Origin: Neoroseomonas alkaliterrae
Lineage (GTDB): Bacteria; Pseudomonadota; Alphaproteobacteria; Acetobacterales; Acetobacteraceae
Length of the DNA: 64,000 nt
Assembly: GCF_014199195.1 (NCBI RefSeq)
Contig: NZ_JACIJE010000013.1
Location: 1-64,000, forward strand
Direction: 5' to 3'
A model generated the notes under the pieces. The model was not told the origin of the DNA. It saw only the letters and a program-made list of their open reading frames with translations, and made no database searches. Position numbers and translations under genes: made by a program. This document shows, in pieces, positions 1 through 64,000 of the stretch (the first letter of the stretch is position 1; every line of letters begins with the position of its first letter).

Positions 1-111
1 GAAGCCGGCACCGATGTACACGCCCTGCACCCGCGGGTCCCAGCCCTGCGCATTCGCCGCCATCGGCAGCGACAGCAGCGTCGCGGCAAGAAGCGTCTTC
101 CTGAAGCTCAT
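1..111 (-). CDS. Outer-membrane beta-barrel protein, N-terminal fragment
   Basis: Only the first 37 codons are inside the window; the gene runs off the left edge. The ATG start is followed by a classic Sec signal peptide: a basic start (MSFRK), a hydrophobic stretch and an Ala-Asn-Ala-Gln cleavage region near residues 19-22. The mature part begins GWDPRVQGVYIGAGF, and a VYIGAG-type opening is typical of OmpA-like or porin-like outer-membrane barrels in Acetobacteraceae. Family assignment is by resemblance of this short segment only; the C-terminal domain that would separate an OmpA peptidoglycan binder from a plain barrel is not visible. Confidence 0.6.
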   Translation of the reverse strand, partial: MSFRKTLLAATLLSLPMAANAQGWDPRVQGVYIGAGF

Positions 112-414
112 CGTCGTTCCTCGCATTCCGAGCCTGCATCGGCCCCGCCGATGCCCGTGTCGTCCCCCCTTGCGGGGTCTGGGATGCACATAACCACACT
201 CCTCGGCGAATGGCGCGGCGTCCGTGGCGTCCTTTCAACATCTCCGGGGCGGTGTTGCATGCCGGTCACACCCTGTGGCTGCGCGGCGGCGACGGGGCGG
301 CGGAGGTTTTTGCCCGCCTTGCCGCGCGCCCGGGTCTAGTCTCGCCCCTGGCGGCCCTTCCGCCAGGGCCGCCGCCAACACGGCCGGCCAACCGGCCGAC
401 AGCGGAGGAAGGCC
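112..414 (+). promoter_or_regulatory. Divergent intergenic region with two tandem leader hairpins
   Basis: This 303-base gap separates the leftward outer-membrane gene from the rightward EF-G-like gene. It holds a CTAG promoter-like core at 336-339. Next comes a perfect 9-bp stem with a 5-nt loop at 346-368 (CCCTGGCGG / CCGCCAGGG), then a 7-bp stem with a CCAA loop at 381-398 (CGGCCGG / CCGGCCG), a GGAGGAA ribosome-binding site at 404-410 and the ATG at 415. If transcription begins just after the CTAG, the mRNA would start with a stable hairpin and a second hairpin would sit five bases before the ribosome site. That suggests a structured leader, but no known RNA family is recognised. I saw no gene in the rest of the gap. 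Confidence 0.45.
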
Positions 415-2400
415 ATGAGCAACGCCCAGGACAAGGCCGCATCATCGTCGAGACCGGCCGAGGGGGCGCAGCCCCGTGCCGTCGCCCTCATCGGGCCGCA
501 GGGCAGCGGCAAGTCCACCCTGTTCGACGCGCTGCTGGCCGCCGCCGGCAGCCCCTCCCCCCGCCGGGCCGATTCGCGCGCCCGGGCCATGGGGACCGAA
601 CTGCGCCTCGGCCATTGCGACTTCCTGGGCGAGCCCTGGGCGCTGCTCGACTGCCCCGGCTCCGTCGAATTCGCGCAGGAGGCCGCCGCCGCCCTCGCGG
701 TCGCCGACCTCGCCCTGGTGGTCTGCGAGGCCGATCCAGCCCGCGCCGCGGCCCTCGCCCCCGCCTTCCACGCGCTCGAGCAGGCCGGGCTGCCCGCGAT
801 GGTCTTCGTCAACAAGGCCGACACGCTTGGCGAGACGCGCATCCGCGACACCATCGCCGCCCTCCAGGCCCATTCCCGGCGCCCGCTGGTGCTGCGCCAG
901 GTGCCGATCCGCGAGGGCGGCCAGGTCACCGGCTATGTGGACCTGGTGAGCGAGCGCGCCTATCGCTGGCGCAAGGGCGAGCCCTCCGAACTGATCCGCA
1001 TACCCGAACAGATGCAGGCCCGCGAGGCCGAGGCCCGCGCCGCGCTCGCCGAGGCGCTGGCCGACCACGACGACGCGCTGCTCGAGAAGGTGGTGGAGGA
1101 TACGCTCCCGACACCCGAGGACCTCTATCGCCCGCTCCATGCCGATGTCGTCGCGGGCGCGCTCGATCCGGTCCTGCTCGGCGCGGCCGAGCGCCGGCAC
1201 GGCGTGCTGCGGCTGTGGAAGGCGCTGCGCCACGATGCGCCGACGCCGCAGGAGACCGCCGCCCGCCGCGGCATCGCGCCCGAGGGCGAGGCGCTCGCGC
1301 AATGCTTCCGCACGGTTCATGCCGGGCATGGCGGGCGGCTATCCTATGTGCGCGTCTGGCGCGGCAGCCTGAAGGACGGTGCGACGGTGAACGGCGCGCG
1401 GATCGGCGGCATCACCCGCTTCCCCGCGGGCGAGCCCGCCAAGGTCGCCGAGGCCGGCATGGGCGAGATCGTCGCGCTCGGCCGGCTGGAGGGCGTCACG
1501 ACGGGCGCCACCCTCTCGCCCTCCGGCACCGCCCCCGCGCTGACCTTCCCGGAGCCGCCGCCGCCCGTCTATGCGCTCGCCATCGCCACCGAGGACCGCA
1601 AGGACGATGTGAGGCTCTCCGGCGCGCTGCAGCGCCTCGTGGAGGAGGACCCCTCCCTCGGCATCCAGCACGATCCCGAGACCGGGCAGATCGTGATGAG
1701 CGGGCAGGGCGACATCCATCTCGGCCATGCCGTCGCGAGGCTCGCGGAGGCGCACGGGCTGCGCGTCTCCACCACCCGCCCGCGCATCGCCTACAAGGAG
1801 ACGATTCGCGCGAGCGCCCGCCACCATGCCCGCCATCGCCGGCAGACCGGCGGGCATGGACAGTTCGCCGATGTCACGCTCGAGGTCTCCCCGCGCCCGC
1901 GCGGCGAGGGCTTCACCTTCGAGGACCGCATCGTCGGCGGCGCGGTGCCGCGCAAGTTCATCCCCGCCGTCGGCGAGGCGGCGGAGGAGGCGGCGAAGAA
2001 GGGCCCGCTCGGCAACCCTGTGGTGGACATCCATGTCACGCTGCTCGACGGCGCCTTCCACACGGTCGATTCCTCCGACATGGCCTTCGCCACCGCGACG
2101 CGCATGGCGATGCAGGAGGCGCTGGCCAAGGCCGACCCGGTGATGCTGGAACCCGTGGACCACGTCACGGTGCTCGTGCCGCAGGACAGCACCGCCGCCG
2201 CGCAGCGCCTGCTCAGCGGCCGGCGCGGGCAGATCCTGGGCTATGCGGAAAAGCCCGACTGGCCGGGCTGGGACGAGGTGGAGGCGCTGGTGCCCGAGGC
2301 CGAGCTGCACGACCTCATCATCGAGTTGCGTTCGCTCACCATGGGCCTCGGCACCTATCGCCGCCGCTTCGACCACCTCGCGGAGGCGCGCGGGCGCTGA
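415..2400 (+). CDS. Elongation factor G-like GTPase (EF-G2 type)
   Basis: A 661-residue translational GTPase of the EF-G-like type, shorter than housekeeping EF-G (about 690-700). The G domain has a P-loop GPQGSGKS (27-34) and NKAD (134-137). Switch II reads DCPGS (79-83) instead of DTPGH, so the catalytic His is Ser. The usual EF-G order follows: domain II, domain III, a domain IV with GGHGQFADV near 480, and a C-terminal domain V. The start is fixed by GGAGGAA four bases upstream. Housekeeping fusA normally lies in the str operon with rpsL, rpsG and tuf, none of which is here, so this is a second copy. Its role (ribosome rescue, recycling or stress) cannot be read from the sequence; slow or absent GTP hydrolysis is an inference from the His loss. 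Confidence 0.85.
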   Translation: MSNAQDKAASSSRPAEGAQPRAVALIGPQGSGKSTLFDALLAAAGSPSPRRADSRARAMGTELRLGHCDFLGEPWALLDCPGSVEFAQEAAAALAVADLALVVCEADPARAAALAPAFHALEQAGLPAMVFVNKADTLGETRIRDTIAALQAHSRRPLVLRQVPIREGGQVTGYVDLVSERAYRWRKGEPSELIRIPEQMQAREAEARAALAEALADHDDALLEKVVEDTLPTPEDLYRPLHADVVAGALDPVLLGAAERRHGVLRLWKALRHDAPTPQETAARRGIAPEGEALAQCFRTVHAGHGGRLSYVRVWRGSLKDGATVNGARIGGITRFPAGEPAKVAEAGMGEIVALGRLEGVTTGATLSPSGTAPALTFPEPPPPVYALAIATEDRKDDVRLSGALQRLVEEDPSLGIQHDPETGQIVMSGQGDIHLGHAVARLAEAHGLRVSTTRPRIAYKETIRASARHHARHRRQTGGHGQFADVTLEVSPRPRGEGFTFEDRIVGGAVPRKFIPAVGEAAEEAAKKGPLGNPVVDIHVTLLDGAFHTVDSSDMAFATATRMAMQEALAKADPVMLEPVDHVTVLVPQDSTAAAQRLLSGRRGQILGYAEKPDWPGWDEVEALVPEAELHDLIIELRSLTMGLGTYRRRFDHLAEARGR

Positions 2401-2464
2401 TCCCCCCTGGTCGCCGCGCGCAGGGCTGGCAGACTGCGCGCGGGACATCAGCGGGAACGTCGCC

Positions 2465-4141
2465 ATGGAAAGCCAGTACACCGTCGCCGACCTCGTCGCG
2501 GACATCCTGCCGCGCATGGGCGTCGGCACGGTCTTCGGCATCGTCTCGGTGCACAACATCCCGATGCTCGACGCCATCGGCCGGCGCAACGCGCTGCGCT
2601 ACGTGATGTGCCGCGGCGAGATGGGCGGGGCGCACATGGCCGATGCCTATGCGCGCGTCTCGGGCCATCTCGGCGTGCTGTTCACCTCCACCGGCCCCGG
2701 CATGGCCAACGCCATCCCCGGCCTGGTCGAAGCACGCTTCGCCGGCTCCCCCGTGCTGCACATCACGGGCCAGACCGCGACGCGGCACATCGACCGCGAC
2801 GCCGGCACGGTGCACGACGTGCCGGGCCAGACGGCGATGCTCGCCGCCGCCTGCAAGGCCGCCTACCGCGTGCGCACGGCGAACGAGGCCTTCGGCGTGC
2901 TGGTGCGCGCCGCGGCCGAGGCGCTCTCCGCCCCGCGCGGGCCGGTGAGCGTGGAGATCCCGATCGACCTGCAGCGCGCCGCCATCGCGCGGCCCGCGGG
3001 CCTCGATGCGCTCATGCTGCCCGTCGCCGCGCCGCTGCCGCCCAACCCGGCCGAGCTCGACGCGGCGGCGGAGATCCTGGCCGTGGCGAAGCGGCCGATG
3101 CTGTGGCTCGGCAACGGCGCGAAGCAGGCGCGCGCGGCGGCGATGCGGCTGATGGGCCTCGGCTTCGGCGCCGTCTCCTCCTGGAACGGGCGGGGCATCA
3201 TCCCCGAGGACCATCCGATGACGCTCGGGGGCATGCATGGCAACGGCTCACCGCGCGTGCAGGCCTTCTACGAGACGGTGGATGCGATGCTCGTCGTCGG
3301 CTCCCGCCTGCGCGGGCACGAGACGGGCGACTTCGCGCTGAAACTGCCGAAGGTTCTGATCCACGCCGATTGCGACCCCGCGGCCAATGGCCGGACCTAT
3401 GCCAACAGCCTGTTCATCCATGGCGACGCCGCGCTGGTGATGGAGGGCATCGCCGACCGCCTGGCCGGCCGCGCCTCCGTGGAGCCGGGCTTCGCCGCCG
3501 ACTTCGCCGCGATGAAGGCGCGCGCGCGGGAGGAGTATCTCGCGACGCTCGGCCCCTATGCGCCCTTCCCCGATGCGATCCGCGCCGCCCTGCCGCGGGA
3601 TGGCGTCTGGGTGCGCGATGTCACCATCGCCAATTCCACCTGGGGCAACCGCATCTTCCCGATCTACGACCCGCTCACCGCCGTGCATCCGGTGGGCGTG
3701 GCGATCGGGCCGGGCCTCGCGCTGGGCATCGGCGCCGCCATCGCGGCCGAAGGGCGCAAGACCATCGCGATGTGCGGCGATGGCGGCTTCTCCCTCGGCC
3801 TGTGCGAGCTGTGGACGATGGCGCAGGAGAAGCCCGACCTGGTCGCGATGGTGATGAACGACGGCGGCTATGGCGTGATCCGCCACATCCAGGACGCGGT
3901 GGCCGATGGACGCCTGTTCGGCCACGACCTGATGACGCCGGATCTGCAGGGCCTCGCGGCGCTGGCGGGGCTGCCCTTCTTCCGCGTCTCCAGCGCCGGA
4001 AGCGTGGGCGAGGTCGTGGCGCAGGCGCTCGCGGTGCCGGGCCCGGCGCTGGTGGAGGTGGACATGCACGCCATCGGGCCGGTGCCGCCCTATGCGCCCT
4101 ATGCGACGATGGGCAAGCACGCCGAACGCGCGCGGCGGTGA
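2465..4141 (+). CDS. Thiamine pyrophosphate-binding enzyme, acetolactate synthase-like
   Basis: A 558-residue ThDP enzyme with the three expected domains. The N-terminal PYR domain carries the cofactor-activating Glu52 (RGEMGGAHMA); a central domain follows; the PP domain has the Mg-ThDP motif GDGG (about 438) followed by NDGG (about 464). The fold matches the acetolactate synthase / benzoylformate decarboxylase / oxalyl-CoA decarboxylase superfamily. No small regulatory subunit (ilvN) or ilvC is adjacent, so a biosynthetic acetolactate synthase is unlikely. The substrate is unknown; 2-oxoacid decarboxylation or carboligation is the general chemistry. The gene lies 64 bases after the EF-G-like gene on the same strand and ends at a convergent hairpin. 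Confidence 0.8.
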   Translation: MESQYTVADLVADILPRMGVGTVFGIVSVHNIPMLDAIGRRNALRYVMCRGEMGGAHMADAYARVSGHLGVLFTSTGPGMANAIPGLVEARFAGSPVLHITGQTATRHIDRDAGTVHDVPGQTAMLAAACKAAYRVRTANEAFGVLVRAAAEALSAPRGPVSVEIPIDLQRAAIARPAGLDALMLPVAAPLPPNPAELDAAAEILAVAKRPMLWLGNGAKQARAAAMRLMGLGFGAVSSWNGRGIIPEDHPMTLGGMHGNGSPRVQAFYETVDAMLVVGSRLRGHETGDFALKLPKVLIHADCDPAANGRTYANSLFIHGDAALVMEGIADRLAGRASVEPGFAADFAAMKARAREEYLATLGPYAPFPDAIRAALPRDGVWVRDVTIANSTWGNRIFPIYDPLTAVHPVGVAIGPGLALGIGAAIAAEGRKTIAMCGDGGFSLGLCELWTMAQEKPDLVAMVMNDGGYGVIRHIQDAVADGRLFGHDLMTPDLQGLAALAGLPFFRVSSAGSVGEVVAQALAVPGPALVEVDMHAIGPVPPYAPYATMGKHAERARR

Positions 4142-4158
4142 CGGCGGGGGGCTTCGCA

Positions 4159-4182
4159 CGCGAGGGCCGGACGGCCTTCGCG
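4159..4182. terminator. Hairpin between convergent genes, likely bidirectional terminator
   Basis: The 51-base gap between the ThDP enzyme and the leftward MFS gene contains CGCGAGGGCC-GGAC-GGCCTTCGCG, a 10-bp stem with one G-T pair and a 4-base loop. There is no T-tract on either side. Its position between two convergent stop codons argues for a shared terminator. Confidence 0.5.
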
Positions 4183-4192
4183 AAGCGAGGCC

Positions 4193-5368
4193 TCAGGGGG
4201 CGAGGACGCGGCGGGCGGTCCATCCCGCAACGGCGCAGGCCGCGACCAGCGCCGCCATGGGCACGGCCGTGCCGTCCTGCAGCGCGCCGAGCAGGCCGCC
4301 CGCCAGCGCCCCGGTGCCGAACTGCAGCGTGCCCATCAGCGCCGAGGCATTGCCCGCCACCGCGCCATGCGGGCCCATGCCGAGCGCGACCGTCAGCGGC
4401 ATCACCGCCCCGATCATCGCGACGTAGCAGAACAGCGTGACGACGATGCCCGGAAAGCCGCCCAGCCCCGTCAGCGCCACGGCGAGCAGCGCGAGCCCGG
4501 CGACGAGCGCGACAGTCAGCACCACGGGGAGCAGCCGCGCCGCGGGCACGCGCTGCGCGAGCCGCGCGGTGAGCTGCCCGGCCAGCATGATGCCGACGGC
4601 ATTCGCCCCGAAGTAGAAGCCGTAATGCCCCGGCGCGACGCCGTGCAGCTCCATGAACACGAAGGGCGAGCCGGTGATGTAGGCGAACATCCCGCCGATG
4701 ATGAACCCGCCCGAAAGCGCATGGCCCATGAAGCGCGCATCGAGCAGCAGCCCTCGCCACACCCGGAGCGTCGCCAGCACGCCATCGCGCCGGCGCCGTT
4801 CGATGGGCAGCGTCTCGGGCAGGAACAGCGCCACCACCGCCAGCATCGCCGCGCCGTAGAGCGCCAGCAGCGCGAAGATGCCGCGCCAGCCGAACCAGGG
4901 CAGCAGCGCGCCACCGATGATCGGCGCCATGATCGGCGCGACGCTCATCACCAGCATCAGCGAGGCCATCAGCCGCACCGCGCCGCGCTCGTCCGTCACG
5001 TCGCGCACCACCGCGCGCGCGATGACCATGCCCGCGCAGCCGCCCAGCGCCTGGGCCAGCCGCGCCGCGGTCAGAGCGCCGATGTCGGGCGCCAGCGCGC
5101 AGGCCACCGAGGCGAGGCTGAACAGCCCGAGCCCGACGAAGAGCGGCCCGCGCCGCCCCAGCCTGTCCGCGAGCGGCCCGTAGAACACCTGCCCCGCCGC
5201 CATGCCCAGGAAATAGATGGCGAGCGTGCCCTGCACCGCCCCCGGCGTCGCCTGCAGCGAGGCCGCCAGCGCCGGGAAGGCCGGCAGATACATGTCCACC
5301 GAGAACGGCCCCATGGCCGCCAGCGCGCCGAGGATCAGCGCGTAGCGGCGGTGCGAGGCGCCGCTCAC
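4193..5368 (-). CDS. Bcr/CflA-family multidrug efflux MFS transporter
   Basis: A 391-residue inner-membrane transporter with about 12 hydrophobic helices. The first helix region ([15 protein letters not shown]) and the loop [13 protein letters not shown] are hallmarks of the Bcr/CflA drug:proton antiporters (bicyclomycin, sulfonamide and similar exporters). The start is GTG, overlapping the stop of the upstream aldolase gene in a GTGA junction, so the two are translationally coupled. The pairing suggests export of a small molecule related to the aldolase product, but that is speculative; many family members are promiscuous. The gene ends at the convergent hairpin. Confidence 0.8.
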
Positions 5369-6267
5369 GCCTGCGGCGCCTCCGCCAGCGCGCGGGCGGC
5401 GAGCGCGAGCGCCTTCTCCACCGCCGCCCGCCCCTCGGCCGAGAGCGGTGCCTGCGGCGGCACCGGCTCGCCCACCGCGAAGCCCTGGATCTGCAGCGCG
5501 CCCTTGATGCAGGCGGCGAGCGAATGGGCGGCGAAGAGCTCGTTCACCCGCCACAGCACGCGCTGCAGCGCCATCGCCGCATCCCACTTCCCGGCGCGGC
5601 AGAGGTCGTAGAGGCGCACGCTCTCGCGCGGGATGGCGCAGGCGGGCCCGGCCATCCAGCCCTTGCCGCCGATCAGCATGACCGCCGCCGGGATGTGCGC
5701 CGAGGCCGCGAAGACGCCGAGCCTGCCCTCGCAGCGGTTCAGGATCGAGAGCAGGCGGCCCGTGTTCGTCGAGGCATCCTTGATCAGCACGATGCGGTCG
5801 TGGCGCGAGAGCGTCTCGATCGCCGGAAGCGAGAGGTCCGAGCGCTGGAAGTTGGGGTTGGTGTAGAGCACCACCGGCAACGGCGTGGCGTCCGCGATGG
5901 CGGTGAAATAGGCGACGACGCCGGCCTCGGAGACCGGGAAATAGGCCTCCATGATCGCGAGGATGCCGTCCACGCCGATGGCGGCGTAGTCCTTCGCCTG
6001 GCGCACCGCATCCGCGGTGGTGGTCGCGGCGACGCCGGCCACGACCGGCACGCGGCCGCGCGTCTGGTCCACCACGATCTCGACGATGCGGCGGCGTTGC
6101 GCGGCATCGAGATAGGCGAACTCCCCCGTGCTGCCGAGCGGCGTGAGGCCATGCACGCCGGCCGCGATCAGGTGGTCCACCAGGCGGCGCAACTCGCCTT
6201 CGAGGACGGCGCCATCCGGGGCGACGGGAGAGACGAGATAGGGAAAGACGCCTGAAAAGCCGCTCAT
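5365..6267 (-). CDS. Dihydrodipicolinate synthase (DapA)-family aldolase
   Basis: A 300-residue class I aldolase of the DapA / N-acetylneuraminate lyase family, forming a cytosolic (beta/alpha)8 barrel. Visible motifs are GSTGE near 45 (substrate carboxylate loop), YTNPN near 135 (catalytic Tyr) and IKDAS near 161, which carries the Schiff-base Lys. The family covers true DapA and many sugar-acid or hydroxyproline-pathway aldolases. There is no lysine-pathway neighbour, and the gene is coupled to an MFS exporter, so a catabolic or side role is as likely as lysine synthesis. The ATG is preceded by CGAGGTG. It lies 152 bases downstream of moeA on the same strand. Confidence 0.8.
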
Positions 6268-6401
6268 GGTCGCGACACCTCGCTATGGCCTCGAAGGGGC
6301 GGCCGCAGCCATGGCATGGCGCCGCGAGGGCGGCAATCGGCCGCACCCGGCGTCGCTTCCCGCGCCGATCCCGCCGAAGCAGCGCGACGCCCGGCGCGCA
6401 G

Positions 6402-6418
6402 GGGCGGCAAGCCCGCCC
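6402..6418 (-). terminator. Small hairpin just after moeA
   Basis: GGGCGG-CAAGC-CCGCCC forms a 6-bp GC stem starting one base beyond the moeA stop on the minus strand. There is no T-run, so a weak or Rho-assisted terminator is the most that can be claimed. A separate promoter for the aldolase/MFS pair would then lie in 6268-6401. Confidence 0.3.
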
Positions 6419-6419
6419 G

Positions 6420-7670
6420 CTACAGCGCGCCGGCGAAGGGCAGCACGATCAGCGGATCACCCGGCGCGACCTCCGTCACCGCCTCGGGCAATTCCGCGAA
6501 GCCGTCCGACTGCGTGAGGGAGGAGAGCAGGCCCGCGCCCTCGCGGGCGAATTTCCGCGCGCGGGTGACGCCATTCGCGGTCGCGAGCGTGACGCGGACA
6601 TACTCCCGCCGCCCGGCCTTCTTGCGGTAGGCGAAATCCGCGATCGCGGCATGGCGCGGCAGGGGCTCGGGCGCGGCGCCGGCGAGCCGCAGCAGCAGCG
6701 GCCGCGCGAGGTGCAGGAAGCACACCACCGCCGCGACGGGATTGCCCGGCAGCCCGACGACCGGCACGCCGCCGATCACCCCCATCGCCGCCGGCCGGCC
6801 GGGCTTCACCGCGAGCCGCCAGAAGACGAGGCTGCCGCCCGCCTCGATCGCGGCGCGCACATGGTCCTCCTCCCCGGTCGAGACGCCGCCGCTCGTCAGC
6901 AGCAGGTCGTGCCCCTGCGCGGCGGCAGCGAGCGCCGAGGCGGTGGCATCGGCCGCATCGGGCAGCCTGCCGAGGTCCGTGGCCGTGCAGGGCAGCCCGG
7001 CGAGCAGGGCAAGCAGCGTGAAACGGTTGCTGTCATAGGTCTGCGCCGCGCCGAGCGGCGTGCCGGGCTCGGCGAGTTCGTCCCCGGTCGAGAACACGCC
7101 CACCCGCGGCAGCCGCCGCACCGCGAGGCGCGCGAAGCCGAGCGCGGCGGCAAGGCCGATCTCCGCCGGGCCGAGGCGCCGGCCGGCCGCGAGCGCGACG
7201 CTGCCGGCCGCGACATCCTCCCCCGCCGGCCGCGCATTGGCGCCGCGCACAAGGCCGGGCGGGACGAGGATGGCCTCGCCCTCGCGCGCGACATCCTCCT
7301 GCATGACGCAGGTATCGGTGCCGGGCGGCATGGGCGCGCCGGTGAAGATGCGGATCGCCTCCCCAGGGCCCGCCGGCGCCGCCCAGGCCTGGCCCGCGGC
7401 GACGCGGCCCGCCTCGCGCAGGCGCGTCGGCGCGGCGGGGTCGAGGTCGGCATGGCGGAAGGCCCAGCCATCCACCGCCGCGTTGAAGAAGGGCGGCAGC
7501 GGCGTCCCGGCGACGAGATCATGGGCAAGCACACGGCCGCGCGCGGCGGCGAGCGGCACCGCCTCCTCCCCCGCCAGCGGCGGCACGCGCGCGGCGATCA
7601 GGGCCTGCGCCTCCTCCACCGACATCAGCGCGCCGCCGAAGGCGAAGCAGTCGTCGGAGAGCTGCGCCAT
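6420..7670 (-). CDS. moeA: Molybdopterin molybdotransferase MoeA
   Basis: A 416-residue cytosolic enzyme that inserts molybdate into adenylylated molybdopterin, the last step of basic Mo-cofactor synthesis. It has the MoeA order: an N-terminal domain with PPFFNAAVDGWAF near 60, a MoCF-type nucleotide/pterin domain with TSGGVSTGE near 250-260, and a C-terminal beta domain with PGNPVAA and the REYVRV region. Length matches the family. The ATG directly follows the mobB stop. It lies downstream of the formate dehydrogenase genes on the same strand, which fits supply of cofactor to that molybdoenzyme and to the CoxL-like hydroxylase at the right end of the window. Confidence 0.95.
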   Translation of the reverse strand: MAQLSDDCFAFGGALMSVEEAQALIAARVPPLAGEEAVPLAAARGRVLAHDLVAGTPLPPFFNAAVDGWAFRHADLDPAAPTRLREAGRVAAGQAWAAPAGPGEAIRIFTGAPMPPGTDTCVMQEDVAREGEAILVPPGLVRGANARPAGEDVAAGSVALAAGRRLGPAEIGLAAALGFARLAVRRLPRVGVFSTGDELAEPGTPLGAAQTYDSNRFTLLALLAGLPCTATDLGRLPDAADATASALAAAAQGHDLLLTSGGVSTGEEDHVRAAIEAGGSLVFWRLAVKPGRPAAMGVIGGVPVVGLPGNPVAAVVCFLHLARPLLLRLAGAAPEPLPRHAAIADFAYRKKAGRREYVRVTLATANGVTRARKFAREGAGLLSSLTQSDGFAELPEAVTEVAPGDPLIVLPFAGAL

Positions 7671-8201
7671 TCAGGCCTCCTGCCGCATGTCCCAGCGGAT
7701 CGCGCAGAGCGGCGCGGCATGGGCCGTCACAAGGTCCGCCACGCCTTCGATGTCGTCGAGGTCCACGCGCGGCAGGTCGTAGGGCGGCGGGGTGTCGGAG
7801 GCCACCGCAACGATTCCCGGCATCTCCGGCCGCATCCAGGGCTTGCCGTTGGCCGCGCGGTGGACCTCGATCTTCGGATGGGCGTCGCGCTTGAAGCCCT
7901 CGACGAGGATGAGGTCCACCCGGTCCATGCGCGCGAGCAGCTCGGGCAGGGCGGGCTCGGGCGCGGTGCCGAGCTCGGTCATCAGGGCCCAGCGCAGGCC
8001 CGAGGCGACCATCACCTGCCGCGCCCCGGCGCGGCGATGCTCGTAGGAATCCTTGCCCGGCACGTCCACGTCGAAGCGGTGATGGGCGTGCTTGAGGGTG
8101 GAGACGGAAAGCCCCCGCCGCATCAGGCAGGGCAGCAGCTTGACGATCAGCGAGGTCTTGCCCGCCCCGCTCCATCCCGCGAGGCCGATGATCCGCGTCA
8201 C
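7671..8201 (-). CDS. mobB: Molybdopterin-guanine dinucleotide biosynthesis protein MobB
   Basis: A small P-loop GTP-binding protein (about 176 residues) that assists MobA in making the MGD form of the Mo cofactor, the form used by formate dehydrogenases. It opens with TRIIGLAGWSGAGKTSL, a Walker A motif, then has a KHAHH segment, and ends within the usual MobB length. A GTG start at 8201 is chosen because AAGGG lies eight bases upstream; an in-frame GTG at 8225 is possible but has no ribosome site. It abuts moeA and follows the formate dehydrogenase gamma gene by 79 bases. mobA is not in the window. Confidence 0.9.
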   Translation of the reverse strand: MTRIIGLAGWSGAGKTSLIVKLLPCLMRRGLSVSTLKHAHHRFDVDVPGKDSYEHRRAGARQVMVASGLRWALMTELGTAPEPALPELLARMDRVDLILVEGFKRDAHPKIEVHRAANGKPWMRPEMPGIVAVASDTPPPYDLPRVDLDDIEGVADLVTAHAAPLCAIRWDMRQEA

Positions 8202-8249
8202 GGCGGCGATCCCTTCAAAAGGCACGGGCGCACGGCCTTCGCCATGCGC

Positions 8250-8265
8250 CCGTCATGCATGACGG
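8250..8265. repeat. Perfect 16-bp palindrome between fdhC and mobB
   Basis: CCGTCATGCATGACGG is a perfect palindrome in the 79-base gap between the formate dehydrogenase gamma gene and mobB. With no loop it would form a poor RNA hairpin but an excellent site for a dimeric DNA-binding protein. It may control mobB-moeA or be an operon end; function is not shown. Confidence 0.4.
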
Positions 8266-8280
8266 TGCGGATCGCGGCGC

Positions 8281-9297
8281 TCAGTCGGCGCCGGCCGCCT
8301 TGGCCGTGCCGGGCGCATCCGCGCCACGGCCGGAGGCGAGCTCCTTCTCGACCCACAGGTTGTGATGCTGCTTCGCCCAGTTGAGGTCAACCTGCCCGGT
8401 CGTCATGGCGGCGGAGGCGCCCTCCATCCCGATCGTGCCGATGTAGATGTGGGCGAGCATCACCGCGATCATCAGCACCGAGACGATGCTGTGGATCATG
8501 TGGCTGAGCTGCATCCCCGCGATGTCGGTGAACATGAAGGGGAAGACGAGCATGTAGCCGGTGACGGCCACCGCCGCCCCGCCGAGGATGGTGATCCAGA
8601 AGATCCCCTTCTGCCCGGCGTTGAAGCGGCCGCTGTCCGGATGCGCGTTGCCGATCAGCCCGCCGCCGGCCTTGAGCCAGCGGATGTCCGTGCCGTTCGG
8701 GATGTTGTCCTTGATCCAGAGCAGCAGCATCAGCACGAGGCCGAGGGTGAAGGGGAAGGCGAGGAAGTTGTGCGCGTACTTCCCCCACTGGCTGATGGCC
8801 GTGAAGGCCTCCGGCCCCACGATCGGCAGCAGGATGTGCCGCCCGAAGGTCAGGTTCAGCCCCGAGAGCGCGAGGATGATGAAGGTCGAGGCCACCATCC
8901 AGTGGTTCGCGCGCTCGAGCAGGTTGAAGCGCTGGATGGTGCGCCCCGAGGGCCCGCCCTCGATCGGGATGCGGCCCTTGGAGAGGCGGAACAGCACCAG
9001 GATGCCGAGCATCCCGAGCACCGCCACGCCGCCCACCCAGGCGAGCGTCACGTTGTGGAAGTCCCGCCAGGACCGGCCCGCGGGCTGGATCAGGTTCGCC
9101 GCCTGCTGGTCGGGAATGGTGATGCGCCCGGCGACACGCCCGCCCTGGAGCGCCTTGAGCACTTCCAGCTCGTCGGCCACAGGCGGCAGCATCGGCGTCG
9201 GGTTGCCCGGCACGCCGGTGACCTGCGGATTGGTCTGCGCGTGGCCGGCAACCGGCGCGGCCAGGAGCAGCGCGAAGGCGAGGAACAGCGCGCGCAT
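8281..9297 (-). CDS. fdhC: Formate dehydrogenase gamma subunit, cytochrome b556
   Basis: A 338-residue membrane subunit that takes electrons from the iron-sulfur beta subunit and passes them to quinone. It begins with a cleavable signal peptide (hydrophobic, ending GHAQ near 20), then a periplasmic segment of about 90 residues, one helix near 105-125 and the four-helix FdnI-like cytochrome b core. Histidines expected for heme ligation appear in ERANHWMV, KYAHNFLAF and the SHMIHS...LAHIYIG helix. It is larger than E. coli FdnI (217) because of the N-terminal extension common in alphaproteobacterial enzymes. Its ATG shares one base with the beta-subunit stop (TGATG), so translation is coupled. 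Confidence 0.92.
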   Translation of the reverse strand: MRALFLAFALLLAAPVAGHAQTNPQVTGVPGNPTPMLPPVADELEVLKALQGGRVAGRITIPDQQAANLIQPAGRSWRDFHNVTLAWVGGVAVLGMLGILVLFRLSKGRIPIEGGPSGRTIQRFNLLERANHWMVASTFIILALSGLNLTFGRHILLPIVGPEAFTAISQWGKYAHNFLAFPFTLGLVLMLLLWIKDNIPNGTDIRWLKAGGGLIGNAHPDSGRFNAGQKGIFWITILGGAAVAVTGYMLVFPFMFTDIAGMQLSHMIHSIVSVLMIAVMLAHIYIGTIGMEGASAAMTTGQVDLNWAKQHHNLWVEKELASGRGADAPGTAKAAGAD

Positions 9298-9893
9298 CAG
9301 ATCGCCACCGTCTCGCGATAGGCAGTGCGCCAGCCCCAGGCGCCCGAGCCGTAGCCGCGCTTCTGCACGCGCTCGCGGTAGATCTGCGCGATCACCGCGC
9401 CATCGCCGGCCAGCAGCGCCTTGGTCGAGCACATCTCGGCGCAAAGCGGCAGCTTGCCCTCGGCGAGGCGGTTCGAGCCGTACTGGATGTACTCGGCCTG
9501 CGTGTTGTCGGCCTGCGGGCCGCCGGCGCAGTAGGTGCACTTGTCCATCTTGCCCCGGCTGCCGAAATTGCCGACGCGCGGATACTGCGGCGCGCCGAAG
9601 GGGCAGGCGTAGAAGCAGTAGCCGCAGCCGATGCACAGATCCTTGTCGTGCAGCACCACCGCGTCCGCCGTGGTGTAGAAGCACGACACCGGGCACACGG
9701 CGGCGCAGGGCGCATCCGTGCAGTGCATGCAGGCCATGGAGATCGAGCGCTCGCCCGGCTTGCCGTCGTTGATGGTGACGACGCGCCGGCGGTTGATGCC
9801 CCAGGGCACCTCGTGCTCGTTCTTGCAGGCGGTGACGCAGGCGTTGCACTCGATGCAACGCTCGGCGTCGAGAAGGAACTTCATGCGGGCCAT
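9297..9893 (-). CDS. fdhB: Formate dehydrogenase iron-sulfur (beta) subunit
   Basis: A 198-residue ferredoxin-like subunit carrying sixteen cysteines in four [4Fe-4S] motifs: CIECNACVTAC, CMHCTDAPCAAVCP, CIGCGYCFYACP, and the split CTYC ... LCAEMC. It wires the molybdenum site of the alpha subunit to the heme of the gamma subunit on the periplasmic side. It lacks a signal peptide, consistent with co-export with the Tat-targeted alpha subunit, and lacks the C-terminal transmembrane anchor found in E. coli FdnH (294 residues), so it must be held by gamma alone. Fifteen bases separate it from the alpha gene. Confidence 0.93.
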   Translation of the reverse strand: MARMKFLLDAERCIECNACVTACKNEHEVPWGINRRRVVTINDGKPGERSISMACMHCTDAPCAAVCPVSCFYTTADAVVLHDKDLCIGCGYCFYACPFGAPQYPRVGNFGSRGKMDKCTYCAGGPQADNTQAEYIQYGSNRLAEGKLPLCAEMCSTKALLAGDGAVIAQIYRERVQKRGYGSGAWGWRTAYRETVAI

Positions 9894-9908
9894 CTTCGTG
9901 GTCCTCCC

Positions 9909-12848
9909 TTACGCCGCCGCACGGATCTGGCAGAGCGTGACCTTCGTCTCCTGCATGAAGGTCACGGGGTCGTAGCCGTAGGTCGTCACGGCATTGACGG
10001 ATTCGCCGAGCACGATCGGGTCGGTACCCTGCGGGTACTTGCCGCGCTGGTCCTCCTGCATGAACCAGCCGGCGAAGTGGAAGGGCATCCAGGCCACGCC
10101 GGGCCCCACGCGCTCGGTGACCAGGGCCTTCATGCGGGTCCACTTGCCTTCCGGCATCTCGGGCCCGCGCACCTGCACCCACTGGCCGTCGCGGATGTTC
10201 CGCGCGGCGGCGTCACGCGGGTTGATCTCGATGAACATGTCCTGCTGCAGCTCGGCGAGCCACTTGTTCGAACGCGTCTCCTCGCCGCCGCCCTCATACT
10301 CCACGAGCCGGCCGGAGGAGAGGATGATCGGATAGTTCGGCGCCACCTGCGCCATCCGGTTCTGGATGGACTGGCCGAGATGCGGCAGGCGGAAGCCGCG
10401 CCGGTCGGGCAGCGTCGGATACTGCGCGATCAGGTCGGTGCGCGGCGTGTAGATCGGCTCGCGGTGCACCGGGATCGGGTCGGGCAGGTTCCACGCATTC
10501 GCCCGCGCCTTGGCGTTGCCGTAGGCCATCACGCCGTGCTCCATGGTCACGCGAATGATGCCCATGGAAAGGTCGGTCGCCCAGGAGGCGGTGCCGCCCT
10601 GCCGGGCGATGGAGGCCTTCTCCTCCTCCGTCAGTTCGGCATCCCAGCCGAGGCGCGCCATCACCGCGGTCGTGAACTCGGGATAGCCGTCGGTCAGTTC
10701 GGATCCCTTGGAGTAGGAGCCTTCCGCGAGCAGCGAGACGCCGTTGCGCTCCACGCCGAAGCGCGCGCGGAAGGTGCCGCCGCCCTCCTTCACATGGAGG
10801 TTGGTGTTGTAGAGGATGTGCGTGCCCGGATGGCGCCATTCCGGCTTGCCCCAGCAGGGCCAGGGCAGGCCGTAGAAGTCGCCGCGGATCTCGGCCGGCG
10901 CATCCTCCTTTGCGCGCAGCGTGACCAGGTCGAACTTGTCCTGGTGCTGCATGTGCAGCTTCAGCCGCTCCGGGGACTGGCCGGTGTAGCCGGTGCTGAT
11001 CGCGCCGCGGTTGATCTCGCGCAGGATGCTCTCGGCGGTCGGCTCGTTGTTGCGGATCTCGTAGTTCTTGAAGATCTCGGCCTGGAAGCGGATCGGCATG
11101 TTCCGCCGCTCCGCCGCGCGGTCGAGCGCGCCGGCGAGCTGGTAGAGCGCGAAGTAGTCCGACTTGGATTCGAAGATCGGCTCGACGATCTTCTCGCCCC
11201 ACTGCACCGAGCGGTTCGAGGCCGTCCGGCTGCCGCTGCATTCGAACTGCGTGCAGATCGGCAGCAGGTAGGTGTTGTCCCGCCGGCCCGAGAGCACGGC
11301 GAAGGTGGTCGGGTGCGGGTCGGCCACCACCAGCAGGTCGAGCTTCTCGAGGCCCTTCACCGCCTCGGGCATGCGCGTGACGGTGTTGCCGCCATGGCCG
11401 AACACCATCATGGCCTTGAAGTTGTCGCGCTGCGCGAGGCCGGTCTGCGCGTTCACCGGCATCGTCGCCGCGTCGAAGTAGCGGGTGGTCGGAATGCCCG
11501 GCGTGGTCATCATCTGCGGGCTGTCGAAGCGCGCGACCATGCTCTCGTAGGAGACGTTCCAGACGCGCGACCAGTGCCGCCACGCGTTCTCATCGAGGCC
11601 GTAATAGGCCGGCAGGGTCGTCACATCGAGGCCGAAATCCGTCGCACCCTGCACGTTGCAGTGGCCGCGGAAGATGTTCGCCCCATTGCCCTCGCCGCCG
11701 ACATTGCCGGTGGCGAGCAGCAGGATCGAGAAGGCACGGACATTCGCCGTGCCGACCGTCTTCTGCGTGGCGCCCATGCACCAGATCAGCGTCGCCGGCT
11801 TCTCCTTGGCGAACATCTCCGCCACCTTGCGGAGCTGCGCGCCGGGCACGCCGGTCACGCGCTCGACCTCGGCCGGGTTCCACTTCGCGACCTCGGCGCG
11901 GACATCGTCCATGCCGTAGACGCGGCTCCGGATGAACTCCTTGTCCTCCCAGCCGTTCTCGAAGATGTGCCAGAGCATGCCCCAGATGACGGGGATGTCG
12001 GTGCCCGGGCGGATGCGCACGTATTCGGTCGCGTGGGCGGCCGTGCGCGTGAATCGCGGGTCGATGACGATCATGTTGGCGCGGTTCTGCTCCTTGCCGC
12101 TGAGCACGTGCTGCAGCGACACGGGATGCGCCTCCGCCGGATTCCCGCCCATGATGATCATGGTCTTGGAATTGCGGATGTCGTTGTAGGAATTGGTCTG
12201 CGCGCCGTAGCCCCAGGTGTTCGCGACCCCCGCCACCGTCGTCGAGTGGCAGATGCGCGCCTGGTGGTCCACGTTGTTGGTGCCCCAGAAGGCGGCGTAC
12301 TTGCGGTAGAGATACGCACCCTCGTTGGAGAACTTGGCGCTGCCCAGCCAGAACACGGAATCGGGGCCGGAGGCCTGGCGGATCGCCATCAGCTTGTCGG
12401 CGATCTCGTTCAGCGCGGTCTCCCAGGTCAGGCGCTGCCACTGGCCGTTGACCAGCTTCATCGGATACTTGATGCGCCGGTCGCCGTGCACGAGCTCGCG
12501 CACCGCCGCACCCTTGGCGCAATGCGTGCCGCGGTTGATCGGGCTTTCCCAGGTCGGCTCCTGGCCCACCCAGACGCCGTTCTGGACCTCGGCCGTGACG
12601 GTGCAGCCGACCGAGCAATGGGTGCAGATGTTCTTGATGCGCCGCACCGGCTGCTGATGGTCCATCGGCCCGGCGGCGGCCGGGCGGACGGTGGTCAGCG
12701 GGATGGCGCCGAGCGCCGACAGCCCGACGCCCGTAACACCCGCCTGCTTGAGGAAGGCGCGGCGGTCGAGCCCGCCCGAGGACAGCCCGGCATAGGCCGC
12801 GGCCAGGCGCTGGCGGCCGGCGCGCGCTTCGGAACGCTTGATCAGCAT
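9909..12848 (-). CDS. fdhA: Formate dehydrogenase alpha subunit, Tat-exported, Cys type
   Basis: The 979-residue catalytic subunit, oxidising formate to CO2 at a bis-MGD molybdenum or tungsten site. It carries a Tat signal (DRRAFLK at 28-34, hydrophobic stretch to about 58), a [4Fe-4S] site (Cys75, Cys78, Cys82, Cys110) and the active-site pair Cys200-His201 (ARICHS). The metal ligand is Cys, not selenocysteine, so no SECIS element is needed. The length and single-chain layout match periplasmic FdnG/Fdo-type enzymes rather than the cytosolic NAD-linked form, and no diaphorase genes are nearby. It sits in an operon with a TorD chaperone and a small Tat protein upstream and beta and gamma downstream. 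fdhD, needed for sulfur transfer, is not in the window. Confidence 0.95.
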   Translation of the reverse strand: MLIKRSEARAGRQRLAAAYAGLSSGGLDRRAFLKQAGVTGVGLSALGAIPLTTVRPAAAGPMDHQQPVRRIKNICTHCSVGCTVTAEVQNGVWVGQEPTWESPINRGTHCAKGAAVRELVHGDRRIKYPMKLVNGQWQRLTWETALNEIADKLMAIRQASGPDSVFWLGSAKFSNEGAYLYRKYAAFWGTNNVDHQARICHSTTVAGVANTWGYGAQTNSYNDIRNSKTMIIMGGNPAEAHPVSLQHVLSGKEQNRANMIVIDPRFTRTAAHATEYVRIRPGTDIPVIWGMLWHIFENGWEDKEFIRSRVYGMDDVRAEVAKWNPAEVERVTGVPGAQLRKVAEMFAKEKPATLIWCMGATQKTVGTANVRAFSILLLATGNVGGEGNGANIFRGHCNVQGATDFGLDVTTLPAYYGLDENAWRHWSRVWNVSYESMVARFDSPQMMTTPGIPTTRYFDAATMPVNAQTGLAQRDNFKAMMVFGHGGNTVTRMPEAVKGLEKLDLLVVADPHPTTFAVLSGRRDNTYLLPICTQFECSGSRTASNRSVQWGEKIVEPIFESKSDYFALYQLAGALDRAAERRNMPIRFQAEIFKNYEIRNNEPTAESILREINRGAISTGYTGQSPERLKLHMQHQDKFDLVTLRAKEDAPAEIRGDFYGLPWPCWGKPEWRHPGTHILYNTNLHVKEGGGTFRARFGVERNGVSLLAEGSYSKGSELTDGYPEFTTAVMARLGWDAELTEEEKASIARQGGTASWATDLSMGIIRVTMEHGVMAYGNAKARANAWNLPDPIPVHREPIYTPRTDLIAQYPTLPDRRGFRLPHLGQSIQNRMAQVAPNYPIILSSGRLVEYEGGGEETRSNKWLAELQQDMFIEINPRDAAARNIRDGQWVQVRGPEMPEGKWTRMKALVTERVGPGVAWMPFHFAGWFMQEDQRGKYPQGTDPIVLGESVNAVTTYGYDPVTFMQETKVTLCQIRAAA

Positions 12849-12872
12849 GGGGTTTGCCTCCCTCTTGTCTCG

Positions 12873-13109
12873 TCAGCCGCCGTAGCGGTTGGTGCGGTAG
12901 AAGGCCTGCACATGCGCGCTGTTGGCCTGGTAGCGCGCCTTCAGGCGATCGGCCTCGTTCTCCTTGCGCGCCGTCCCGGCCGGCACGGAATCCGCGCGGA
13001 TCGGACCGGCTGCTTCCGCCACGCCGGCCGCGGCGGCGGCCGCGCCCCCGATCCCGAGCGCCTTCAGGAACCCTCGACGTTCAGCCACCTGCTTGTCCCT
13101 CGTGCTCAT
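12873..13109 (-). CDS. Small formate-dehydrogenase-region Tat protein
   Basis: A 78-residue protein with a twin-arginine signal (AERRGFLKALG, residues 9-19), an Ala/Gly-rich hydrophobic core and a short basic tail ending in RTNRYGG. It matches the small proteins described as formate dehydrogenase region Tat targets, found just upstream of the alpha subunit in many proteobacteria. No cofactor motif is visible. It lies 22 bases after torD and 24 before fdhA, so it is co-expressed with them. It may be a small periplasmic accessory or help coordinate Tat export; the actual role is not known to me. Confidence 0.85.
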   Translation of the reverse strand: MSTRDKQVAERRGFLKALGIGGAAAAAAGVAEAAGPIRADSVPAGTARKENEADRLKARYQANSAHVQAFYRTNRYGG

Positions 13110-13131
13110 GGTCCGTGCCTCCCGGCCTCGC

Positions 13132-13734
13132 TCATTCCGGCAGCCCGAGGGCTGCCTGCTCGATCTCGATCACGATGCGCCCCAGCGCGCCCACGGCGCG
13201 GTAGAAGCGCGCGGCCTCCGCCTTCTCAAGGTCGGCGAAGAAGCGGCCGGCCCAGGGGCGCAGATGCCGCTGGAAGAAGGTCTCCGCCTCGGCCGCGCCG
13301 CCCGCGAAGCCGCCGGAAAGCAGCCCCGCATAGACCTCGCATTCCGAGGCGATGTGGTCCTCCGGCTCCGCCACGCCGGCGGCGCGCTCCAGACCGAGGC
13401 GCAGCATGTCGCCGCGCAGCTCCGCCAGGGGCCGTTCGTGCAGGAAGCCGGTCAGGTAGTAGGATGCGTAAGGAAGAAGCTCGCCGCGGCCGAGACCGAT
13501 GAAGAGGTCGTGGTATTCGCGCTCGACGGCGACGGGATCGGTGGCGGCAGCGGCGGCGGCGAGGCCGCGATAGGCCTCTCCCAGCGGCGTGGGCTCGCCG
13601 CGAAGGCCCGCCAGCGCCGAGAGCAGCCCGGCATCCGGCGCGGCGATCATCAGACGCCCGAGCAGCGCGAAAAGCCGCGCCCGCTCGGTCGTCAGCACGT
13701 CCGCCCTGCTGTCTGCCGTGCCCTGCCCGGACAT
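13132..13734 (-). CDS. TorD-family molybdoenzyme maturation chaperone
   Basis: A 200-residue all-helical cytosolic protein of the TorD/DmsD family. Such chaperones bind the Tat signal of a molybdoenzyme and hold it until its cofactor is inserted. Supporting features are the N-terminal LFALLGRLMIAAPD helix, the YASYYLTGFLHERPL segment near 100-115 and the EPEDHIASECEVYAGLL segment near 125-140, which matches the conserved ExEPxDHI-type region. It is the first gene of the core formate dehydrogenase operon, with GAGG seven bases before the ATG, so FdhA is its obvious client. Confidence 0.88.
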   Translation of the reverse strand: MSGQGTADSRADVLTTERARLFALLGRLMIAAPDAGLLSALAGLRGEPTPLGEAYRGLAAAAAATDPVAVEREYHDLFIGLGRGELLPYASYYLTGFLHERPLAELRGDMLRLGLERAAGVAEPEDHIASECEVYAGLLSGGFAGGAAEAETFFQRHLRPWAGRFFADLEKAEAARFYRAVGALGRIVIEIEQAALGLPE

Positions 13735-13770
13735 CTTCAGACCTCGTCCCCGCTCCCCGAAAACCCGATC

Positions 13771-13800
13771 AATCTACTCCGGATCGTGCCCCCGCCGCAA
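13771..13800 (-). promoter_or_regulatory. Candidate promoter of the core formate dehydrogenase operon
   Basis: On the minus strand TTGCGG (13800-13795) is followed after 18 bases by TAGATT (13776-13771), about 37 bases before the torD ATG. The local sequence is clearly more AT-rich than its surroundings. The match to a sigma-70-type promoter is moderate (three of six and four of six positions). Confidence 0.35.
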
Positions 13801-13840
13801 TGCATTGGAGTCGTTGTTCTTTCAGCGGAACCGGCTTGTT

Positions 13841-13859
13841 GTTGCGAATGCTTCGCAAC
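13841..13859. repeat. 8-bp inverted repeat upstream of the formate dehydrogenase operon
   Basis: GTTGCGAA-TGC-TTCGCAAC is a perfect 8-bp inverted repeat with a 3-base spacer. It lies about 40 bases upstream of the candidate -35 element and 20 bases beyond the end of the DUF3306 gene. It could be an activator or repressor site for the operon; a terminator for the DUF chain is less likely, as there is no T-run on the minus strand. Confidence 0.4.
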
Positions 13860-13879
13860 ATCAAATAGAGGCGCCGTAT

Positions 13880-14512
13880 TCAGGCCGGCATGGCGGAGCC
13901 GTGCCGGCGCGGCGCGGGCGCGGCCGGCCGCTCATCCCCGGGCGCGACCGGCGGCGGCGCGATGGCCTCGGCCGCCGGCGGCTCCGGCTCGGCGGGCGCC
14001 GGAGCGGGCGGCATCTCGGCGCCGGCTGCAACCGCCACCTGCACCGGCCCCTCGGCATCCGGCGCAGGCCGGTCCTCCCGCCGTTCCTCGCCCTCGAGGC
14101 CGAGGATGCGCGCGGCCATGCGCTGCACGTCACCGGGCAGATCGAGGCCGAAGCCCGGCACGCCGTCCGGCGCGTTGAAATCCCAGGCGTAATCCGCCGG
14201 CCCCACGAAGTCGCGGATCGCCGGATCGAGCGACCACGCCTTGCGCAGCGCCGCATGCCGCAGCGCCGCCGGCACGCCCTTGCGCAGGAAGGCGGTGAAG
14301 TCGCTCTCCGCGGTCAGGGACTCGATCGGCGGCAGGGAGGCGGGGTCGAAGGGCGGCTCGGCCGGCTCCGCCCCGGCGGCGGGCGCCGGCGCGGCGGGTG
14401 GCGCCGCTGCGGGCGCGGCGCGCGCCGGCGCCTCCGGCTCGTCGAGCGGTTGCCCGGCCTCGGCGGCGCGCTTGCGGCGCGACCAGCGGGAGAGGAAGCC
14501 GTCCTCGCTCAT
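13880..14512 (-). CDS. DUF3306 protein, formate dehydrogenase accessory
   Basis: A 210-residue protein starting with the typical DUF3306 opening FLSRWSRRK (6-14), an Ala/Pro-rich linker, and a conserved central block (ESDFTAFLRKGVP, AALRKAWSLDPAIRDFVG, YAWDFNAPDGVPGFG, roughly 68-130). The rest is a low-complexity Pro/Ala/Glu tail. DUF3306 and DUF3305 genes occur together beside formate dehydrogenase genes in alpha- and betaproteobacteria; biochemical function is unknown. No signal peptide, helix or metal motif is visible. It is the last gene of a five-gene chain, its ATG overlapping the DUF3305 stop by four bases. Confidence 0.85.
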   Translation of the reverse strand: MSEDGFLSRWSRRKRAAEAGQPLDEPEAPARAAPAAAPPAAPAPAAGAEPAEPPFDPASLPPIESLTAESDFTAFLRKGVPAALRHAALRKAWSLDPAIRDFVGPADYAWDFNAPDGVPGFGLDLPGDVQRMAARILGLEGEERREDRPAPDAEGPVQVAVAAGAEMPPAPAPAEPEPPAAEAIAPPPVAPGDERPAAPAPRRHGSAMPA

Positions 14513-15021
14513 GCCTCCTCCACGCGCGAACGCCGGCCGAGCGCATCGGTGTCGGCGCGGTCGCGCTTGCGCTTGTGGAACTCCCGGACGCGATGGTGCT
14601 CGGCGACGAAACGCTCCACCACCAGCCGCAGCCGCGGCGGCATCGGCAGCGCCTCGAGCAGGTCTGAGCCCGACTCGGCATAGAGCTGCGCCTCGCCCGC
14701 ATCCACCGTGACCGTCTGCAGCGCATAGCCGGGCGCGGCCTCGGTCGGGCGCAGCACCACCCACACGCGCGGCGGCTCCTGCTGGAGGTTGTGGATGTAG
14801 TTGTCGGTGTCGGTCGGATGGAGCGCGACCTCGGCCTGCCCGGCGAGGAAGAGCGTGCGCCCCCCCTCCTCGCGCAGCACGGTCCAGGGCGGCACGTCGG
14901 GGCAGTCCTCGAGCACCTCGCGCGGCTGCCACACATGCTCGGCCCAGGGCGTGACGCCGGGCCGGCGCTCCACCACCACGCCGACCGCGATGCGGACCGT
15001 GCCGGGCACCTCGAGGCTCAT
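14509..15021 (-). CDS. DUF3305 protein, formate dehydrogenase accessory
   Basis: A 170-residue cytosolic protein with the DUF3305 pattern: an opening beta segment (RIAVGVVVERRPGVTPWAEHVWQP), a middle stretch with HPTDTDNYIHNLQ, and an acidic-to-basic C-terminus ending in KRKRDRADT. The family is tied by neighbourhood to formate dehydrogenase and DUF3306; role unknown. It overlaps DUF6352 upstream and DUF3306 downstream by four bases each, implying equimolar production and perhaps a complex. Confidence 0.85.
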   Translation of the reverse strand: MSLEVPGTVRIAVGVVVERRPGVTPWAEHVWQPREVLEDCPDVPPWTVLREEGGRTLFLAGQAEVALHPTDTDNYIHNLQQEPPRVWVVLRPTEAAPGYALQTVTVDAGEAQLYAESGSDLLEALPMPPRLRLVVERFVAEHHRVREFHKRKRDRADTDALGRRSRVEEA

Positions 15022-16058
15022 GCCGCCGCCTCGCGCGCCATCAGCGGCAGGCCGGCCGGCAGGTTCTGCGGCTTCATCCGCACGCGGTTCGCCGCATCCA
15101 TCGCCAGCGCGAGATAGACCGGCCGCCCGGCCACCCGGGGCAGGACGCGCGCGGCGTCGCGGAACTCCAGCACGCCGAGCCAGAGGATGCGCGCGAGGCG
15201 CTCCTGCCGCACCTTCCGGCCATGCCAGAGATCGTTGGCGATCGCGGTGGCCTCGGCATCCAGGCCGACATGCCAGGTCCAGTCGCGGTCCTCGATCACC
15301 GGCACGGCGCGGATCGCCACCTCCTCGCCCAGCATGTGGCGGATGAAGCGTTCCAGCATGCGGGCGATGCCGCGCGCGCCCTCCCGCCCCTCGGCGATGT
15401 CGAGGGCGAAGTCGTGCGCGTCCGACCGGCCGTGATAGAGATGGGCATTGGCCTCGTTCAGCACGTCGAGCTCGACCTCGCGCGGCGGCGCGCCGGCCTC
15501 CACGAGCAACTGGCCGAGCGCGCCGAAGCCGCCGTCCCGGCCGCGCATCTCCACGACCTCCTCGTCGGCGAGCAGCGTCGCGCCCTGGTGGATGCCCGCG
15601 CGCTGGGTGCGGTAGAGCAGCTCGCCCGCGCGCAGCACGAAGGGATCGCCCTCGCCTTCCAGCGCGGCGCGCGCCACGAGATGCGTCAGCATCTGCAGCA
15701 GGATGGGCGGGATGCCCGCGACACCCTCCCGGTAGAGGGCGAGCCAGGCGGCCTCCAGCGAGGGCTGCGCCATCACGCGGTCGCGGAAGCCGAGGAAGTG
15801 GCGGAAGTTCTCCCGCGCGTCGGCATCCGCCAGCGCGGCGATGCGCGCCGCCTCCACCGGCTGCTCCGGCTCGGCCATCAGCGCGGCGTGCAGGGCGCGC
15901 TCGGCCGCGCAGGCCTCCTCGGGCGGCACCAGTTCGGGCCGGGCGAGGAAGGCGCGCCAGAGATCCGGCGTGGCGGCGAGCCGCCCGTGCTCGTCGAGGT
16001 CGCAGAGATGGTGGCCGGAGGCGACCCAGAAATCGCCGGGGGCGAGAAGGCCGCTCAT
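15018..16058 (-). CDS. DUF6352 protein, formate dehydrogenase cluster
   Basis: A 346-residue protein beginning DFWVASGHHLCDLDEHGRL, matching the DUF6352 family found in alphaproteobacterial formate dehydrogenase clusters. It is mostly helical and hydrophilic, with no signal peptide or transmembrane helix; a segment near 220-240 (LNEANAHLYHGRSDAHDFALD) is rich in His and acidic residues and could hold a metal, which is only an impression. Both ends overlap neighbours by ATGA. Function is unknown; an assembly or quality-control role is suggested by context alone. Confidence 0.7.
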   Translation of the reverse strand: MSGLLAPGDFWVASGHHLCDLDEHGRLAATPDLWRAFLARPELVPPEEACAAERALHAALMAEPEQPVEAARIAALADADARENFRHFLGFRDRVMAQPSLEAAWLALYREGVAGIPPILLQMLTHLVARAALEGEGDPFVLRAGELLYRTQRAGIHQGATLLADEEVVEMRGRDGGFGALGQLLVEAGAPPREVELDVLNEANAHLYHGRSDAHDFALDIAEGREGARGIARMLERFIRHMLGEEVAIRAVPVIEDRDWTWHVGLDAEATAIANDLWHGRKVRQERLARILWLGVLEFRDAARVLPRVAGRPVYLALAMDAANRVRMKPQNLPAGLPLMAREAAA

Positions 16059-16603
16059 CGCGCATTCCTCGCCATCCGCGCGAGGTCGGGGCGCAGCGGC
16101 GGCTCCTCCTCGCCCTCCACCGCCACCGCGGCGAAGACGGGCAGGCTCTCGAAGGCGCGGTGCTCCCGCGGGCGTTCGTGCAGGGTGCGGAAACGCTCGC
16201 GCACGGCGCCATCCTCCAGGCTGCGGCTCAGCGCGACCAGCGTGCCGGGGGGGTGTTCGCAGAGGGATTCGGCGAAGGCGACCTCCTCCTGCGCCGCCGC
16301 GCGCGCCGCCGCCTCGTCCGGGGCGCCGTAGGCGGCGCGCAGATGGGCGGCGAGGGCGGCCACCGCCTCCTCCCGCTGCGCCGGCGTCGCGCTCGCCACC
16401 TGCACCAGCGTGGACCAGCCGAAGGAGGACAGGCCGAGGAAGCCGGCGCGGAAGGCCTGGCGCCGCTTGCCCTCCAGCCTCTCCACCTCCTCGTCCCAGA
16501 AGCAGAAGCCGCCGGGCACGGCCCATTCCCCGGGCTCGGCCGCGCGCGGGAAGACCAGCGCGTCCGAGGGGTCGAGCCGGATGGTGCGCAACAGCCGCGT
16601 CAT
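16055..16603 (-). CDS. DUF6505 protein, formate dehydrogenase cluster
   Basis: A 182-residue cytosolic protein that I assign to DUF6505 from its opening (LLRTIRLDPSDALVF) followed by GEWAVPGGFCFWDEE and a conserved GFLGLSSFGWSTLVQV block near 70. No catalytic motif is recognisable. It is the second gene of the chain, overlapping the DUF4444 gene upstream and the DUF6352 gene downstream by four bases. It appears in genomes with the same set of neighbours, so a joint role with the formate dehydrogenase is inferred. Confidence 0.65.
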   Translation of the reverse strand: MTRLLRTIRLDPSDALVFPRAAEPGEWAVPGGFCFWDEEVERLEGKRRQAFRAGFLGLSSFGWSTLVQVASATPAQREEAVAALAAHLRAAYGAPDEAAARAAAQEEVAFAESLCEHPPGTLVALSRSLEDGAVRERFRTLHERPREHRAFESLPVFAAVAVEGEEEPPLRPDLARMARNAR

Positions 16604-17295
16604 GCCGCGACAGCCTCGGCCAGCGGCCGGCGTTCGCGCGCCGCGCCGCGCTGGATGACGAGATCCCCCGTCGCGGGATCGAGCCCGCGCCGCGCGCCCT
16701 CGGCCAGCGCCGGATCGAGCCGCGCGAGGTAGCGTTCCGCCACCACCCGGAAGCCGCCGGCCTGCCAGTCCGCGAGATTGGCCATCAGGTGGCGCGCCCA
16801 GGCGGCGGTCATCTCGGCCGGCGTCGTCTCGTTGAAGCCTTCCTCGAACAGGGTCGTCCGCCCCGGGTCTCGGCCCGGCTCGGCCTCGGCGACATCGGCG
16901 AAGGCGGCCTCGATCCCGACCACCAGCCAGGGCGGGACCGCCGCCTCCGCGCAACCGGGTGGGGCGGCGAGCTTGGCGCGGCCGACCACGCCGCCATTGA
17001 CGCGGATCGTCGCCGGCCAGTCGAAGGTCAGCGGCACCTCGGGCGGGCCCAGCGCGCCGGCGGCGTCGGCGAAGGCGGCGAGGCCCGCGATCAGCGCCGG
17101 GCGCGCGGCGGCGAGCGGCTGTTCGGGCTCGAGCACCACCGCCGCCTCGATGCGCGACCAGGACCGCACCCAGACGAGGCAGCCCGCGCCGTGGCGCGGC
17201 GCCTCGGCGATGGCGCGCGCCATGGCATCGCCCGCCTCCCGCAGCGGGATGATCGGGCTGAAGACGCTCGGCAGGTCGGGCAGGCCCTCGGACAC
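16600..17295 (-). CDS. Biotin/lipoate ligase-like protein with DUF4444
   Basis: A protein of about 231 residues with a lipoate/biotin ligase-like fold. Visible elements are LVWVRSWSRIEAAVVLEPE near 43-60, a central GALGPPEVPLTFDWP block, and VNGGVVGRAKLAAPP near 100-110, which resembles the ligase substrate-Lys strand. A C-terminal DUF4444-like part follows (RRGLDPATGDLVIQ). The GTG at 17295 is preferred because GAGGGAG lies close upstream; an ATG at 17328 would add 11 residues. It heads the five-gene chain. Which protein, if any, it acylates is unknown; no lipoyl-domain protein lies in the cluster. Confidence 0.7.
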   Translation of the reverse strand: MSEGLPDLPSVFSPIIPLREAGDAMARAIAEAPRHGAGCLVWVRSWSRIEAAVVLEPEQPLAAARPALIAGLAAFADAAGALGPPEVPLTFDWPATIRVNGGVVGRAKLAAPPGCAEAAVPPWLVVGIEAAFADVAEAEPGRDPGRTTLFEEGFNETTPAEMTAAWARHLMANLADWQAGGFRVVAERYLARLDPALAEGARRGLDPATGDLVIQRGAARERRPLAEAVAA

Positions 17296-17381
17296 TCCGC
17301 TCCCTCGCACTCCGGTGACCCGCGGCATATATGCGCCCGGCCCCGCGCGTCCAATCGGGGCCTTGCGGGGGATTTGGGACG

Positions 17382-19427
17382 ATGGGCGGAACGGAGGGGC
17401 GCATCGCCCTGGTGTGCAGCTGCGAGGACAGCATGGTCCTCGACGGGCGGGCGATCGCGCGCGGCTGCGGGGCGGAGCTGCGGACCGCGGAACAGCTCTG
17501 CCAGGCGCAGCTCGACCGCTTCATGGCGGCCCTTGCCACCGGCCGGCCGCTGACGGTGGCCTGCACCGCCCAGGCGCCGCTCTTCGCGCAGGAAGCCGCC
17601 GAGGCCGAGGCCCCCGCACCCGCCTTCGTCAATGTGCGCGAGCACGCGGGCTGGTCGCGTGAGGGCAAGGCCGCGGGCCCGAAGATGGCCGCGCTGATCG
17701 CCGCCGCGGCGGTGCCCATGCCGGCGACGCCGCTGGTGCCGCTCGAAAGCCGCGGCGTGGCGCTGGTGCTCGGCCGCGACGCCGCGGCGCTGGAGGCGGC
17801 GTCGCGGCTGCAGGACAGGCTCGACCTGACGGTGCTGCTGACCGGGGCGGAGGAGGTGACGCCGCCCCGCGCCGCCCCCTTCCCGGTGATGAAGGGCCGC
17901 GCCCGCGCCGCGCGGGGCTGGCTCGGCGCTTTCGAGATCACGGTGGACGGGGCGGCGATGCCCCGCCCCTCCTCGCGCGCGCGCTACGAATGGGGGCCGG
18001 GCAAGGACGGGGCGATCAGCCGCGCCGACATCGTGCTGGACCTCAGCGGCGGGCAGCCGCTGTTCCCCGCCCATGAGGTCCGCCAGGGCTACCTGCGCGC
18101 CGACCCGGCCGATGCGGCCGCCATCGAGCGCGCCATCGCCGCCGCGGCCGAGCTGGTCGGCACCTTCGACAAGCCGCGCTTCGTCGCCTTCGAGGGCGCG
18201 CTCTGCGCCCATGCGCGCAACCGGCGCAAGGGCTGCACGCGCTGCCTCGATCTCTGCCCGACCGGCGCCATCACGCCGGGCACCGGGGAGCGCAAGGACC
18301 AGGTCGAGATCAGCGCCGAGATCTGCGCCGGATGCGGCGCCTGCGCCGCGGTCTGCCCGACCGGCGCGGCGACCTACACCCTGCCACCGCCCGCAGCACT
18401 CGCGGCGCGCCTGCGCGCGCTGCTGCTCGCCTATCGCGAGGCGGGCGGCGAGGCGCCGGTGGTGCTGGTCCATGACGAGGCGCAGGGCGAGGCGATGCTC
18501 GATGCGCTCGCGCGCCATGGGGAGGGGCTGCCGGCGCGCGTGCTGCCGCTGCGCGTGAACGAGCCGACGGCGCTCGACCTCTCGCTGATCACCGGCGCCT
18601 TCGCCTGGGGCGCGAGCGCGCTGCGCGTCCTGCTGCCGGGCCGGCGCAGGCATGGCGCGGAGGGGGTTCTGCGCAACCTCGACTACGCCAATGCGGCGCT
18701 GGCCGGGCTTGGCCTCGGCCACGCGGCGCCGCGCGCGGCCACGATCGAGACGGACGATCCTTTCGCGCTGGGCGAGGCGCTGGCGGCGCTGCCGCGCGCG
18801 CCCTTCGCCTTCGCGCCCTCCACCCACCAGGCGATCGGCACGCCGCGGGAGATGGCGCTGCAGGCCTTCCGCGCGCTGCGCGCCGCCGCGCGCGCGCCGG
18901 CCGGGACGGTGCCGATGCCCGCCCTCGCCCCCTTCGGCGCGGCGCTGGTGGAGACGGGCGGCTGCACGCTGTGCCTCGCCTGCACGAGCGTCTGCCCGAC
19001 CTCGGCCTTCAGCGCCAACCCCGACAGGCCGCAGCTGCGCTTCCTCGAGGATGCCTGCGTGCAATGCGGCCTCTGCGCCGCGACCTGCCCGGAGAAGGTC
19101 ATCACGCTCGAGCCGCGGCTGAATTTCTCCGAGGCCGCAGCGTCGCCGCAGGTGGTCAAGGAGGAGGAACCGGCGGCCTGCCCGCGCTGCGGCAAGCTGT
19201 TCGGCACCAAGGCCTCGATCGCGCGGGTGAAGGCGAAGCTCTCGGCGCACTGGATGTTCGCCGACCCGGCGCGCGCTGCGATCCTGGAGCTTTGCGAGGA
19301 TTGCCGCATCACCGAGGCGACGACGGGCGGGCTCGATCCCTATGCCGGGCCGGAGCGGCCGGTGACGAGGACGACGGAGGACTACCTGCGGGAGGCGGAG
19401 CGGGCGAAGCGCGAAGGCAAGGCGTAG
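17382..19427 (+). CDS. 681-residue multi-[4Fe-4S] protein of the formate dehydrogenase cluster
   Basis: A soluble protein with two pairs of ferredoxin motifs set far apart: CTRCLDLCP and CAGCGACAAVCP (about 284-325), then CTLCLACTSVCP and CVQCGLCAATCP (about 527-567). The C-terminus has CPRC (about 600) and CEDC (about 637), a zinc-ribbon-like pair. The N-terminal 260 residues open with IALVCSCEDSM, contain several single Cys and match no family I can name. There is no signal peptide or membrane helix, so it acts in the cytosol. It is divergent from the DUF chain and its ATG is preceded by a G-rich stretch. A role as an electron carrier or FeS-delivery scaffold for formate dehydrogenase maturation is inferred only from position. 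Confidence 0.8.
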   Translation: MGGTEGRIALVCSCEDSMVLDGRAIARGCGAELRTAEQLCQAQLDRFMAALATGRPLTVACTAQAPLFAQEAAEAEAPAPAFVNVREHAGWSREGKAAGPKMAALIAAAAVPMPATPLVPLESRGVALVLGRDAAALEAASRLQDRLDLTVLLTGAEEVTPPRAAPFPVMKGRARAARGWLGAFEITVDGAAMPRPSSRARYEWGPGKDGAISRADIVLDLSGGQPLFPAHEVRQGYLRADPADAAAIERAIAAAAELVGTFDKPRFVAFEGALCAHARNRRKGCTRCLDLCPTGAITPGTGERKDQVEISAEICAGCGACAAVCPTGAATYTLPPPAALAARLRALLLAYREAGGEAPVVLVHDEAQGEAMLDALARHGEGLPARVLPLRVNEPTALDLSLITGAFAWGASALRVLLPGRRRHGAEGVLRNLDYANAALAGLGLGHAAPRAATIETDDPFALGEALAALPRAPFAFAPSTHQAIGTPREMALQAFRALRAAARAPAGTVPMPALAPFGAALVETGGCTLCLACTSVCPTSAFSANPDRPQLRFLEDACVQCGLCAATCPEKVITLEPRLNFSEAAASPQVVKEEEPAACPRCGKLFGTKASIARVKAKLSAHWMFADPARAAILELCEDCRITEATTGGLDPYAGPERPVTRTTEDYLREAERAKREGKA

Positions 19428-19432
19428 CGCCG

Positions 19433-19499
19433 CGGGCGGGGAGCCGCCCGGAAGGCCCTTCGGTCCGGGTCGCCGCGGCGCCGCTCCCCTCTTGAGGGG
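19433..19499. terminator. Two hairpins between convergent genes
   Basis: The gap between the FeS gene and aroC holds CGGGCGG-GGAG-CCGCCCG (19433-19450, 7-bp stem) and CCCCTC-TT-GAGGGG (19486-19499, 6-bp stem). Neither has a T-run. Their position between convergent stop codons suggests termination in both directions. Confidence 0.4.
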
Positions 19500-19533
19500 C
19501 GCGAGGCATCCGGGTGCGGCGGGTTCCCGCCCC

Positions 19534-20640
19534 TCAGTTCCTCGGCAGCCGCGCGGTGGCCGGGGCGTCCGGGTTCTGCGCCCGGTGCCGCAGCAGGTGA
19601 TCGGCGAGCACGATGGCCATCATGGCCTCGCCCACCGGCACGGCGCGGATGCCCACGCAGGGATCGTGGCGGCCCCTGGTCTGGACCTCCACCTCTCGCC
19701 CATGGCGGTCCACCGAGGCGCGCGGCGTCAGGATGGAACTCGTCGGCTTGACGGCGAAGCGCGCCACGACCGGCTGGCCGGTGCTGATGCCACCGAGGAT
19801 CCCGCCCGCGTGGTTCGACTGGAAGGCGACGGTGCCGTCCGGGTTCATGCGCATCTCGTCGGCATTCTCGGCGCCGGTGAGGGCGGCGGCGCCGAAGCCG
19901 TCGCCGATCTCGACACCCTTCACCGCGTTGATGGACATCAGCGCGCCCGCGAGATCCGCATCGAGCTTGCCGTAGATCGGCGCGCCGAGGCCGGGGGGCA
20001 CGCCCTCGGCCACGACCTCGATGACCGCGCCGACGGAGTTGCCGGATTTGCGGAGTTCCAGCAGCCGTTCCTCCCAGCGCGCGGCGGCGGCGGGGTCGGG
20101 GCAGAAGAAGGCGTTCTTCTCCACCGCATCCCAGGACCAGTTGGCGGGGTCCACCCAGTCCCCGCCCATGGCGACGAGGGCGCCGCGGATGCGGACATCG
20201 GGGCCGAGCACCTTGCGCGCCACCGCGCCGGCGGCCACCCGCATCGCCGTCTCGCGCGCGGAGGACCGTCCGCCGCCGCGATAGTCGCGGATGCCGTATT
20301 TCAGTTCGTAGGTGAGGTCCGCATGGCCGGGGCGGAAGCGTTCGGCGATCTCGGAATAGTCCTTCGAGCGCTGGTCGGTGTTTTCGATGTGCAGCGCGAT
20401 GGGCGTGCCGGTGGTCAGCCCGTCCATCACGCCCGAGAGGATGCGGACCTGGTCGGGTTCCTGGCGCTGGGTGACGAATTTCGACTGGCCGGGGCGGCGG
20501 CGGTCGAGGAAGGGCTGGATGTCGGCCTCGCTCAGCGCCAGGCGCGGAGGGACGCCGTCCACCACGCAGCCGATCGCGGGGCCGTGGGATTCGCCCCAGG
20601 TGGTGACGCGGAAGAGGTGGCCGAGGGTGTTGTGGGACAT
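19534..20640 (-). CDS. aroC: Chorismate synthase
   Basis: A 368-residue FMN-dependent enzyme making chorismate from 5-enolpyruvylshikimate-3-phosphate, the last step of the common aromatic pathway. Family signatures are visible: [12 protein letters not shown] near 9-20, the [14 protein letters not shown] block near 103-116, [17 protein letters not shown] near 121-137, and a C-terminal [13 protein letters not shown]. Length is as expected. It follows the LysE exporter by seven bases and fabI beyond it; fabI-aroC proximity is conserved in alphaproteobacteria. Confidence 0.97.
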
Positions 20641-20647
20641 GGCTCGG

Positions 20648-21286
20648 TTAGTGTGCCGGGCGGCGCACCAGCGCTAGCATCACGCCGAGCGTGCAGAGCA
20701 GCGCACCGCAGCCTTGACGCAGCCGAATCACCAGCCGCGCGCGGCGCGTCATGCCCGCCCGCGCCGCACCAGCGCCGATGGCGACCACAAGGTCCACACC
20801 GGTGTTCAGCAGCACCGAGACGGCGCCCAGTACGACGAAGCCCGCCACCGGGTCGCCCTTCGCCGGGTCGAGGAACTGCGGGATGAAGGCGAGGAAGAAG
20901 GCTGCGGTCTTGGGATTGAGCGCCTCGACCAGGATGCCCTCGCGGAATGCGCGGTTCCCTCCGCTCGCGGGCGGGATGGCGAGGTCGAGCGGCCGGCCCG
21001 CTTCCCGAATGGTGCGCAGGCCGATCCAGACCAGGTAGGCCGCGCCGGCCAGCTTCACGAGGGTGAAGGCTTCCGCGCTGGCCAGCAGCAGGGCCGACAG
21101 GCCGAGCGCGCCCGCCGCGACATGTATGAACCCGCCGATGCCGGTGCCGAGGGAGGAGGCAACGCCTTCTCCGCGCCCGCCCGAGAGGCTGCGCGCCGCG
21201 ACATACATGATGCCTGGCCCCGGCGTGACGGCCAGAAGCAGTGCCGCGCCGATGTAGAGCAGAAACCCACCCGCGTCGAAGGGCAC
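20648..21286 (-). CDS. LysE/RhtB-family amino-acid exporter
   Basis: A 212-residue inner-membrane protein with about six helices. It carries the LysE signature [17 protein letters not shown] near 10-26 and the [22 protein letters not shown] block near 115-136. Members export basic amino acids, homoserine or threonine; the substrate here is not predictable. GTG at 21286 is chosen as start because AGAAGGG lies about nine bases upstream and the product then has the normal length. It sits four bases after the fabI stop and seven before aroC, an insertion into an otherwise conserved fabI-aroC pair. Confidence 0.82.
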
Positions 21287-21290
21287 CCTG

Positions 21291-22133
21291 TCAACCCTTC
21301 TCCACCGTGATATCCGGCGCATCCGGGTTCTTCATCCCCACGATGTGGTAGCCGGAATCCACGTGGTGCACCTCGCCTGTCACCCCCGCCGCCAGGTCCG
21401 ACAGCAGGTAGAGGCCGGACCCGCCCACCTCCTCGATCGTCACGTTGCGGCGCAGCGGCGAGTTGTACTGGTTCCACTTCAGGATGTAGCGGAAATCGCC
21501 GATCCCGCTCGCCGCGAGCGTCTTGATCGGCCCGGCGGAGATGGCGTTCACCCGGATGCCGCGCTCGCCGAGGTCGGTCGCCATGTAGCGCACGCTGGCC
21601 TCCAGCGCCGCCTTGGCCACGCCCATCACGTTGTAGTGCGGCGTGACGCGCTCGGCGCCGAGGTAGGAGAGGGTCAGCAGCGACCCGCCCGCCTCCATCA
21701 GCGCCGCCGCCCGCTGCCCGACCGCGACGAAGGAGAAGCAGGAGATGTCCATCGCCTGCAGGAAGGCCGCGCGCGGCGTGTCGAGGTAACGGCCGCGCAG
21801 ATACTGCTTGTCGGCATAGCCGATGGCATGGACCAGGAAGTCGATCTTCCCCCAGGCCTTGGCCACCGCGTCGAAGGCGGCGTCCATCGAGGCGTCGTCC
21901 GCCACGTCGCAGGGCAGCACGAGGGAGGAGCCGACGCTCTCGGCCAGCGGCTTCACGCGCTTCTCCAGCGCCTCCCCCTGGTAGGTGAAGGCGATCTCGC
22001 CGCCCTGGGCGGCGACCGCGCGGGCGATCCCCCAGGCGATGGAGCGGTCGTTCGCGACGCCCATGATCACCCCGCGCTTGCCCTGCATCAGGGTGCCGGT
22101 CGCGATCCGGGGTTCTGGCGCGGCGTCGTTCAT
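21291..22133 (-). CDS. fabI: Enoyl-[acyl-carrier-protein] reductase (NADH)
   Basis: A 280-residue short-chain reductase catalysing the final reduction in each round of fatty-acid elongation. FabI-specific features are the atypical nucleotide loop GVANDRSIAWGIA near 25-37 and the catalytic Tyr-(X)6-Lys (YNVMGVAK, near 170). Others are GYADKQYLRGRYLDT near 110 and AGPIKTLAASGI near 205. It is the first gene of fabI-lysE-aroC and is divergent from pdxH across 126 bases. The target of triclosan-type inhibitors in most bacteria. Confidence 0.96.
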   Translation of the reverse strand: MNDAAPEPRIATGTLMQGKRGVIMGVANDRSIAWGIARAVAAQGGEIAFTYQGEALEKRVKPLAESVGSSLVLPCDVADDASMDAAFDAVAKAWGKIDFLVHAIGYADKQYLRGRYLDTPRAAFLQAMDISCFSFVAVGQRAAALMEAGGSLLTLSYLGAERVTPHYNVMGVAKAALEASVRYMATDLGERGIRVNAISAGPIKTLAASGIGDFRYILKWNQYNSPLRRNVTIEEVGGSGLYLLSDLAAGVTGEVHHVDSGYHIVGMKNPDAPDITVEKG

Positions 22134-22259
22134 CACTCGTGACCCGTCCTCTGCATGGTCGGGGGTGGTGCCATGGCGGGGGGGCGCGGGCAAGGGGTTC
22201 GCGCCCCTTGCCGCCCCGCCGCCCCGCCCCGATACAGGCGGCAGCAAGGAGTTGCGCAG

Positions 22260-22853
22260 ATGAGCGGCATCGCCACCACCGAGGATCCGATCGCCATCTT
22301 CGAGGCCTGGCTGGCGGAAGCCACGGCCTCCGAGCCCAACGACCCGAACGCCGTCTGCCTCGCCACCGCGACGCCGGAGGGCCTGCCCTCGGCGCGGATG
22401 GTGCTGCTCAAGGGCGTGGATCGCCGGGGCTTCGTCTTCTACACCAACCTCGAGAGCCGCAAGGGCACTGAGCTCGCCGCCAACCCCAACGCCGCGCTGT
22501 GCTTCCACTGGAAGTCCCTGCAGCGCAGCGTGCGCGTCGAGGGCCCCGTCGAGCCCGTCAGCGCCGCGGAGGCGGATGCCTATTTCGCCTCCCGCGCGCG
22601 CACCTCGCGCCTCGGCGCCTGGGCGTCGAAGCAGTCGCGCCCGCTTGAATCGCGCTTCGCGCTCGAGAAGGCGGTGGCGGAATACGGGCTGAGATATGCC
22701 GTGGGGGAGATCCCGCGCCCGCCGCACTGGTCGGGCTTCCGGGTGCTGCCCCGGCGCATCGAGCTGTGGCGCGACATGCCCTTCCGCCTGCACGAGAGAC
22801 GGCTGTTCCACCGCGAGGGCGAAGGGTGGCGGATGGAGATGCTGTATCCGTGA
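22260..22853 (+). CDS. pdxH: Pyridoxamine 5'-phosphate oxidase
   Basis: A 197-residue FMN enzyme oxidising pyridoxine or pyridoxamine phosphate to pyridoxal phosphate. Characteristic segments are [18 protein letters not shown] near 42-59, [16 protein letters not shown] near 80-95, [14 protein letters not shown] near 115-128, and the C-terminal RIELWRD and MEMLYP ends. An in-frame start at 22155 exists, but the ATG at 22260 begins the conserved region and gives the usual length. It is divergent from fabI, a conserved alphaproteobacterial arrangement. Confidence 0.95.
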
Positions 22854-22899
22854 CGGGGCGCGCGCGCGCCGTCGTGCCGCCGATGCCCCGCGCGGGCCG

Positions 22900-24381
22900 G
22901 TGCGCGCGCGGCCTGCCGTGATTCCGCCCTGCCAGGCCGAGGCCGCCGCCTTCCTCGCCCGGCTCTCCGGCGCGCGCCCGGTCGAGACGCATATCTCGGC
23001 CGTCTATGTCGGCCACGACACCGCCTGGAAGATGAAGAAGGCGGTGGCGCTCGGCTTCCTCGACTTCACCGCCCTGGCCGACCGCGAGCGTTTCTGCCGG
23101 CGCGAGCTGGAACTGAACCGGCCGCAGGCGCCGGGCATCTACCGCGACGTGGTGCCGCTCACGCGCGGCCCCGACGGCGCGCTGCGCGAAGGCGGAGAAG
23201 GCGCGCCGGTCGAATGGGTGCTGCGGATGGCGCCGATCCCGGCCGGGGACTTCCTCGATGCGATGCCGCTGACCGAGGCCCTGCTCGATGCCGTGGCCGA
23301 TGCGGTGGCCGCGATGCACGCCGCGGCGCCGAGGGCCGCCACGGACGCCCCGGCGCGCATGGGCGCGATCCTCGAAGGCAATGTCCCCTCGGCGCTGCGT
23401 GCGGGGCTTCCGGCGCAGCGCATCGCGGCCTGGGCGGCGGCGGCGCGGGCCGAACTCGCCCGCGTCGCGCCCGCCCTCGCCGCCCGCGATGCCGCGGGCT
23501 TCGTGCGCCGCTGCCATGGCGACCTGCATCTGGGCAATCTCTGCCTCTGGGAGGGACGCCCGGTGCCCTTCGACGCGCTGGAATTTGACGAGACGCTCGC
23601 GACCATCGATGTCGGCTACGACCTCGCCTTCCTGCTGATGGATCTCGACCTGCGGCATGGCCGTGGCGCGGCGAACCGCGTGCTCAACCGCTACGTGGCG
23701 CGCAGCGGCGATGCCGGGCTCTGCGCCGGGCTGCCGCTGTGGCTCTCCCTGCGCGCGATGATCCGCGCGCATGTCGAGGCGGCGCGGGAGCGGCCATGGC
23801 AGGCGCTGCTCGATGCGGCCGAGGCGCATCTGCGGCCCGCGCCGCCGCGCATGGTGGCGGTGGGCGGGTTGCAGGGCACCGGCAAATCCACCCTCGCACG
23901 CGCGCTCGCGCCCAGCCTCGGCCGGGCGCCAGGCGCGCTCGTGCTGCGCACGGACGAGGTGCGCAAGCGGCGCTTCGGCGTCGCGCCCGAGCAGCGCCTG
24001 CCCCCGGAAGCCTACGCCGAGGCCGTCAGCGCGGAGGTGCACGAGGAGGTCCATGCGATGGCCGCGGCCGCGCTCGCGGGCGGGCAGTCGGTGGTGCTCG
24101 ACGCGGTGTTCCTCGATGCGCGCCAGCGCGCCCGCGCCGAGGCTGTCGCGCGGGCCGCCGGCGTGCGCTTCGACGGGCTGTGGCTCGAGGCGCCGCTCGC
24201 GGTGCTGCGCGCGCGCGTGGCGTCGCGCCGCGACGACGCCTCCGACGCGACCGAGGCGGTGCTGCTGCGCGCCGCGCAGGCGGATCCCGGCCCCATCACC
24301 TGGCACCGCATCCGCGCCGAGGACGGCGCGCTCGCCGCGGCGCGGGCGGCCCTTGGCATGGATGCCGGTTCCATGTGCTAG
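22900..24381 (+). CDS. Fused aminoglycoside-phosphotransferase-like / P-loop kinase protein
   Basis: A protein of about 493 residues with two enzyme-like halves. The N-terminal half resembles APH-type kinases: CHGDLHLGNLCLW near 205-217 is the Brenner-type catalytic loop and FDALEF...DVGYDLAFLLMDLD the metal-binding region. The C-terminal half is a P-loop nucleotide kinase with VGGLQGTGKSTLARAL near 322-337 and an RTDEVRKRRFG segment. This fusion is widespread in proteobacteria as an uncharacterised AAA-family ATPase. The start is uncertain: GTG at 22900 or 22918, neither with a good ribosome site. It follows pdxH by 46 bases on the same strand. Confidence 0.75.
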   Translation: MRARPAVIPPCQAEAAAFLARLSGARPVETHISAVYVGHDTAWKMKKAVALGFLDFTALADRERFCRRELELNRPQAPGIYRDVVPLTRGPDGALREGGEGAPVEWVLRMAPIPAGDFLDAMPLTEALLDAVADAVAAMHAAAPRAATDAPARMGAILEGNVPSALRAGLPAQRIAAWAAAARAELARVAPALAARDAAGFVRRCHGDLHLGNLCLWEGRPVPFDALEFDETLATIDVGYDLAFLLMDLDLRHGRGAANRVLNRYVARSGDAGLCAGLPLWLSLRAMIRAHVEAARERPWQALLDAAEAHLRPAPPRMVAVGGLQGTGKSTLARALAPSLGRAPGALVLRTDEVRKRRFGVAPEQRLPPEAYAEAVSAEVHEEVHAMAAAALAGGQSVVLDAVFLDARQRARAEAVARAAGVRFDGLWLEAPLAVLRARVASRRDDASDATEAVLLRAAQADPGPITWHRIRAEDGALAAARAALGMDAGSMC

Positions 24382-24432
24382 GATGGGTCGTCGCGCGCCG
24401 GCGAACGCGACGCGAGAGGGGAGCTTCGTACC

Positions 24433-25311
24433 ATGGCCTATCGTCGCCTGCTGCTGCCGCTGACGGGAACCGCCGCCGGCGAGGCTGCGCTCGCCACAGC
24501 GCTGATCACCGCCCGGATCTGGGGTTCGCACGTCCATTGCCTGCATGTGCGGGTGGATGCGCGGGACGTGGCACCGCTGGCCGGCGAGGGCCTGTCGGGC
24601 GCGATGATCGAGGAGATGATGGCCGCGACCGAGCGCGAGAGCGGCGAGCGCGCCGAGCGCGTCCGCGCCCTGTTCGAGAGGTTCACCGCCGGCCTCGGCG
24701 GCGTCACCCTCGCCGACAACCCCGACACCGCGGCCAAGACCGAAGGGCCGACCCTCTCCTTCGAATCCATCGCCGGGCGGGAGGAGGACATCGTCGCGCA
24801 GACCTCGCGCCTCTATGACATGGCGGTGGTGCCGCACCCGGATGCGGGCGAGGATGTCTCCTCCTCCGACGCGCTGCACGCCATCCTGTTCGATTCCGGC
24901 CGCCCGGTGCTGATCGCGCCGCGCACCGCGCCCGCGGACATCGGCACGCGCGTCTGCGTGGCCTGGAACGGCACGGCCGAGAGCGCAGCCGCGGTCGCCG
25001 CGGCGCTGCCCTGGCTGCACAAGGCCTCCGCCGTGCGCATCCTCTGCGCCGACGAATACCAGCGCCGCGGCCCGAAGGCCGAGGGCATCCAGGCCTATCT
25101 GCGCTGGCACGCGATCGAGGCCGAGATCTTCCCCTTCAAGCCCCAGACCCGCGAGGTGGGCGCGGGGCTGCTGGGCGCGGCGCGCGACTTCGGGGCGGAC
25201 CTGCTGACCATGGGCGCCTATTCCCATTCCCGCCTCAGGCAGCTCATCCTCGGCGGCGTCACGCGGCATGTGCTGGAGAACGCCGAGATCCCGGTGATGA
25301 TGTGCCGCTGA
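24433..25311 (+). CDS. Universal stress protein, tandem-domain
   Basis: A 292-residue cytosolic protein with two UspA-type halves. The first begins YRRLLLPLTGTAAGEAAL and lacks a clear ATP loop. The second (from about 170, VCVAWNGTAESAAAVAAAL) ends with MGAYSHSRLRQLILGGVTRHVL, matching the Gx2Gx9G(S/T)-type ATP-binding pattern. Such proteins help cells survive oxidative or starvation stress. It stands alone, 51 bases after the kinase fusion, with a CTAG at 24378-24381 that overlaps the previous stop and may be part of its promoter. Confidence 0.85.
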   Translation: MAYRRLLLPLTGTAAGEAALATALITARIWGSHVHCLHVRVDARDVAPLAGEGLSGAMIEEMMAATERESGERAERVRALFERFTAGLGGVTLADNPDTAAKTEGPTLSFESIAGREEDIVAQTSRLYDMAVVPHPDAGEDVSSSDALHAILFDSGRPVLIAPRTAPADIGTRVCVAWNGTAESAAAVAAALPWLHKASAVRILCADEYQRRGPKAEGIQAYLRWHAIEAEIFPFKPQTREVGAGLLGAARDFGADLLTMGAYSHSRLRQLILGGVTRHVLENAEIPVMMCR

Positions 25312-25438
25312 GCACGGCATCATCACCGCACTGAATGGAGATGATCCGCCCGGCTGCGTGGCGCGCGGCCGGGATGTGCCCCATCTGCCGGAACGACAGG
25401 ACGGCCCGCCCGCGCGGGCCCGGCAGATGGAGCGAACC

Positions 25439-26149
25439 ATGATCGAACGCCGCCCCTTCTCGAGCCTCGGCAAGGCGAATTTCGGCTGGCTCAACGCCAA
25501 CCACCATTTCTCCTTCGGGCGCTACATGAACCCCGAGCGCATGGCCTGGGGCCGGCTGCGCGTCTGGAACGACGACGAGATCGCCCCCGGCACGGGCTTC
25601 GACCCGCATCCGCACCGCGACATGGAGATCATCACCTATGTCCGCGAAGGGGCGATCACGCACAAGGACAGCATGGGCAACGAGGGCCGCACCGAGGCCG
25701 GCGACGTGCAGGTGATGAGCGCCGGCACCGGCGTGGTCCATGCCGAGTACAACCTCGAGCCCGGGCGGACCACGCTGTTCCAGATCTGGATCCTGCCCGA
25801 CCGCCAGGGCGTGAAGCCCTCCTGGGGCGCGAAGAAGTTCCCGAAGGAGAAGCGCGAGGCGGGGTTCGAGGTGCTGGCCTCCGGCCGGCCGCAGGATGCC
25901 GGGGCGGGCGCGCTGCCGATCAACGTGGACGGCGCGGTGCTCGCCACCACGATGCGCAAGGGCCAGACGCTGGTACAGCCGCTCGGGGCCGGACGCGCGG
26001 CCTATCTGGTGCCCGCGCGCGGCGCGATCACGGTGAACGGCACGGCCGCGCAGGCGCGCGACGGCATCGCCATCCGCGACGAGCGGGAGTTCACCATCAC
26101 GGCCGATGACGACGCCGAGATCGTGATGGTCGAGGTCGCGGCCGAGTAG
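25439..26149 (+). CDS. Pirin-family bicupin protein
   Basis: A 236-residue cupin protein. The N-terminal cupin keeps all four pirin metal ligands: two His in FDPHPHRDMEI near 58-62, and the His and Glu in VVHAEYN near 100-104. Bacterial pirins such as YhhW can act as iron quercetinases or redox-sensitive regulators; the substrate here is unknown. The start has GGAG six bases upstream; an earlier in-frame start at 25358 would add non-conserved residues. It sits between the stress protein and an aldo/keto reductase on the same strand. Confidence 0.85.
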   Translation: MIERRPFSSLGKANFGWLNANHHFSFGRYMNPERMAWGRLRVWNDDEIAPGTGFDPHPHRDMEIITYVREGAITHKDSMGNEGRTEAGDVQVMSAGTGVVHAEYNLEPGRTTLFQIWILPDRQGVKPSWGAKKFPKEKREAGFEVLASGRPQDAGAGALPINVDGAVLATTMRKGQTLVQPLGAGRAAYLVPARGAITVNGTAAQARDGIAIRDEREFTITADDDAEIVMVEVAAE

Positions 26150-26269
26150 CGCCCCGCCCGTGCCGGCGGCCCGTGCGGGCCCTTCGCGCCGCACGGCCCG
26201 CCCGGGGCGGATCCCGGACCGGCGCGAACTGGTCTAGCCTTGGCGCCTGATGTGCCCGGAGGCCCCGCC

Positions 26270-27094
26270 ATGCCGACCCTGCCCGACGGAACCGCCATCC
26301 CCGCCCTCGGCCAGGGCACCTGGCACATGGGAGAGAGCCGCGCGGCGCGCGAGCGGGAGGTCGCGGCGCTGCGCCTCGGCCTCGACCTCGGCATGACGCT
26401 GATCGACACCGCCGAGATGTACGCCGATGGCGGCGCGGAGGAGGTGGTGGGCGAGGCCATCGCCGGCCGGCGGGATGAGGTCTTCCTCGTCTCCAAGGTC
26501 TATCCGCACAACGCCTCCCGCCGCGGCGCGGTCGCGGCCTGCGAGCGCAGCCTGAAGCGGATGCGCGTCGGCACGATCGACCTCTATCTGCTGCACTGGC
26601 GCGGCTCGGTGCCGCTGGAGGAGACGGTGGAGGCCTTCGAGGCGCTGCAACGCGCGGGCAAGATCCGCCACTGGGGCGTGTCGAACTGCGACGTGGACGA
26701 CCTCGAGGAACTCGGCCCCGCGCTGGCCCGTTGCGCGACGGACCAGGTGCTCTACAGCCTCGAGCACCGTGGCGCGGAGTTCGACCTGCTGCCCTTCTGC
26801 GCGAGGCACCGCATGCCGGTGATGGCCTATTCGCCGATCGGGCAGGGCGGCAAGCTGCTGCGGCACCGCGCGCTGCACGAGGTCGCCGCGCGCCATGGCG
26901 CGACGCCGGCGCAGGTGGCGCTGGCCTGGACGCTGCGGGATCCGAACATCGTCAGCATCCCCAAGGCGGCCGACCCGGCGCATGTGCGCGAGAATGCCGC
27001 GGCGCGGGAGATCACGCTGACGGGCGAGGACCTCGCGACTCTGGACGCCGCCTTCGCCCCGCCCAGGCGCAAGCGCGGGCTGGCGATGTTGTAG
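26270..27094 (+). CDS. Aldo/keto reductase
   Basis: A 274-residue NADPH-dependent (beta/alpha)8 reductase. The catalytic tetrad is visible: Asp and Tyr in [12 protein letters not shown] near 46-55, Lys in LVSKVYPHN near 78, and His in LYLLHWRG near 109. The cofactor segment [14 protein letters not shown] lies near 235-248. The family reduces aldehydes and ketones to alcohols; the physiological substrate is unclear. GGAGG lies seven bases before the ATG, and TCTAGCCT lies 30 bases upstream as a promoter-like element, so it is probably transcribed on its own. Confidence 0.88.
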
Positions 27095-27108
27095 CGGCGT
27101 GTCGCCGC
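27094..27108. terminator. Hairpin between convergent genes
   Basis: GCGGCG-TGT-CGCCGC (6-bp stem) fills almost the whole 16-base gap between the aldo/keto reductase stop and the dctM stop. It probably terminates from both sides; no T-run. Confidence 0.4.
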
Positions 27109-27110
27109 CG

Positions 27111-28520
27111 TCAGCGGAACACCGGCACCTCGTCCTGCTGCGGCTCCGGCGCCGGCACCTCGATGCGCACGCTCGCCGGGTCCACCCCCGTGCCGCGGTC
27201 GAGCCAGTAGGTCACGCTCTCGGGCCACATGATGACGATGGCCACGAGCGTGAGCTGCAGGCACAGGAACGGGATGGCGCCCCAGTAGATGTCCTTGGTC
27301 AGCACCTCCTTCGGCGCGACGCCGCGCAGGTAGAACAGCGCGAAGCCGAAAGGCGGGTGCATGAAGGAGGTCTGCAGGTTCACGCAGAGCAGCACGCCGA
27401 ACCAGACGAGGTTGATGTCGAGCTTCTGCGCCACCGGCACCAGCAGCGGCACGACGATGAAGGCGATCTCGAAGAAGTCGAGGAAGAAGGCCAGCAGGAA
27501 GACCGCGATGTTGACCGCCACCAGGAAGCCCGTCTGCCCGCCGGGAAGGTGGCTGAGCAGGTGCTCGATCCAGATCGAGCCGTCCACGCCCTGGAAGACC
27601 AGGGTGAAGACCGTCGCGCCGATCAGGATGAAGATCACCATGGCGGTGATGCGCATGGTGTTGCCCATCGCCTCGAACAGCAGGGCCCAGGTGAAGCGGC
27701 GGTTGATCACGGCGACCACGATCGCGCCCATCGCACCCATCGCGCCCGCCTCCGTCGGCGTCGCGAGGCCGAGGAAGATGGTCCCGAGCACCAGGAACAT
27801 CAGCACCAGGGAAGGCACCATGCCCTTGATGACGCGCCAGTAGAGCGGCCAGCCGCGGATGGTGCGCGCCTCCTCGGGCAGCGGCGGCACCTTCTGCGGC
27901 CAGATCAGGCTGACCACCGCGATGAATGCGAGGAACAGCAGCACCTGCATCATCGCCGGGCCGACCGCGCCGGCATACATGTCGCCCACGCTCTTGCCGA
28001 GCTGGTCGCCAAGCACGATCAGCACGAGGGATGGCGGGATGAGCTGCGCGATGGTGCCCGAGGCCGCGATGACGCCGGTCGCGATGCGCATGTCGTAGCC
28101 GTAGCGCAGCATGATCGGCAGGCTGATCATGCCCATTGCGATCACGCTCGCGGCCACCGTGCCGGTGATCGCGCCCAGGATCGCGCCCACCACGATGACC
28201 GCATAGGCAAGCCCGCCCGGCACCTTGCCGAACAGCTGCCCGGTCCCTTCGAGCAGATCCTCCGCGAGCCCGCAGCGTTCGAGGATCGCGCCCATCAGCG
28301 TGAAGAACGGGATCGCGAGCAGCACCTCGTTCGAGAGGATGCCGAAGACGCGCAGCGGCAGGTTGCCGAGATAGGCCGGGGTGAAGAAGCCGAGCTCGAT
28401 CGAGAGGAAGCCGAAGAACAGCCCGACGGCCGAGAGGCTGAAGGCCACCGGGAAGCCGAGCAGGAGGAAAACCACGAGGCCGCCGAACATCAGCGGCGGC
28501 ATCCATTCGAGGCTGATCAT
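27111..28520 (-). CDS. TRAP transporter large permease (DctM)
   Basis: A 469-residue inner-membrane protein with about 12 helices. Family segments include FPVAFSLSAVGLFFG near 22-36, the SNEVLLAIPFFTLMGAILE loop near 62-80, GTVAASVIAMG and PPSLVLIVLG in the first half, and EAGAMGAMGAIVVA plus LQTSFMHPPFGFALFYLRG in the second. It is the ion-coupled channel of a tripartite (TRAP) importer for organic acids, taurine or similar anions. It follows dctQ by four bases. No DctP binding protein lies in the window. Confidence 0.92.
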   Translation of the reverse strand: MISLEWMPPLMFGGLVVFLLLGFPVAFSLSAVGLFFGFLSIELGFFTPAYLGNLPLRVFGILSNEVLLAIPFFTLMGAILERCGLAEDLLEGTGQLFGKVPGGLAYAVIVVGAILGAITGTVAASVIAMGMISLPIMLRYGYDMRIATGVIAASGTIAQLIPPSLVLIVLGDQLGKSVGDMYAGAVGPAMMQVLLFLAFIAVVSLIWPQKVPPLPEEARTIRGWPLYWRVIKGMVPSLVLMFLVLGTIFLGLATPTEAGAMGAMGAIVVAVINRRFTWALLFEAMGNTMRITAMVIFILIGATVFTLVFQGVDGSIWIEHLLSHLPGGQTGFLVAVNIAVFLLAFFLDFFEIAFIVVPLLVPVAQKLDINLVWFGVLLCVNLQTSFMHPPFGFALFYLRGVAPKEVLTKDIYWGAIPFLCLQLTLVAIVIMWPESVTYWLDRGTGVDPASVRIEVPAPEPQQDEVPVFR

Positions 28521-28524
28521 CGCC

Positions 28525-29073
28525 TCACTGCTCCAGCTTCTCGTAGGCGGCGACGCGCGCCGCATCGTCCTCGATGCCGCGCAGCGCGGCGATGCGCTTG
28601 ACCAGCTCCGCAAGCCCCTGCAGCACCACCAGCGCGAAGCCGAGCGGCAGCAGCAGCTTCACCGGCCAGCGGATCAGCCCCCCGGCATTGGGCGAGACCT
28701 CGGCCCGCAGCCAGGAATCGAGGAAGAAGGGCCAGGTCATCCAGGTGAGCAGCGCCATGCCCGGCAGCAGGAAGAAGACGATGCCGAAGACGTCGATCCA
28801 GAGCCGCGTGCGCTCCGAGGCCATGCCATAGACGAGGTCCACCCGCACATGCCCGTTGCGCCGAAGCGTATGCGCCGCGCCGAGCATGACGATGCCGGCG
28901 AAGAGATACCACTGCACCTCGAGCCAGGCGTTGGAACTGAGCGAGAAGCCGTAGCGCATCACCGCATTGCCCGCGCTGATCGCGCAGGCGGCGAGCACGC
29001 ACCATTCGGCGGCCTTGCCGAAGGCGGCACTCAGCGCGTCCACGCCGCGGCTCAGGCCGAGCAGCGCGCGCAT
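28525..29073 (-). CDS. TRAP transporter small permease (DctQ)
   Basis: A 182-residue membrane protein with four predicted helices (about 20-40, 55-75, 95-118, 140-160). It carries the DctQ-like stretches WLEVQWYLFAGIVMLGAAHTL and NGHVRVDLVYG near 50-80. It scaffolds the DctM channel for docking of the periplasmic binding protein. It is the first gene of the pair and divergent from the Hyf-like operon across about 197 bases, where a minus-strand TTGCAT-N17-TAGGAC stretch near 29169-29197 could be its promoter. Confidence 0.9.
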   Translation of the reverse strand: MRALLGLSRGVDALSAAFGKAAEWCVLAACAISAGNAVMRYGFSLSSNAWLEVQWYLFAGIVMLGAAHTLRRNGHVRVDLVYGMASERTRLWIDVFGIVFFLLPGMALLTWMTWPFFLDSWLRAEVSPNAGGLIRWPVKLLLPLGFALVVLQGLAELVKRIAALRGIEDDAARVAAYEKLEQ

Positions 29074-29270
29074 CTACTCCGTGGCCGGGCCCTTCGAGGC
29101 CCTCTCCCGCTGGCGGCGCATGGCGCCCTGCCCCCCATCTTCTCCCGGCCGCGGACCGGGGCGGCGCCGTCCTAGACCCGGCGCGGGGCCAATGCAAACC
29201 TCCCCCCGGGGCTGGCCTGCCGGTCGGGCGGGGCTTATCCTGTGCGCGTGACTCGGTGCCGACGCCGTCC

Positions 29271-31286
29271 ATGCTGACGGCCCTCGCCCTGCTGGTCGGT
29301 GCGCTGCTGGCGCTCGGCGTCGCCGCGCTGGCGCTCGCCCGCAGCGCCGCAGGGGCGAAGACGGTGCATGGCGCCTGCGTCGGCGCTGGCGCGGTGCTCG
29401 TGCTGGGCGGGCTCGCCGGGCTTTCCGGCGGCGCCACGGCGCTGGACCTGCCCTTCGGCCCGCCTTGGGGGGCGATGCGCCTCGCGCTCGATCCGCTCGC
29501 CGCATGGTTCCTGCTGCCGCTCGGCATCGTGGCCGGCTGCGCCTCCCTCTTCGCGCTGGGCGGGATCCACGGCCCCGTGCCGGCACGGCTGCTTCTGCCC
29601 TGGCCGATCTTCCTCGCGGGCATGCTGCTCACGGTCCTCGCGGCGGACGGCTTCACCCTGCTGCTGGGCTTCGAGGCGATGTCGCTCGCCTCCTGGGCGC
29701 TGGTCGCGCACGATACGGCCGAGGCGGAAAACCGGCGCGCCGCACGCATCTATCTTGGTTTCGCGGGCTTCGGCGGGCTGACCCTGGTGCTCGCGCTGGG
29801 CCTTTCGGCGGGCGGGGCGGGGGATGTCGCCTTCGCGGCCCTGCGGGAGGCGCCGCCGGATGGCTGGCGCGCCGCGGCGGTGTTCGCCCTCGTGCTCGCG
29901 GGTGCGGGGTCGAAAGCCGGGCTGTTCCCGCTGCATGTCTGGCTGCCGCTCGCCCACCCCGCGGCGCCGAGCCACGTCTCGGCGGCGATGTCCGGCGCGA
30001 TGACCAAGGTCGCGCTCTATGTCCTCGTGCGTTTCGCCTTCGACCTGATGGGCGCCGCGCAGCCGCTCTGGCTCGGCATGCCGCTGATCGCCCTTGGCGC
30101 CGCCTCGGCGGTCATCGGTGCGCTGCGCGCGGCGCTGGAGGAGGATGCCAAGACGCTGCTCGCCTGCTCGACCGTCGAGAATGTCGGGCTGATCGCGATC
30201 GGGCTCGGGCTCGCGCTGGCTTTCCGCGGGGCGGACCTTCCCGCGCTGGCCGCGCTCGCCACCGCCGCGGCGCTGCTGCACGCGCTGAACCACGCGGTGT
30301 TCAAGACGCTGCTGTTCCTCGCGGCCGGCGAGGTGCTGCACGGCGCGCTCTCCCGGCGCCTGGACCGCCTCGGCGGACTCATTCACCGCATGCCCTGGAC
30401 GGCCTGGGCGGCGCTGGCGGGCGCGGGCGCCGCGGCGGCGCTGCCGCCGCTCTCGGGCTTCGCCTCGGAATGGCTGCTGCTGCAGGCGCTGCTCGCGGCC
30501 TGGCGGGTCGGCGATCTCGCCTTCCAGATCGGGGTTGCGGCGACGGCGGCGCTTGCGGCGCTGGCGGCCGCGCTCGCCGCCGCGGCGATGGTCCGCTTCT
30601 GGGGGCTGGTCTTCCTCGGCCGCCCGCGCTCGCCGCGCGCGGCGGGCGCAGAGGAGAGCGGCGGCGCGGCGCGCATCGCGCTGCTGGTGCCGGCGGGGCT
30701 GACGGTGCTGCTCGGCCTCCTGCCGGGCGTGATGCTCGACCTGGCCGAGCCGGCGCTGCGCCAGCTCTCGGGCGTGGCGGCGCCGCGCGCGGGCTTCCTT
30801 GCGGTCGGCGCCGCCGATGGCGGGGCGCGCTACTGGCCGCTCGCGGCGGCGCTGCTCCTGGCCGCGGCAGTCGGCGCCGCGCTCTGGGCGGTGCGCCGGC
30901 GGGCACCGCCGGGCATCGCGCGCGGCCCGACCTGGGATTGCGGATTCATCGCCGCGCCGGCGCATCTGCCGTTCGGGGACCCGGCGACCCAGCCCAGCGC
31001 CGCCGGCTTCGCCCAGCCCCTGCGGCGGATGCTCGGCGACAGTCTCCTCGCGGCGCGCGAGCACGTGACCATGCCGCCGCCGGGCAGCACGGCGCCGGCG
31101 CGGCTCGATGCCGGCTTCCGCGATCCCGCGCTCGCCGCCCTCGAAGGCCCGCTGCCGCGCTGGCGGGATGCGGTCGCCGCGCAGGCCGAACGCCTGCGCG
31201 ACCTCTCGATCCGCCAGTGCCTGGGGCTGAGCTTTGGGGCCGTGGTGCTGATGCTCGCGCTGCTCGCCTGGCTGGAGGCGCGCTGA
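29271..31286 (+). CDS. hyfB: Hydrogenase-4 subunit B-like antiporter subunit
   Basis: A 671-residue NuoL/MrpA-like ion-translocating membrane protein with about 16 helices. Conserved charged residues of the channel are present: Glu in LLLGFEAMSLASW near 130, Lys in SGAMTKVALYVLVRF near 245, and a His-rich LLHALNHAVFKTLLFLAAGEV near 335. The last 150 residues follow HyfB (PTWDCGFIA, SIRQCLGLSFG). It is the first gene of a tight operon hyfB-C-E-F-G-I. The start may be the ATG at 29271 or the GTG at 29256; neither has a clear ribosome site. Confidence 0.85.
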   Translation: MLTALALLVGALLALGVAALALARSAAGAKTVHGACVGAGAVLVLGGLAGLSGGATALDLPFGPPWGAMRLALDPLAAWFLLPLGIVAGCASLFALGGIHGPVPARLLLPWPIFLAGMLLTVLAADGFTLLLGFEAMSLASWALVAHDTAEAENRRAARIYLGFAGFGGLTLVLALGLSAGGAGDVAFAALREAPPDGWRAAAVFALVLAGAGSKAGLFPLHVWLPLAHPAAPSHVSAAMSGAMTKVALYVLVRFAFDLMGAAQPLWLGMPLIALGAASAVIGALRAALEEDAKTLLACSTVENVGLIAIGLGLALAFRGADLPALAALATAAALLHALNHAVFKTLLFLAAGEVLHGALSRRLDRLGGLIHRMPWTAWAALAGAGAAAALPPLSGFASEWLLLQALLAAWRVGDLAFQIGVAATAALAALAAALAAAAMVRFWGLVFLGRPRSPRAAGAEESGGAARIALLVPAGLTVLLGLLPGVMLDLAEPALRQLSGVAAPRAGFLAVGAADGGARYWPLAAALLLAAAVGAALWAVRRRAPPGIARGPTWDCGFIAAPAHLPFGDPATQPSAAGFAQPLRRMLGDSLLAAREHVTMPPPGSTAPARLDAGFRDPALAALEGPLPRWRDAVAAQAERLRDLSIRQCLGLSFGAVVLMLALLAWLEAR

Positions 31287-31287
31287 G

Positions 31288-32247
31288 ATGGCCCTCGTCT
31301 GGTCCCTGCTCGCCCAGGCGCTGCATGTCGCGCTGATCCTCGCCGCCGCGCCGGTGCTGGCGGGCGTGGTGCGCTGGCTCAAGGCGCGGATGATGGGAAG
31401 GCGCGGGGCGCATCCGCTGCAGCCGCTGCGCGACCTGCTGAAGCTGCTGCGCAAGACGCCGGTGCTCGCGGAGAACGCCTCCGCCGTCTCGCGCGCCGCG
31501 CCCTATGTGGCGGCGGGTGCGGCGATCGCCGCGGCGGCGCTGGTGCCCTCCTTCGCGCGCGGCATGGCCTTCGCCCCGCTCGCCGACCTGATCCTCGTGG
31601 CCGGGCTGCTGGCGCTCGGGCGCGTGGCCATGGCGCTGGCGGGGATGGATGTCGGCACGCCCTTCGGCGGGCTCGGCGCCGCGCGCGAGATGAGCTTCGC
31701 CGCGCTGGCCGAGCCGGCACTGGTGGTCGTGGCGCTGACGCTCGCCATCCTCGCCGGGACGACGAACCTCGATGCCATCGCCGCGACCCTGCGCGAGGGC
31801 GGGCTCGGCCTGCGCGTCTCGCTCGGCTTCGCGCTGGTGGCGCTGCTGGCGGTGGCGGTGGCGGAGAATGCGCGCATCCCGGTGGACAACCCGGCGACGC
31901 ATCTCGAACTCACCATGGTGCACGAGGCGATGATCCTCGAAGCCTCGGGCCGTCACCTCGCGCTGTGGGAATACGCGGCGATGCTGCGGCTGACGCTGTG
32001 GCTCGCCCTGATCGCGGCGGTCTTCCTGCCCTTCGGCCAGGCGCCGGCGGGGGCGGCGCCGCATCTCTGGATGGTCGGGCTGCTTGCCTGGGTGGCGCAG
32101 ATGGGCGCGCTGGCGCTGGCGCTCGCGGCCTTCGAGAGCGCCATCGCCAAGATGCGCGTCTTCCGCGTGCCGGAGTTCCTCGGCGCGGCGATGCTGCTCG
32201 GGCTGCTCGGCGCGGTGCTGCTCTTCGTCTCCACGAGGCTCACATGA
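31288..32247 (+). CDS. hyfC: Hydrogenase-4 subunit C-like (NuoH-type) membrane subunit
   Basis: A 319-residue membrane protein with about eight helices, homologous to NuoH/HycD, which joins the membrane arm to the peripheral redox arm. NuoH-type motifs visible are QPLRDLLKLLRKTPV near 44-58, a GTPFGGLGAAREMSFAALAEP loop near 127-147 and AENARIPVDNPATHLELTMVHEAM near 192-215, matching the acidic quinone-loop region. One base separates it from hyfB, and its stop overlaps the hyfE start (ATGA). Confidence 0.9.
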   Translation: MALVWSLLAQALHVALILAAAPVLAGVVRWLKARMMGRRGAHPLQPLRDLLKLLRKTPVLAENASAVSRAAPYVAAGAAIAAAALVPSFARGMAFAPLADLILVAGLLALGRVAMALAGMDVGTPFGGLGAAREMSFAALAEPALVVVALTLAILAGTTNLDAIAATLREGGLGLRVSLGFALVALLAVAVAENARIPVDNPATHLELTMVHEAMILEASGRHLALWEYAAMLRLTLWLALIAAVFLPFGQAPAGAAPHLWMVGLLAWVAQMGALALALAAFESAIAKMRVFRVPEFLGAAMLLGLLGAVLLFVSTRLT

Positions 32248-32912
32248 GCTTCGGTCAGCTCGGCTACGATGTCGCGCATCTGCTCGGCGGCGGGGTGCTG
32301 CTGCTCTCCTTCGTGCTGCTCTACCAGCGGCGGATCGGGGCGGTGATCAACGCCTTCGCCATGCAGGGCGCGCTGCTGGCGCTGGCCGCGGCCTGGGCGG
32401 CGCACGCGCAGGGCGTGGCGGGGCTCTACCTGACGGCCATGCTCACCATGGCCGCGAAGGGCGTGCTGATTCCGCTCGCGCTGCATGCCACGGTCCGGCG
32501 GCTCGACCTGCACCGCACGGTGGAGACGGCGCTCGGCATCGGGCCCTCCCTGGTGGCTGGCGTGGGGCTGGTGGCGCTCGCCATCCTCGTGGCGCTGCCC
32601 GCGACCGAGGGCGCGCGGGCGCTGGCGCGCGAGGATCTCGCGCTCGCCCTTTCGGTCGTGCTGCTCGGCATGCTGATGATGATCACGCGACGCAACGCCA
32701 TCAGCCAGGTGATCGGCCTGCTGTCTCTGGAGAACGGGCTGATCCTCGCCGCCATCGGCGTCGCGGGCATGCCGCTGGTGGTCGAGCTCTCGACCGCCGC
32801 GCTGGTGCTGATGATCGCCGTCGTCGCCGCCGTCTTCGCCTTCCAGATCCGCGAGCGCTTCGACACGCTGGACACGGCGAGCCTCGAGGAACACCGCGGG
32901 GAGCGGCGCTGA
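32244..32912 (+). CDS. hyfE: Hydrogenase-4 subunit E-like membrane subunit
   Basis: A 222-residue protein with six or seven helices; the C-terminal part resembles NuoK (NAISQVIGLLSLENGLILAAIG near 152-173, with the membrane Glu in SLENG). Corresponds to HyfE, a subunit of the ion-translocating arm not found in HycCD-type formate hydrogenlyase-1. It overlaps hyfC by four bases and hyfF by one (TGATG). Confidence 0.88.
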   Translation: MSFGQLGYDVAHLLGGGVLLLSFVLLYQRRIGAVINAFAMQGALLALAAAWAAHAQGVAGLYLTAMLTMAAKGVLIPLALHATVRRLDLHRTVETALGIGPSLVAGVGLVALAILVALPATEGARALAREDLALALSVVLLGMLMMITRRNAISQVIGLLSLENGLILAAIGVAGMPLVVELSTAALVLMIAVVAAVFAFQIRERFDTLDTASLEEHRGERR

Positions 32913-34348
32913 TGTCCCTGCAATGGGCCATCGTCTTCCTGCCCTGGCTGGGCGCCGCGGCGCTCGCGGCGGTGCCGCGGCTCCGGCCGGCGACGGCGGG
33001 CAATGTCGCGCTCAGCGGCCTGACCTTCGCCATGGCGCTCGCGCTGGCGGCGCAGCCCTTCGGGCAGGAGGGCTGGACGCGGGTGGACGCGCTGAACCTG
33101 CCCTTCCTCGTGCTCTCCGCCTTCGTCGGGCTGACCACCGCGGTCTTCTCGGCCGCGACGCTCGACCAGGAGGGCTTCGACCACTGGCGCATCCGCGCCT
33201 ACCACGCCGCCTACCAGGTGTTCATGGGCGCGCAGTTCCTCGCCCTGCTTGCGGACAATCTCGGCGTGATGTGGGTGGCGATCGAGATCGCGACCCTCGC
33301 CACCGTCTCCATGGTCGCGGTGCACCGCACGCCCGCCGCCTTCGAGGCGGCTTGGAAGTTCTTCATCCTCTGCGGCGTCGGCATCGCGCTCGCGCTGTTC
33401 GGCACCATCGTGCTCTATCTCGCCGCGCAGCCGCTGCTGCACGAGGAGAACGGGCTGTCCTGGGCGGCGCTGATGCAGGTGGCGCCGGACTGCGCGCCGG
33501 GCACGCTCAACCTCGCCTTCGCCTTCCTGCTGCTCGGCTACGGCACCAAGGCGGGGCTGGTGCCCCTGCATTCCTGGCTGCCCGATGCGCATGCGGAGGG
33601 GCCGGTTCCGATCTCGGCGGTGCTGTCGGGCCTGCTGCTCAACGCGGCAATGCTCGCGGTGCTGCGCGCGAAGTCCATCGTGGGCGCGAACCCGGAGGCG
33701 ATCGCCCCGGGACCGTTCCTGCTCGGGCTCGGGCTCGCCACGGTGACGCTGGCGGCGATCGCGCTGTGGCGGCGGCGCGATGCGCGGCGTTTCTTCGGCT
33801 GGAGCAGCATCGAGCACATGGGGATCGCCGCCTTCGCCTTCGGCCTCGGCGGCGCTGCCGCGAACCTTGCCGGACTGCTCCACCTGCTCGGGCACTCGCT
33901 GGTCAAGAGCGCGGTGTTCTTCGGCGTCGGCCGCGCCGCGCAGGCGAAGGGCAGCCAGAAGATCGCGGACATCCAGGGGCTGGTGACGACGCATCCGGCG
34001 CTCGGCTGGGGCCTCGCCATCGCCATCGCCGGCATCGCGGGGCTGCCGCCGATGCTGCTCTTCGCCTCCGAGTTCCGCCTGCTCTCGGCGGCGGCGGCGC
34101 AGATGCCCTGGCTCGCGCTCGCGCTCGCGCTCGCCATGGTGGTGGCGCTGGCCGCGCTGGTCACGGTGCTGCAGGCGATGTGCTTCGGCCCGCCCACGCC
34201 GGATGCCGCGGGCGCCCTGGATGGCTGGCGCGAGGCCGCGGCCGCCGCGCCGCTCTGGCTGCACCTCGCCGTCGCGACGGCGCTCGCCCTCGCCATGCCG
34301 GCCGGGCTTGCGGCGATGCTCGCCGAGGCGGCACGGGTGATCGGATGA
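32912..34348 (+). CDS. hyfF: Hydrogenase-4 subunit F-like antiporter subunit
   Basis: A 478-residue NuoN/MrpD-like subunit with about 14 helices and probably an ion half-channel. Conserved parts: VAIEIATLATVSMVA near 122-136 (membrane Glu), GTKAGLVPLHSWLPDAHAEGP near 211-231, the SIEHMGIAAFAFGLGG stretch near 302-317 and GHSLVKSAVFFGVGR near 328-342 with its Lys. It overlaps hyfE by one base and hyfG by four. HyfD, the third antiporter-like subunit of E. coli hydrogenase-4, has no counterpart here. Confidence 0.9.
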   Translation: MSLQWAIVFLPWLGAAALAAVPRLRPATAGNVALSGLTFAMALALAAQPFGQEGWTRVDALNLPFLVLSAFVGLTTAVFSAATLDQEGFDHWRIRAYHAAYQVFMGAQFLALLADNLGVMWVAIEIATLATVSMVAVHRTPAAFEAAWKFFILCGVGIALALFGTIVLYLAAQPLLHEENGLSWAALMQVAPDCAPGTLNLAFAFLLLGYGTKAGLVPLHSWLPDAHAEGPVPISAVLSGLLLNAAMLAVLRAKSIVGANPEAIAPGPFLLGLGLATVTLAAIALWRRRDARRFFGWSSIEHMGIAAFAFGLGGAAANLAGLLHLLGHSLVKSAVFFGVGRAAQAKGSQKIADIQGLVTTHPALGWGLAIAIAGIAGLPPMLLFASEFRLLSAAAAQMPWLALALALAMVVALAALVTVLQAMCFGPPTPDAAGALDGWREAAAAAPLWLHLAVATALALAMPAGLAAMLAEAARVIG

Positions 34349-35856
34349 GCGCCGTCTCCCTCATCCGCGCCGGCGCCCCGCAGGGCGCGCGGCCTTTCGA
34401 GCGGCACCTGCTCGGGCCCGAGGCCTGGTCCCGGCTGCCGCAGGCGCTGGCAGCCGATCCCTCGCTGGCGCTGCTCGCCCTCTGGGCCGAGCCGGGCATG
34501 GTCCATGCCGCCTTCCTCGACGAGGCGGCCGGCGCGCCGCTGCTCGCCTCCGTCCCCGCCGAGGGCGGGCGCTACGCGGCCCTCTCGCCCGCGCGCCCCG
34601 GCGCGATCCGCTTCGAGCGCATGATCCGCGACCTCTGGGGCCTGGTCGCCGAGGGCGCGGTGGATCTGCGCCCCTGGCTCGACCACGGCCGCTGGCCGGT
34701 GATGGGCCCGATGTCCGCCAGCCCCGCGCCGATGCCCGGCGCCGAGCCGCCGCAACCGGCGTTCCTGCCGGCCGAGGGCGAGGGCATCCACCAGATCCCG
34801 GTCGGGCCGATCCATGCCGGCGTGATCGAGCCCGGCCATTTCCGCTTCCACATCCAGGGCGAGGTCGTCGTCCGGCTGGAGGCGCGGCTCGGCTACAAGC
34901 ACAAGGGCACGCTCTCGCTCATGCTCGGCAAGTCGCCGCGCGCCGCAGCCGCCTTCGCGGCGCGGCTGTCCGGCGATTCCACCGTGGCCCATGGCTGGGC
35001 CTTCGCCGCGGCGGCGGAGGCCGCGCTCGGCCTCGCCGTGCCGCCGCGCGCCGTCGCGCTGCGCGCGCTGATGGCCGAGCTGGAGCGCATCCACAACCAC
35101 CTCAACGACTGGGGCTTCGTCTGCAACGACGCCGCCTTCGCCTTCCCCCACGCGCGCTGCGGCCTGCTGCGCGAGGGCGTGCTGCGCGCCTGCCAGGCCG
35201 CCTTCGGGCACCGGCTGATGATGGACCGCGTGCTGCCCGGCGGGGTCGCGACCGACCTTGCCCCGGACGGCGCGGCGGCGATCCTCGCGGCGCTCGCGGC
35301 CGTCGAGGCCGAGGTCCCGGCGCTGATGCGGATCTACGAGAGCCATGCCAGCCTTCAGGACCGCGTGGTCGGCACCGGCTTCCTCGACCCCGCCCATGCC
35401 CAGGCCTTCGCCGCCGGCGGATTCGTCGGCCGCGCCTCCGGCCGCCGCTTCGATGCGCGCTTCATGCCGGGCTATGCGCCTTACGACCTTCTGGCCCCGC
35501 CGGTGGCGGTCGAGGCCGGCGGCGACGTGGATGCGCGCGTGCGCGTGCGCGTCGCGGAACTGCGGAACTCCGTCATGCTCGCGCGCCGCCTGCTCGCGGA
35601 ACTGCCGGAGGGCGCGACGATGGCCCCGCTGCCGGAGGGCGGCGGCGAGGGGACGGCGCTGATCGAGGGCTTCCGCGGCGAATGCCTCGCCTGGATGCGG
35701 CTGGACGATGGCGGGCTGATCCGCGGCGTCTTCCTGCGCGATCCGTCCTGGCTGCAATGGCCGCTGCTGGAGGCGGCGATCGAGGGCAACATCGTGGCCG
35801 ACTTCCCGCTCTGCAACAAATCCTTCAACTGCTCCTACAGCGGCGTGGACCTGTGA
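34345..35856 (+). CDS. hyfG: Hyf-like large subunit (NuoC-NuoD type) lacking NiFe cysteines
   Basis: A 503-residue cytosolic-side protein with an N-terminal NuoC-like domain (1-120) and a NuoD/hydrogenase-large-like domain (150-503) containing RLGYKHKGTL near 181. Group 4 hydrogenases bind NiFe with two CxxC motifs. Here the first is Ser209-Gly-Asp-Ser212 (ARLSGDSTVAHG in place of ERVCGICSFAH). The second aligns to Cys496-Ser-Tyr-Ser499 near the C-terminus, so three of four ligands are lost. It therefore cannot bind NiFe in the known way and belongs with energy-converting-hydrogenase-related (Ehr) complexes. Its substrate is unknown. Automated annotation would probably call it NuoC/D or hydrogenase. 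It overlaps hyfF by ATGA. Confidence 0.88.
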   Translation: MSAVSLIRAGAPQGARPFERHLLGPEAWSRLPQALAADPSLALLALWAEPGMVHAAFLDEAAGAPLLASVPAEGGRYAALSPARPGAIRFERMIRDLWGLVAEGAVDLRPWLDHGRWPVMGPMSASPAPMPGAEPPQPAFLPAEGEGIHQIPVGPIHAGVIEPGHFRFHIQGEVVVRLEARLGYKHKGTLSLMLGKSPRAAAAFAARLSGDSTVAHGWAFAAAAEAALGLAVPPRAVALRALMAELERIHNHLNDWGFVCNDAAFAFPHARCGLLREGVLRACQAAFGHRLMMDRVLPGGVATDLAPDGAAAILAALAAVEAEVPALMRIYESHASLQDRVVGTGFLDPAHAQAFAAGGFVGRASGRRFDARFMPGYAPYDLLAPPVAVEAGGDVDARVRVRVAELRNSVMLARRLLAELPEGATMAPLPEGGGEGTALIEGFRGECLAWMRLDDGGLIRGVFLRDPSWLQWPLLEAAIEGNIVADFPLCNKSFNCSYSGVDL

Positions 35857-35863
35857 GGCCGTC

Positions 35864-35920
35864 ATGATCCGCTTCGACGCGACCGGCGCGGCGCCTCCCC
35901 TGCCCCGGAGGCACGCCTGA
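35864..35920 (+). CDS. 18-residue ORF between hyfG and hyfI
   Basis: The 63-base gap between hyfG and hyfI is almost entirely an ATG-started frame encoding MIRFDATGAAPPLPRRHA, whose TGA overlaps the hyfI ATG (TGATG). The ribosome site of hyfI (CCGGAGG) lies inside it. In E. coli hyf the ferredoxin-like hyfH sits at this position. The ORF may be a coupling leader, a remnant of hyfH, or chance; no upstream ribosome site of its own is obvious. Confidence 0.3.
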   Translation: MIRFDATGAAPPLPRRHA

Positions 35921-36453
35921 TGCTCTGGCCCCGGCTCGCCCGCGCCCTGCTCGCGAAGCCGCTGACCGACCCGGCGGTGGCCGCGCCCGCGGAAACCGTC
36001 GCGGCACTCGCCGAGCGGCTGGCCGCCACGGCGCGCGCGCGGCTCGGGCGCAGCCTCGCGATCCGCGAGGTGGATTCCGGTTCCTGCAACGGCTGCGAGC
36101 TCGAGGTGAACGCGCTGCAGAACGTCGCCTACGACCTCGAGCGGTTCGGGCTGCGCTTCGTCGCCTCCCCGAAGCATGCCGACGTGCTGCTGGTCACCGG
36201 CCCGGCCTGCCGCAACATGGCCGAGGCGATGGAGCGCGCGCTCGCCTGCACGCCCGAGCCGCGCTGGGTGGTGGCGGCCGGCGACTGCGCGGTGGATGGC
36301 GGCGTGTTCAAGGCCAGCTACGCGACGCATGGCGGCGTCGGCGCGGTGCTGCCGGTGGACCTGCTGATCCCGGGATGCCCGCCGAGCCCGGCACAACTGC
36401 TCGAGGGGCTGCTGGCGCTGCTCGAGGCCGAGGCGGAGCCGCGCAAAAAATAG
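35920..36453 (+). CDS. hyfI: Hyf-like small subunit (NuoB type)
   Basis: A 177-residue peripheral subunit homologous to NuoB/HycG/HyfI. All four cysteines for the proximal [4Fe-4S] cluster are in place: Cys56 and Cys59 (SCNGCE), Cys123 (GDCA) and Cys153 (PGCPP). So electron transfer through this subunit is retained even though the large subunit lost its NiFe ligands. GGAGG lies seven bases before the ATG. It is the last gene of the operon and is followed at once by a terminator-like hairpin. It partners HyfG at the base of the membrane arm. Confidence 0.9.
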   Translation: MLWPRLARALLAKPLTDPAVAAPAETVAALAERLAATARARLGRSLAIREVDSGSCNGCELEVNALQNVAYDLERFGLRFVASPKHADVLLVTGPACRNMAEAMERALACTPEPRWVVAAGDCAVDGGVFKASYATHGGVGAVLPVDLLIPGCPPSPAQLLEGLLALLEAEAEPRKK

Positions 36454-36480
36454 GGCCGGCTGGACGGATCCAGCCGGCCC
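36453..36480 (+). terminator. Hairpin after hyfI
   Basis: GGGCCGGCTG-GACGGATC-CAGCCGGCCC forms a perfect 10-bp stem with an 8-base loop; its first G is the last base of the hyfI TAG stop. No T-run follows. Strong stem and position support an operon terminator. Confidence 0.55.
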
Positions 36481-36511
36481 ACAGACCCCATCCCGCAGGA
36501 GGGGCAGTGCT

Positions 36512-36540
36512 GCGACGGCCTGCCGGGAATAAGCCGTCGC
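36512..36540. promoter_or_regulatory. Second hairpin in the hyfI-caspase gap
   Basis: GCGACGGC (36512-36519) and GCCGTCGC (36533-36540) form a perfect 8-bp stem around a 13-base loop, about 100 bases before the caspase-like gene. The stretch from 36589 to 36614 (TTAATTTCCTGCAACTATT region) is unusually AT-rich and could hold the promoter. The hairpin could be a second terminator or a small structured RNA; undecided. Confidence 0.3.
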
Positions 36541-36638
36541 GACGCCCCCCTTATCGCCCCTCCGGCCTCACGGCGCCGTGGCAGCGGCCTTAATTTCCTG
36601 CAACTATTGGAGAATGGGTGGCCCAAGGGAGGTCCCGC

Positions 36639-37967
36639 ATGCCCCCACGCATCCTGCGCGCCGTCCTCGCGGTGGCGGCGCTGTGCCTTCTCGCCGCCGC
36701 GTGGCCCGGGGCGGCGCTCGCGCAGCAGCGGGTCGCGCTCGTCGTCGGCAATGGCGCCTACCGCGCCGTGCCGCGCCTCGCCAACCCGGTAGCCGATGCC
36801 GAAGCCGTGGCGGAGGCGCTGCGCGCCGCCGGCTTCCGCACCGAACTGCTGCGCGATGCCGGCAAGGAAGCCCTCGGGGCCGCGCTGCGCCGCTTCGGCG
36901 CGGCGGCGGAGGGCGCCGAGCTCGCGCTGTTCTACTTCGCCGGCCACGGCATCCAGATCGGCGGGGAGAACCACCTCCTGCCGGTGGATGCGCGCCTCGC
37001 CCATGTGCGCGACGTGGACTACGAGCTGGTCGGCGTGCCGCTGGTGCTGCGGACGATGCAGGGCGCGCGGGCGCGGGTGCTGATCCTTGACGCCTGCCGG
37101 GACAACCCGCTGGCGGCGCAGATGCGCGGCCTCAGCGCGACGCGCTCGGTCGGCCGCGGGCTCGCGCGGGTCGAGAGCGTGGATCTCGGCACCCTGATCG
37201 CCTTCTCGACCAGCCCCGGCGCGGTGGCGCTCGACGGCGCCGGGCGCAATAGCCCCTTCACCCAGGCGCTGGTCCAGCACCTCGCGACCCCGGGGCTGGA
37301 GATCCGCCAGTTGATGACGCGGGTGCGGCGCTCGGTGGTCGAGGCGACGGGCGGGCAGCAGATCCCGTGGGACAACAGCAGCCTGATCACCGAGGTGGTG
37401 CTGCGGCCGGGCCGGGCGCCGGCGGTCGCGGCGGCACCCCCGCCGCCGGCACCGGCCGTCGCGGCGCCGGCACCGGCGCGGCCCCAGGCGCCAGCCCAGG
37501 CGCCGCCTGCCCAGGCCGCCCTCGCGCCCGGCGCCTCGGCCCGGATCATCGAGGTGGCGACGCGGCAGGGCATCCCCCTGCCCAACCCCATGCCGGCGGT
37601 CGCCGCGGCCCGCGGGGCGCATCCGCTGGTCGGCATCTGGGGCGGCGAGGCGCGCTGGAACCGGGCCGGGCGCACCTACATCCTCGCCGTGCTGTCGGTG
37701 GATGCGGCGAGCGGCACGGCGGATGTGCTGATGGGCACCGGCGCCGGCGTGCCCGGCACCATGGCGTCCGGCTACCCGCCCGGCTGGGCGCGCGTCGCGG
37801 CGCGGGTCTCGGGCGGGACGCTGCGCTGGCAGGACGAGCGGGGCGACCTCTACGAGGCCCGGCGGACGGATTTCTTCGGCGAGCTCGTCGAGATCAAGCA
37901 CACGCGGATCGGCGGCGCGCGTGTCGGCAACCCGAGCGGCGAGATCGCGCTGCCGCGGCTCGAATAG
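36639..37967 (+). CDS. Secreted caspase-family (C14-like) peptidase
   Basis: A 442-residue protein with a signal peptide (1-29, ending ALAQ) and a caspase-like p20 domain. The His-Cys dyad is intact: His103 in YFAGHG and Cys153 in DACRDNP, and the family opening RVALVVGNGAYRAVPRLANP (31-50) is clear. A Pro/Ala linker (about 270-310) leads to a beta-rich C-terminal domain of about 110 residues with no name I can give. The ATG has GGGAGG seven bases upstream, which decides against the in-frame GTG at 36618. Bacterial orthocaspases cut after basic residues and are linked to stress or death responses; here export suggests a periplasmic target. Standalone gene. Confidence 0.85.
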   Translation: MPPRILRAVLAVAALCLLAAAWPGAALAQQRVALVVGNGAYRAVPRLANPVADAEAVAEALRAAGFRTELLRDAGKEALGAALRRFGAAAEGAELALFYFAGHGIQIGGENHLLPVDARLAHVRDVDYELVGVPLVLRTMQGARARVLILDACRDNPLAAQMRGLSATRSVGRGLARVESVDLGTLIAFSTSPGAVALDGAGRNSPFTQALVQHLATPGLEIRQLMTRVRRSVVEATGGQQIPWDNSSLITEVVLRPGRAPAVAAAPPPPAPAVAAPAPARPQAPAQAPPAQAALAPGASARIIEVATRQGIPLPNPMPAVAAARGAHPLVGIWGGEARWNRAGRTYILAVLSVDAASGTADVLMGTGAGVPGTMASGYPPGWARVAARVSGGTLRWQDERGDLYEARRTDFFGELVEIKHTRIGGARVGNPSGEIALPRLE

Positions 37968-37976
37968 CGGCCGCGC

Positions 37977-38402
37977 TCAGATCAGGCAGAGCTCGGCGAG
38001 GTCCTTGCGCAGCCGGGGCGGCAGGCGATCGAGGCCGAGGGCCGCGGGGCGCTCGCGCGCCACATCCGGCGGCGCTTCCTCGGGCTTGAGGTAGCGCCAG
38101 CCCTGGAAGGGCTTCACCGGCCGGGCCTCGACCGGGACCAGGGTGGGGTCGAGCAGAAGCGCCGCGCAGGGCACGCCCTCGTCCCATTCCTCCTCCCGGA
38201 TGCCGAGGATGCGCTGGCGCACCCGCACGAAGCCGGCCACCACCCAGTAGATGGAGCCTCCGGCCGTGACCTCCTCGATGCGCTTGGGGAACATGCGCGT
38301 CCAGGCGCGCAGCGGCGGGTCCGTGCGCAGCCGCTCCTGCTGGATGGCCGCAAGTTGCGCGACGTCCTTGGGCCCGACGGAGAGCTTGATGAGGTGCAGC
38401 AC
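37977..38402 (-). CDS. DUF1489 family protein
   Basis: A 141-residue protein matching the alphaproteobacterial DUF1489 family: [16 protein letters not shown] at the start, [21 protein letters not shown] near 48-68 and [15 protein letters not shown] near 100-114. Function is unknown. The GTG at 38402 is chosen because family members start with MLHLIKL; an upstream ATG at 38462 would add non-conserved residues. The gene converges on the caspase-like gene with only nine bases between stops. Confidence 0.8.
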
Positions 38403-38532
38403 GCCCCTGCATGTCGCACCCGGCCCGGAGTCGGCAAGGGGCAAGGCTCGGTCGGGCGGCATCCCCGCCGCTTCACCGCGGCTTAAGGCAGGCGCCGGCA
38501 GGATGCGCCGTCCCGACCTGCACGAGGCCCCT

Positions 38533-40854
38533 ATGCGCGCATTCCAGAACCTGTCCGTCGGCCTGAAACTCGCCACCGCCGGCCTGCTCACGCTCCTGAT
38601 GCTCGGCGGGATCATCGGCACCGTCGTCCTGACCGGAGAGGAGCTTTCCGCGACCGTGGCGCGGCAGGAGCGGCTCAGCGAGGCGAGCCGGCTGCTGACC
38701 CAGGCGACGAGCGCCGCCTCCGGCGCGCCCTTCCGCGAGCGGATGGTGCTCGGAGCGAACACCGCGCAGGAGGTGGAGGCGGCGCGCGAGGGCGCGGCCG
38801 CGGCGCTGGCCGCGACGGTGCGCGACACCCGCCGCGCCGCGGAGATCGCGGGCGACCCCGCGGCCGCCGCAGCACTGGCCCGCGTCGCTGAGGATGCCGA
38901 GGCCTACGGCACCGCGATCGCCGCACAGGCACAGGAGCGCCTGGCCGTGCTGCGCGCGCGCGACGAGGTCTTCTTCGCGCGGACCGCCGAATACGACCAG
39001 TCCTTCGAGAGCGCGAACGCGACGATCGAGTTCGACCTCTCCGGCGAATTGCGGGAGGATGTGCGGGCGCGCTTCACCACCTTCCATCAAGGCGTGAACG
39101 ACATGCGCGCCTCGACGCTGCGCTACCTCGCCACCGGGGACGCGGCGCAGGCGCAGCGCGCGCGGCGGGCGGCGGCGCAGGCGCGCGTGCACATGCGCGG
39201 CGCCATCTCGGCCATCGGCGGCAATGCGCGCGCGAAGGAGGAGCTGGAGCGCATCGGCCGGCTCGCCGAGCAGGCGGCGGAAGGGGCCTTCGCGGCCATC
39301 GACACCGGCCTCGCGCTCGCGCGGATGACCGAGGAGCAGGCGCGGCCGGCGCGCGAGCGGATGCTGGAGGCGGTCGCCGCCGCCAATGCCCGCCTGCACG
39401 AGCTCAACGCCGCGGCGGGGGATGCGGTCTCCTCCGCCCTGACCGGGCAGACCCGCACGGTGCTGGGCACGGCGGCGGCGATCGCGCTGGTCCTGCTGCT
39501 CGCCGCCGTGGTGCTCTCGCGCAGCATCGGCGCGCCGCTCGGCCGCATGGCGACGACCATCACGGCGATCGCACGCGGCGATGCCGGCGTGACCGTGAGC
39601 GACCGCGGCCGGCGCGACGAGATCGGGCGCATCGCCGAGGCGGTGGAGGAGCTGCGCAGCACGGTCGGCGAGGCGTTCCGCCGTGGCCAGATCATCGAGC
39701 AGATCCCGATCGGCGTGATGATCGCGGACCCGAAGGACGGGTTCCGCATCAGCTACGCCAACGCCTTCTCGATGGACCTCGTCCGCCAGATCGAGGACCA
39801 CATGCCCGTCAAGGCCGGCGAGGTGATGGGCCAGTCCATCGACATGTTCCACAGGAACCCGGGGCGCATCCGCGCCATGCTCGCCGACCCGGCGAATCTT
39901 CCGCACAAGGCGCGGGTGCGCATGGGGCCGGAGACCCTTGATCTCACCGTCACTGCCGTGCGCGATGCCTCCGGCGCCTATGCCGGGGCGCTGCTCGCCT
40001 GGCACCGCGTGACCGAGCAGGCGCGGCTCGCCGACACCTTCGAGGCCGATATCGGCGCCGTGGTGAACTCGGTGGCCAGCGCCGCGACGCAGCTCCAGGA
40101 AGCGGCGCAGAGCCTGACCGAGGCCGCCGCCGGCGCGGGCCGCGAGGCGCTCGCCGTCTCCGAGGCCGGGATGCAGGCCAATGCCGATGTCCAGGCGGTC
40201 GCCGCCGCCGCCGAGGAGATGGCCGCCTCCGTCGAGGAGATCACCCGGCGCGTCGCCGAGGCCGCCGAGGTCGCCCGCCAGGCGGTGGCCGAGGCCAAGG
40301 CGACGGATGCGACCGTGCGCGGCCTCGCCGAGGCGGCCTCGCGCATCGGCGACGTGGTGCGCCTGATCGGCGAGATCGCGGGCCAGACCAACCTGCTCGC
40401 GCTGAACGCGACGATCGAGGCCGCCCGCGCGGGCGAGGCCGGCAAGGGCTTCGCCGTGGTGGCGAGCGAGGTGAAGAACCTCGCCGGCCAGACCGCCAAG
40501 GCGACCGAGGAGATCGGCCGCCAGATCGCGGAGATGCAGGGCGTCACGACCCAGGCGGTGGACGCCATCCGCGCCATCGGCACCACGGTGGACCGCACCA
40601 GCGACATCGCCACCGCCATCGCCGCCGCGGTGGAGGAGCAGGGGGCGACCACGCGCGAGATCGCGCGCAGCGCCGCGCAGGTCGCCCAGGCGACCGAGAC
40701 GGTGGCCCGCCGGATCGAGGGGATCCGCTCGGCCGCCGAAGCAACCGGCGGGTCGGCGGGGGCCGTGCTTCAGGCCTCCGGCGTGCTTTCCGGCGATTCG
40801 GCGACGCTGCGCGAGCGCGCCGAGGGCTTCCTGCGGGCCATCCGCGCCGCGTGA
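38533..40854 (+). CDS. Methyl-accepting chemotaxis protein with cytoplasmic PAS domain
   Basis: A 773-residue transducer. Order: helix TM1 (about 12-33), a long helical periplasmic sensor domain (about 35-305), TM2 (about 309-330), HAMP (about 331-380), a PAS-like domain (about 385-500, [22 protein letters not shown] near 391), then the methyl-accepting coiled coil. The signalling tip [32 protein letters not shown] lies near 610-640 and binds CheA/CheW. The periplasmic part is helical-bundle-like and its ligand is unknown; a PAS domain after HAMP suggests additional redox or internal sensing. No che genes are adjacent, so it feeds a distant pathway. Confidence 0.9.
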
Positions 40855-40946
40855 TGGTTGCGCGCCCGTCGCGGGTGGCGGTTTGCCCTCCCCGCGACGG
40901 CGCCGCGCCTGCTACAGCACGCCTGCAATCTCGGGCAGGAGTGGTG

Positions 40947-42002
<1,056 letters not shown>

Positions 42003-42014
42003 TCCGCGCGCCCT

Positions 42015-42881
42015 TCAGCGCCTGCGGCCCGGCCGGGCGATCAGCAGGCCCGCCGCGGCGATCAGCGCGCAGCCCGCGAGGCCGAAGCCGTCCGGCACGC
42101 GACCGAACAGCGCCGCATCGAGGCCGAGCGCGAAGACGATCCGCGAATAGTGCCAGGGCGCGAGGCCCGAGACCTCCGCCCGCCGCACCGCGCCGGCGAG
42201 GCAGAGCAGCGCCGCGGTCTGCACCGCCGTGTAGAGCAGCACGAGGACCAGCCCCGCGAGGTCCGGCCAAACCCAGAGAAATGGCATGGCGGGGCCGAGC
42301 ATCGCCACGCCGACCAGCGCGCCCTGCAGCGTCGCGTCGCGCTCGGTCGCGACATCGCGGATGCGGCGCGTGAGCACCTGGTAGAGCGCATAGATGAGGG
42401 CCGCCGCCACCGGCACCGCAGCCGCCCAGGTGAACAGCTCCCCGCCCGGGCGCACCACCAGCAGCATGCCGGCGAAGCCGATGCCGACAGCGGCCCAGCG
42501 CCGGCCGTCCACGCGCTCGCCCAGCACCAGCGCGCCCAGCGCCACCAGGATGACCGGCGCGGTGAAGCCGAGCGCGGAAGCCTCCGTCACCGGGACCAGC
42601 GCATAGCCGAGCACGGCGATGGTGGTGGACAGGATCAGCGCGGCGGCGGCAAGGCGCTGGTCCCGTGCCCGCTGGGGCGCGAGCAGCCGCCGCACCGCGC
42701 CGCCGGGGTCGGGCAGCAGCGGCAGCAGCGCGGCGGCCGCGGCGAGCACCACGAGGGAGCGAAGGAAGGTGATCTGCACCGGATCGAGGCTCGCCGAGAG
42801 CAGCTTCGCGATCGCGTAGCCCAGCGTGTAGAGCGCACCCGCCGCGAGCGTCAGCAGGATGGCGAGCGCGTCGCGGCTCAC
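42015..42881 (-). CDS. EamA/DMT-superfamily transporter
   Basis: A 288-residue inner-membrane protein with ten helices as two EamA repeats, the second starting near 140. Visible family features are the AGALYTLGYAIAKLLSASLDPVQITFLRSL opening and LGYALVPVTEASALGFTAPVILVALGALVLGERVDGRRW at the repeat junction. Such drug/metabolite transporters usually export amino acids or other metabolites; the substrate is unknown. Its ATG overlaps the stop of the TRIC gene by four bases, so MFS-TRIC-EamA form one operon. Convergent with the asd paralogue. Confidence 0.85.
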   Translation of the reverse strand: MSRDALAILLTLAAGALYTLGYAIAKLLSASLDPVQITFLRSLVVLAAAAALLPLLPDPGGAVRRLLAPQRARDQRLAAAALILSTTIAVLGYALVPVTEASALGFTAPVILVALGALVLGERVDGRRWAAVGIGFAGMLLVVRPGGELFTWAAAVPVAAALIYALYQVLTRRIRDVATERDATLQGALVGVAMLGPAMPFLWVWPDLAGLVLVLLYTAVQTAALLCLAGAVRRAEVSGLAPWHYSRIVFALGLDAALFGRVPDGFGLAGCALIAAAGLLIARPGRRR

Positions 42882-43516
42882 CGGCGGTCCGGGTAGTCGC
42901 GGCCCGGCCGCGCGCGATAGGCCGGCAGCGACCAGCCGGCGAGGATCGCCGCCGCGCGCGCGCCGAAGGCGACGAGGCCGCCGAGGCTGATCGCGGCATC
43001 GCGGCCGAGCCCCGCATCCAGCGCCATGACGAACACCGCAGCACCCAGCGCCGCGGCGGTGGCGTAGATCTCGCGGCGCAGGACCAGAGGGATCTCGGCG
43101 CAGACGATGTCGCGCAGGATGCCGCCCGCGGTCGCGGTCACGGTGCCCATCAGCACCGCCACCCAGGGCGCGGCGCCGGCGCGCTGCGCGGCCTCGGCCC
43201 CGAGCACGGCGAAGAGGCCGAGGCCGACGGCATCGGCCCAGAGCAGCACGATGAAGCGCCGCTCGATTAGATGCGCGGTGAAGAAGACGACGAGGGCAAG
43301 GCCCGCCGCCAGCGCCACCATGCCCGGCGCATCCAGCCAGAAGACGGGCCGGTCGAGGATCACGTCGCGCACGGTGCCGCCGCCGAAGGCGCAGAGGCAG
43401 GCGACCAGCATGAAGCCGACCGGGTCGAGCTGCTTGCGCGAGGCGCTGAGCGCGCCGGCGATGGCCAGCACCGCGACGGCGGCCCAGGTCAGGGCGGCGA
43501 GCAGGTCGTCAAGCAT
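42878..43516 (-). CDS. TRIC-family trimeric cation channel protein
   Basis: A 212-residue membrane protein with seven helices in two repeats (UPF0126/TRIC). Each repeat has the Gly-rich kink motif: FGGGTVRDVILDRPVFWL near 44-61 and TAGGILRDIVCAEIPLVLR near 128-146. Prokaryotic TRIC proteins are homotrimeric potassium-permeable channels. It sits 27 bases after the MFS gene and overlaps EamA downstream. Confidence 0.9.
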   Translation of the reverse strand: MLDDLLAALTWAAVAVLAIAGALSASRKQLDPVGFMLVACLCAFGGGTVRDVILDRPVFWLDAPGMVALAAGLALVVFFTAHLIERRFIVLLWADAVGLGLFAVLGAEAAQRAGAAPWVAVLMGTVTATAGGILRDIVCAEIPLVLRREIYATAAALGAAVFVMALDAGLGRDAAISLGGLVAFGARAAAILAGWSLPAYRARPGRDYPDRR

Positions 43517-43543
43517 GGCGCGGCCGCCCGCGCCCGGCGCGCC

Positions 43544-44785
43544 TCATTCCGCCGCCACCGGCGCCCGCCGCCGGCTGCGGGCCTCGGCCTGCGCCGAGCC
43601 GGCGCAGAGCAGCGACAGCGCGAGCAGGGCCGCGACCACCGGCAGCACCAGCCCCGGCTGACCGAAATCGATCAGCAGCCCGAGCGGGACCGGCGTGATC
43701 GCCCCGCCGAGCGGCAGCCCCGAGGAGACGAAGCCGAAGACCTTGCCGATCTCGCCCGGCGGCGAGGCGTCCTTGAGCATCACGTCGCGCGGCGTGCGCG
43801 AGGCGCCCATCGCCAGCCCGCCGAGCAGCCCGACGACCGGCAGCAGCATCTCGGGCAGCGGCATGAGGCCGAGCATCAGGATCATGGCGATGGCGAAGCC
43901 GGTCAGCACGATGACGAAGCCGATCAGGTTGCGGCTCGTGCGGTCCACGATCCAGCCGCCCACCAGCGTCCCGGAGGTCGCGCCGACCATGTAGCCGGTC
44001 AGCACCATGGAGGCGACGGCGACCGGCGTGCCCCAGAGCTGGCCGAGCACCGTGATCACGAAGGCCTGGATCCCCGAGCCCGCCATGGAGGAGAGCAGGA
44101 AGAAGCCGAAGAACAGCAGGATCGGCCGCGAGAGCAGCAATTGCCGACCGCTCGGCGCGTCCGTCGCGCGCGCCTTGGGCTTGGCCTGGTCGCGCAGGAT
44201 GCGGCTCTGCACCAGGATCGCGAGCACCACCGGCACGCCGAGCAGCCCGACCGCCAGCAGCGCCCCGCGCCAGCCGATCAGCGCGGCGAGCAGCGCGATC
44301 ACCGGCGGCGCGAGGGCGAAGCCGAGATTGCCGGTGAAGGTGTGCAGCGCGAAGGCGCGGCCCATGCGCGACTTGTCGATCGAACCGGCGAGGATCGCGT
44401 AGTCGGCCGGGTGGATCACCGAGTTGCCGATGCCCGAGAGCACCGCGAGCACCCAGATGGCCCAGATGCCCGGGGCCGCCGCCATGGCGGCGATGGAGAG
44501 CGCCATCAGCAGCGTCCCGCCGACCAGGAAGGGCCTGGCGCCGTAACGGTCCACCCAGAAGCCGACCGGCGTCTGCAGCAGGGCGGTGGTGCCCGACATC
44601 AGCGCGACCGCGAGGCCGAGCTCCGCGAAGGAGGCGCCGAACTCCTCCCGCCAGATCAGGAACAGGGGCGGCAGGCACAGGACGTAGAAATGCGACAGGA
44701 AATGCCCGGTCCCGATCAGGGCGATGATGCGGGCGTCCTGCCCGGCGGTGGCGCCGGACGGAAGGGGCTGCGTCTCGGCGGACAT
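43544..44785 (-). CDS. MFS transporter, fosmidomycin-resistance-like
   Basis: A 413-residue major facilitator with 12 helices. The early GTGHFLSHFYVLCLPPLF segment near 26-43 and VGFWVDRYGARPFLVGG near 74-90 resemble the Fsr/YfnC-type subgroup. The middle loop (near 205-230) is basic (KPKARATDAPSGRQ). It is probably an exporter of a drug or small polar compound; the substrate is not readable. It is the first gene of the leftward membrane-protein operon and is divergent from sdhCDAB. Confidence 0.8.
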   Translation of the reverse strand: MSAETQPLPSGATAGQDARIIALIGTGHFLSHFYVLCLPPLFLIWREEFGASFAELGLAVALMSGTTALLQTPVGFWVDRYGARPFLVGGTLLMALSIAAMAAAPGIWAIWVLAVLSGIGNSVIHPADYAILAGSIDKSRMGRAFALHTFTGNLGFALAPPVIALLAALIGWRGALLAVGLLGVPVVLAILVQSRILRDQAKPKARATDAPSGRQLLLSRPILLFFGFFLLSSMAGSGIQAFVITVLGQLWGTPVAVASMVLTGYMVGATSGTLVGGWIVDRTSRNLIGFVIVLTGFAIAMILMLGLMPLPEMLLPVVGLLGGLAMGASRTPRDVMLKDASPPGEIGKVFGFVSSGLPLGGAITPVPLGLLIDFGQPGLVLPVVAALLALSLLCAGSAQAEARSRRRAPVAAE

Positions 44786-44900
44786 GGCGCGGCCTTGCAG
44801 GGTGGTCTTGGGTGCAACGCTGCGCCCGCGGGGCCGCCCGGTCAACGTGGCAGGGGCGCGGTGCGGGCGTGGCCGTGCCCGCCCCGCATCCCGCCGCGAT

Positions 44901-44930
44901 TTGACGCTGTCCCGCGCCGCACCATACAAG
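44901..44930 (+). promoter_or_regulatory. Candidate sdhCDAB promoter
   Basis: TTGACG (44901-44906) fits the alphaproteobacterial -35 box very well. After 18 bases TACAAG (44925-44930) gives a four-of-six -10; a 17-base spacing would use ATACAA. It lies about 67 bases before the sdhC ATG in the 211-base divergent gap. Confidence 0.5.
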
Positions 44931-44996
44931 GGGCGCCACGAAGGCCGGCCCCCGGCTCGGGGACGGGGCAAGCGGCCGCCTGGAGTGTACGGACCC

Positions 44997-45443
44997 ATGT
45001 CCAAGATCACCGACACGCGGGAGGCCGTCATGGTCGGCCGCCGGTCGGACGGCAGCCTCGTCCGCCGCCCGCTTTCGCCGCACCTGCAGGCCTATGACAT
45101 GCTGCAGATGACGAGCGCCCTCTCCATCACCCACCGCATCACCGGCGTCGTCTGGTCGGTCGGGCTCGTCTTCCTGGTCTGGTGGCTGCTGGCCGCCGCC
45201 TCGGGGGAGGCGGCCTTCAACGGCGTGATGTGGTTCCTCGGCTCCTTCGTGGGCGTGATCGGGCTGATGGGGCTGACGGCCGCGGCCTGGTATCACACGC
45301 TCGCCGGCATCCGGCATCTCTACTGGGATTCCGGGCGCGGCTTCGACCTGCCGACCACCTATCTCACGGGCCGGGCGGTGCTGATCGGCACCGCGGCGCT
45401 GACGGCGCTGACCTGGCTCATCATGCTCATCGCCTGGATCTGA
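44997..45443 (+). CDS. sdhC: Succinate dehydrogenase cytochrome b556 subunit
   Basis: A 148-residue membrane anchor with three helices that binds heme b and ubiquinone in complex II. SdhC signatures are RPLSPHLQAYDMLQMTSALSITHRITGVV (about 23-51, including the quinone-site Ser/Arg region) and YHTLAGIRHLYWD near 100-112, with the heme-ligand His. It opens the sdhCDAB operon; sdhD starts four bases after its stop. Confidence 0.95.
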   Translation: MSKITDTREAVMVGRRSDGSLVRRPLSPHLQAYDMLQMTSALSITHRITGVVWSVGLVFLVWWLLAAASGEAAFNGVMWFLGSFVGVIGLMGLTAAAWYHTLAGIRHLYWDSGRGFDLPTTYLTGRAVLIGTAALTALTWLIMLIAWI

Positions 45444-45447
45444 GCCC

Positions 45448-45843
45448 ATGGCCGCGCCGACGATACGCTCCCTCCGCACCCCGCTCGGCCGCGTCCGCGG
45501 CCTCGGCGCCGCCCGCGGCGGCACGCATCATTGGTGGATGCAGCGCGTCACCTCGATCGCGCTGCTGCCGCTCACGGTCTGGCTGGTGTTCAGCCTCGCG
45601 ACCATGCCCGACAGCACCTGGCAGCAGGCGACCGCCTGGATCGGGCGGCCGTTCAACGCGGTGCTGCTGCTCGCCTTCCTCGCCGCCGCCTTCCACCACA
45701 CCGCGGCCGGGCTGCAGGTGGTGATCGAGGACTATGTCCGCGGCGAGATGGCCCGCCTCGGCCTGCTGCTCGCCGTCAAGGGCGTGTGCGTCCTGCTGTG
45801 GCTCTCGGCGTCTCTCGCCGTGCTGCGCATCGCGGTCCGGTAG
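45448..45843 (+). CDS. sdhD: Succinate dehydrogenase membrane anchor subunit
   Basis: A 131-residue anchor with three helices; alphaproteobacterial SdhD features are [20 protein letters not shown] near 25-44 and [19 protein letters not shown] near 72-90, holding the quinone-site Tyr and the second heme ligand His. It follows sdhC and is separated from sdhA by 103 bases. Confidence 0.93.
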
Positions 45844-45946
45844 GCCCTGGCGGGGTCGCCAAGGCTGCCTAGCTTGGGATCATGAGGACATCATCGCGGG
45901 CCGGAGGGCGCATTCCCCGCCGCGCGGAACGAACGAGACGGAAGCG

Positions 45947-47758
45947 ATGAACGCGATCAGCAAGCCTTCCAACGGCGCCTACCGCATCGTGGACCACACC
46001 TATGACGTGGTGGTGGTGGGCGCGGGCGGCGCCGGGCTGCGCGCCACCTTCGGCATGGGCGCGGCCGGCCTCAAGACCGCCTGCATCACGAAGGTGTTCC
46101 CCACGCGCAGCCACACCGTCGCCGCCCAGGGCGGCGTCGGCGCGGCGCTGGGCAACATGGGCGAGGATGACTGGCGCTGGCACATGTACGACACCGTGAA
46201 GGGGTCGGACTGGCTCGGCGACCAGGACGCCATCGAATACATGTGCCGCGAGGCGGTGCCGGCGATCATCGAGCTCGAGCACTACGGCGTGCCCTTCAGC
46301 CGCACCGAGGACGGGCGCATCTACCAGCGCCCCTTCGGCGGCCACATGACGCATTACGGCAAGGAGCCCGCGATGCGGGCCTGCGCCGCGGCCGACCGCA
46401 CGGGCCATGCCATCCTGCACACGCTCTACCAGCAGTCGCTGAAGCACAATTGCGAGTTCTTCGTCGAGTATTTCGCCCTCGACCTCATCATGGACGACGA
46501 GGGCGCCTGCCGCGGCGTCATCGCCTGGTGCCTCGAGGACGGCTCGATCCACCGCTTCCGGGCGCAGACCACGGTGCTGGCCACCGGTGGCTATGGCCGC
46601 GCCTATTTCTCCTGCACCTCGGCGCATACCTGCACGGGCGATGGCGGCGGCATGGTGCTGCGCGCCGGCCTGCCGCTGCAGGACAACGAGTTCGTGCAGT
46701 TCCACCCGACCGGCATCTACGGCTCGGGCTGCCTCGTGACGGAAGGCGCGCGCGGCGAGGGCGGCTACCTGACGAACTCCGAGGGCGAGCGCTTCATGGA
46801 GCGCTACGCGCCCACCGCGAAGGATCTCGCCTCGCGCGACGTCGTCTCCCGCGCCATGTCGATGGAAATCCGCGAGGGGCGCGGCTGCGGCCCGCTCAAG
46901 GACCACATCCACCTGCACCTCGAGCACCTCGGCGCGGACATCCTGCACGAGCGGCTGCCCGGCATCTCCGAGACGGCGAAGATCTTCGCCGGGGTGGACG
47001 TGACCAAGGAGCCCATCCCGATGCTGCCCACCGTCCACTACAACATGGGCGGCATCCCGACGAACATCCATTGCGAGGTGCTGAACGCCACCGGCAAGGA
47101 CCAGGACCGGGTGGTTCCGGGGCTGATGGCGGTGGGCGAGGCGGCCTGCGTCTCGGTCCATGGCGCGAACCGCCTCGGCACCAACTCGCTGCTCGACCTG
47201 GTGGTGTTCGGCCGCGCCGCGGCCCATCGCGCGGCGGAGACGCTGAAGCCCGGCGCCTCCCAGCCGCCGCTGCCGCCCAAGGCGGGCGAGAAGGCGCTCG
47301 ACCGCTTCGACCGCGTGCGCAACGCGAAGGGCAGCACCTCCGTGGCCGAGCTGCGCCTGACCATGCAGCGCACCATGCAGACCCACGCCGCTGTGTTCCG
47401 CACCTCCGAGCTGCTGAAGGAGGGTGTGGAGAAGATGGACAAGGTCGCGGCCGGCTATGCCGACATCCGCATCGCCGACCGCTCGCTGATCTGGAACTCC
47501 GACCTGGTCGAGGCGCTGGAGCTCGACAACCTCATCGGCAACGCCCTGACCACCGTCTATGGCGCCGAGGCGCGCAAGGAATCCCGCGGCGCCCACGCCC
47601 ATGAGGACTACCCCGAGCGCGACGACCAGAACTGGATGAAGCACACCCTCGCGCGCGTGGACGACAACTACGCCGTGAGCCTCGACTACCGCGACGTGAA
47701 GATGCGCACCCTGACCAACGAGGTGCAGGTCTTCCCGCCCAAGGCGCGCGTCTACTGA
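45947..47758 (+). CDS. sdhA: Succinate dehydrogenase flavoprotein subunit
   Basis: A 603-residue flavoprotein oxidising succinate to fumarate in the TCA cycle, on the cytoplasmic side of complex II. The FAD loop [12 protein letters not shown] (22-33) is followed by His56 in [11 protein letters not shown], the residue that binds FAD covalently. [25 protein letters not shown] near 248-272 and [10 protein letters not shown] near 365 line the active site. The C-terminus ends [22 protein letters not shown] as usual. GGAAG lies just before the ATG. A CTAGCTT at 45869 in the sdhD-sdhA gap might be an internal promoter. Confidence 0.97.
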
Positions 47759-47769
47759 GGAACCGACCG

Positions 47770-48552
47770 ATGGCCACCTTCACGCTTCCGAAGAACTCCA
47801 CGGTCGGCGAGGGCCGCACCTATCCCGCGCCCGCGGGGGCGAAGAACGTCAAGGCGTTCAAGATCTACCGCTGGGACCCGGACGCGGGCGCCAATCCGCG
47901 CACCGACACCTACGAGATCGACCTCGACCAGTGCGGCCCGATGGTCCTGGACGCGCTGATCAAGATCAAGAACGAGATCGACTCCACCCTCACCTTCCGC
48001 CGCTCCTGCCGTGAGGGCATCTGCGGCTCCTGCTCGATGAACATCGACGGGCTGAACACGCTCGCCTGCCTCAAGCCGATCGAGGAGGTGAAGGGCGATG
48101 TCCGCATCAACCCGCTGCCGCACATGCCGGTGGTGAAGGACCTGGTGCCGGACCTCTCCCAGATTTATGCGCAGCTCCGCTCCATCGAGCCCTGGCTCAA
48201 GGCCGACACGCCGCCGCCGCCCGACGGCGAGCGCCTGCAGTCCAAGGAGGAGCGCGCGAAGCTCGACGGGCTGTGGGAGTGCATCCTGTGCTTCTGCTGC
48301 TCCACCGCCTGCCCCTCCTACTGGTGGAACGGCGACCGCTACCTCGGCCCCGCGGTGCTGCTGCAGGCCTATCGCTGGATCGCCGACTCGCGCGACGAGG
48401 CCACCGGCGAACGGCTCGATGCGCTCGAGGATCCGTTCAAGCTCTATCGCTGCCACACCATCATGAACTGCACACGGACCTGCCCGAAGGGGCTGAACCC
48501 GGCGCAGGCGATCGGCGAGATCAAGAAGCTGATGGTCGAGCGCCAGGGCTGA
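47770..48552 (+). CDS. sdhB: Succinate dehydrogenase iron-sulfur subunit
   Basis: A 260-residue subunit carrying three clusters that pass electrons from FAD to quinone. The [2Fe-2S] motif [15 protein letters not shown] lies near 78-92, the [4Fe-4S] motif [12 protein letters not shown] near 174-185, and the [3Fe-4S] and remaining ligands in [17 protein letters not shown] near 231-247. It follows sdhA by 11 bases and ends the operon before a clear intrinsic terminator. Confidence 0.97.
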
Positions 48553-48574
48553 GCAGCCCGGCCTGCCGCGATCC

Positions 48575-48608
48575 GCGCCGCGCTCCCGCCCGGGGGCGCG
48601 GCGCTTTT
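48575..48608 (+). terminator. Intrinsic terminator of sdhCDAB
   Basis: GCGCCGCGC (48575-48583) and GCGCGGCGC (48596-48604) form a perfect 9-bp stem around a 12-base loop, followed directly by TTTTCGTT. It begins 23 bases after the sdhB stop. This is the best Rho-independent terminator in the window. Confidence 0.85.
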
Positions 48609-48680
48609 CGTTGCGGCGGGGGTGGCGCCGGGGGGCGCGCGGGGGCTAGCCTCCCGGCAACCACAACCGGGAGACCCCCA

Positions 48681-50252
48681 ATGTCCAGGACGCTTCATGT
48701 GCTGCTGGCCGGCGCCGCGATCGCCCTCGCGCCCGCCGCGCATGCCCAGACGCTGACCCTTGCCTCCGCGGCCCCGGTCACGTCCATGGACCCGCATTTC
48801 CACAACCTGGGTCCGAACAACGCCATGATGATGCATGTGTTCGACCGGCTGGTGGAACGCGACGGGCGGGCGCGGCCGCATCCCGCGCTGGCGGTCTCCT
48901 GGCGCGCCATCAATGACCGGCTGTGGGAATTCAAGCTGCGCGAGGGCGTGACCTGGCACGACGGGGGGCCCTTCACGGCCGAGGACGTGGCCTTCTCCTT
49001 CGCCCGCGTGCCGAACGTGCCGAACAGCCCGGGCGGCTTCCAGGGCTTCCTGCGCGCGATCGAGCGCGTCGAGGTGGTGGATGCCCACACGCTGCGCCTG
49101 CATACGCGCCAGCCGCATCCGCTGATGCCGCTCGACATCGCCTCGGTCTCGATCATCGCCCGCCACGCCGCCGAGGGCGCGGCGACCGAGGACTTCAACT
49201 CCGGCCGCGCCGCGATCGGCACCGGGCCCTACAGGCTGGTGTCCTACCGCCTCGGCGACCGCACCGAGCTCGAGCGCAACCCCGCCTATTTCGGCGGCGC
49301 GGAGCCCTGGGCGCGGGTGAACTACCGCATCATCACCAACGACGGCGCGCGCACCGCCGCCCTGCTCGCGGGCGATGTGGACCTGATCGAACAGGTGCCG
49401 ACCTCCGACCTCGCGCGGCTGCGGCGGGACCAGCGCGTGACGATCAGCAGCATCCCGAGTCTCAGGACCGTCTATCTCGTGCCGGACTACGGCCGCGAGG
49501 GGAACGATCCGCAGATCACCGACCATGCCGGCAACCCGCTGCCGGCGAACCCCTTCCGCGATGTGCGCGTCCGCCGCGCCCTCTCCATGGCGATCAACCG
49601 CCAGGCGCTGGCGGAGCAGGTGATGGAGGGTGCTGCCACGCCGACCGCGCAATGGCTGCCCGAGGGCGCCTTCGGCTACGATCCGAGCGTGCGCCCCCGC
49701 CCCTTCGACCCCGATGGCGCGCGGCGGCTGCTCGCTGAGGCCGGCTATCCGGACGGCTTCCGGGTGACGCTCACCGGCCCCAACGACCGCTGGCCGAATG
49801 ACGGGCGCCTGACCCAGGCGGTGGCGCAGATGTGGACGCGCATCGGCGTCCGGACGCAGGTGCAGGCCTTCCCCTGGACCGGCTTCGTGCCGCGGCGGAT
49901 GCGCTTCGAGTTCGCGGTGCAGCTCGCGGCCTGGGGCTCCAGCACGGGCGAGGCGTCGAACTTCCTCGCCAATGTCGTGGCCACCCGCGACCGCGCCCGC
50001 CTGACGGGTGCCAACAACAATGCGCGCTTCTCGGATCCGGTCTTCGACGACCTCCTGGCCCGCGCCTCGGCCACCATGGACGATGAGCGGCGCGAGGCGA
50101 TGTGGCACGAGGCGGTGGCGCGCTATGCCGAGACCGAGCCCTACATCCAGCTCATCCAGTATGTGAACACCTGGGCGGCGCGGCGCGGCTTCACGCACGA
50201 CCCGCGCATGGACGAGCGGACCATCGCGATGGGCGTCCGCCGGGCGCAGTAG
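48681..50252 (+). CDS. Peptide/nickel ABC transporter substrate-binding protein (SBP family 5)
   Basis: A 523-residue periplasmic binding protein with a signal peptide (1-22, ending AHAQ). The SBP_bac_5 signatures are clear: LRPxPALAVSW-like HPALAVSWRAIN near 67-78, FKLREGVTWHDGGPFTAEDVAFSF near 84-107, GTGPYRLVSY near 182-191 and RVRRALSMAINRQALAEQV near 296-314. It would capture a peptide, opine or similar ligand for an ABC importer, but no dpp/opp permease or ATPase gene is adjacent, so its partner is elsewhere. GGGAGA lies before the ATG and GCTAGCCT at 48645 is a promoter-like element. Confidence 0.9.
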   Translation: MSRTLHVLLAGAAIALAPAAHAQTLTLASAAPVTSMDPHFHNLGPNNAMMMHVFDRLVERDGRARPHPALAVSWRAINDRLWEFKLREGVTWHDGGPFTAEDVAFSFARVPNVPNSPGGFQGFLRAIERVEVVDAHTLRLHTRQPHPLMPLDIASVSIIARHAAEGAATEDFNSGRAAIGTGPYRLVSYRLGDRTELERNPAYFGGAEPWARVNYRIITNDGARTAALLAGDVDLIEQVPTSDLARLRRDQRVTISSIPSLRTVYLVPDYGREGNDPQITDHAGNPLPANPFRDVRVRRALSMAINRQALAEQVMEGAATPTAQWLPEGAFGYDPSVRPRPFDPDGARRLLAEAGYPDGFRVTLTGPNDRWPNDGRLTQAVAQMWTRIGVRTQVQAFPWTGFVPRRMRFEFAVQLAAWGSSTGEASNFLANVVATRDRARLTGANNNARFSDPVFDDLLARASATMDDERREAMWHEAVARYAETEPYIQLIQYVNTWAARRGFTHDPRMDERTIAMGVRRAQ

Positions 50253-50295
50253 CGCCCGCTTGCGGAGGGCGGGGCGGCCGCGCGCCGCGCCCTCT

Positions 50296-51066
50296 CTAGG
50301 TCCAGAGCCGCTCGCGCGAGAGTTCCTCGGCGATGATCGTGCTGGCGGTCTCGAGCAGCGCCTCGCCCTTCGCCGCACTCGCCGAGCGCGCATCGCCGAT
50401 CACGCCGCTCTCCGTCATCTCGCGGAAGGAGCGCCGGCGGATCATCGCCGCGGGCTGCCCTTCGGGCCGCGTCGAATGTGGGCCATGCGCCTCGGCCAGC
50501 CTTCCGGGCCGCACCGCCGCGGGCATCAGCGCCATGACCATCGAGGTTTCCGCCTCGCAGGCGTGCAGCACCGTGGACTGGCGTTCGAGGATCGGGGCGA
50601 AGCCGTCGCCCACCAGATGCCAGTAGGTTCCGGCGGCGACCGCGATGCCCAGCTCCACCTGGCATTCGCCCGCCACCACGGCGACCGCCTCGGCATTGCC
50701 GCCATGGCCGTTCAGCAGCATCACGCGCCGGAATCCCGCCCGCGCGGCCGAGCGCACCACGCCCTTGAGCAGCGCCGAGAAGGTCGAGAAGTCGAGCGTG
50801 ACCGTCCCCCCGAAAGCCACGTGATGCTCCGCGAGCCCGGTCCAGACGCAGGGCATCACCACCACCGGCCTGCCCGCGGCGGCGAGGCGCCGCGCCGTGC
50901 GCTGCGCAACCGCGGTGGCGCAGAGGATGTCCACGCCGGTCGCCAGATGCGGCCCGTGCTGTTCGAGCGAGGCGACGGGAACGATCACGATCGCGCCCTC
51001 GGCGGCGCGCGCGTTCAGCTCCGCGAAGGTCAGCCTCATCCACTCGATCTCGGTCTCGCTCGCCAT
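50296..51066 (-). CDS. Creatininase-family amidohydrolase
   Basis: A 256-residue hydrolase. Metal ligands typical of the creatininase family are all visible: Glu, His and Asp in VASLEQHGPHLATGVD near 29-44, His in LLNGHGGN near 115, and Glu in HACEAETS near 165. The family includes creatininase, MftE-like peptidases and riboflavin-pathway FAPy deformylase; nothing nearby selects one. The ATG at 51066 has GGAG eight bases upstream. It converges on the peptide-binding-protein gene. Confidence 0.82.
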   Translation of the reverse strand: MASETEIEWMRLTFAELNARAAEGAIVIVPVASLEQHGPHLATGVDILCATAVAQRTARRLAAAGRPVVVMPCVWTGLAEHHVAFGGTVTLDFSTFSALLKGVVRSAARAGFRRVMLLNGHGGNAEAVAVVAGECQVELGIAVAAGTYWHLVGDGFAPILERQSTVLHACEAETSMVMALMPAAVRPGRLAEAHGPHSTRPEGQPAAMIRRRSFREMTESGVIGDARSASAAKGEALLETASTIIAEELSRERLWT

Positions 51067-51112
51067 GCCCCTCTCCGTCTCTGCGGCGGCGCCGAGGATG
51101 GAGCGCGGGCGT

Positions 51113-52645
51113 TCAGCCGTCGAGGGCGGCGAGGAACCGCCCCGCCTCGGCGCGCATCGCCGCGACATTGCGCGGGTCCATCCGCGCGAGGCTTCTCAGC
51201 GGCAGCGCCATGCGCGGGTTCGCCGCGAAGCGATCGGCGTGGCGGGCGATGAAGTCCCAGTAGAGGAAGTTGAACGGGCAGGCGCGCGGTCCCGTCGCCT
51301 GCTTCGGATCATGCGCGCAGCCGCGGCAGTAGTCGGACATGCGGTTGATGTAGGCCGCCGAGGCGGCATAGGGCTTGGAGGCCATCAGCCCGCCATCGGC
51401 ATGGATCGCCATGCCGTGCGTGTTCGGCAGCGCCACCCACTCGAAGGCATCCGCATAGACGGCGAGATACCAGGCATTGATCTCCGCCGGCGCGATGCCG
51501 GCCAGCAGCGCGAAATTGCCGGTGACCATCAGCCGCTGGATGTGATGGGCGTAGGCGAGATCCCGCGTCTGCGCGACCGCCTCGGCCATGCAGCGCATGC
51601 TGGTCGGCGCGCCCCAGTAGAAGGCCGGCAGCGGACGCCCCGCGCCGAGCGCGTTCTCCGCCGCATAGCCCGGCATCAGGTGCCAGTAGATCCCGCGCAC
51701 ATATTCCCGCCAGCCGAGGATCTGGCGGATGAAGCCCTCCGCGGCGTTGAGCGGGGCATGGCCGTCGCGCCAGGCCTGCTCGGCGCCGCGGCAGGCCTCC
51801 ATCGGATCGAGCAGGCCGATGTTGAGGCTGGTCGAGACCAGCGAGTGGAACAGCGTCGGCTGCCCCGCCGCCATCGCGTCCTGGTAGTCCCCGAAGCGCG
51901 GCAGCCGGTCGCGGATGAAGGCGTCGAGCGCGGCGCGGGCGTCGCGCGCCGTGACCGGCCATGCGAAGCCCTCGAGCGCGCCGAAATGCGCCCCGAAGCG
52001 CGCGGCGACGAGGGCCATCACCTCGCGCGTGATGCCATCAGGGGCGAAGCGCGGCGGGGGCGGCGGCGCCATCCCCTCGGGCAGGGCCGAGCGGTTCTCG
52101 GCATCGAAGTTCCATTGCCCGCCGGCCGGCGCGTCGCCCTCCATCAGCAGGCCGGTCATCCGCCGCATCTCGCGGTAGAAGAACTCCATGCGATACGACT
52201 TCCGCCCTTCGGCCCAGGCGCGGAAACGCGGCAGCGGGCAGAGGAAGCGCGCATCCTCGCGGATCTCGACCGGCACGCCGGACGCCGCCTCCCAGCCGCG
52301 CATGTCCTCCAACACGCGCCACTCGCCCGGATGCGTCGCGACGATGCGCGCGGGGCGGTGGCGGGCCACCGCGCGCAGCACCTCGCCGCGGAAGCCATGC
52401 GTGTTGGCCGGATCGTCGAGGCGCACATGGTCCACGCGCACGCCCCGGGCCGCGAGCGCGCGCGCGAAGTGCCGCATGGCCGAGAGCACCAGCACGATCT
52501 TCTGCGGATGATGCGGGACATAGGTGCATTCCTCCTGCACCTCCATCATCAGCACGGTGTCGCGCGCCGGATCGAGGTCGCGCAGCGCGGCGATGTCCCG
52601 CGCGCACTGGTCCCCGAGCACGACGCGCAGCGCGCCGCCCTTCAT
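51113..52645 (-). CDS. FeS-type (6-4) photolyase / bacterial cryptochrome (FeS-BCP)
   Basis: A 510-residue flavoprotein of the FeS-BCP class, which repairs UV (6-4) photoproducts using light. Four cysteines for its [4Fe-4S] cluster are in place: Cys352, Cys440, Cys443 and Cys456. Their spacing is identical to that of Agrobacterium PhrB. The N-terminal Rossmann domain starts LRVVLGDQ; the C-terminal FAD domain includes GWREYVRGIYWHLMPGY near 311-327 and the NTHGMAIHADGGLMASKPYAAS region near 408-430. The antenna is probably a ribolumazine, as in the class. It is the last gene of SDR-DUF6134-photolyase; its ATG overlaps the DUF6134 stop (ATGA). Confidence 0.93.
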   Translation of the reverse strand: MKGGALRVVLGDQCARDIAALRDLDPARDTVLMMEVQEECTYVPHHPQKIVLVLSAMRHFARALAARGVRVDHVRLDDPANTHGFRGEVLRAVARHRPARIVATHPGEWRVLEDMRGWEAASGVPVEIREDARFLCPLPRFRAWAEGRKSYRMEFFYREMRRMTGLLMEGDAPAGGQWNFDAENRSALPEGMAPPPPPRFAPDGITREVMALVAARFGAHFGALEGFAWPVTARDARAALDAFIRDRLPRFGDYQDAMAAGQPTLFHSLVSTSLNIGLLDPMEACRGAEQAWRDGHAPLNAAEGFIRQILGWREYVRGIYWHLMPGYAAENALGAGRPLPAFYWGAPTSMRCMAEAVAQTRDLAYAHHIQRLMVTGNFALLAGIAPAEINAWYLAVYADAFEWVALPNTHGMAIHADGGLMASKPYAASAAYINRMSDYCRGCAHDPKQATGPRACPFNFLYWDFIARHADRFAANPRMALPLRSLARMDPRNVAAMRAEAGRFLAALDG

Positions 52646-53250
52646 GCCGCTTCGTAGACGATGTCGTTCCCGTCCTCGCCGCGCGCCGAGAAGCCGACCC
52701 AGCGCCCCGCCGCGTCGAAGGCGACGGTGGCGGAGACATCGCCGCTGCAGGTGAAGGACGGCCCGCCCGCCGAACCGCGGCGCGATTCCCAGGACAGCGC
52801 GAGCGCCCGGCCCGTGGTGGTGCCGAACAGCGGCACCGCCCCGCCCATCCGGCGCATCTCCCACCACGACAGCGGTGCGGCATCCGGCGCGAGGCGCTGC
52901 GGGCCTTCCGTGCCCTCCAGCAGCACCGCGCCGGGGGTGGCCTCGCCGCGCACCTCGACGATGCGCCCGTTGCGGTTGAGGCGGGAGGCGACGCGCAGGA
53001 AGCGGCCTTCGCGCGTCACCTCCTCGTAGCGGTGCTCGTAGCGATAGACGACGACGCCCATCACCTTCGGCACGATGGCGAGCTCCGAGGTCGCGACCCG
53101 CTCGCCGCCGCGCTGGGCGAAGCGGACGACATGCGTGCCCACGGCATCGCCCCGGCGCCGCACGCGGAAGGCGATCTCCTGCCCGCCGGGCGCGGCGGCC
53201 ATGACGAAGGGCGCCGCAAGGCCGAGAAGCGCGTGCCGCCGCCGCATCAT
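52642..53250 (-). CDS. DUF6134 exported protein
   Basis: A 202-residue protein with an N-terminal export signal (MMRRRHALLGLAAPFVMAAAPG), possibly Tat-type given the RRRH run. The mature part is predicted as beta-rich: IAFRVRRRGDAVGTHVVRF near 26-44, YRYEHRYEEVTREGRFLRVASRLNRNG near 69-95 and SWWEMRRMGGAVPLFG near 128-143. It matches DUF6134, a family of unknown function resembling DUF3108-type lipocalin-like proteins. It overlaps both neighbours by four bases, so an envelope protein is coupled to a DNA-repair enzyme. Confidence 0.7.
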   Translation of the reverse strand: MMRRRHALLGLAAPFVMAAAPGGQEIAFRVRRRGDAVGTHVVRFAQRGGERVATSELAIVPKVMGVVVYRYEHRYEEVTREGRFLRVASRLNRNGRIVEVRGEATPGAVLLEGTEGPQRLAPDAAPLSWWEMRRMGGAVPLFGTTTGRALALSWESRRGSAGGPSFTCSGDVSATVAFDAAGRWVGFSARGEDGNDIVYEAA

Positions 53251-53972
53251 CCGCGGCTCCGCACGGTCGAGCGGCCGCCATCCACGGCCAGCACCTGGCC
53301 GGTGATCCAGCCGGCCTCGGGCGAGAGCAGGAAGGCGGCCGCGGCGGCGGGGTCCTCGCCCTCGCCGAGCCGTGGAATGGGGTGTTGCGCGGCCAGCGCC
53401 TCGGCCATCTGCGGGTTCCCGATCAGCGGCGCCGCCATGGCGCTGCGGGTGAGCGAGGGGGCGATGCAGTTGACGCGCACCGCGGGCGCGAGTTCCGCCG
53501 CGAGCGCCACCGTCAGCCCCTCCACCGCCGCCTTGGCGGCGGCGATGGCCGCATGGTTGGCGAAGCCGGCGCGCGCCGCAACCGTCGAGACCAGCACCAC
53601 CGCCCCGCGTGCCGCGACCAGCGCCGGCTGCGCCGCCTGCACCGCCAGCGCAGCCCCCAGCGCATTGAGGCGGAAGGTGGCGAGGAAATCCTCCTCGGTG
53701 GTGCGGCGCAGCGGCTTGAGCAGGATCGAGCCGGCGCAATAGGCGAGCCCTGCGATCTCCGGCCCGGCCGCGGCGATCGCCGCGGCAAGGGCGCGCCCAT
53801 CCGTCGCATCCGCCGGCACGGCGAGGCTGCCGGGCAGGCCGGCCGCGAGCGCCTCGAGCCGCGCCGCATCGCGCGCCACCAGCACCAGCCGCTCGCCGCG
53901 CTGCGCCAGCCGCCGCGCCAGCGCCGAGCCCATCGCGCCGGTCGCCCCGACCACCACCACGGTCCGTGTCAT
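53247..53972 (-). CDS. Short-chain dehydrogenase/reductase
   Basis: A 241-residue NAD(P)-dependent oxidoreductase. The cofactor loop TGAMGSALARRLA lies near 10-22; the NNAG-like position reads YCAG near 77. The catalytic Tyr-x3-Lys region is replaced: FANHAAIAAAKAAVEGL near 136-152 has His-Ala where Tyr is expected, while the Lys remains, so activity is uncertain. It heads the operon with DUF6134 and the photolyase. GGGACGATG precedes the start. Confidence 0.8.
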   Translation of the reverse strand: MTRTVVVVGATGAMGSALARRLAQRGERLVLVARDAARLEALAAGLPGSLAVPADATDGRALAAAIAAAGPEIAGLAYCAGSILLKPLRRTTEEDFLATFRLNALGAALAVQAAQPALVAARGAVVLVSTVAARAGFANHAAIAAAKAAVEGLTVALAAELAPAVRVNCIAPSLTRSAMAAPLIGNPQMAEALAAQHPIPRLGEGEDPAAAAAFLLSPEAGWITGQVLAVDGGRSTVRSRG

Positions 53973-54091
53973 CGTCCCTCCATCCCTTCGTCCCGGCCCG
54001 GCGCGGAGATGGGCCCCGCGACGGCTTTGGCGAGGGGCGCGGGGGGATGGGCGCGACAGCCGCGCCGCGGCGTGGCAGGATGGGCGGCGAG

Positions 54092-54628
54092 ATGCGCCAG
54101 CTCCTTCTGCTCCGCCACGCGAAATCCTCCTGGGACGACCCGATGCTCCCCGACCATGCGCGGCCGCTGAACGCGCGCGGGCGGCGCGCGGCGCAGGCGA
54201 TGGCGGCGGCGATCCGCGATCTCGGCCTCTCGCCGGACGTGGTGCTGGTCTCCTCGGCCCGGCGCACGCTGCAGACGCTGGAGGCGATCTCGCCCTTCGC
54301 CGACAGCCCGCTGGTCGAGCCGATGGACGACCTCTACCTCGCCCCCTGGCCCCGGCTGCTCGAGATCCTGCGCCGCGCGCCGGAGACGGCGCGCTCGGTG
54401 ATGCTGATCGGCCACAATCCCGGGCTGCAGGACCTCGCGCTCGCGCTGGCCGGCGCCAAGGGCATGGCCGGCGCGAACGCCGCCGCCGCCCGCCGCATGG
54501 CCGAGGGCTTCCCGACCTGCGCGCTGGCCGAGTTCAGCATCGCGACGCCGTGGCACGACCTCGACGAGGGCGCCGGCCGGCTGATCCGCTTCCTGGTTCC
54601 GGCGGATCTGCCCGAAGCGGTGCTCTGA
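54092..54628 (+). CDS. SixA-like histidine phosphatase
   Basis: A 178-residue cytosolic phosphatase of the histidine-acid/phosphoglycerate-mutase superfamily. The catalytic His is in LLLLRHAKSSW near 4-14, and the second His in LIGHNPGLQDLAL near 109-121; VSSARRTLQTLEA near 52-64 supplies another Arg. SixA members dephosphorylate His phosphotransfer proteins or small phospho-compounds. The ATG at 54092 is used because AGGA lies upstream; an in-frame ATG at 54080 is also possible. One base separates it from the CHAD gene. Confidence 0.85.
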   Translation: MRQLLLLRHAKSSWDDPMLPDHARPLNARGRRAAQAMAAAIRDLGLSPDVVLVSSARRTLQTLEAISPFADSPLVEPMDDLYLAPWPRLLEILRRAPETARSVMLIGHNPGLQDLALALAGAKGMAGANAAAARRMAEGFPTCALAEFSIATPWHDLDEGAGRLIRFLVPADLPEAVL

Positions 54629-54629
54629 C

Positions 54630-56216
54630 ATGCCGGCCGGCCATGCAGGGTCGGCCCGCGCGCGCACCGCCGAGGCGGATGGCGAGCCGCGCGCCGAGGC
54701 CGCCGAGGCGGAAGCCCGCGCGGCGGAGCCCGAGGCGGCGCTGAGCCTCGAATTCGTGCTGCCGCCCGAGGCCGCCGCGCGGTTCGGGCGGCAGGCCGCG
54801 GTGTCGCGCTGGCGCGTGGGGCGCGCACGCAGCCTGCCGGGCGACCGGATCTGGTTCGACACGCCGGAGGGCACGCTCGCCGCCCAGGGCCTGATCGTGG
54901 AGGCGCCCGCCCGGGGGCCGCGGCGGCTGTTGCGCATCCGGCCCGAAGCCGCCGGCCCCTGGCATCCCGGCCAGCCCGCCTCGGTGCTGCGCGAACTCGC
55001 CGCCGATGCCGTGCCGGAGGAGGCGGAGGGCGGCGGCCTCGCGGCCATCGCCGCCTTCGCCGGCCGCGAGCACGCCTATCGCCTCGCCCCGCCGGAGGGG
55101 GCGGTCGAGGCGCGGCTGCTCACGGGCGAGATCCGCAGCGTCGCCGCGCAGCGGCCGGCGGCGCGGCTGACGCTCTCCGGGGCGCCGGCGGCGGTGCTCG
55201 CCGTGGCGCGGGCGCTGGCGGCGGACCTGCCCATGCTGCCGCCCACGGCCAACCTCGCCGAGGAAGGGCGGGCGCTGGCGGCCGGCGCCCCGGCGCGGCC
55301 CTTCCGCCAGGGGGCGCCGGACACCTCGGCCGCGACGACGGCCGAGGAGGCCTTCCGCCACGCCATCGGCCACCTGCTCGAGGTGGTGCGGCAATGCACC
55401 GCGCGCATCGCGCCCGAGGCGACGCCCGAGCCGGTGCACCAGGCGCGGGTCGCGCTGCGCCGGCTGCGCTCGGTGTTCCGCGTGTTCCGCCGCGCGACCG
55501 ACTGCGCCGCGCTGCGCGCGCTGGATGGACGGCTGCGCGAGGTGCTCGCGGTGCTGGGGCCGGCGCGTGATTGGGACGTGTTCCTCGGCGGCATCGCGGC
55601 CGATGTCGCCGCCGCCTTCCCCGGCGACCGCCGCATCGAGGCGCTGCTGCGGGCCGCGGCGAAGGAGCGCGAGGCGGCCTATGCCGCGGTTGAGCGGATG
55701 CTGGAGGGCGCGGCCTGGCGGATGCTGCTGCTCGACGCGCTCGAGGTCCTGCTACTGCGCCCCTGGCGGGAGGGTGCCGAGGAGGCGCGGCGGGAGGTCC
55801 TCGACGCCCCGGCCACGGATTTCGGCCGCGAGATCCTGGACCGTCGCTGGACCAGGCTGCGCCGCGCGGGCGAGGACTTCGCGAGCCTGACGGCCGAGGA
55901 ACTGCACGAGCTGCGCCTGGACGGCAAGCGGCTGCGCTACGCGGCGGAACTCTTCGCGCCGCTCTTCGGCCCCAAGGCCGGGCGCCGCTTCCTGCGCCGG
56001 CTGGCGGCGCTGCAGGACGGGCTCGGCCTCGCGAATGACGCGGCCGTGGCGCGCGGGCTCGTCGCCCGCCTCGCGCGGCAGGGCGATGCCGGCCGGGCCT
56101 GGGCGGTCGGCGTGGTGGAGGGCTGGTCCGTGGCGCGCGTCGCGGCCGATCGTGGCGCGGCGCGCGAGGCCTGGGACCGTCTGCTGCGCAGGGATCGTTT
56201 CTGGTCAAGCGACTAG
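54630..56216 (+). CDS. CHAD-domain protein with degenerate CYTH-like N-terminus
   Basis: A 528-residue cytosolic protein. The C-terminal CHAD domain (about 235-520) has the two characteristic basic helices: PVHQARVALRRLRSVFRVFRR near 268-288 and LHELRLDGKRLRYAAELF near 425-442, which bind polyphosphate in characterised members. The N-terminal part (about 38-210) aligns in layout with a CYTH triphosphatase, but the ExExK start motif is reduced to LSLEFVL, so catalytic activity is unlikely. Before it is an Ala/Glu-rich tail-like start of 35 residues. Its pairing with SixA suggests phosphate or polyphosphate handling. Confidence 0.85.
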   Translation: MPAGHAGSARARTAEADGEPRAEAAEAEARAAEPEAALSLEFVLPPEAAARFGRQAAVSRWRVGRARSLPGDRIWFDTPEGTLAAQGLIVEAPARGPRRLLRIRPEAAGPWHPGQPASVLRELAADAVPEEAEGGGLAAIAAFAGREHAYRLAPPEGAVEARLLTGEIRSVAAQRPAARLTLSGAPAAVLAVARALAADLPMLPPTANLAEEGRALAAGAPARPFRQGAPDTSAATTAEEAFRHAIGHLLEVVRQCTARIAPEATPEPVHQARVALRRLRSVFRVFRRATDCAALRALDGRLREVLAVLGPARDWDVFLGGIAADVAAAFPGDRRIEALLRAAAKEREAAYAAVERMLEGAAWRMLLLDALEVLLLRPWREGAEEARREVLDAPATDFGREILDRRWTRLRRAGEDFASLTAEELHELRLDGKRLRYAAELFAPLFGPKAGRRFLRRLAALQDGLGLANDAAVARGLVARLARQGDAGRAWAVGVVEGWSVARVAADRGAAREAWDRLLRRDRFWSSD

Positions 56217-56330
56217 GCCGGATTGTTGCAACGACCGCTGACGCATCGGCGCCGCAACTCCGCGTGCAGAGCGCGAAAACTCGGCCATCCCCGGTTGCGG
56301 ATGCGCGCCGGGTCGGTTTAACCAACCGCC

Positions 56331-56888
56331 GTGCTTGAACGACGGCGCATCTTCAAAGGCCGCAGGACCCGCCCGCGCATGCGCGGCGCGGCGCTTCTGT
56401 TGTCCTCGGCAGTGGCCCTGCCGCTGGTCATCGCCCTGGGCCTGCCCTCGAACCTGTTCGGATCGGCCCCGGCCGACCGTCAATGGGCGGCGGATGCGCC
56501 GGATATCCGCATCGTGGATGGCGAGACGCTCGCCCTGGGCGAGCGGGTGGTCCGGCTCTCCGGCATCGCGGCGCCGACGCGCGGGGAGCGCTGCCAGCGC
56601 CCCGACGGCCAGGCCTTCGATTGCGGCGGCCAGGCGACGGCCGCGCTGACGCGCATGGTCGCGGGCCGCGCCGTGTCCTGCCGCATCGTGGGGCGGGACG
56701 GCTTCGGGCGCGGCATCGGCGAGTGCGAGGCGAACGGGCTCGACCTCGGCGGCAGGCTCGTCGCGGATGGCTATGCGGTGGCCACCGGCGGCGCGCTGCG
56801 CACGGCCGAGCACGCGGCCCGCAGCGCCGGCCGCGGCCTCTGGGCCTATGGCGCGGGCGCACCGCAGGAGTGGCACGGGCGCGACTGA
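56331..56888 (+). CDS. Thermonuclease-like (SNase) protein, probably inactive site
   Basis: A 185-residue protein with a basic N-terminus and one membrane or signal segment (about 18-45), then an SNase-like OB fold. The core follows bacterial thermonucleases: IRIVDGETLAL near 64-74, RLSGIAAPTRGERCQRPDG near 79-97, QATAALTRMVAGR, and GRDGFGRGIGECEANG near 123-138. In active enzymes the second stretch reads RLxGIDAPE; here Asp is Ala and Glu is Thr, so a calcium ligand and the general base seem missing. The GTG start lacks a ribosome site; an ATG at 56379 is an alternative. Upstream lies 114 bases of non-coding sequence. Confidence 0.75.
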   Translation: MLERRRIFKGRRTRPRMRGAALLLSSAVALPLVIALGLPSNLFGSAPADRQWAADAPDIRIVDGETLALGERVVRLSGIAAPTRGERCQRPDGQAFDCGGQATAALTRMVAGRAVSCRIVGRDGFGRGIGECEANGLDLGGRLVADGYAVATGGALRTAEHAARSAGRGLWAYGAGAPQEWHGRD

Positions 56889-56905
56889 CGCGCCCCGCCG
56901 CCGGT

Positions 56906-56934
56906 TTGCCAGGGTCCACGCCCGCCGTTATCTT
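56906..56934 (+). promoter_or_regulatory. Candidate gltA promoter
   Basis: TTGCCA (56906-56911) and TATCTT (56929-56934) are separated by 17 bases, matching sigma-70 boxes at five and four of six positions. Transcription would start near 56941, giving a 5' leader of about 60 bases before the gltA ATG. Confidence 0.6.
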
Positions 56935-57002
56935 GCACTGCATCACGAGAGGGCCTGCGCGCGGGACGCGCCGGCCCCGAAGGGTTTGAGGACGTTCCCG
57001 AC

Positions 57003-58310
57003 ATGAGCAGCAAGGTCACCGGCTCCATCACGGTCACGATGGAGGGTTCCAACAAGAGCACCACGCTTCCGCTGCTCGGGGGGACGCTCGGCCCGCAGGT
57101 GGCCGACATCCGCAAGCTCTACGGCGAGCTCGGCATCTTCACCTACGACCCCGGCTACGGCGCCACCGCCTCCTGCGAGAGCACCATCACCTACATCGAC
57201 GGCGACGAGGGCGTGCTGCTCTACCGCGGCTACCCGATCGAGCAGCTGGCGGAGAAATCCACCTTCCTCGAGGTCGCCTACCTGCTGCTGAACGGGGAAC
57301 TGCCCACCAAGGCGCAGTACGCCGAGTTCGACACCGGCGTGACACGCCACACCATGCTGCACGAGCAGCTCCGGCGCTTCTTCGACGGCTTCCGCCGCGA
57401 CGCCCACCCGATGGCGGTGATGTGCGGCGTGGTCGGCGCCATGGCCGCCTTCTACCACGACAACCTGAACATCAACGACCCCGAGCAGCGCCGCATCGCG
57501 GCCTTCCGCCTGATCGCGAAGGTGCCGACCATCGCGGCCTGGGCCTACAAGTACTCGATCGGCCAGCCCTTCATGTACCCCAGGAACGACCTCGGCTATG
57601 CCGAGAACTTCCTCTACATGCTCAACGCCGTCCCGGCCGAGCCCTGGGTGAACAACCCGATCCTCTCGCGCGCGATGGACCGCATCCTGATCCTGCATGC
57701 GGACCACGAGCAGAACGCCTCGACCTCCACCGTGCGCCTGGCCGGCTCGACCGGCGCCAACCCCTTCGCCTGCATCGCCGCCGGCATCGCCGCGCTGTGG
57801 GGCCCGGCGCATGGCGGCGCGAACGAGGCGGTGCTCAAGATGCTCGCCGAGATCGGCAAGCCCGAGAACATCCCCGCCTTCATCCGCGAGGTGAAGGACA
57901 AGAACTCCCACACCAAGCTCATGGGCTTCGGGCACCGGGTCTACAAGAACTTCGACCCGCGCGCGAAGATCATGAAGGAGACCTGCCACGAGGTGCTGGC
58001 CGAGCTCGGCATCAAGAACGAGCCGCTGCTCGACATGGCGATGGAGATGGAGCGGATCGCGCTCTCGGACGACTACTTCATCAGCCGCAAGCTCTACCCG
58101 AACGTCGATTTCTATTCGGGCATCATCCTCAAGGCGATGGGCATCCCGACGCAGATGTTCACCGTGCTGTTCGCCGTCGCCCGCACCGTGGGCTGGGTGA
58201 GCCAGTGGAAGGAGCTGATCGAGGATCCCTCCCAGCGCATCGGCCGGCCGCGCCAGATCTACACCGGGCCGGCGGCGCGCGACTTCGTGCCGATGGACCG
58301 CCGCGGCTGA
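57003..58310 (+). CDS. gltA: Citrate synthase
   Basis: A 435-residue type II citrate synthase, condensing acetyl-CoA and oxaloacetate at the entry of the TCA cycle. Catalytic parts are complete: [19 protein letters not shown] near 229-247, [10 protein letters not shown] near 265-274, [15 protein letters not shown] near 308-322 and [11 protein letters not shown] near 363-373 with the catalytic Asp. The N-terminal extension with beta strands is typical of hexameric Gram-negative enzymes. It has its own promoter and functions with sdhCDAB. Confidence 0.97.
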
Positions 58311-58404
58311 CACGCCGCGCCGCGCGGATGGACGCGGCCGGCCCCGCTTTCCGGCGGAGGCCGGGCTGCCCTAGGTTGTGTCCGGCACCCCCGGAGGAAC
58401 CGTC

Positions 58405-59799
58405 TTGGCGGCCTATGACCCGCGCGGCTTCCGCGCCCCGACCTTCCACGACGCCACCCCGCGGTTCCGCGACGGCAGCGACACCCCGCGCGCGTATCTG
58501 GAGCGCTGCCTCGAGGCGATCGCGGCGCGCGAGCCGGTGGTGCGCGCCTGGGTCGTGCTGAACCAGGAGGGCGCGCGCGAAGCCGCCGACGCCAGCACCG
58601 CGCGCTGGAAGGCCGGCCGCCCGCTCTCGCCCATCGACGGCATGCCCATCGGGATCAAGGACCTGCTCGAGACGCGCGACATGCCGACGCAGATGGGCTG
58701 CCCGGCCTATCGCGGGAACTTCCCGAAGCGCGACAACGCCGCGGTCTGGGCGCTGCGGCAGGCGGGCGCCGTGGTGCTCGGCAAGACCGTGACCACCGAG
58801 CTCGGCGGCGCGCATCCGGGGCCCACCACCAACCCCTTCGACCAGCGGCGCACGCCGGGCGGCTCGTCGTCGGGCTCGGCGGCGGCGGTGGCGGCGGGGA
58901 TGGTGCCTGCCGCACTCGGCACGCAGGTCGGCGGCTCGGTGATCCGGCCCGCCTCCTATTGCGGGAATTTCGCGCTCAAGCCGAGCCAGGGCGGGATCAA
59001 CCGCGGCGAGCGCCAGGCCACCAGCATGAGCACCACCGGCATCCATGCCGGCTCGATCGAGGACATGTGGCAGGTGGCCATCGAGATCGCGCGGCGCGCC
59101 GGCGGCGACCCCGGCCGCCCGCCGCTGACGGGCCCCGCCGCGCCGCCCGCGGCGCGCAGGCCGATGGTGCTCGGCGTCATGGAGACGGAGGGCTGGGCGG
59201 CGCTCGACGATGCCAGCCGCTCCGTCTTCGAGCAGGTGGTGGAGGCGCTGCGCGCCCAGGGCGTGACCGTGCTGCGCCGGGGCGACCATCCGCTGCTCGC
59301 GGCCTTCGAGGACGCGCTCATCGGCATGCAGGCCATGACCGGCGCGATCACGGCCTGGGAGAACCACTGGCTGTTCCGCAACCTGGTGGCGCAGGACCCG
59401 GATGCCATCAGCGCGCGCAGCAAGGCCGTGCTGGCCATGGCCGAGGCGATGACGCCCGAGGATTACCGCCTGCGGCTGCTGCAGCGCGAGGAGGTCCGCG
59501 GCCGCCACGCGGCGCTTGCCCCGGTGGTCGAGGCGCTGATCGCCCCGGCCTCGCCGGGCCCGGCGCCGTTCTGGGCGGGCGACGTGCCCGGCCAGCCGCT
59601 GAAGGCCCGGCCGACCGGGGATGCGGTGTTCAACACGCCGAGTTCCGGCCTCGGCGCGCCGGCGGTGACGGTGCCGCTCTGCGCCGTGGACGGGATGCCG
59701 ATGGGCATCCAGGTCATGGCCCAGCCGCAGATGGACGCGCAGGCGACCGCCATCGCGCGCTGGATGGCGGGCGCGATCGCGCCGGTGGTGGTGGCATGA
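58405..59799 (+). CDS. Amidase (amidase-signature family)
   Basis: A hydrolase of about 464 residues with the Ser-cisSer-Lys triad: Lys in GIKDLLE near 84, Ser in TPGGSSSGSA near 154-160 and Ser in TQVGGSVIRPA near 178. It hydrolyses amides; the substrate could be an aryl, aliphatic or carbamate amide. The TTG at 58405 is preferred as start because GGAGGA lies just upstream and the protein then opens AAYDPRGFR like its relatives; an in-frame GTG at 58378 would run through the ribosome site. CTAGG at 58371 is a promoter-like element. Confidence 0.85.
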   Translation: MAAYDPRGFRAPTFHDATPRFRDGSDTPRAYLERCLEAIAAREPVVRAWVVLNQEGAREAADASTARWKAGRPLSPIDGMPIGIKDLLETRDMPTQMGCPAYRGNFPKRDNAAVWALRQAGAVVLGKTVTTELGGAHPGPTTNPFDQRRTPGGSSSGSAAAVAAGMVPAALGTQVGGSVIRPASYCGNFALKPSQGGINRGERQATSMSTTGIHAGSIEDMWQVAIEIARRAGGDPGRPPLTGPAAPPAARRPMVLGVMETEGWAALDDASRSVFEQVVEALRAQGVTVLRRGDHPLLAAFEDALIGMQAMTGAITAWENHWLFRNLVAQDPDAISARSKAVLAMAEAMTPEDYRLRLLQREEVRGRHAALAPVVEALIAPASPGPAPFWAGDVPGQPLKARPTGDAVFNTPSSGLGAPAVTVPLCAVDGMPMGIQVMAQPQMDAQATAIARWMAGAIAPVVVA

Positions 59800-59836
59800 G
59801 GCGCGCCCGCAGGCCCGCGGTCGCTCCGCGGGGGCC

Positions 59837-61414
59837 ATGAGCGCAGGCGCGGCCGGCACGCCGGCGGGCGCTCCGGCGCATCAGGCCGATGCCGCCCCCG
59901 CCGCTCCGATGGGGGACTTCGACATCCTCGTCGTCGGCGGCGGCATCAATGGCTGCGGCATCGCGCGCGACCTCGCCGGGCGCGGCTTCCGCGTCTGCCT
60001 GCTCGAGCGCGGCGACCTTGCCGGGGCCACCTCCTCGGCCTCGACCAAGCTGATCCATGGCGGGCTGCGCTACCTCGAGCACTACGAGTTCCGCCTGGTG
60101 CGCGAGGCGCTGGCCGAGCGGGAGGTGATGCTGCGCATCGCCCCGCACATCGTCTGGCCGATGCGCTTCGTGCTGCCGCACCGGCCCGAGATGCGGCCGC
60201 GCTGGCTGATCCGCGCCGGGCTGTTCCTCTACGACCGACTGGCCCGGCGCGTGAGCCTGCCCGGCCACGAGGCGATCGACTGCCGCGCGCATCCCTATGG
60301 CGCGCCGCTCGCTGCCCCGATCACCCATGCCTTCGCCTATTCGGATTGCTGGGTCGAGGATGCGCGCCTCGTGCTGCTGAACGCGCGCGATGCGGCACGG
60401 CGCGGCGCGACGATCCTGACGCGCACCGCCCTGGTGACGGCCCGCCGCGCCGACGGGAGATGGGAGGCGAGCGCGGAGCGCGCCGACGGTCGGCGCATCG
60501 CCCTCGGCGCGCGCGCCATCGTCAATGCGGCGGGCCCCTGGGCGGCGGAGATGCTCGGCCGCGCCGGGCGCAACTCCCGCGGCCGGGTCAGGCTGGTCAA
60601 GGGCAGCCACATCGTCGTCCCGGCCCTGCACGACGGCCCGCAGGCCTATCTGCTGCAGAACCACGACCGCCGGGTCGTCTTCGTCATCCCTTACGAACGG
60701 CGCTTCTCGCTGATCGGCACCACCGACATCCCCTTCGAGGGCGATGCCCGCGCGGCGCGCGCCGAGGAGGACGAGATCGCCTATCTCTGCGCCGCCGTCG
60801 CCGCCCAGTTCCGCCGCGCGCCGCGGCCCGCGGACGTCGTCTGGACCTACAGCGGCGTCCGCCCGCTCTACGACGACGGCGCCGCCGATGCCTCCTCCGT
60901 GACGCGGGACTATTTGCTCGAACTCGATGCGCCGGGCGGGGCCGCGCCTATCCTCTCGGTGTTCGGCGGCAAGATCACCACCTACCGGCGGCTCGCGGAG
61001 GAGGCGGTAGGGCTGCTCGCCAAGGCGCTCGGCATGCCCGCGGGCACCGGCTGGACCGCGACGGCCCCGCTGCCCGGCGGGGATCTCGGCCCGGGCGGCC
61101 TCGCCGCCTTCGAGGCCGAGGCCGCGCGCCGCCACCCCTGGCTGCCGGCCGAGGATCTCGCGCGCATGGTCCGCTGCTACGGGAGCGAACTGGAGGATGT
61201 GCTGGGCGGCGCGACATCCCCCGCCGGGCTGGGCGCGCCGCTCGGGGCCGGGCTGACCGAGCGCGAACTCGACTGGATGCGGCGCCACGAATGGGCCGCG
61301 ACCGCGGAGGATGTGCTGTGGCGGCGCACCAAGCTCGGGCTGCGCATGAGCGCGGCGGAGCAGGCCGCGCTTGCGGCGCGCATGGAAGCGGCGGCGCAGG
61401 GCGAGACGTGCTGA
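59837..61414 (+). CDS. glpD: Aerobic glycerol-3-phosphate dehydrogenase
   Basis: A 525-residue membrane-associated FAD enzyme passing electrons from glycerol-3-phosphate to quinone. FAD motif VVGGGINGCGIARDLAGRG near 33-51; ASTKLIHGGLRYLEHYEF near 72-89 is the GlpD signature; IPYERRFSLIGTTDIPFEGD near 288-307 and VWTYSGVRPLYDDG near 335-348 follow, and the C-terminal helical domain is complete. About 25 poorly conserved residues precede the FAD domain, so a later start (ATG in APMGDFD) is possible. No glpK or glpF is adjacent. Confidence 0.93.
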   Translation: MSAGAAGTPAGAPAHQADAAPAAPMGDFDILVVGGGINGCGIARDLAGRGFRVCLLERGDLAGATSSASTKLIHGGLRYLEHYEFRLVREALAEREVMLRIAPHIVWPMRFVLPHRPEMRPRWLIRAGLFLYDRLARRVSLPGHEAIDCRAHPYGAPLAAPITHAFAYSDCWVEDARLVLLNARDAARRGATILTRTALVTARRADGRWEASAERADGRRIALGARAIVNAAGPWAAEMLGRAGRNSRGRVRLVKGSHIVVPALHDGPQAYLLQNHDRRVVFVIPYERRFSLIGTTDIPFEGDARAARAEEDEIAYLCAAVAAQFRRAPRPADVVWTYSGVRPLYDDGAADASSVTRDYLLELDAPGGAAPILSVFGGKITTYRRLAEEAVGLLAKALGMPAGTGWTATAPLPGGDLGPGGLAAFEAEAARRHPWLPAEDLARMVRCYGSELEDVLGGATSPAGLGAPLGAGLTERELDWMRRHEWAATAEDVLWRRTKLGLRMSAAEQAALAARMEAAAQGETC

Positions 61415-61570
61415 AGGCCCCGCCGGAGCGCGCTCGCGCCGGTCTCGGGTGGGGGGGATGGACCTCCGGCGGCGCGGCGGCCTAGCCTGTCGGTTGTGAA
61501 AGCACCGGACCGGCCCTTGCCGGGCCAAGGGCCCGCAGCGACGGGCTGCGCGGGGAGTGGAAAGCGACCA

Positions 61571-62440
61571 ATGACGGATATCCGATACCTGGCGCCGCAA
61601 ACGCTGGACGAAGCGGTCGGCGCCTATGCCGCCGCGGCCGGCGCGGCGCGCATCCTGGCCGGCGGCACCGACCTGCTGGTGCAGATGCGCGCCGGCGTGG
61701 CCAAGCCCGGCACCATCATCGACATCAAGAAGATCGCGGAGATGACCGCGATCGAGGATCTCGGCGGCGGCGCCTTCCGCATCGGCGCCGCGGTCCCCGG
61801 CGCCGTGCTCGCCGAGCATCCGACCTTCGGCAAGGCCTGGCCGGGCGTGCTGGAGGCGATCAACCTGATCGGCTCGAAGCAGGTGCAGGGCCGCGCCTCG
61901 CCGGGCGGCAACCTGTGCAACGCCTCCCCCGCCGGGGACAGCGTGCCGGCGATGGTCGCCGCCGGCGCCAGGGTGACGGTGCAGGGGCCGGCGGGCCGGC
62001 GCGAGATGCCGGTCGAGGCGGTGCCGGCGGGCCCGGGCCGCACCACCCTCGCGCCGGGCGAGATCCTCGTCTCCTTCACCCTGCCGCCGCGGCCGAAAGG
62101 CTCGGGCGATGCCTATCTGCGCATGATCCCGCGCACCGAGATGGACATCGCGGTGGTCGGCTGCGCGGTGAACCTGACGCTCGAGGGCGGCGTGGTGAAG
62201 GCCGCGCGCGTCAGCCTCGGCGCGGTCGCGCCGACGGTGCTGCTGGTCGAGGAGGCCGCGCGCGCGCTGATCGGCACGCGACTCGACGATGCCGCGCTGG
62301 AAGCGGCGGCCGCCGCCTGCCGGGCGGCCTGCAAGCCCATCAACGACAAGCGCGGCACGATCGCCTACCGGACCAAGGTGGCGGGCGTGCTGCTCAAGCG
62401 CACGGCCGCGATCGCCGCGCAGCGCGCCGGAGGGAACTGA
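61571..62440 (+). CDS. FAD-binding subunit of a molybdenum hydroxylase (CoxM-like)
   Basis: A 289-residue medium subunit of the xanthine dehydrogenase / CO dehydrogenase family. FAD contacts are visible in ARILAGGTDLLVQMRAG near 26-42 and SPGGNLCNASPAGDS near 111-125, followed by the C-terminal CO_deh_flav_C domain. The first gene of a CoxM-CoxS-CoxL-type operon, with the small subunit four bases downstream. The ATG at 61571 begins the conserved part; an upstream in-frame start at 61496 adds non-conserved sequence. CTAGCCT at 61482 may be the promoter core. Confidence 0.9.
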   Translation: MTDIRYLAPQTLDEAVGAYAAAAGAARILAGGTDLLVQMRAGVAKPGTIIDIKKIAEMTAIEDLGGGAFRIGAAVPGAVLAEHPTFGKAWPGVLEAINLIGSKQVQGRASPGGNLCNASPAGDSVPAMVAAGARVTVQGPAGRREMPVEAVPAGPGRTTLAPGEILVSFTLPPRPKGSGDAYLRMIPRTEMDIAVVGCAVNLTLEGGVVKAARVSLGAVAPTVLLVEEAARALIGTRLDDAALEAAAAACRAACKPINDKRGTIAYRTKVAGVLLKRTAAIAAQRAGGN

Positions 62441-62444
62441 GACC

Positions 62445-62924
62445 ATGGCGAAGATCCACGTTTCGGCGACGGTGAACGGGGAACCGGTGGAGTTCCTCTG
62501 CGACGCCTCCGCCTCGATGCTCGACGTGCTGCGCGGCCCGCTCGGCCTGACCGGCACGAAGGAGGGCTGCGGCTCGGGCGATTGCGGCGCCTGCTCCATC
62601 ACGCTGGACGGGCGGCTGGTCTGCGCCTGCCTGATGCTCGCCGCCGAGGCCGAGGGCCGCGAGATCGGCACCATCGAGGGCATGGCCCAGGGCGACCACC
62701 TGCACCCGCTGCAGCAGAAGTTCCTGGAAATGGCCGCGCTGCAATGCGGCATCTGCACGCCCGGCGTGCTGATGGCCGCGCGCGCGCTGCTCGAGAAGAA
62801 CCCCGACCCGACCGAGGAGGAGGTGCGCTTCGGCCTCGCCGGCAACCTCTGCCGCTGCACCGGCTACGACAAGATCGTGCGCGCCGTGCTCGAGACCGCC
62901 GCCGAGATGAGGAGGGCCGCCTGA
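62445..62924 (+). CDS. [2Fe-2S] subunit of a molybdenum hydroxylase (CoxS-like)
   Basis: A 159-residue ferredoxin-type subunit with two [2Fe-2S] clusters. The plant-type motif CGSGDCGACSITLDGRLVCAC lies near 42-62 and the helical-domain motif CGICTPG ... CRCTGYD near 101-146. It moves electrons from the Mo subunit to the FAD subunit. GGAGGGAACTGAGACC precedes the ATG, and its stop overlaps the large-subunit start in TGATG. Confidence 0.93.
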   Translation: MAKIHVSATVNGEPVEFLCDASASMLDVLRGPLGLTGTKEGCGSGDCGACSITLDGRLVCACLMLAAEAEGREIGTIEGMAQGDHLHPLQQKFLEMAALQCGICTPGVLMAARALLEKNPDPTEEEVRFGLAGNLCRCTGYDKIVRAVLETAAEMRRAA

Positions 62925-64000
62925 TGAACGACATGGCGAACAAGTGGATCGGCGCCCGCACGATCCGCCCCGACGGCGCCGACAAGGTGACCGGCCGCGC
63001 CCAGTACAGCGCCGACTACGCCATGCCCGGCATGATCTGGGGCAAGATCCTGCGCAGCCCGCATGCCCATGCCCGCATCCGCGGCATCGACACGAGCAAG
63101 GCCGAGGCGCTGCCCGGCGTGAAGGCGGTGGTCACGGCGAAGGACATCGTGGACTTCCCGGTGGACAAGTCCGTCATGCTCGGCATCCAGGACATGCGCT
63201 GGATGTGCCGCAACGTGATGGCGCGGGAGAAGGCGCTGTTCCACGGCCACCCCGTCGCCGCCGTCGCCGCCATCAACGAGGAGGTGGCGGCCCATGCCTG
63301 CTCGCTGATCGAGGTGGACTACGAAGTCCTGCCGCACGTCATTGAGATCGAGGACGCGATCAGGCCCGACGCGCCCATCCTGCATGAATGGAACCGCTTC
63401 GAGGACAAGCCCTCGAACATCACGGGCACGATGGTGCTCAAGACCGGCGATGTCGAGAAGGGCTTCGCCGAGGCCGATGTGGTGATCGAGCGGACCTTCA
63501 CCTCCCGCCCAGTGCATCAGGGCTACATCGAGCCGCATGCCTGCACCGTCTCCTACGCCGCGGACGGGCGGGTGACGATCTGGTCCTCCTCCCAGGGCCA
63601 GTTCATGGTGCGCGCCATGACCTCGCTGCTCACGGGCATCCCGCAGAGCAACATCCGCGCCATCCCGGCCGAGATCGGCGGCGGCTTCGGCGGCAAGACC
63701 ATCATCTACCTCGAGCCCGTGGCGGTGATGCTGTCGAAGAAGTCGGGCCGCCCGGTGAAGATGGTGATGACGCGCGAGGAGGTGCAGCGCGCCACCGGCC
63801 CCGCGCCGGGCTCGCTCTCCACCGTCAAGATCGGCGCGAAGAAGGACGGCACCATCGTCGCCGCGCAGGGCACCTTCTACCTGCAGGCGGGCGCGCTGCC
63901 GGGCTCGCCGCTGCGCGGGCCGGTGGGCTGCTCCTTCGCGCCCTATGCCATCCCGAACGTGCTCTCGGTGGGCTACGACGTGGTGTCGAACCGCTCCAAG
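62924..64000 (+). CDS. Molybdopterin-binding large subunit (CoxL-like), partial
   Basis: The first 359 codons of the catalytic subunit; the gene runs off the right edge (full length is usually about 770). The aldehyde oxidase/xanthine dehydrogenase a/b hammerhead domain (about 20-125, DKVTGRAQYSADYAMPGM) and the start of the Mo-binding domain with EIGGGFGGKT near 246-255 are present. The active-site loop that separates CO dehydrogenase (AYxCSFR) from other hydroxylases lies beyond the window, so the substrate is undecided. Needs MCD or MPT cofactor; moeA and mobB are in the same window. Confidence 0.92.
   Translation, partial: MNDMANKWIGARTIRPDGADKVTGRAQYSADYAMPGMIWGKILRSPHAHARIRGIDTSKAEALPGVKAVVTAKDIVDFPVDKSVMLGIQDMRWMCRNVMAREKALFHGHPVAAVAAINEEVAAHACSLIEVDYEVLPHVIEIEDAIRPDAPILHEWNRFEDKPSNITGTMVLKTGDVEKGFAEADVVIERTFTSRPVHQGYIEPHACTVSYAADGRVTIWSSSQGQFMVRAMTSLLTGIPQSNIRAIPAEIGGGFGGKTIIYLEPVAVMLSKKSGRPVKMVMTREEVQRATGPAPGSLSTVKIGAKKDGTIVAAQGTFYLQAGALPGSPLRGPVGCSFAPYAIPNVLSVGYDVVSNRSK

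Follow-up and report, generated by a model that had tools for sequence, protein, structure and literature searches.

A hyfBCEFGI operon of Neoroseomonas alkaliterrae predicted to encode a nickel-free complex of the Hyq/Ehr type

The hyf operon and its products

The window (the whole stretch of DNA analysed, 64,000 nucleotides) carries at 29256-36453, on the forward strand, the operon hyfBCEFGI, whose predicted products make up a six-subunit complex resembling complex I and the group 4 hydrogenases (Table 1). No counterparts of HyfA, HyfD, HyfH or HyfJ were found in the operon.

Table 1. Positions of genes, motifs and residues at the hyf locus
Feature	Position	Strand	Description
Aldo/keto reductase gene	26270..27094	+	Nearest models DkgB, DkgA and YdjG; all NCBIfam matches below cut-off
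DctM- and DctQ-like TRAP transporter genes	27111..29073	-	Between the reductase gene and hyfB; DctQ PF04290
hyfB/hyqB	29256..31286	+	Antiporter-like membrane subunit, 676 aa; PF00361; matches 6cfw_H and 7z0s_C
hyfC/hyqC	31288..32247	+	NuoH/HycD-like membrane subunit, 319 aa; PF00146; 7z0s_D, E 1.6e-32
HyfC signature loop, residues 199-218	31882..31941	+	H205, E207, H212, E213, E218
hyfE/hyqE	32244..32912	+	Small membrane subunit, 222 aa
hyfF/hyqF	32912..34348	+	Second antiporter-like subunit, 478 aa; antiporter-like chain match 6u8y_H, E 5.6e-28
hyfG/hyqG	34345..35856	+	ATG start, 503 aa; NuoC-NuoD-fusion-like large subunit without NiFe ligands
HyfG E162	34828..34830	+	Aligned with Glu of HycE and MbhL; 125/125 rows
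HyfG S209-G210-D211-S212	34969..34980	+	Replaces first C-G-I-C (alignment to HycE; RLSGDSTVAH context)
HyfG R444	35674..35676	+	Aligned with Arg of PRG motif; 125/125 rows
HyfG S497-Y498-S499-G500	35833..35844	+	Replaces second C-Y-S-C (alignment to HycE; NCSYSGVDL context)
hyfI/hyqI	35920..36453	+	NuoB/HycG-like small subunit, 177 aa; PF01058; aligned to MbhJ and HycG

The Mrp/Nuo-like membrane subunits that characterize Ehr complexes are encoded within the operon. An earlier, sequence-only reading of this DNA held that the membrane ion channels are kept, and the alignments agreed: E140, K220, H234, K299, K350 and E405 of HyfB were each conserved in at least 97% of 31 Ehr rows, and the ionisable residues E125, K213, D225 and E229 of HyfF were also conserved. 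HyfE scored 25.3 bits against PF00420 (cut-off 26.1) and 61.9 bits against the hydrogenase 4 membrane subunit model NF008556 (cut-off 136; scan begun at 32250), and no solved structural relative was found at E 0.001. The HyfC loop, with the motif HLELTMVHE, exceeds the corresponding segment of E. coli HycD and HyfC by three residues; H205 and H212 were each present in 107/109 rows (three hyfC loci with short matches left out).

HyfG matched PF00346 and NuoD models in domain and family profile scans. Its AlphaFold model (mean pLDDT 89.2, with residues 134-138 and 157-161 below 50) had HycE (7z0s_E, TMq 0.90) as its best PDB match. In the profile alignment to 7z0s_E, D-P-C-Y-S-C-T-D of HycE was paired with N495-C496-S497-Y498-S499-G500-V501-D502, which sets C496 against the HycE Pro and S499 against the HycE Ser. 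The alignment to HycE, proposed as a check with the sequence-only reading, thus left no Cys at any of the four NiFe ligand positions (S209, S212, S497 and G500). Ser209 and Ser212 had been assigned correctly to the first CxxC; at the second, Cys496 and Ser499 are present where they were placed, but the register was one residue out and the ligand positions are S497 and G500.

The same comparison was extended to 125 distinct HyfG rows (129 loci and the window, identical rows merged). Cys was found at the first ligand position in one row and at the last three in none, and the motif residues recurred across the rows more than by chance. In the positive control, a locus from a HypD-positive genome (L163, G228), CGIC and CYSC were intact. 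C496 was incompletely conserved (Cys in 105/125 rows; Gly in 8, Ala in 6, Leu in 6), and a lone conserved Cys as a ligand was therefore rejected. The position of E162 is that of the proton-transfer Glu of hydrogenases. Nqo4 His38 and Tyr87, the NuoD residues touching the quinone head, correspond to I161 and G210 of HyfG. Since both residues are replaced, HyfG does not keep a quinone site like that of complex I, and such a site was ruled out.

HyfI contains six cysteines (C56, C59, C97, C110, C123 and C153), of which C56, C59, C123 and C153 are the predicted ligands of one 4Fe-4S cluster (N2). C56, C59 and C123 were present in 111/111 rows each, and C153 in 110/111 with one gap (eight hyfI loci with short matches left out); the small-subunit FeS site was therefore rightly reported as kept.

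Known relatives and genome context

By its predicted proteins the complex belongs to the established Ehr family and corresponds to Hyq of Azorhizobium caulinodans, and hyfBCEFGI almost certainly encodes a nickel-free Hyq/Ehr complex. The six-gene hyq set was studied as an 'endo-hydrogenase' (Ng, 2009, PMC2650096; Sprecher, 2012, PMC3357923). It comprises the structural genes B-C-E-F-G-I without HyfA or HyfD, is headed by hyqR, belongs to the nif regulon and is homologous to Nuo; HyqI has four cysteines (PMC2650096, PMC3357923). HyqG has 504 residues and lacks both CxxC motifs (PMC3357923). The window shares the gene order, the large subunit without CxxC and the four cysteines of the small subunit, but differs from Hyq, compared here by its published description, in having no hyqR-like gene directly upstream, no NifD and no HypD. 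Directly before hyfB in the window, TRAP transporter and aldo/keto reductase genes were found and no hyqR-like regulator.

Rhizobium leguminosarum was named as a carrier of Hyq orthologues (PMC2650096), and pRL11 of R. johnstonii 3841 (L143, L104) carries the six-gene set, with a HyfG showing 54% best-segment identity to that of the window and containing SGDS and CNKSFNCSYSGHDL. Ehr complexes, defined by a group-4-like large subunit without NiFe motifs, have been described from Nitrospira, Sulfobacillus and Margulisbacteria (PMC6349859, PMC10284858, PMC4378227, PMC12342949); a word search of PMC10715153 gave no passage about the complex. As far as descriptions can be likened, they share with the window that large subunit and Mrp/Nuo-like membrane subunits; for some of them a formate dehydrogenase (FDH) has been proposed as a working partner, a pairing without support in the window. 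Formate hydrogenlyase and hydrogenase-4 of E. coli (HycE, HyfG) have the same fold, the six subunit kinds and the equivalents of E162 and R444, whereas in the window the four NiFe ligands are gone and HyfA, HyfD, HyfH and HyfJ are missing from the operon. Respiratory complex I (NuoB, CD, H, K, L/M/N) likewise has a PF00346/NuoD-type large subunit and an N2 cluster subunit; unlike complex I, the operon has no NuoE/F/G/I, and Ile and Gly stand at the Nqo4 His38 and Tyr87 positions. The mycobacterial 'formate hydrogenlyase-like' locus Rv0082-Rv0087 presumably holds the same gene kinds, and in a Rhodococcus plasmid relative (L148) the order is I-B-C-E-F-G.

No PF01924 match (HypD) was found in the window genome, rated 100% complete (the control was positive in 4 of 14 known genomes), the outcome expected of a non-hydrogenase. 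HyfG itself was the sole PF00374 match, with no other NiFe large subunit, and NifD gave no match; neither NiFe maturation nor nitrogenase H2 is thus to be expected in this genome. With the NiFe ligands lost, these results bear out the assignment to the Ehr type rather than to the classical NiFe hydrogenases. A separate NuoD is encoded elsewhere in the genome (G000:C9). Across the order, HypD was missing from 37 of the 46 genomes with a HyfG orthologue at E <= 1e-150 and present in 15 genomes, including the other 9 carriers, so its absence is not universal.

Upstream of the operon, the aldo/keto reductase gene appears to be a neighbour common across the order. Among the matches listed (down to E 7e-51; at least 129 HyfG-positive genomes, among them divergent HyfG copies and one or more genuine NiFe enzymes, such as that of G228), it lay less than 10 kb upstream of hyfG on the same strand in 53 of the 106 genomes with both genes, elsewhere on the hyfG contig in 16 and on another contig in 37; contig breaks may hide links in these counts. 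In G045 it lay on the strand opposite to hyfG, 1.5 kb away. A functional tie to the complex is only a candidate. The TRAP genes between it and hyfB (DctM was named from sequence and position and had no NCBIfam match) are probably an insertion, because the reductase gene directly precedes hyfB, with no TRAP genes between, in L038, L053 and L056. A caspase-like gene (36618-37967) adjoins the operon in only 3 of 20 flanked loci of the same or near genera (L047, L049, L061) and was ruled out as part of the unit.

Ferredoxin-type domains are encoded closest to the operon by a gene that ends at 19427, at a distance of 9.8 kb from hyfB, and a ferredoxin gene was not found as a recurrent neighbour in the neighbourhoods examined. 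Clustering of called ORFs at 124 loci gave no redox partner shared outside the order; besides the complex itself, the clusters were mostly of generic genes and transporters, together with a gene of the helix-turn-helix type at 16 loci and a spermidine-synthase-like gene at 9, the ORF calls being crude in GC-rich DNA and some clusters being wrong-strand ORFs of hyf genes.

Selection, retention and decay in relatives

All six hyf genes of the genus are under purifying selection: dN/dS was 0.02-0.11 between close relatives (two sets), 0.07-0.31 among G003, G015 and G021, and 0.14-0.29 between the window and these three. HyfG was present in 34/34 other genomes of the genus, and the genes are retained as a set even where the operon has split. 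In G045, hyfBCEF and hyfGI are kept on separate contigs. In G006, G014 and G019, hyfB lies on a contig other than that of hyfCEFGI, and no hyfB occurs in the 5.8-10 kb that precede hyfC; the hyfB match of G014 has one stop codon. G031, whose contig ends inside hyfE, was not counted as split.

Decay was seen in two forms. In genus g72 (G107, G123, G124) the six genes are open and in order (dN/dS 0.09-0.39), and HyfI has lost three of the four N2 cysteines (C56 to Gly, C123 to Gly, C153 to Ser). In the divergent rows of the acetic-acid type (L040, L156-L162) the N2 cysteines are kept in 7/8, and matches to complex I families have been lost by four membrane subunits in L158 and by two in L156. 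These decayed relatives sit inside the Acetobacterales clade of the Hyq/Ehr family in a midpoint-rooted tree, in which NuoD and L040 form long branches and ten rows have odd letter composition. Selection has kept a machine of the complex I type even though its catalytic metal and, in g72, apparently its last cluster too have been lost. The HyfC signature loop, the upstream reductase gene and the decay series are added here; no report of them was found in searches of one open-access library, which did not query the features by name. Residues worth testing are indicated by the loop, by the decay series and by the positions invariant in HyfG.

Possible partners and mechanism

The complex is probably a redox-driven ion pump in its source organism, and we infer from the kept channel residues that it may pump protons. 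A free one-electron carrier, such as ferredoxin or flavodoxin, would probably dock at HyfI and exchange electrons with N2, since the operon has no gene for a ferredoxin-like subunit of the HycF/HyfH type, which passes electrons to N2 in formate hydrogenlyase. The former NiFe pocket (lined by Ser, Asp and Thr, with Glu162 and Arg444) and the HyfC loop would bind a partner exchanging two electrons and two protons, most likely ubiquinone; protonation of this partner would drive the HyfC-E-F-B channels. This arrangement, a carrier-fed N2 and a quinone-type partner driving the pump, is on balance the best explanation. Of its parts, the quinone is proposed tentatively, and the ferredoxin-like carrier as the other partner with somewhat more reserve. 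The loss of three N2 cysteines in g72, with the frames open, is unexplained by a purely redox role unless that lineage is decaying.

The g72 genes, kept open under dN/dS of 0.09-0.39 despite the loss of C56, C123 and C153, would fit a complex with no redox chemistry left, in which the antiporter-like arm moves ions or is structural, with HyfG/HyfI serving to cap or regulate it. Such a role is unlikely: the branch of the window keeps the N2 cysteines in every row but for one gap, and the acetic-acid-type rows lose parts in the reverse order, with N2 cysteines in 7/8 but membrane subunits of L158 and L156 without complex I family matches.

Many aerobic Proteobacteria carry Hyq/Ehr complexes, and one published substrate assignment, H2, is at odds with the missing NiFe ligands. 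The sequence-only reading argued that group 4 hydrogenases need all four cysteines. All four are indeed missing here, but to conclude from the missing CxxC that H2 chemistry is absent is disputed in the case of a relative, because HyqG also lacks both motifs and hyq deletions have published H2 phenotypes. In A. caulinodans (PMC2650096, PMC3357923), hyq deletion slowed diazotrophic growth. At 20 µM O2, H2 loss rose 15-fold once hyqRBCEFGI was deleted, and in a hupSL mutant the same deletion brought H2 evolution under microaerobic conditions down from 61,000 to 14,000 pmol per 10^9 cells per min. On these phenotypes, and with the hydrogenase residues E162 and R444 kept in every HyfG row, the complex could be an H2:quinone oxidoreductase, as claimed for Hyq of A. 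caulinodans, acting through an undefined metal or metal-free site, which we consider improbable. The support for Hyq is whole-cell genetics, with no activity of a purified complex found in the sections consulted (PMC2650096, PMC3357923), and the phenotype could be due to a shift of electrons towards or away from nitrogenase or a different source of H2. HyqG cysteines 258, 491 and 497 were stated to be completely conserved in eight genera (PMC3357923); taken by position as C260, C490 and C496 of HyfG, they are all present in the window but in only 112, 111 and 105 of the 125 rows of the wider set. The window genome, moreover, has neither HypD nor NifD. A genome with the hyf complex but without HypD, NifD or a second hydrogenase large subunit separates the H2 questions, since a hyf phenotype here can be ascribed neither to H2 made by nitrogenase nor to a NiFe site matured by Hyp proteins. 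Were the Hyq phenotype direct, the complex would be a nickel-free hydrogenase, a complex-I-like pump handling H2 or hydride at a Ser/Asp/Thr site made of S-G-D-[ST]-T and N-K-S-F-N-x-S-Y-S-G-x-D-L of HyfG and H-L-E-L-T-M-V-H-E of HyfC, with E162 and R444 retained; this we hold to be very improbable.

Feeding of the complex by a formate dehydrogenase, as proposed for Margulisbacteria and Saganbacteria (PMC6349859), is highly improbable. The FDH cluster of the window includes TorD-like, MobB and MoeA genes, but its catalytic gene (9909-12848) is separated from hyfB by 16.4 kb and from hyfG by 21.5 kb, rather than by the roughly 12 kb first given. Outside the genus the two were gained or lost independently: at thresholds of at least 45% identity for HyfG (17/64 genomes) and at least 55% for the window's FDH (12/64), 6 genomes had both, 11 HyfG only, 6 FDH only and 41 neither, so that 11/17 HyfG carriers lack FDH and 6/12 FDH carriers lack HyfG, contrary to the earlier hint. 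Within the genus, that FDH is missing from 3/34 other genomes (G011, G013 and G022, the last 83% complete), and the two lie on different contigs in G001, G010, G018, G020 and G021. FDH as the partner was ruled out by this co-occurrence and these contig positions. The N-terminus of its catalytic subunit, judged by eye, resembles a Tat signal, which would place that subunit on the other side of the membrane from the complex.

Least probable is a decaying relic without function: decay in relatives is real and nested within the Acetobacterales clade, but dN/dS of 0.02-0.31 for the six genes in the window's genus, with HyfG in all 34 other genomes and the genes kept where the operon is split, rules it out.

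Operon structure and the former nickel-iron site of HyfG

The features of the window are listed in the table below. The six hyf genes overlap or are adjacent and are all on the + strand. The host genome measures 4.24 Mb, has a completeness rating of 100% and includes the window as contig 13.

Features of the window and their family matches
Feature	Position (window)	Strand	Match or content
Formate-dehydrogenase-type cluster	6420-19427		with MoeA, MobB, TorD-like and ferredoxin-domain genes
tRNA-like call	16645-16712		weak, without defined anticodon, inside same-strand gene
Aldo/keto reductase gene	26270-27094
hyfB	29256-31286	+	PF00361
hyfC	31288-32247	+	PF00146
hyfE	32244-32912	+	PF00420, slightly below its cut-off
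hyfF	32912-34348	+	antiporter-like chains
hyfG	34345-35856	+	PF00346 plus short PF00374 match
hyfI	35920-36453	+	PF01058
Caspase-domain protein gene	36618-37967		PF00656

A HyfG profile was built from 21 rows and searched against solved structures, of which HycE of formate hydrogenlyase was the best relative (E 1.8e-82). HycE was also the top match among all solved structures for the AlphaFold model of HyfG (pLDDT 89.2; TMq 0.90). In the profile alignment, the first two nickel-iron ligands of HycE fell on S209 and S212 of HyfG and the last two on S497 and G500. The serines that the sequence-only reading had placed at the first motif were borne out, and Cys496, taken there as a ligand of the second motif, sits one residue ahead of the ligand position. 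Conservation was counted over 125 distinct rows. The S209 position was Ser in 124 with a single Cys, the S212 position Ser in 100, Thr in 15, Ala in 9 and Asp in 1, and the S497 position Ser in 118, Ala in 4, Thr in 2 and Asn in 1; G500 was Gly throughout (125/125). D211 was Asp in 124 of the 125 rows, and E162 and R444, whose HycE counterparts are Glu and the Arg of the PRG motif, were each found in all of them. All four ligand cysteines were present in the protein of a related genome with HypD (G228, locus L163), aligned in the same way as the HyfG rows, and the method therefore detects ligands where they are present. The L163 protein, from a HypD-positive member of the order, has its CxxC motifs intact and is a genuine large subunit of the group 4 type.

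The genome-wide check for hyp genes proposed in the sequence-only reading, run for HypD, agreed with a non-hydrogenase by the known nickel route: HypD had no match in the window genome, and PF00374 had none besides HyfG. The window genome is predicted to have no nickel chemistry by that route. Among 150 genomes of the order Acetobacterales, a HyfG orthologue (E <= 1e-150) was counted in 46; HypD was absent from 37 of these and present in 9. NifD (E <= 1e-50) was absent from all 46; it was found in six genomes, none of them among the carriers.

Relation to Hyq and Ehr, and a putative pump

The closest system described in the available text of two reports is Hyq of Azorhizobium caulinodans (PMC2650096; PMC3357923). 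As given there, hyqRBCEFGI is NifA-dependent and its deletion has phenotypes in growth on N2, H2 uptake and H2 evolution (PMC2650096; PMC3357923). The same text has HyqG missing both CxxC motifs and conserving three cysteines, its catalytic site undetermined according to the 2012 authors (PMC3357923). When mapped onto HyfG by residue number, these three positions were Cys in 112, 111 and 105 of 125 rows; since they are not always Cys, they are unlikely to form a required catalytic set. The available text of PMC6349859 and others describes energy-converting-hydrogenase-related (Ehr) complexes as group-4-like, without NiFe motifs and of unknown function. The window complex belongs to this known Hyq/Ehr kind.

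HyfI was aligned with MbhJ and HycG, including C56, C59, C123 and C153, the predicted ligands of cluster N2; each of the first three was kept in all 111 rows, and C153 in 110, with a gap in the remaining row. The antiporter-type glutamate and lysines are retained in HyfB and HyfF, and the buried acids in HyfC. A HyfC stretch, P-[VI]-D-N-P-x-T-H-L-E-L-T-M-[VI]-H-E-A-M, has three more residues than its counterparts in HycD and HyfC of E. coli, and 107 of 109 rows have both its histidines. Homology to NuoH should place this stretch at the junction of NuoH, NuoD and NuoB; we infer a position beside the altered HyfG pocket.

The complex may be a redox-driven pump that works without nickel. In the place of HycF/HyfH, a soluble one-electron carrier would dock at N2; a pocket made by HyfG together with the HyfC loop would take up a two-electron partner, for which ubiquinone is the most likely candidate. 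Three observations speak against the pump reading: the quinone residues of complex I are absent, Hyq has H2 phenotypes, and a related genus (g72) apparently lacks N2.

Retention and divergence among relatives

HyfG was present in all 34 other genomes of the same genus. For dN/dS, two sets of close relatives gave 0.02-0.11, and three further genomes (G003, G015, G021) gave 0.07-0.31 among themselves and 0.14-0.29 against the window. The genes were split in a few genomes: hyfBCEF and hyfGI are on separate contigs in G045, and hyfB is separate from hyfCEFGI in G006, G014 and G019, the hyfB match of G014 containing one stop codon. Judged from sequence, the hyf genes are a unit under selection.

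In the HyfG tree, acetic-acid-type relatives fall inside the portion occupied by Acetobacterales (17 rows, support 98/92). At one such divergent locus (L158, genome G149), HyfG and HyfI match complex I families, but the four membrane proteins encoded between hyfG and the reductase gene do not. L156 likewise has two membrane proteins without such a match. The membrane proteins of the L158 region (7920-14559) are short, with the aldo/keto reductase gene on one side and an intact hyfG-hyfI pair on the other. G149 had one match to the HyfG profile only, among the matches listed, and may be without a complex I NuoD.

Of the 8 divergent HyfI rows (L040, L156-L162), 7 retained the N2 cysteines, and HyfI was not found at L039, L041 and L042 in the same search. 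The exception is genus g72, where C56, C123 and C153 were lost in the three genomes examined (G107, G123, G124; loci L161, L166, L167). All six hyf frames are open there, with dN/dS of 0.09-0.39, lowest for hyfG (0.09-0.14); the g72 complex either has a non-redox role or is in slow decay.

Candidate partners and neighbouring genes

The formate dehydrogenase of the window, whose proximity had been pointed out earlier, did not co-occur consistently with the complex across genomes. The aldo/keto reductase gene is a lead, and may be tied to the hyf complex. In 106 Acetobacterales genomes with both genes among the matches listed, it was on the same strand and <10 kb upstream of hyfG in 53, elsewhere on the hyfG contig in 16 and on another contig in 37. 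The distance to hyfG was 3.8-5.5 kb in 38 of the 53 linked genomes (again among the matches listed), about the length of hyfBCEF, and the reductase gene should therefore immediately precede hyfB.

Annotated plasmid-borne relatives (Rhizobium, Azospirillum, Methylovirgula, Methylocalor, Burkholderia, Rhodococcus, Variovorax) had the same gene kinds with varying neighbours; the C. metallidurans record carries no annotation. The Azospirillum HyfE gene, missing from the annotation listing, was recovered by tblastn. On the Methylovirgula plasmid pHY1 (L145), the complex adjoins fae and a cluster for a second F0F1 ATP synthase, with a gene order that we take to resemble that of N-ATPases.

The tRNA-like call in the window is probably spurious. 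The caspase-domain protein gene directly follows hyfI, and is found at this place in few relatives.
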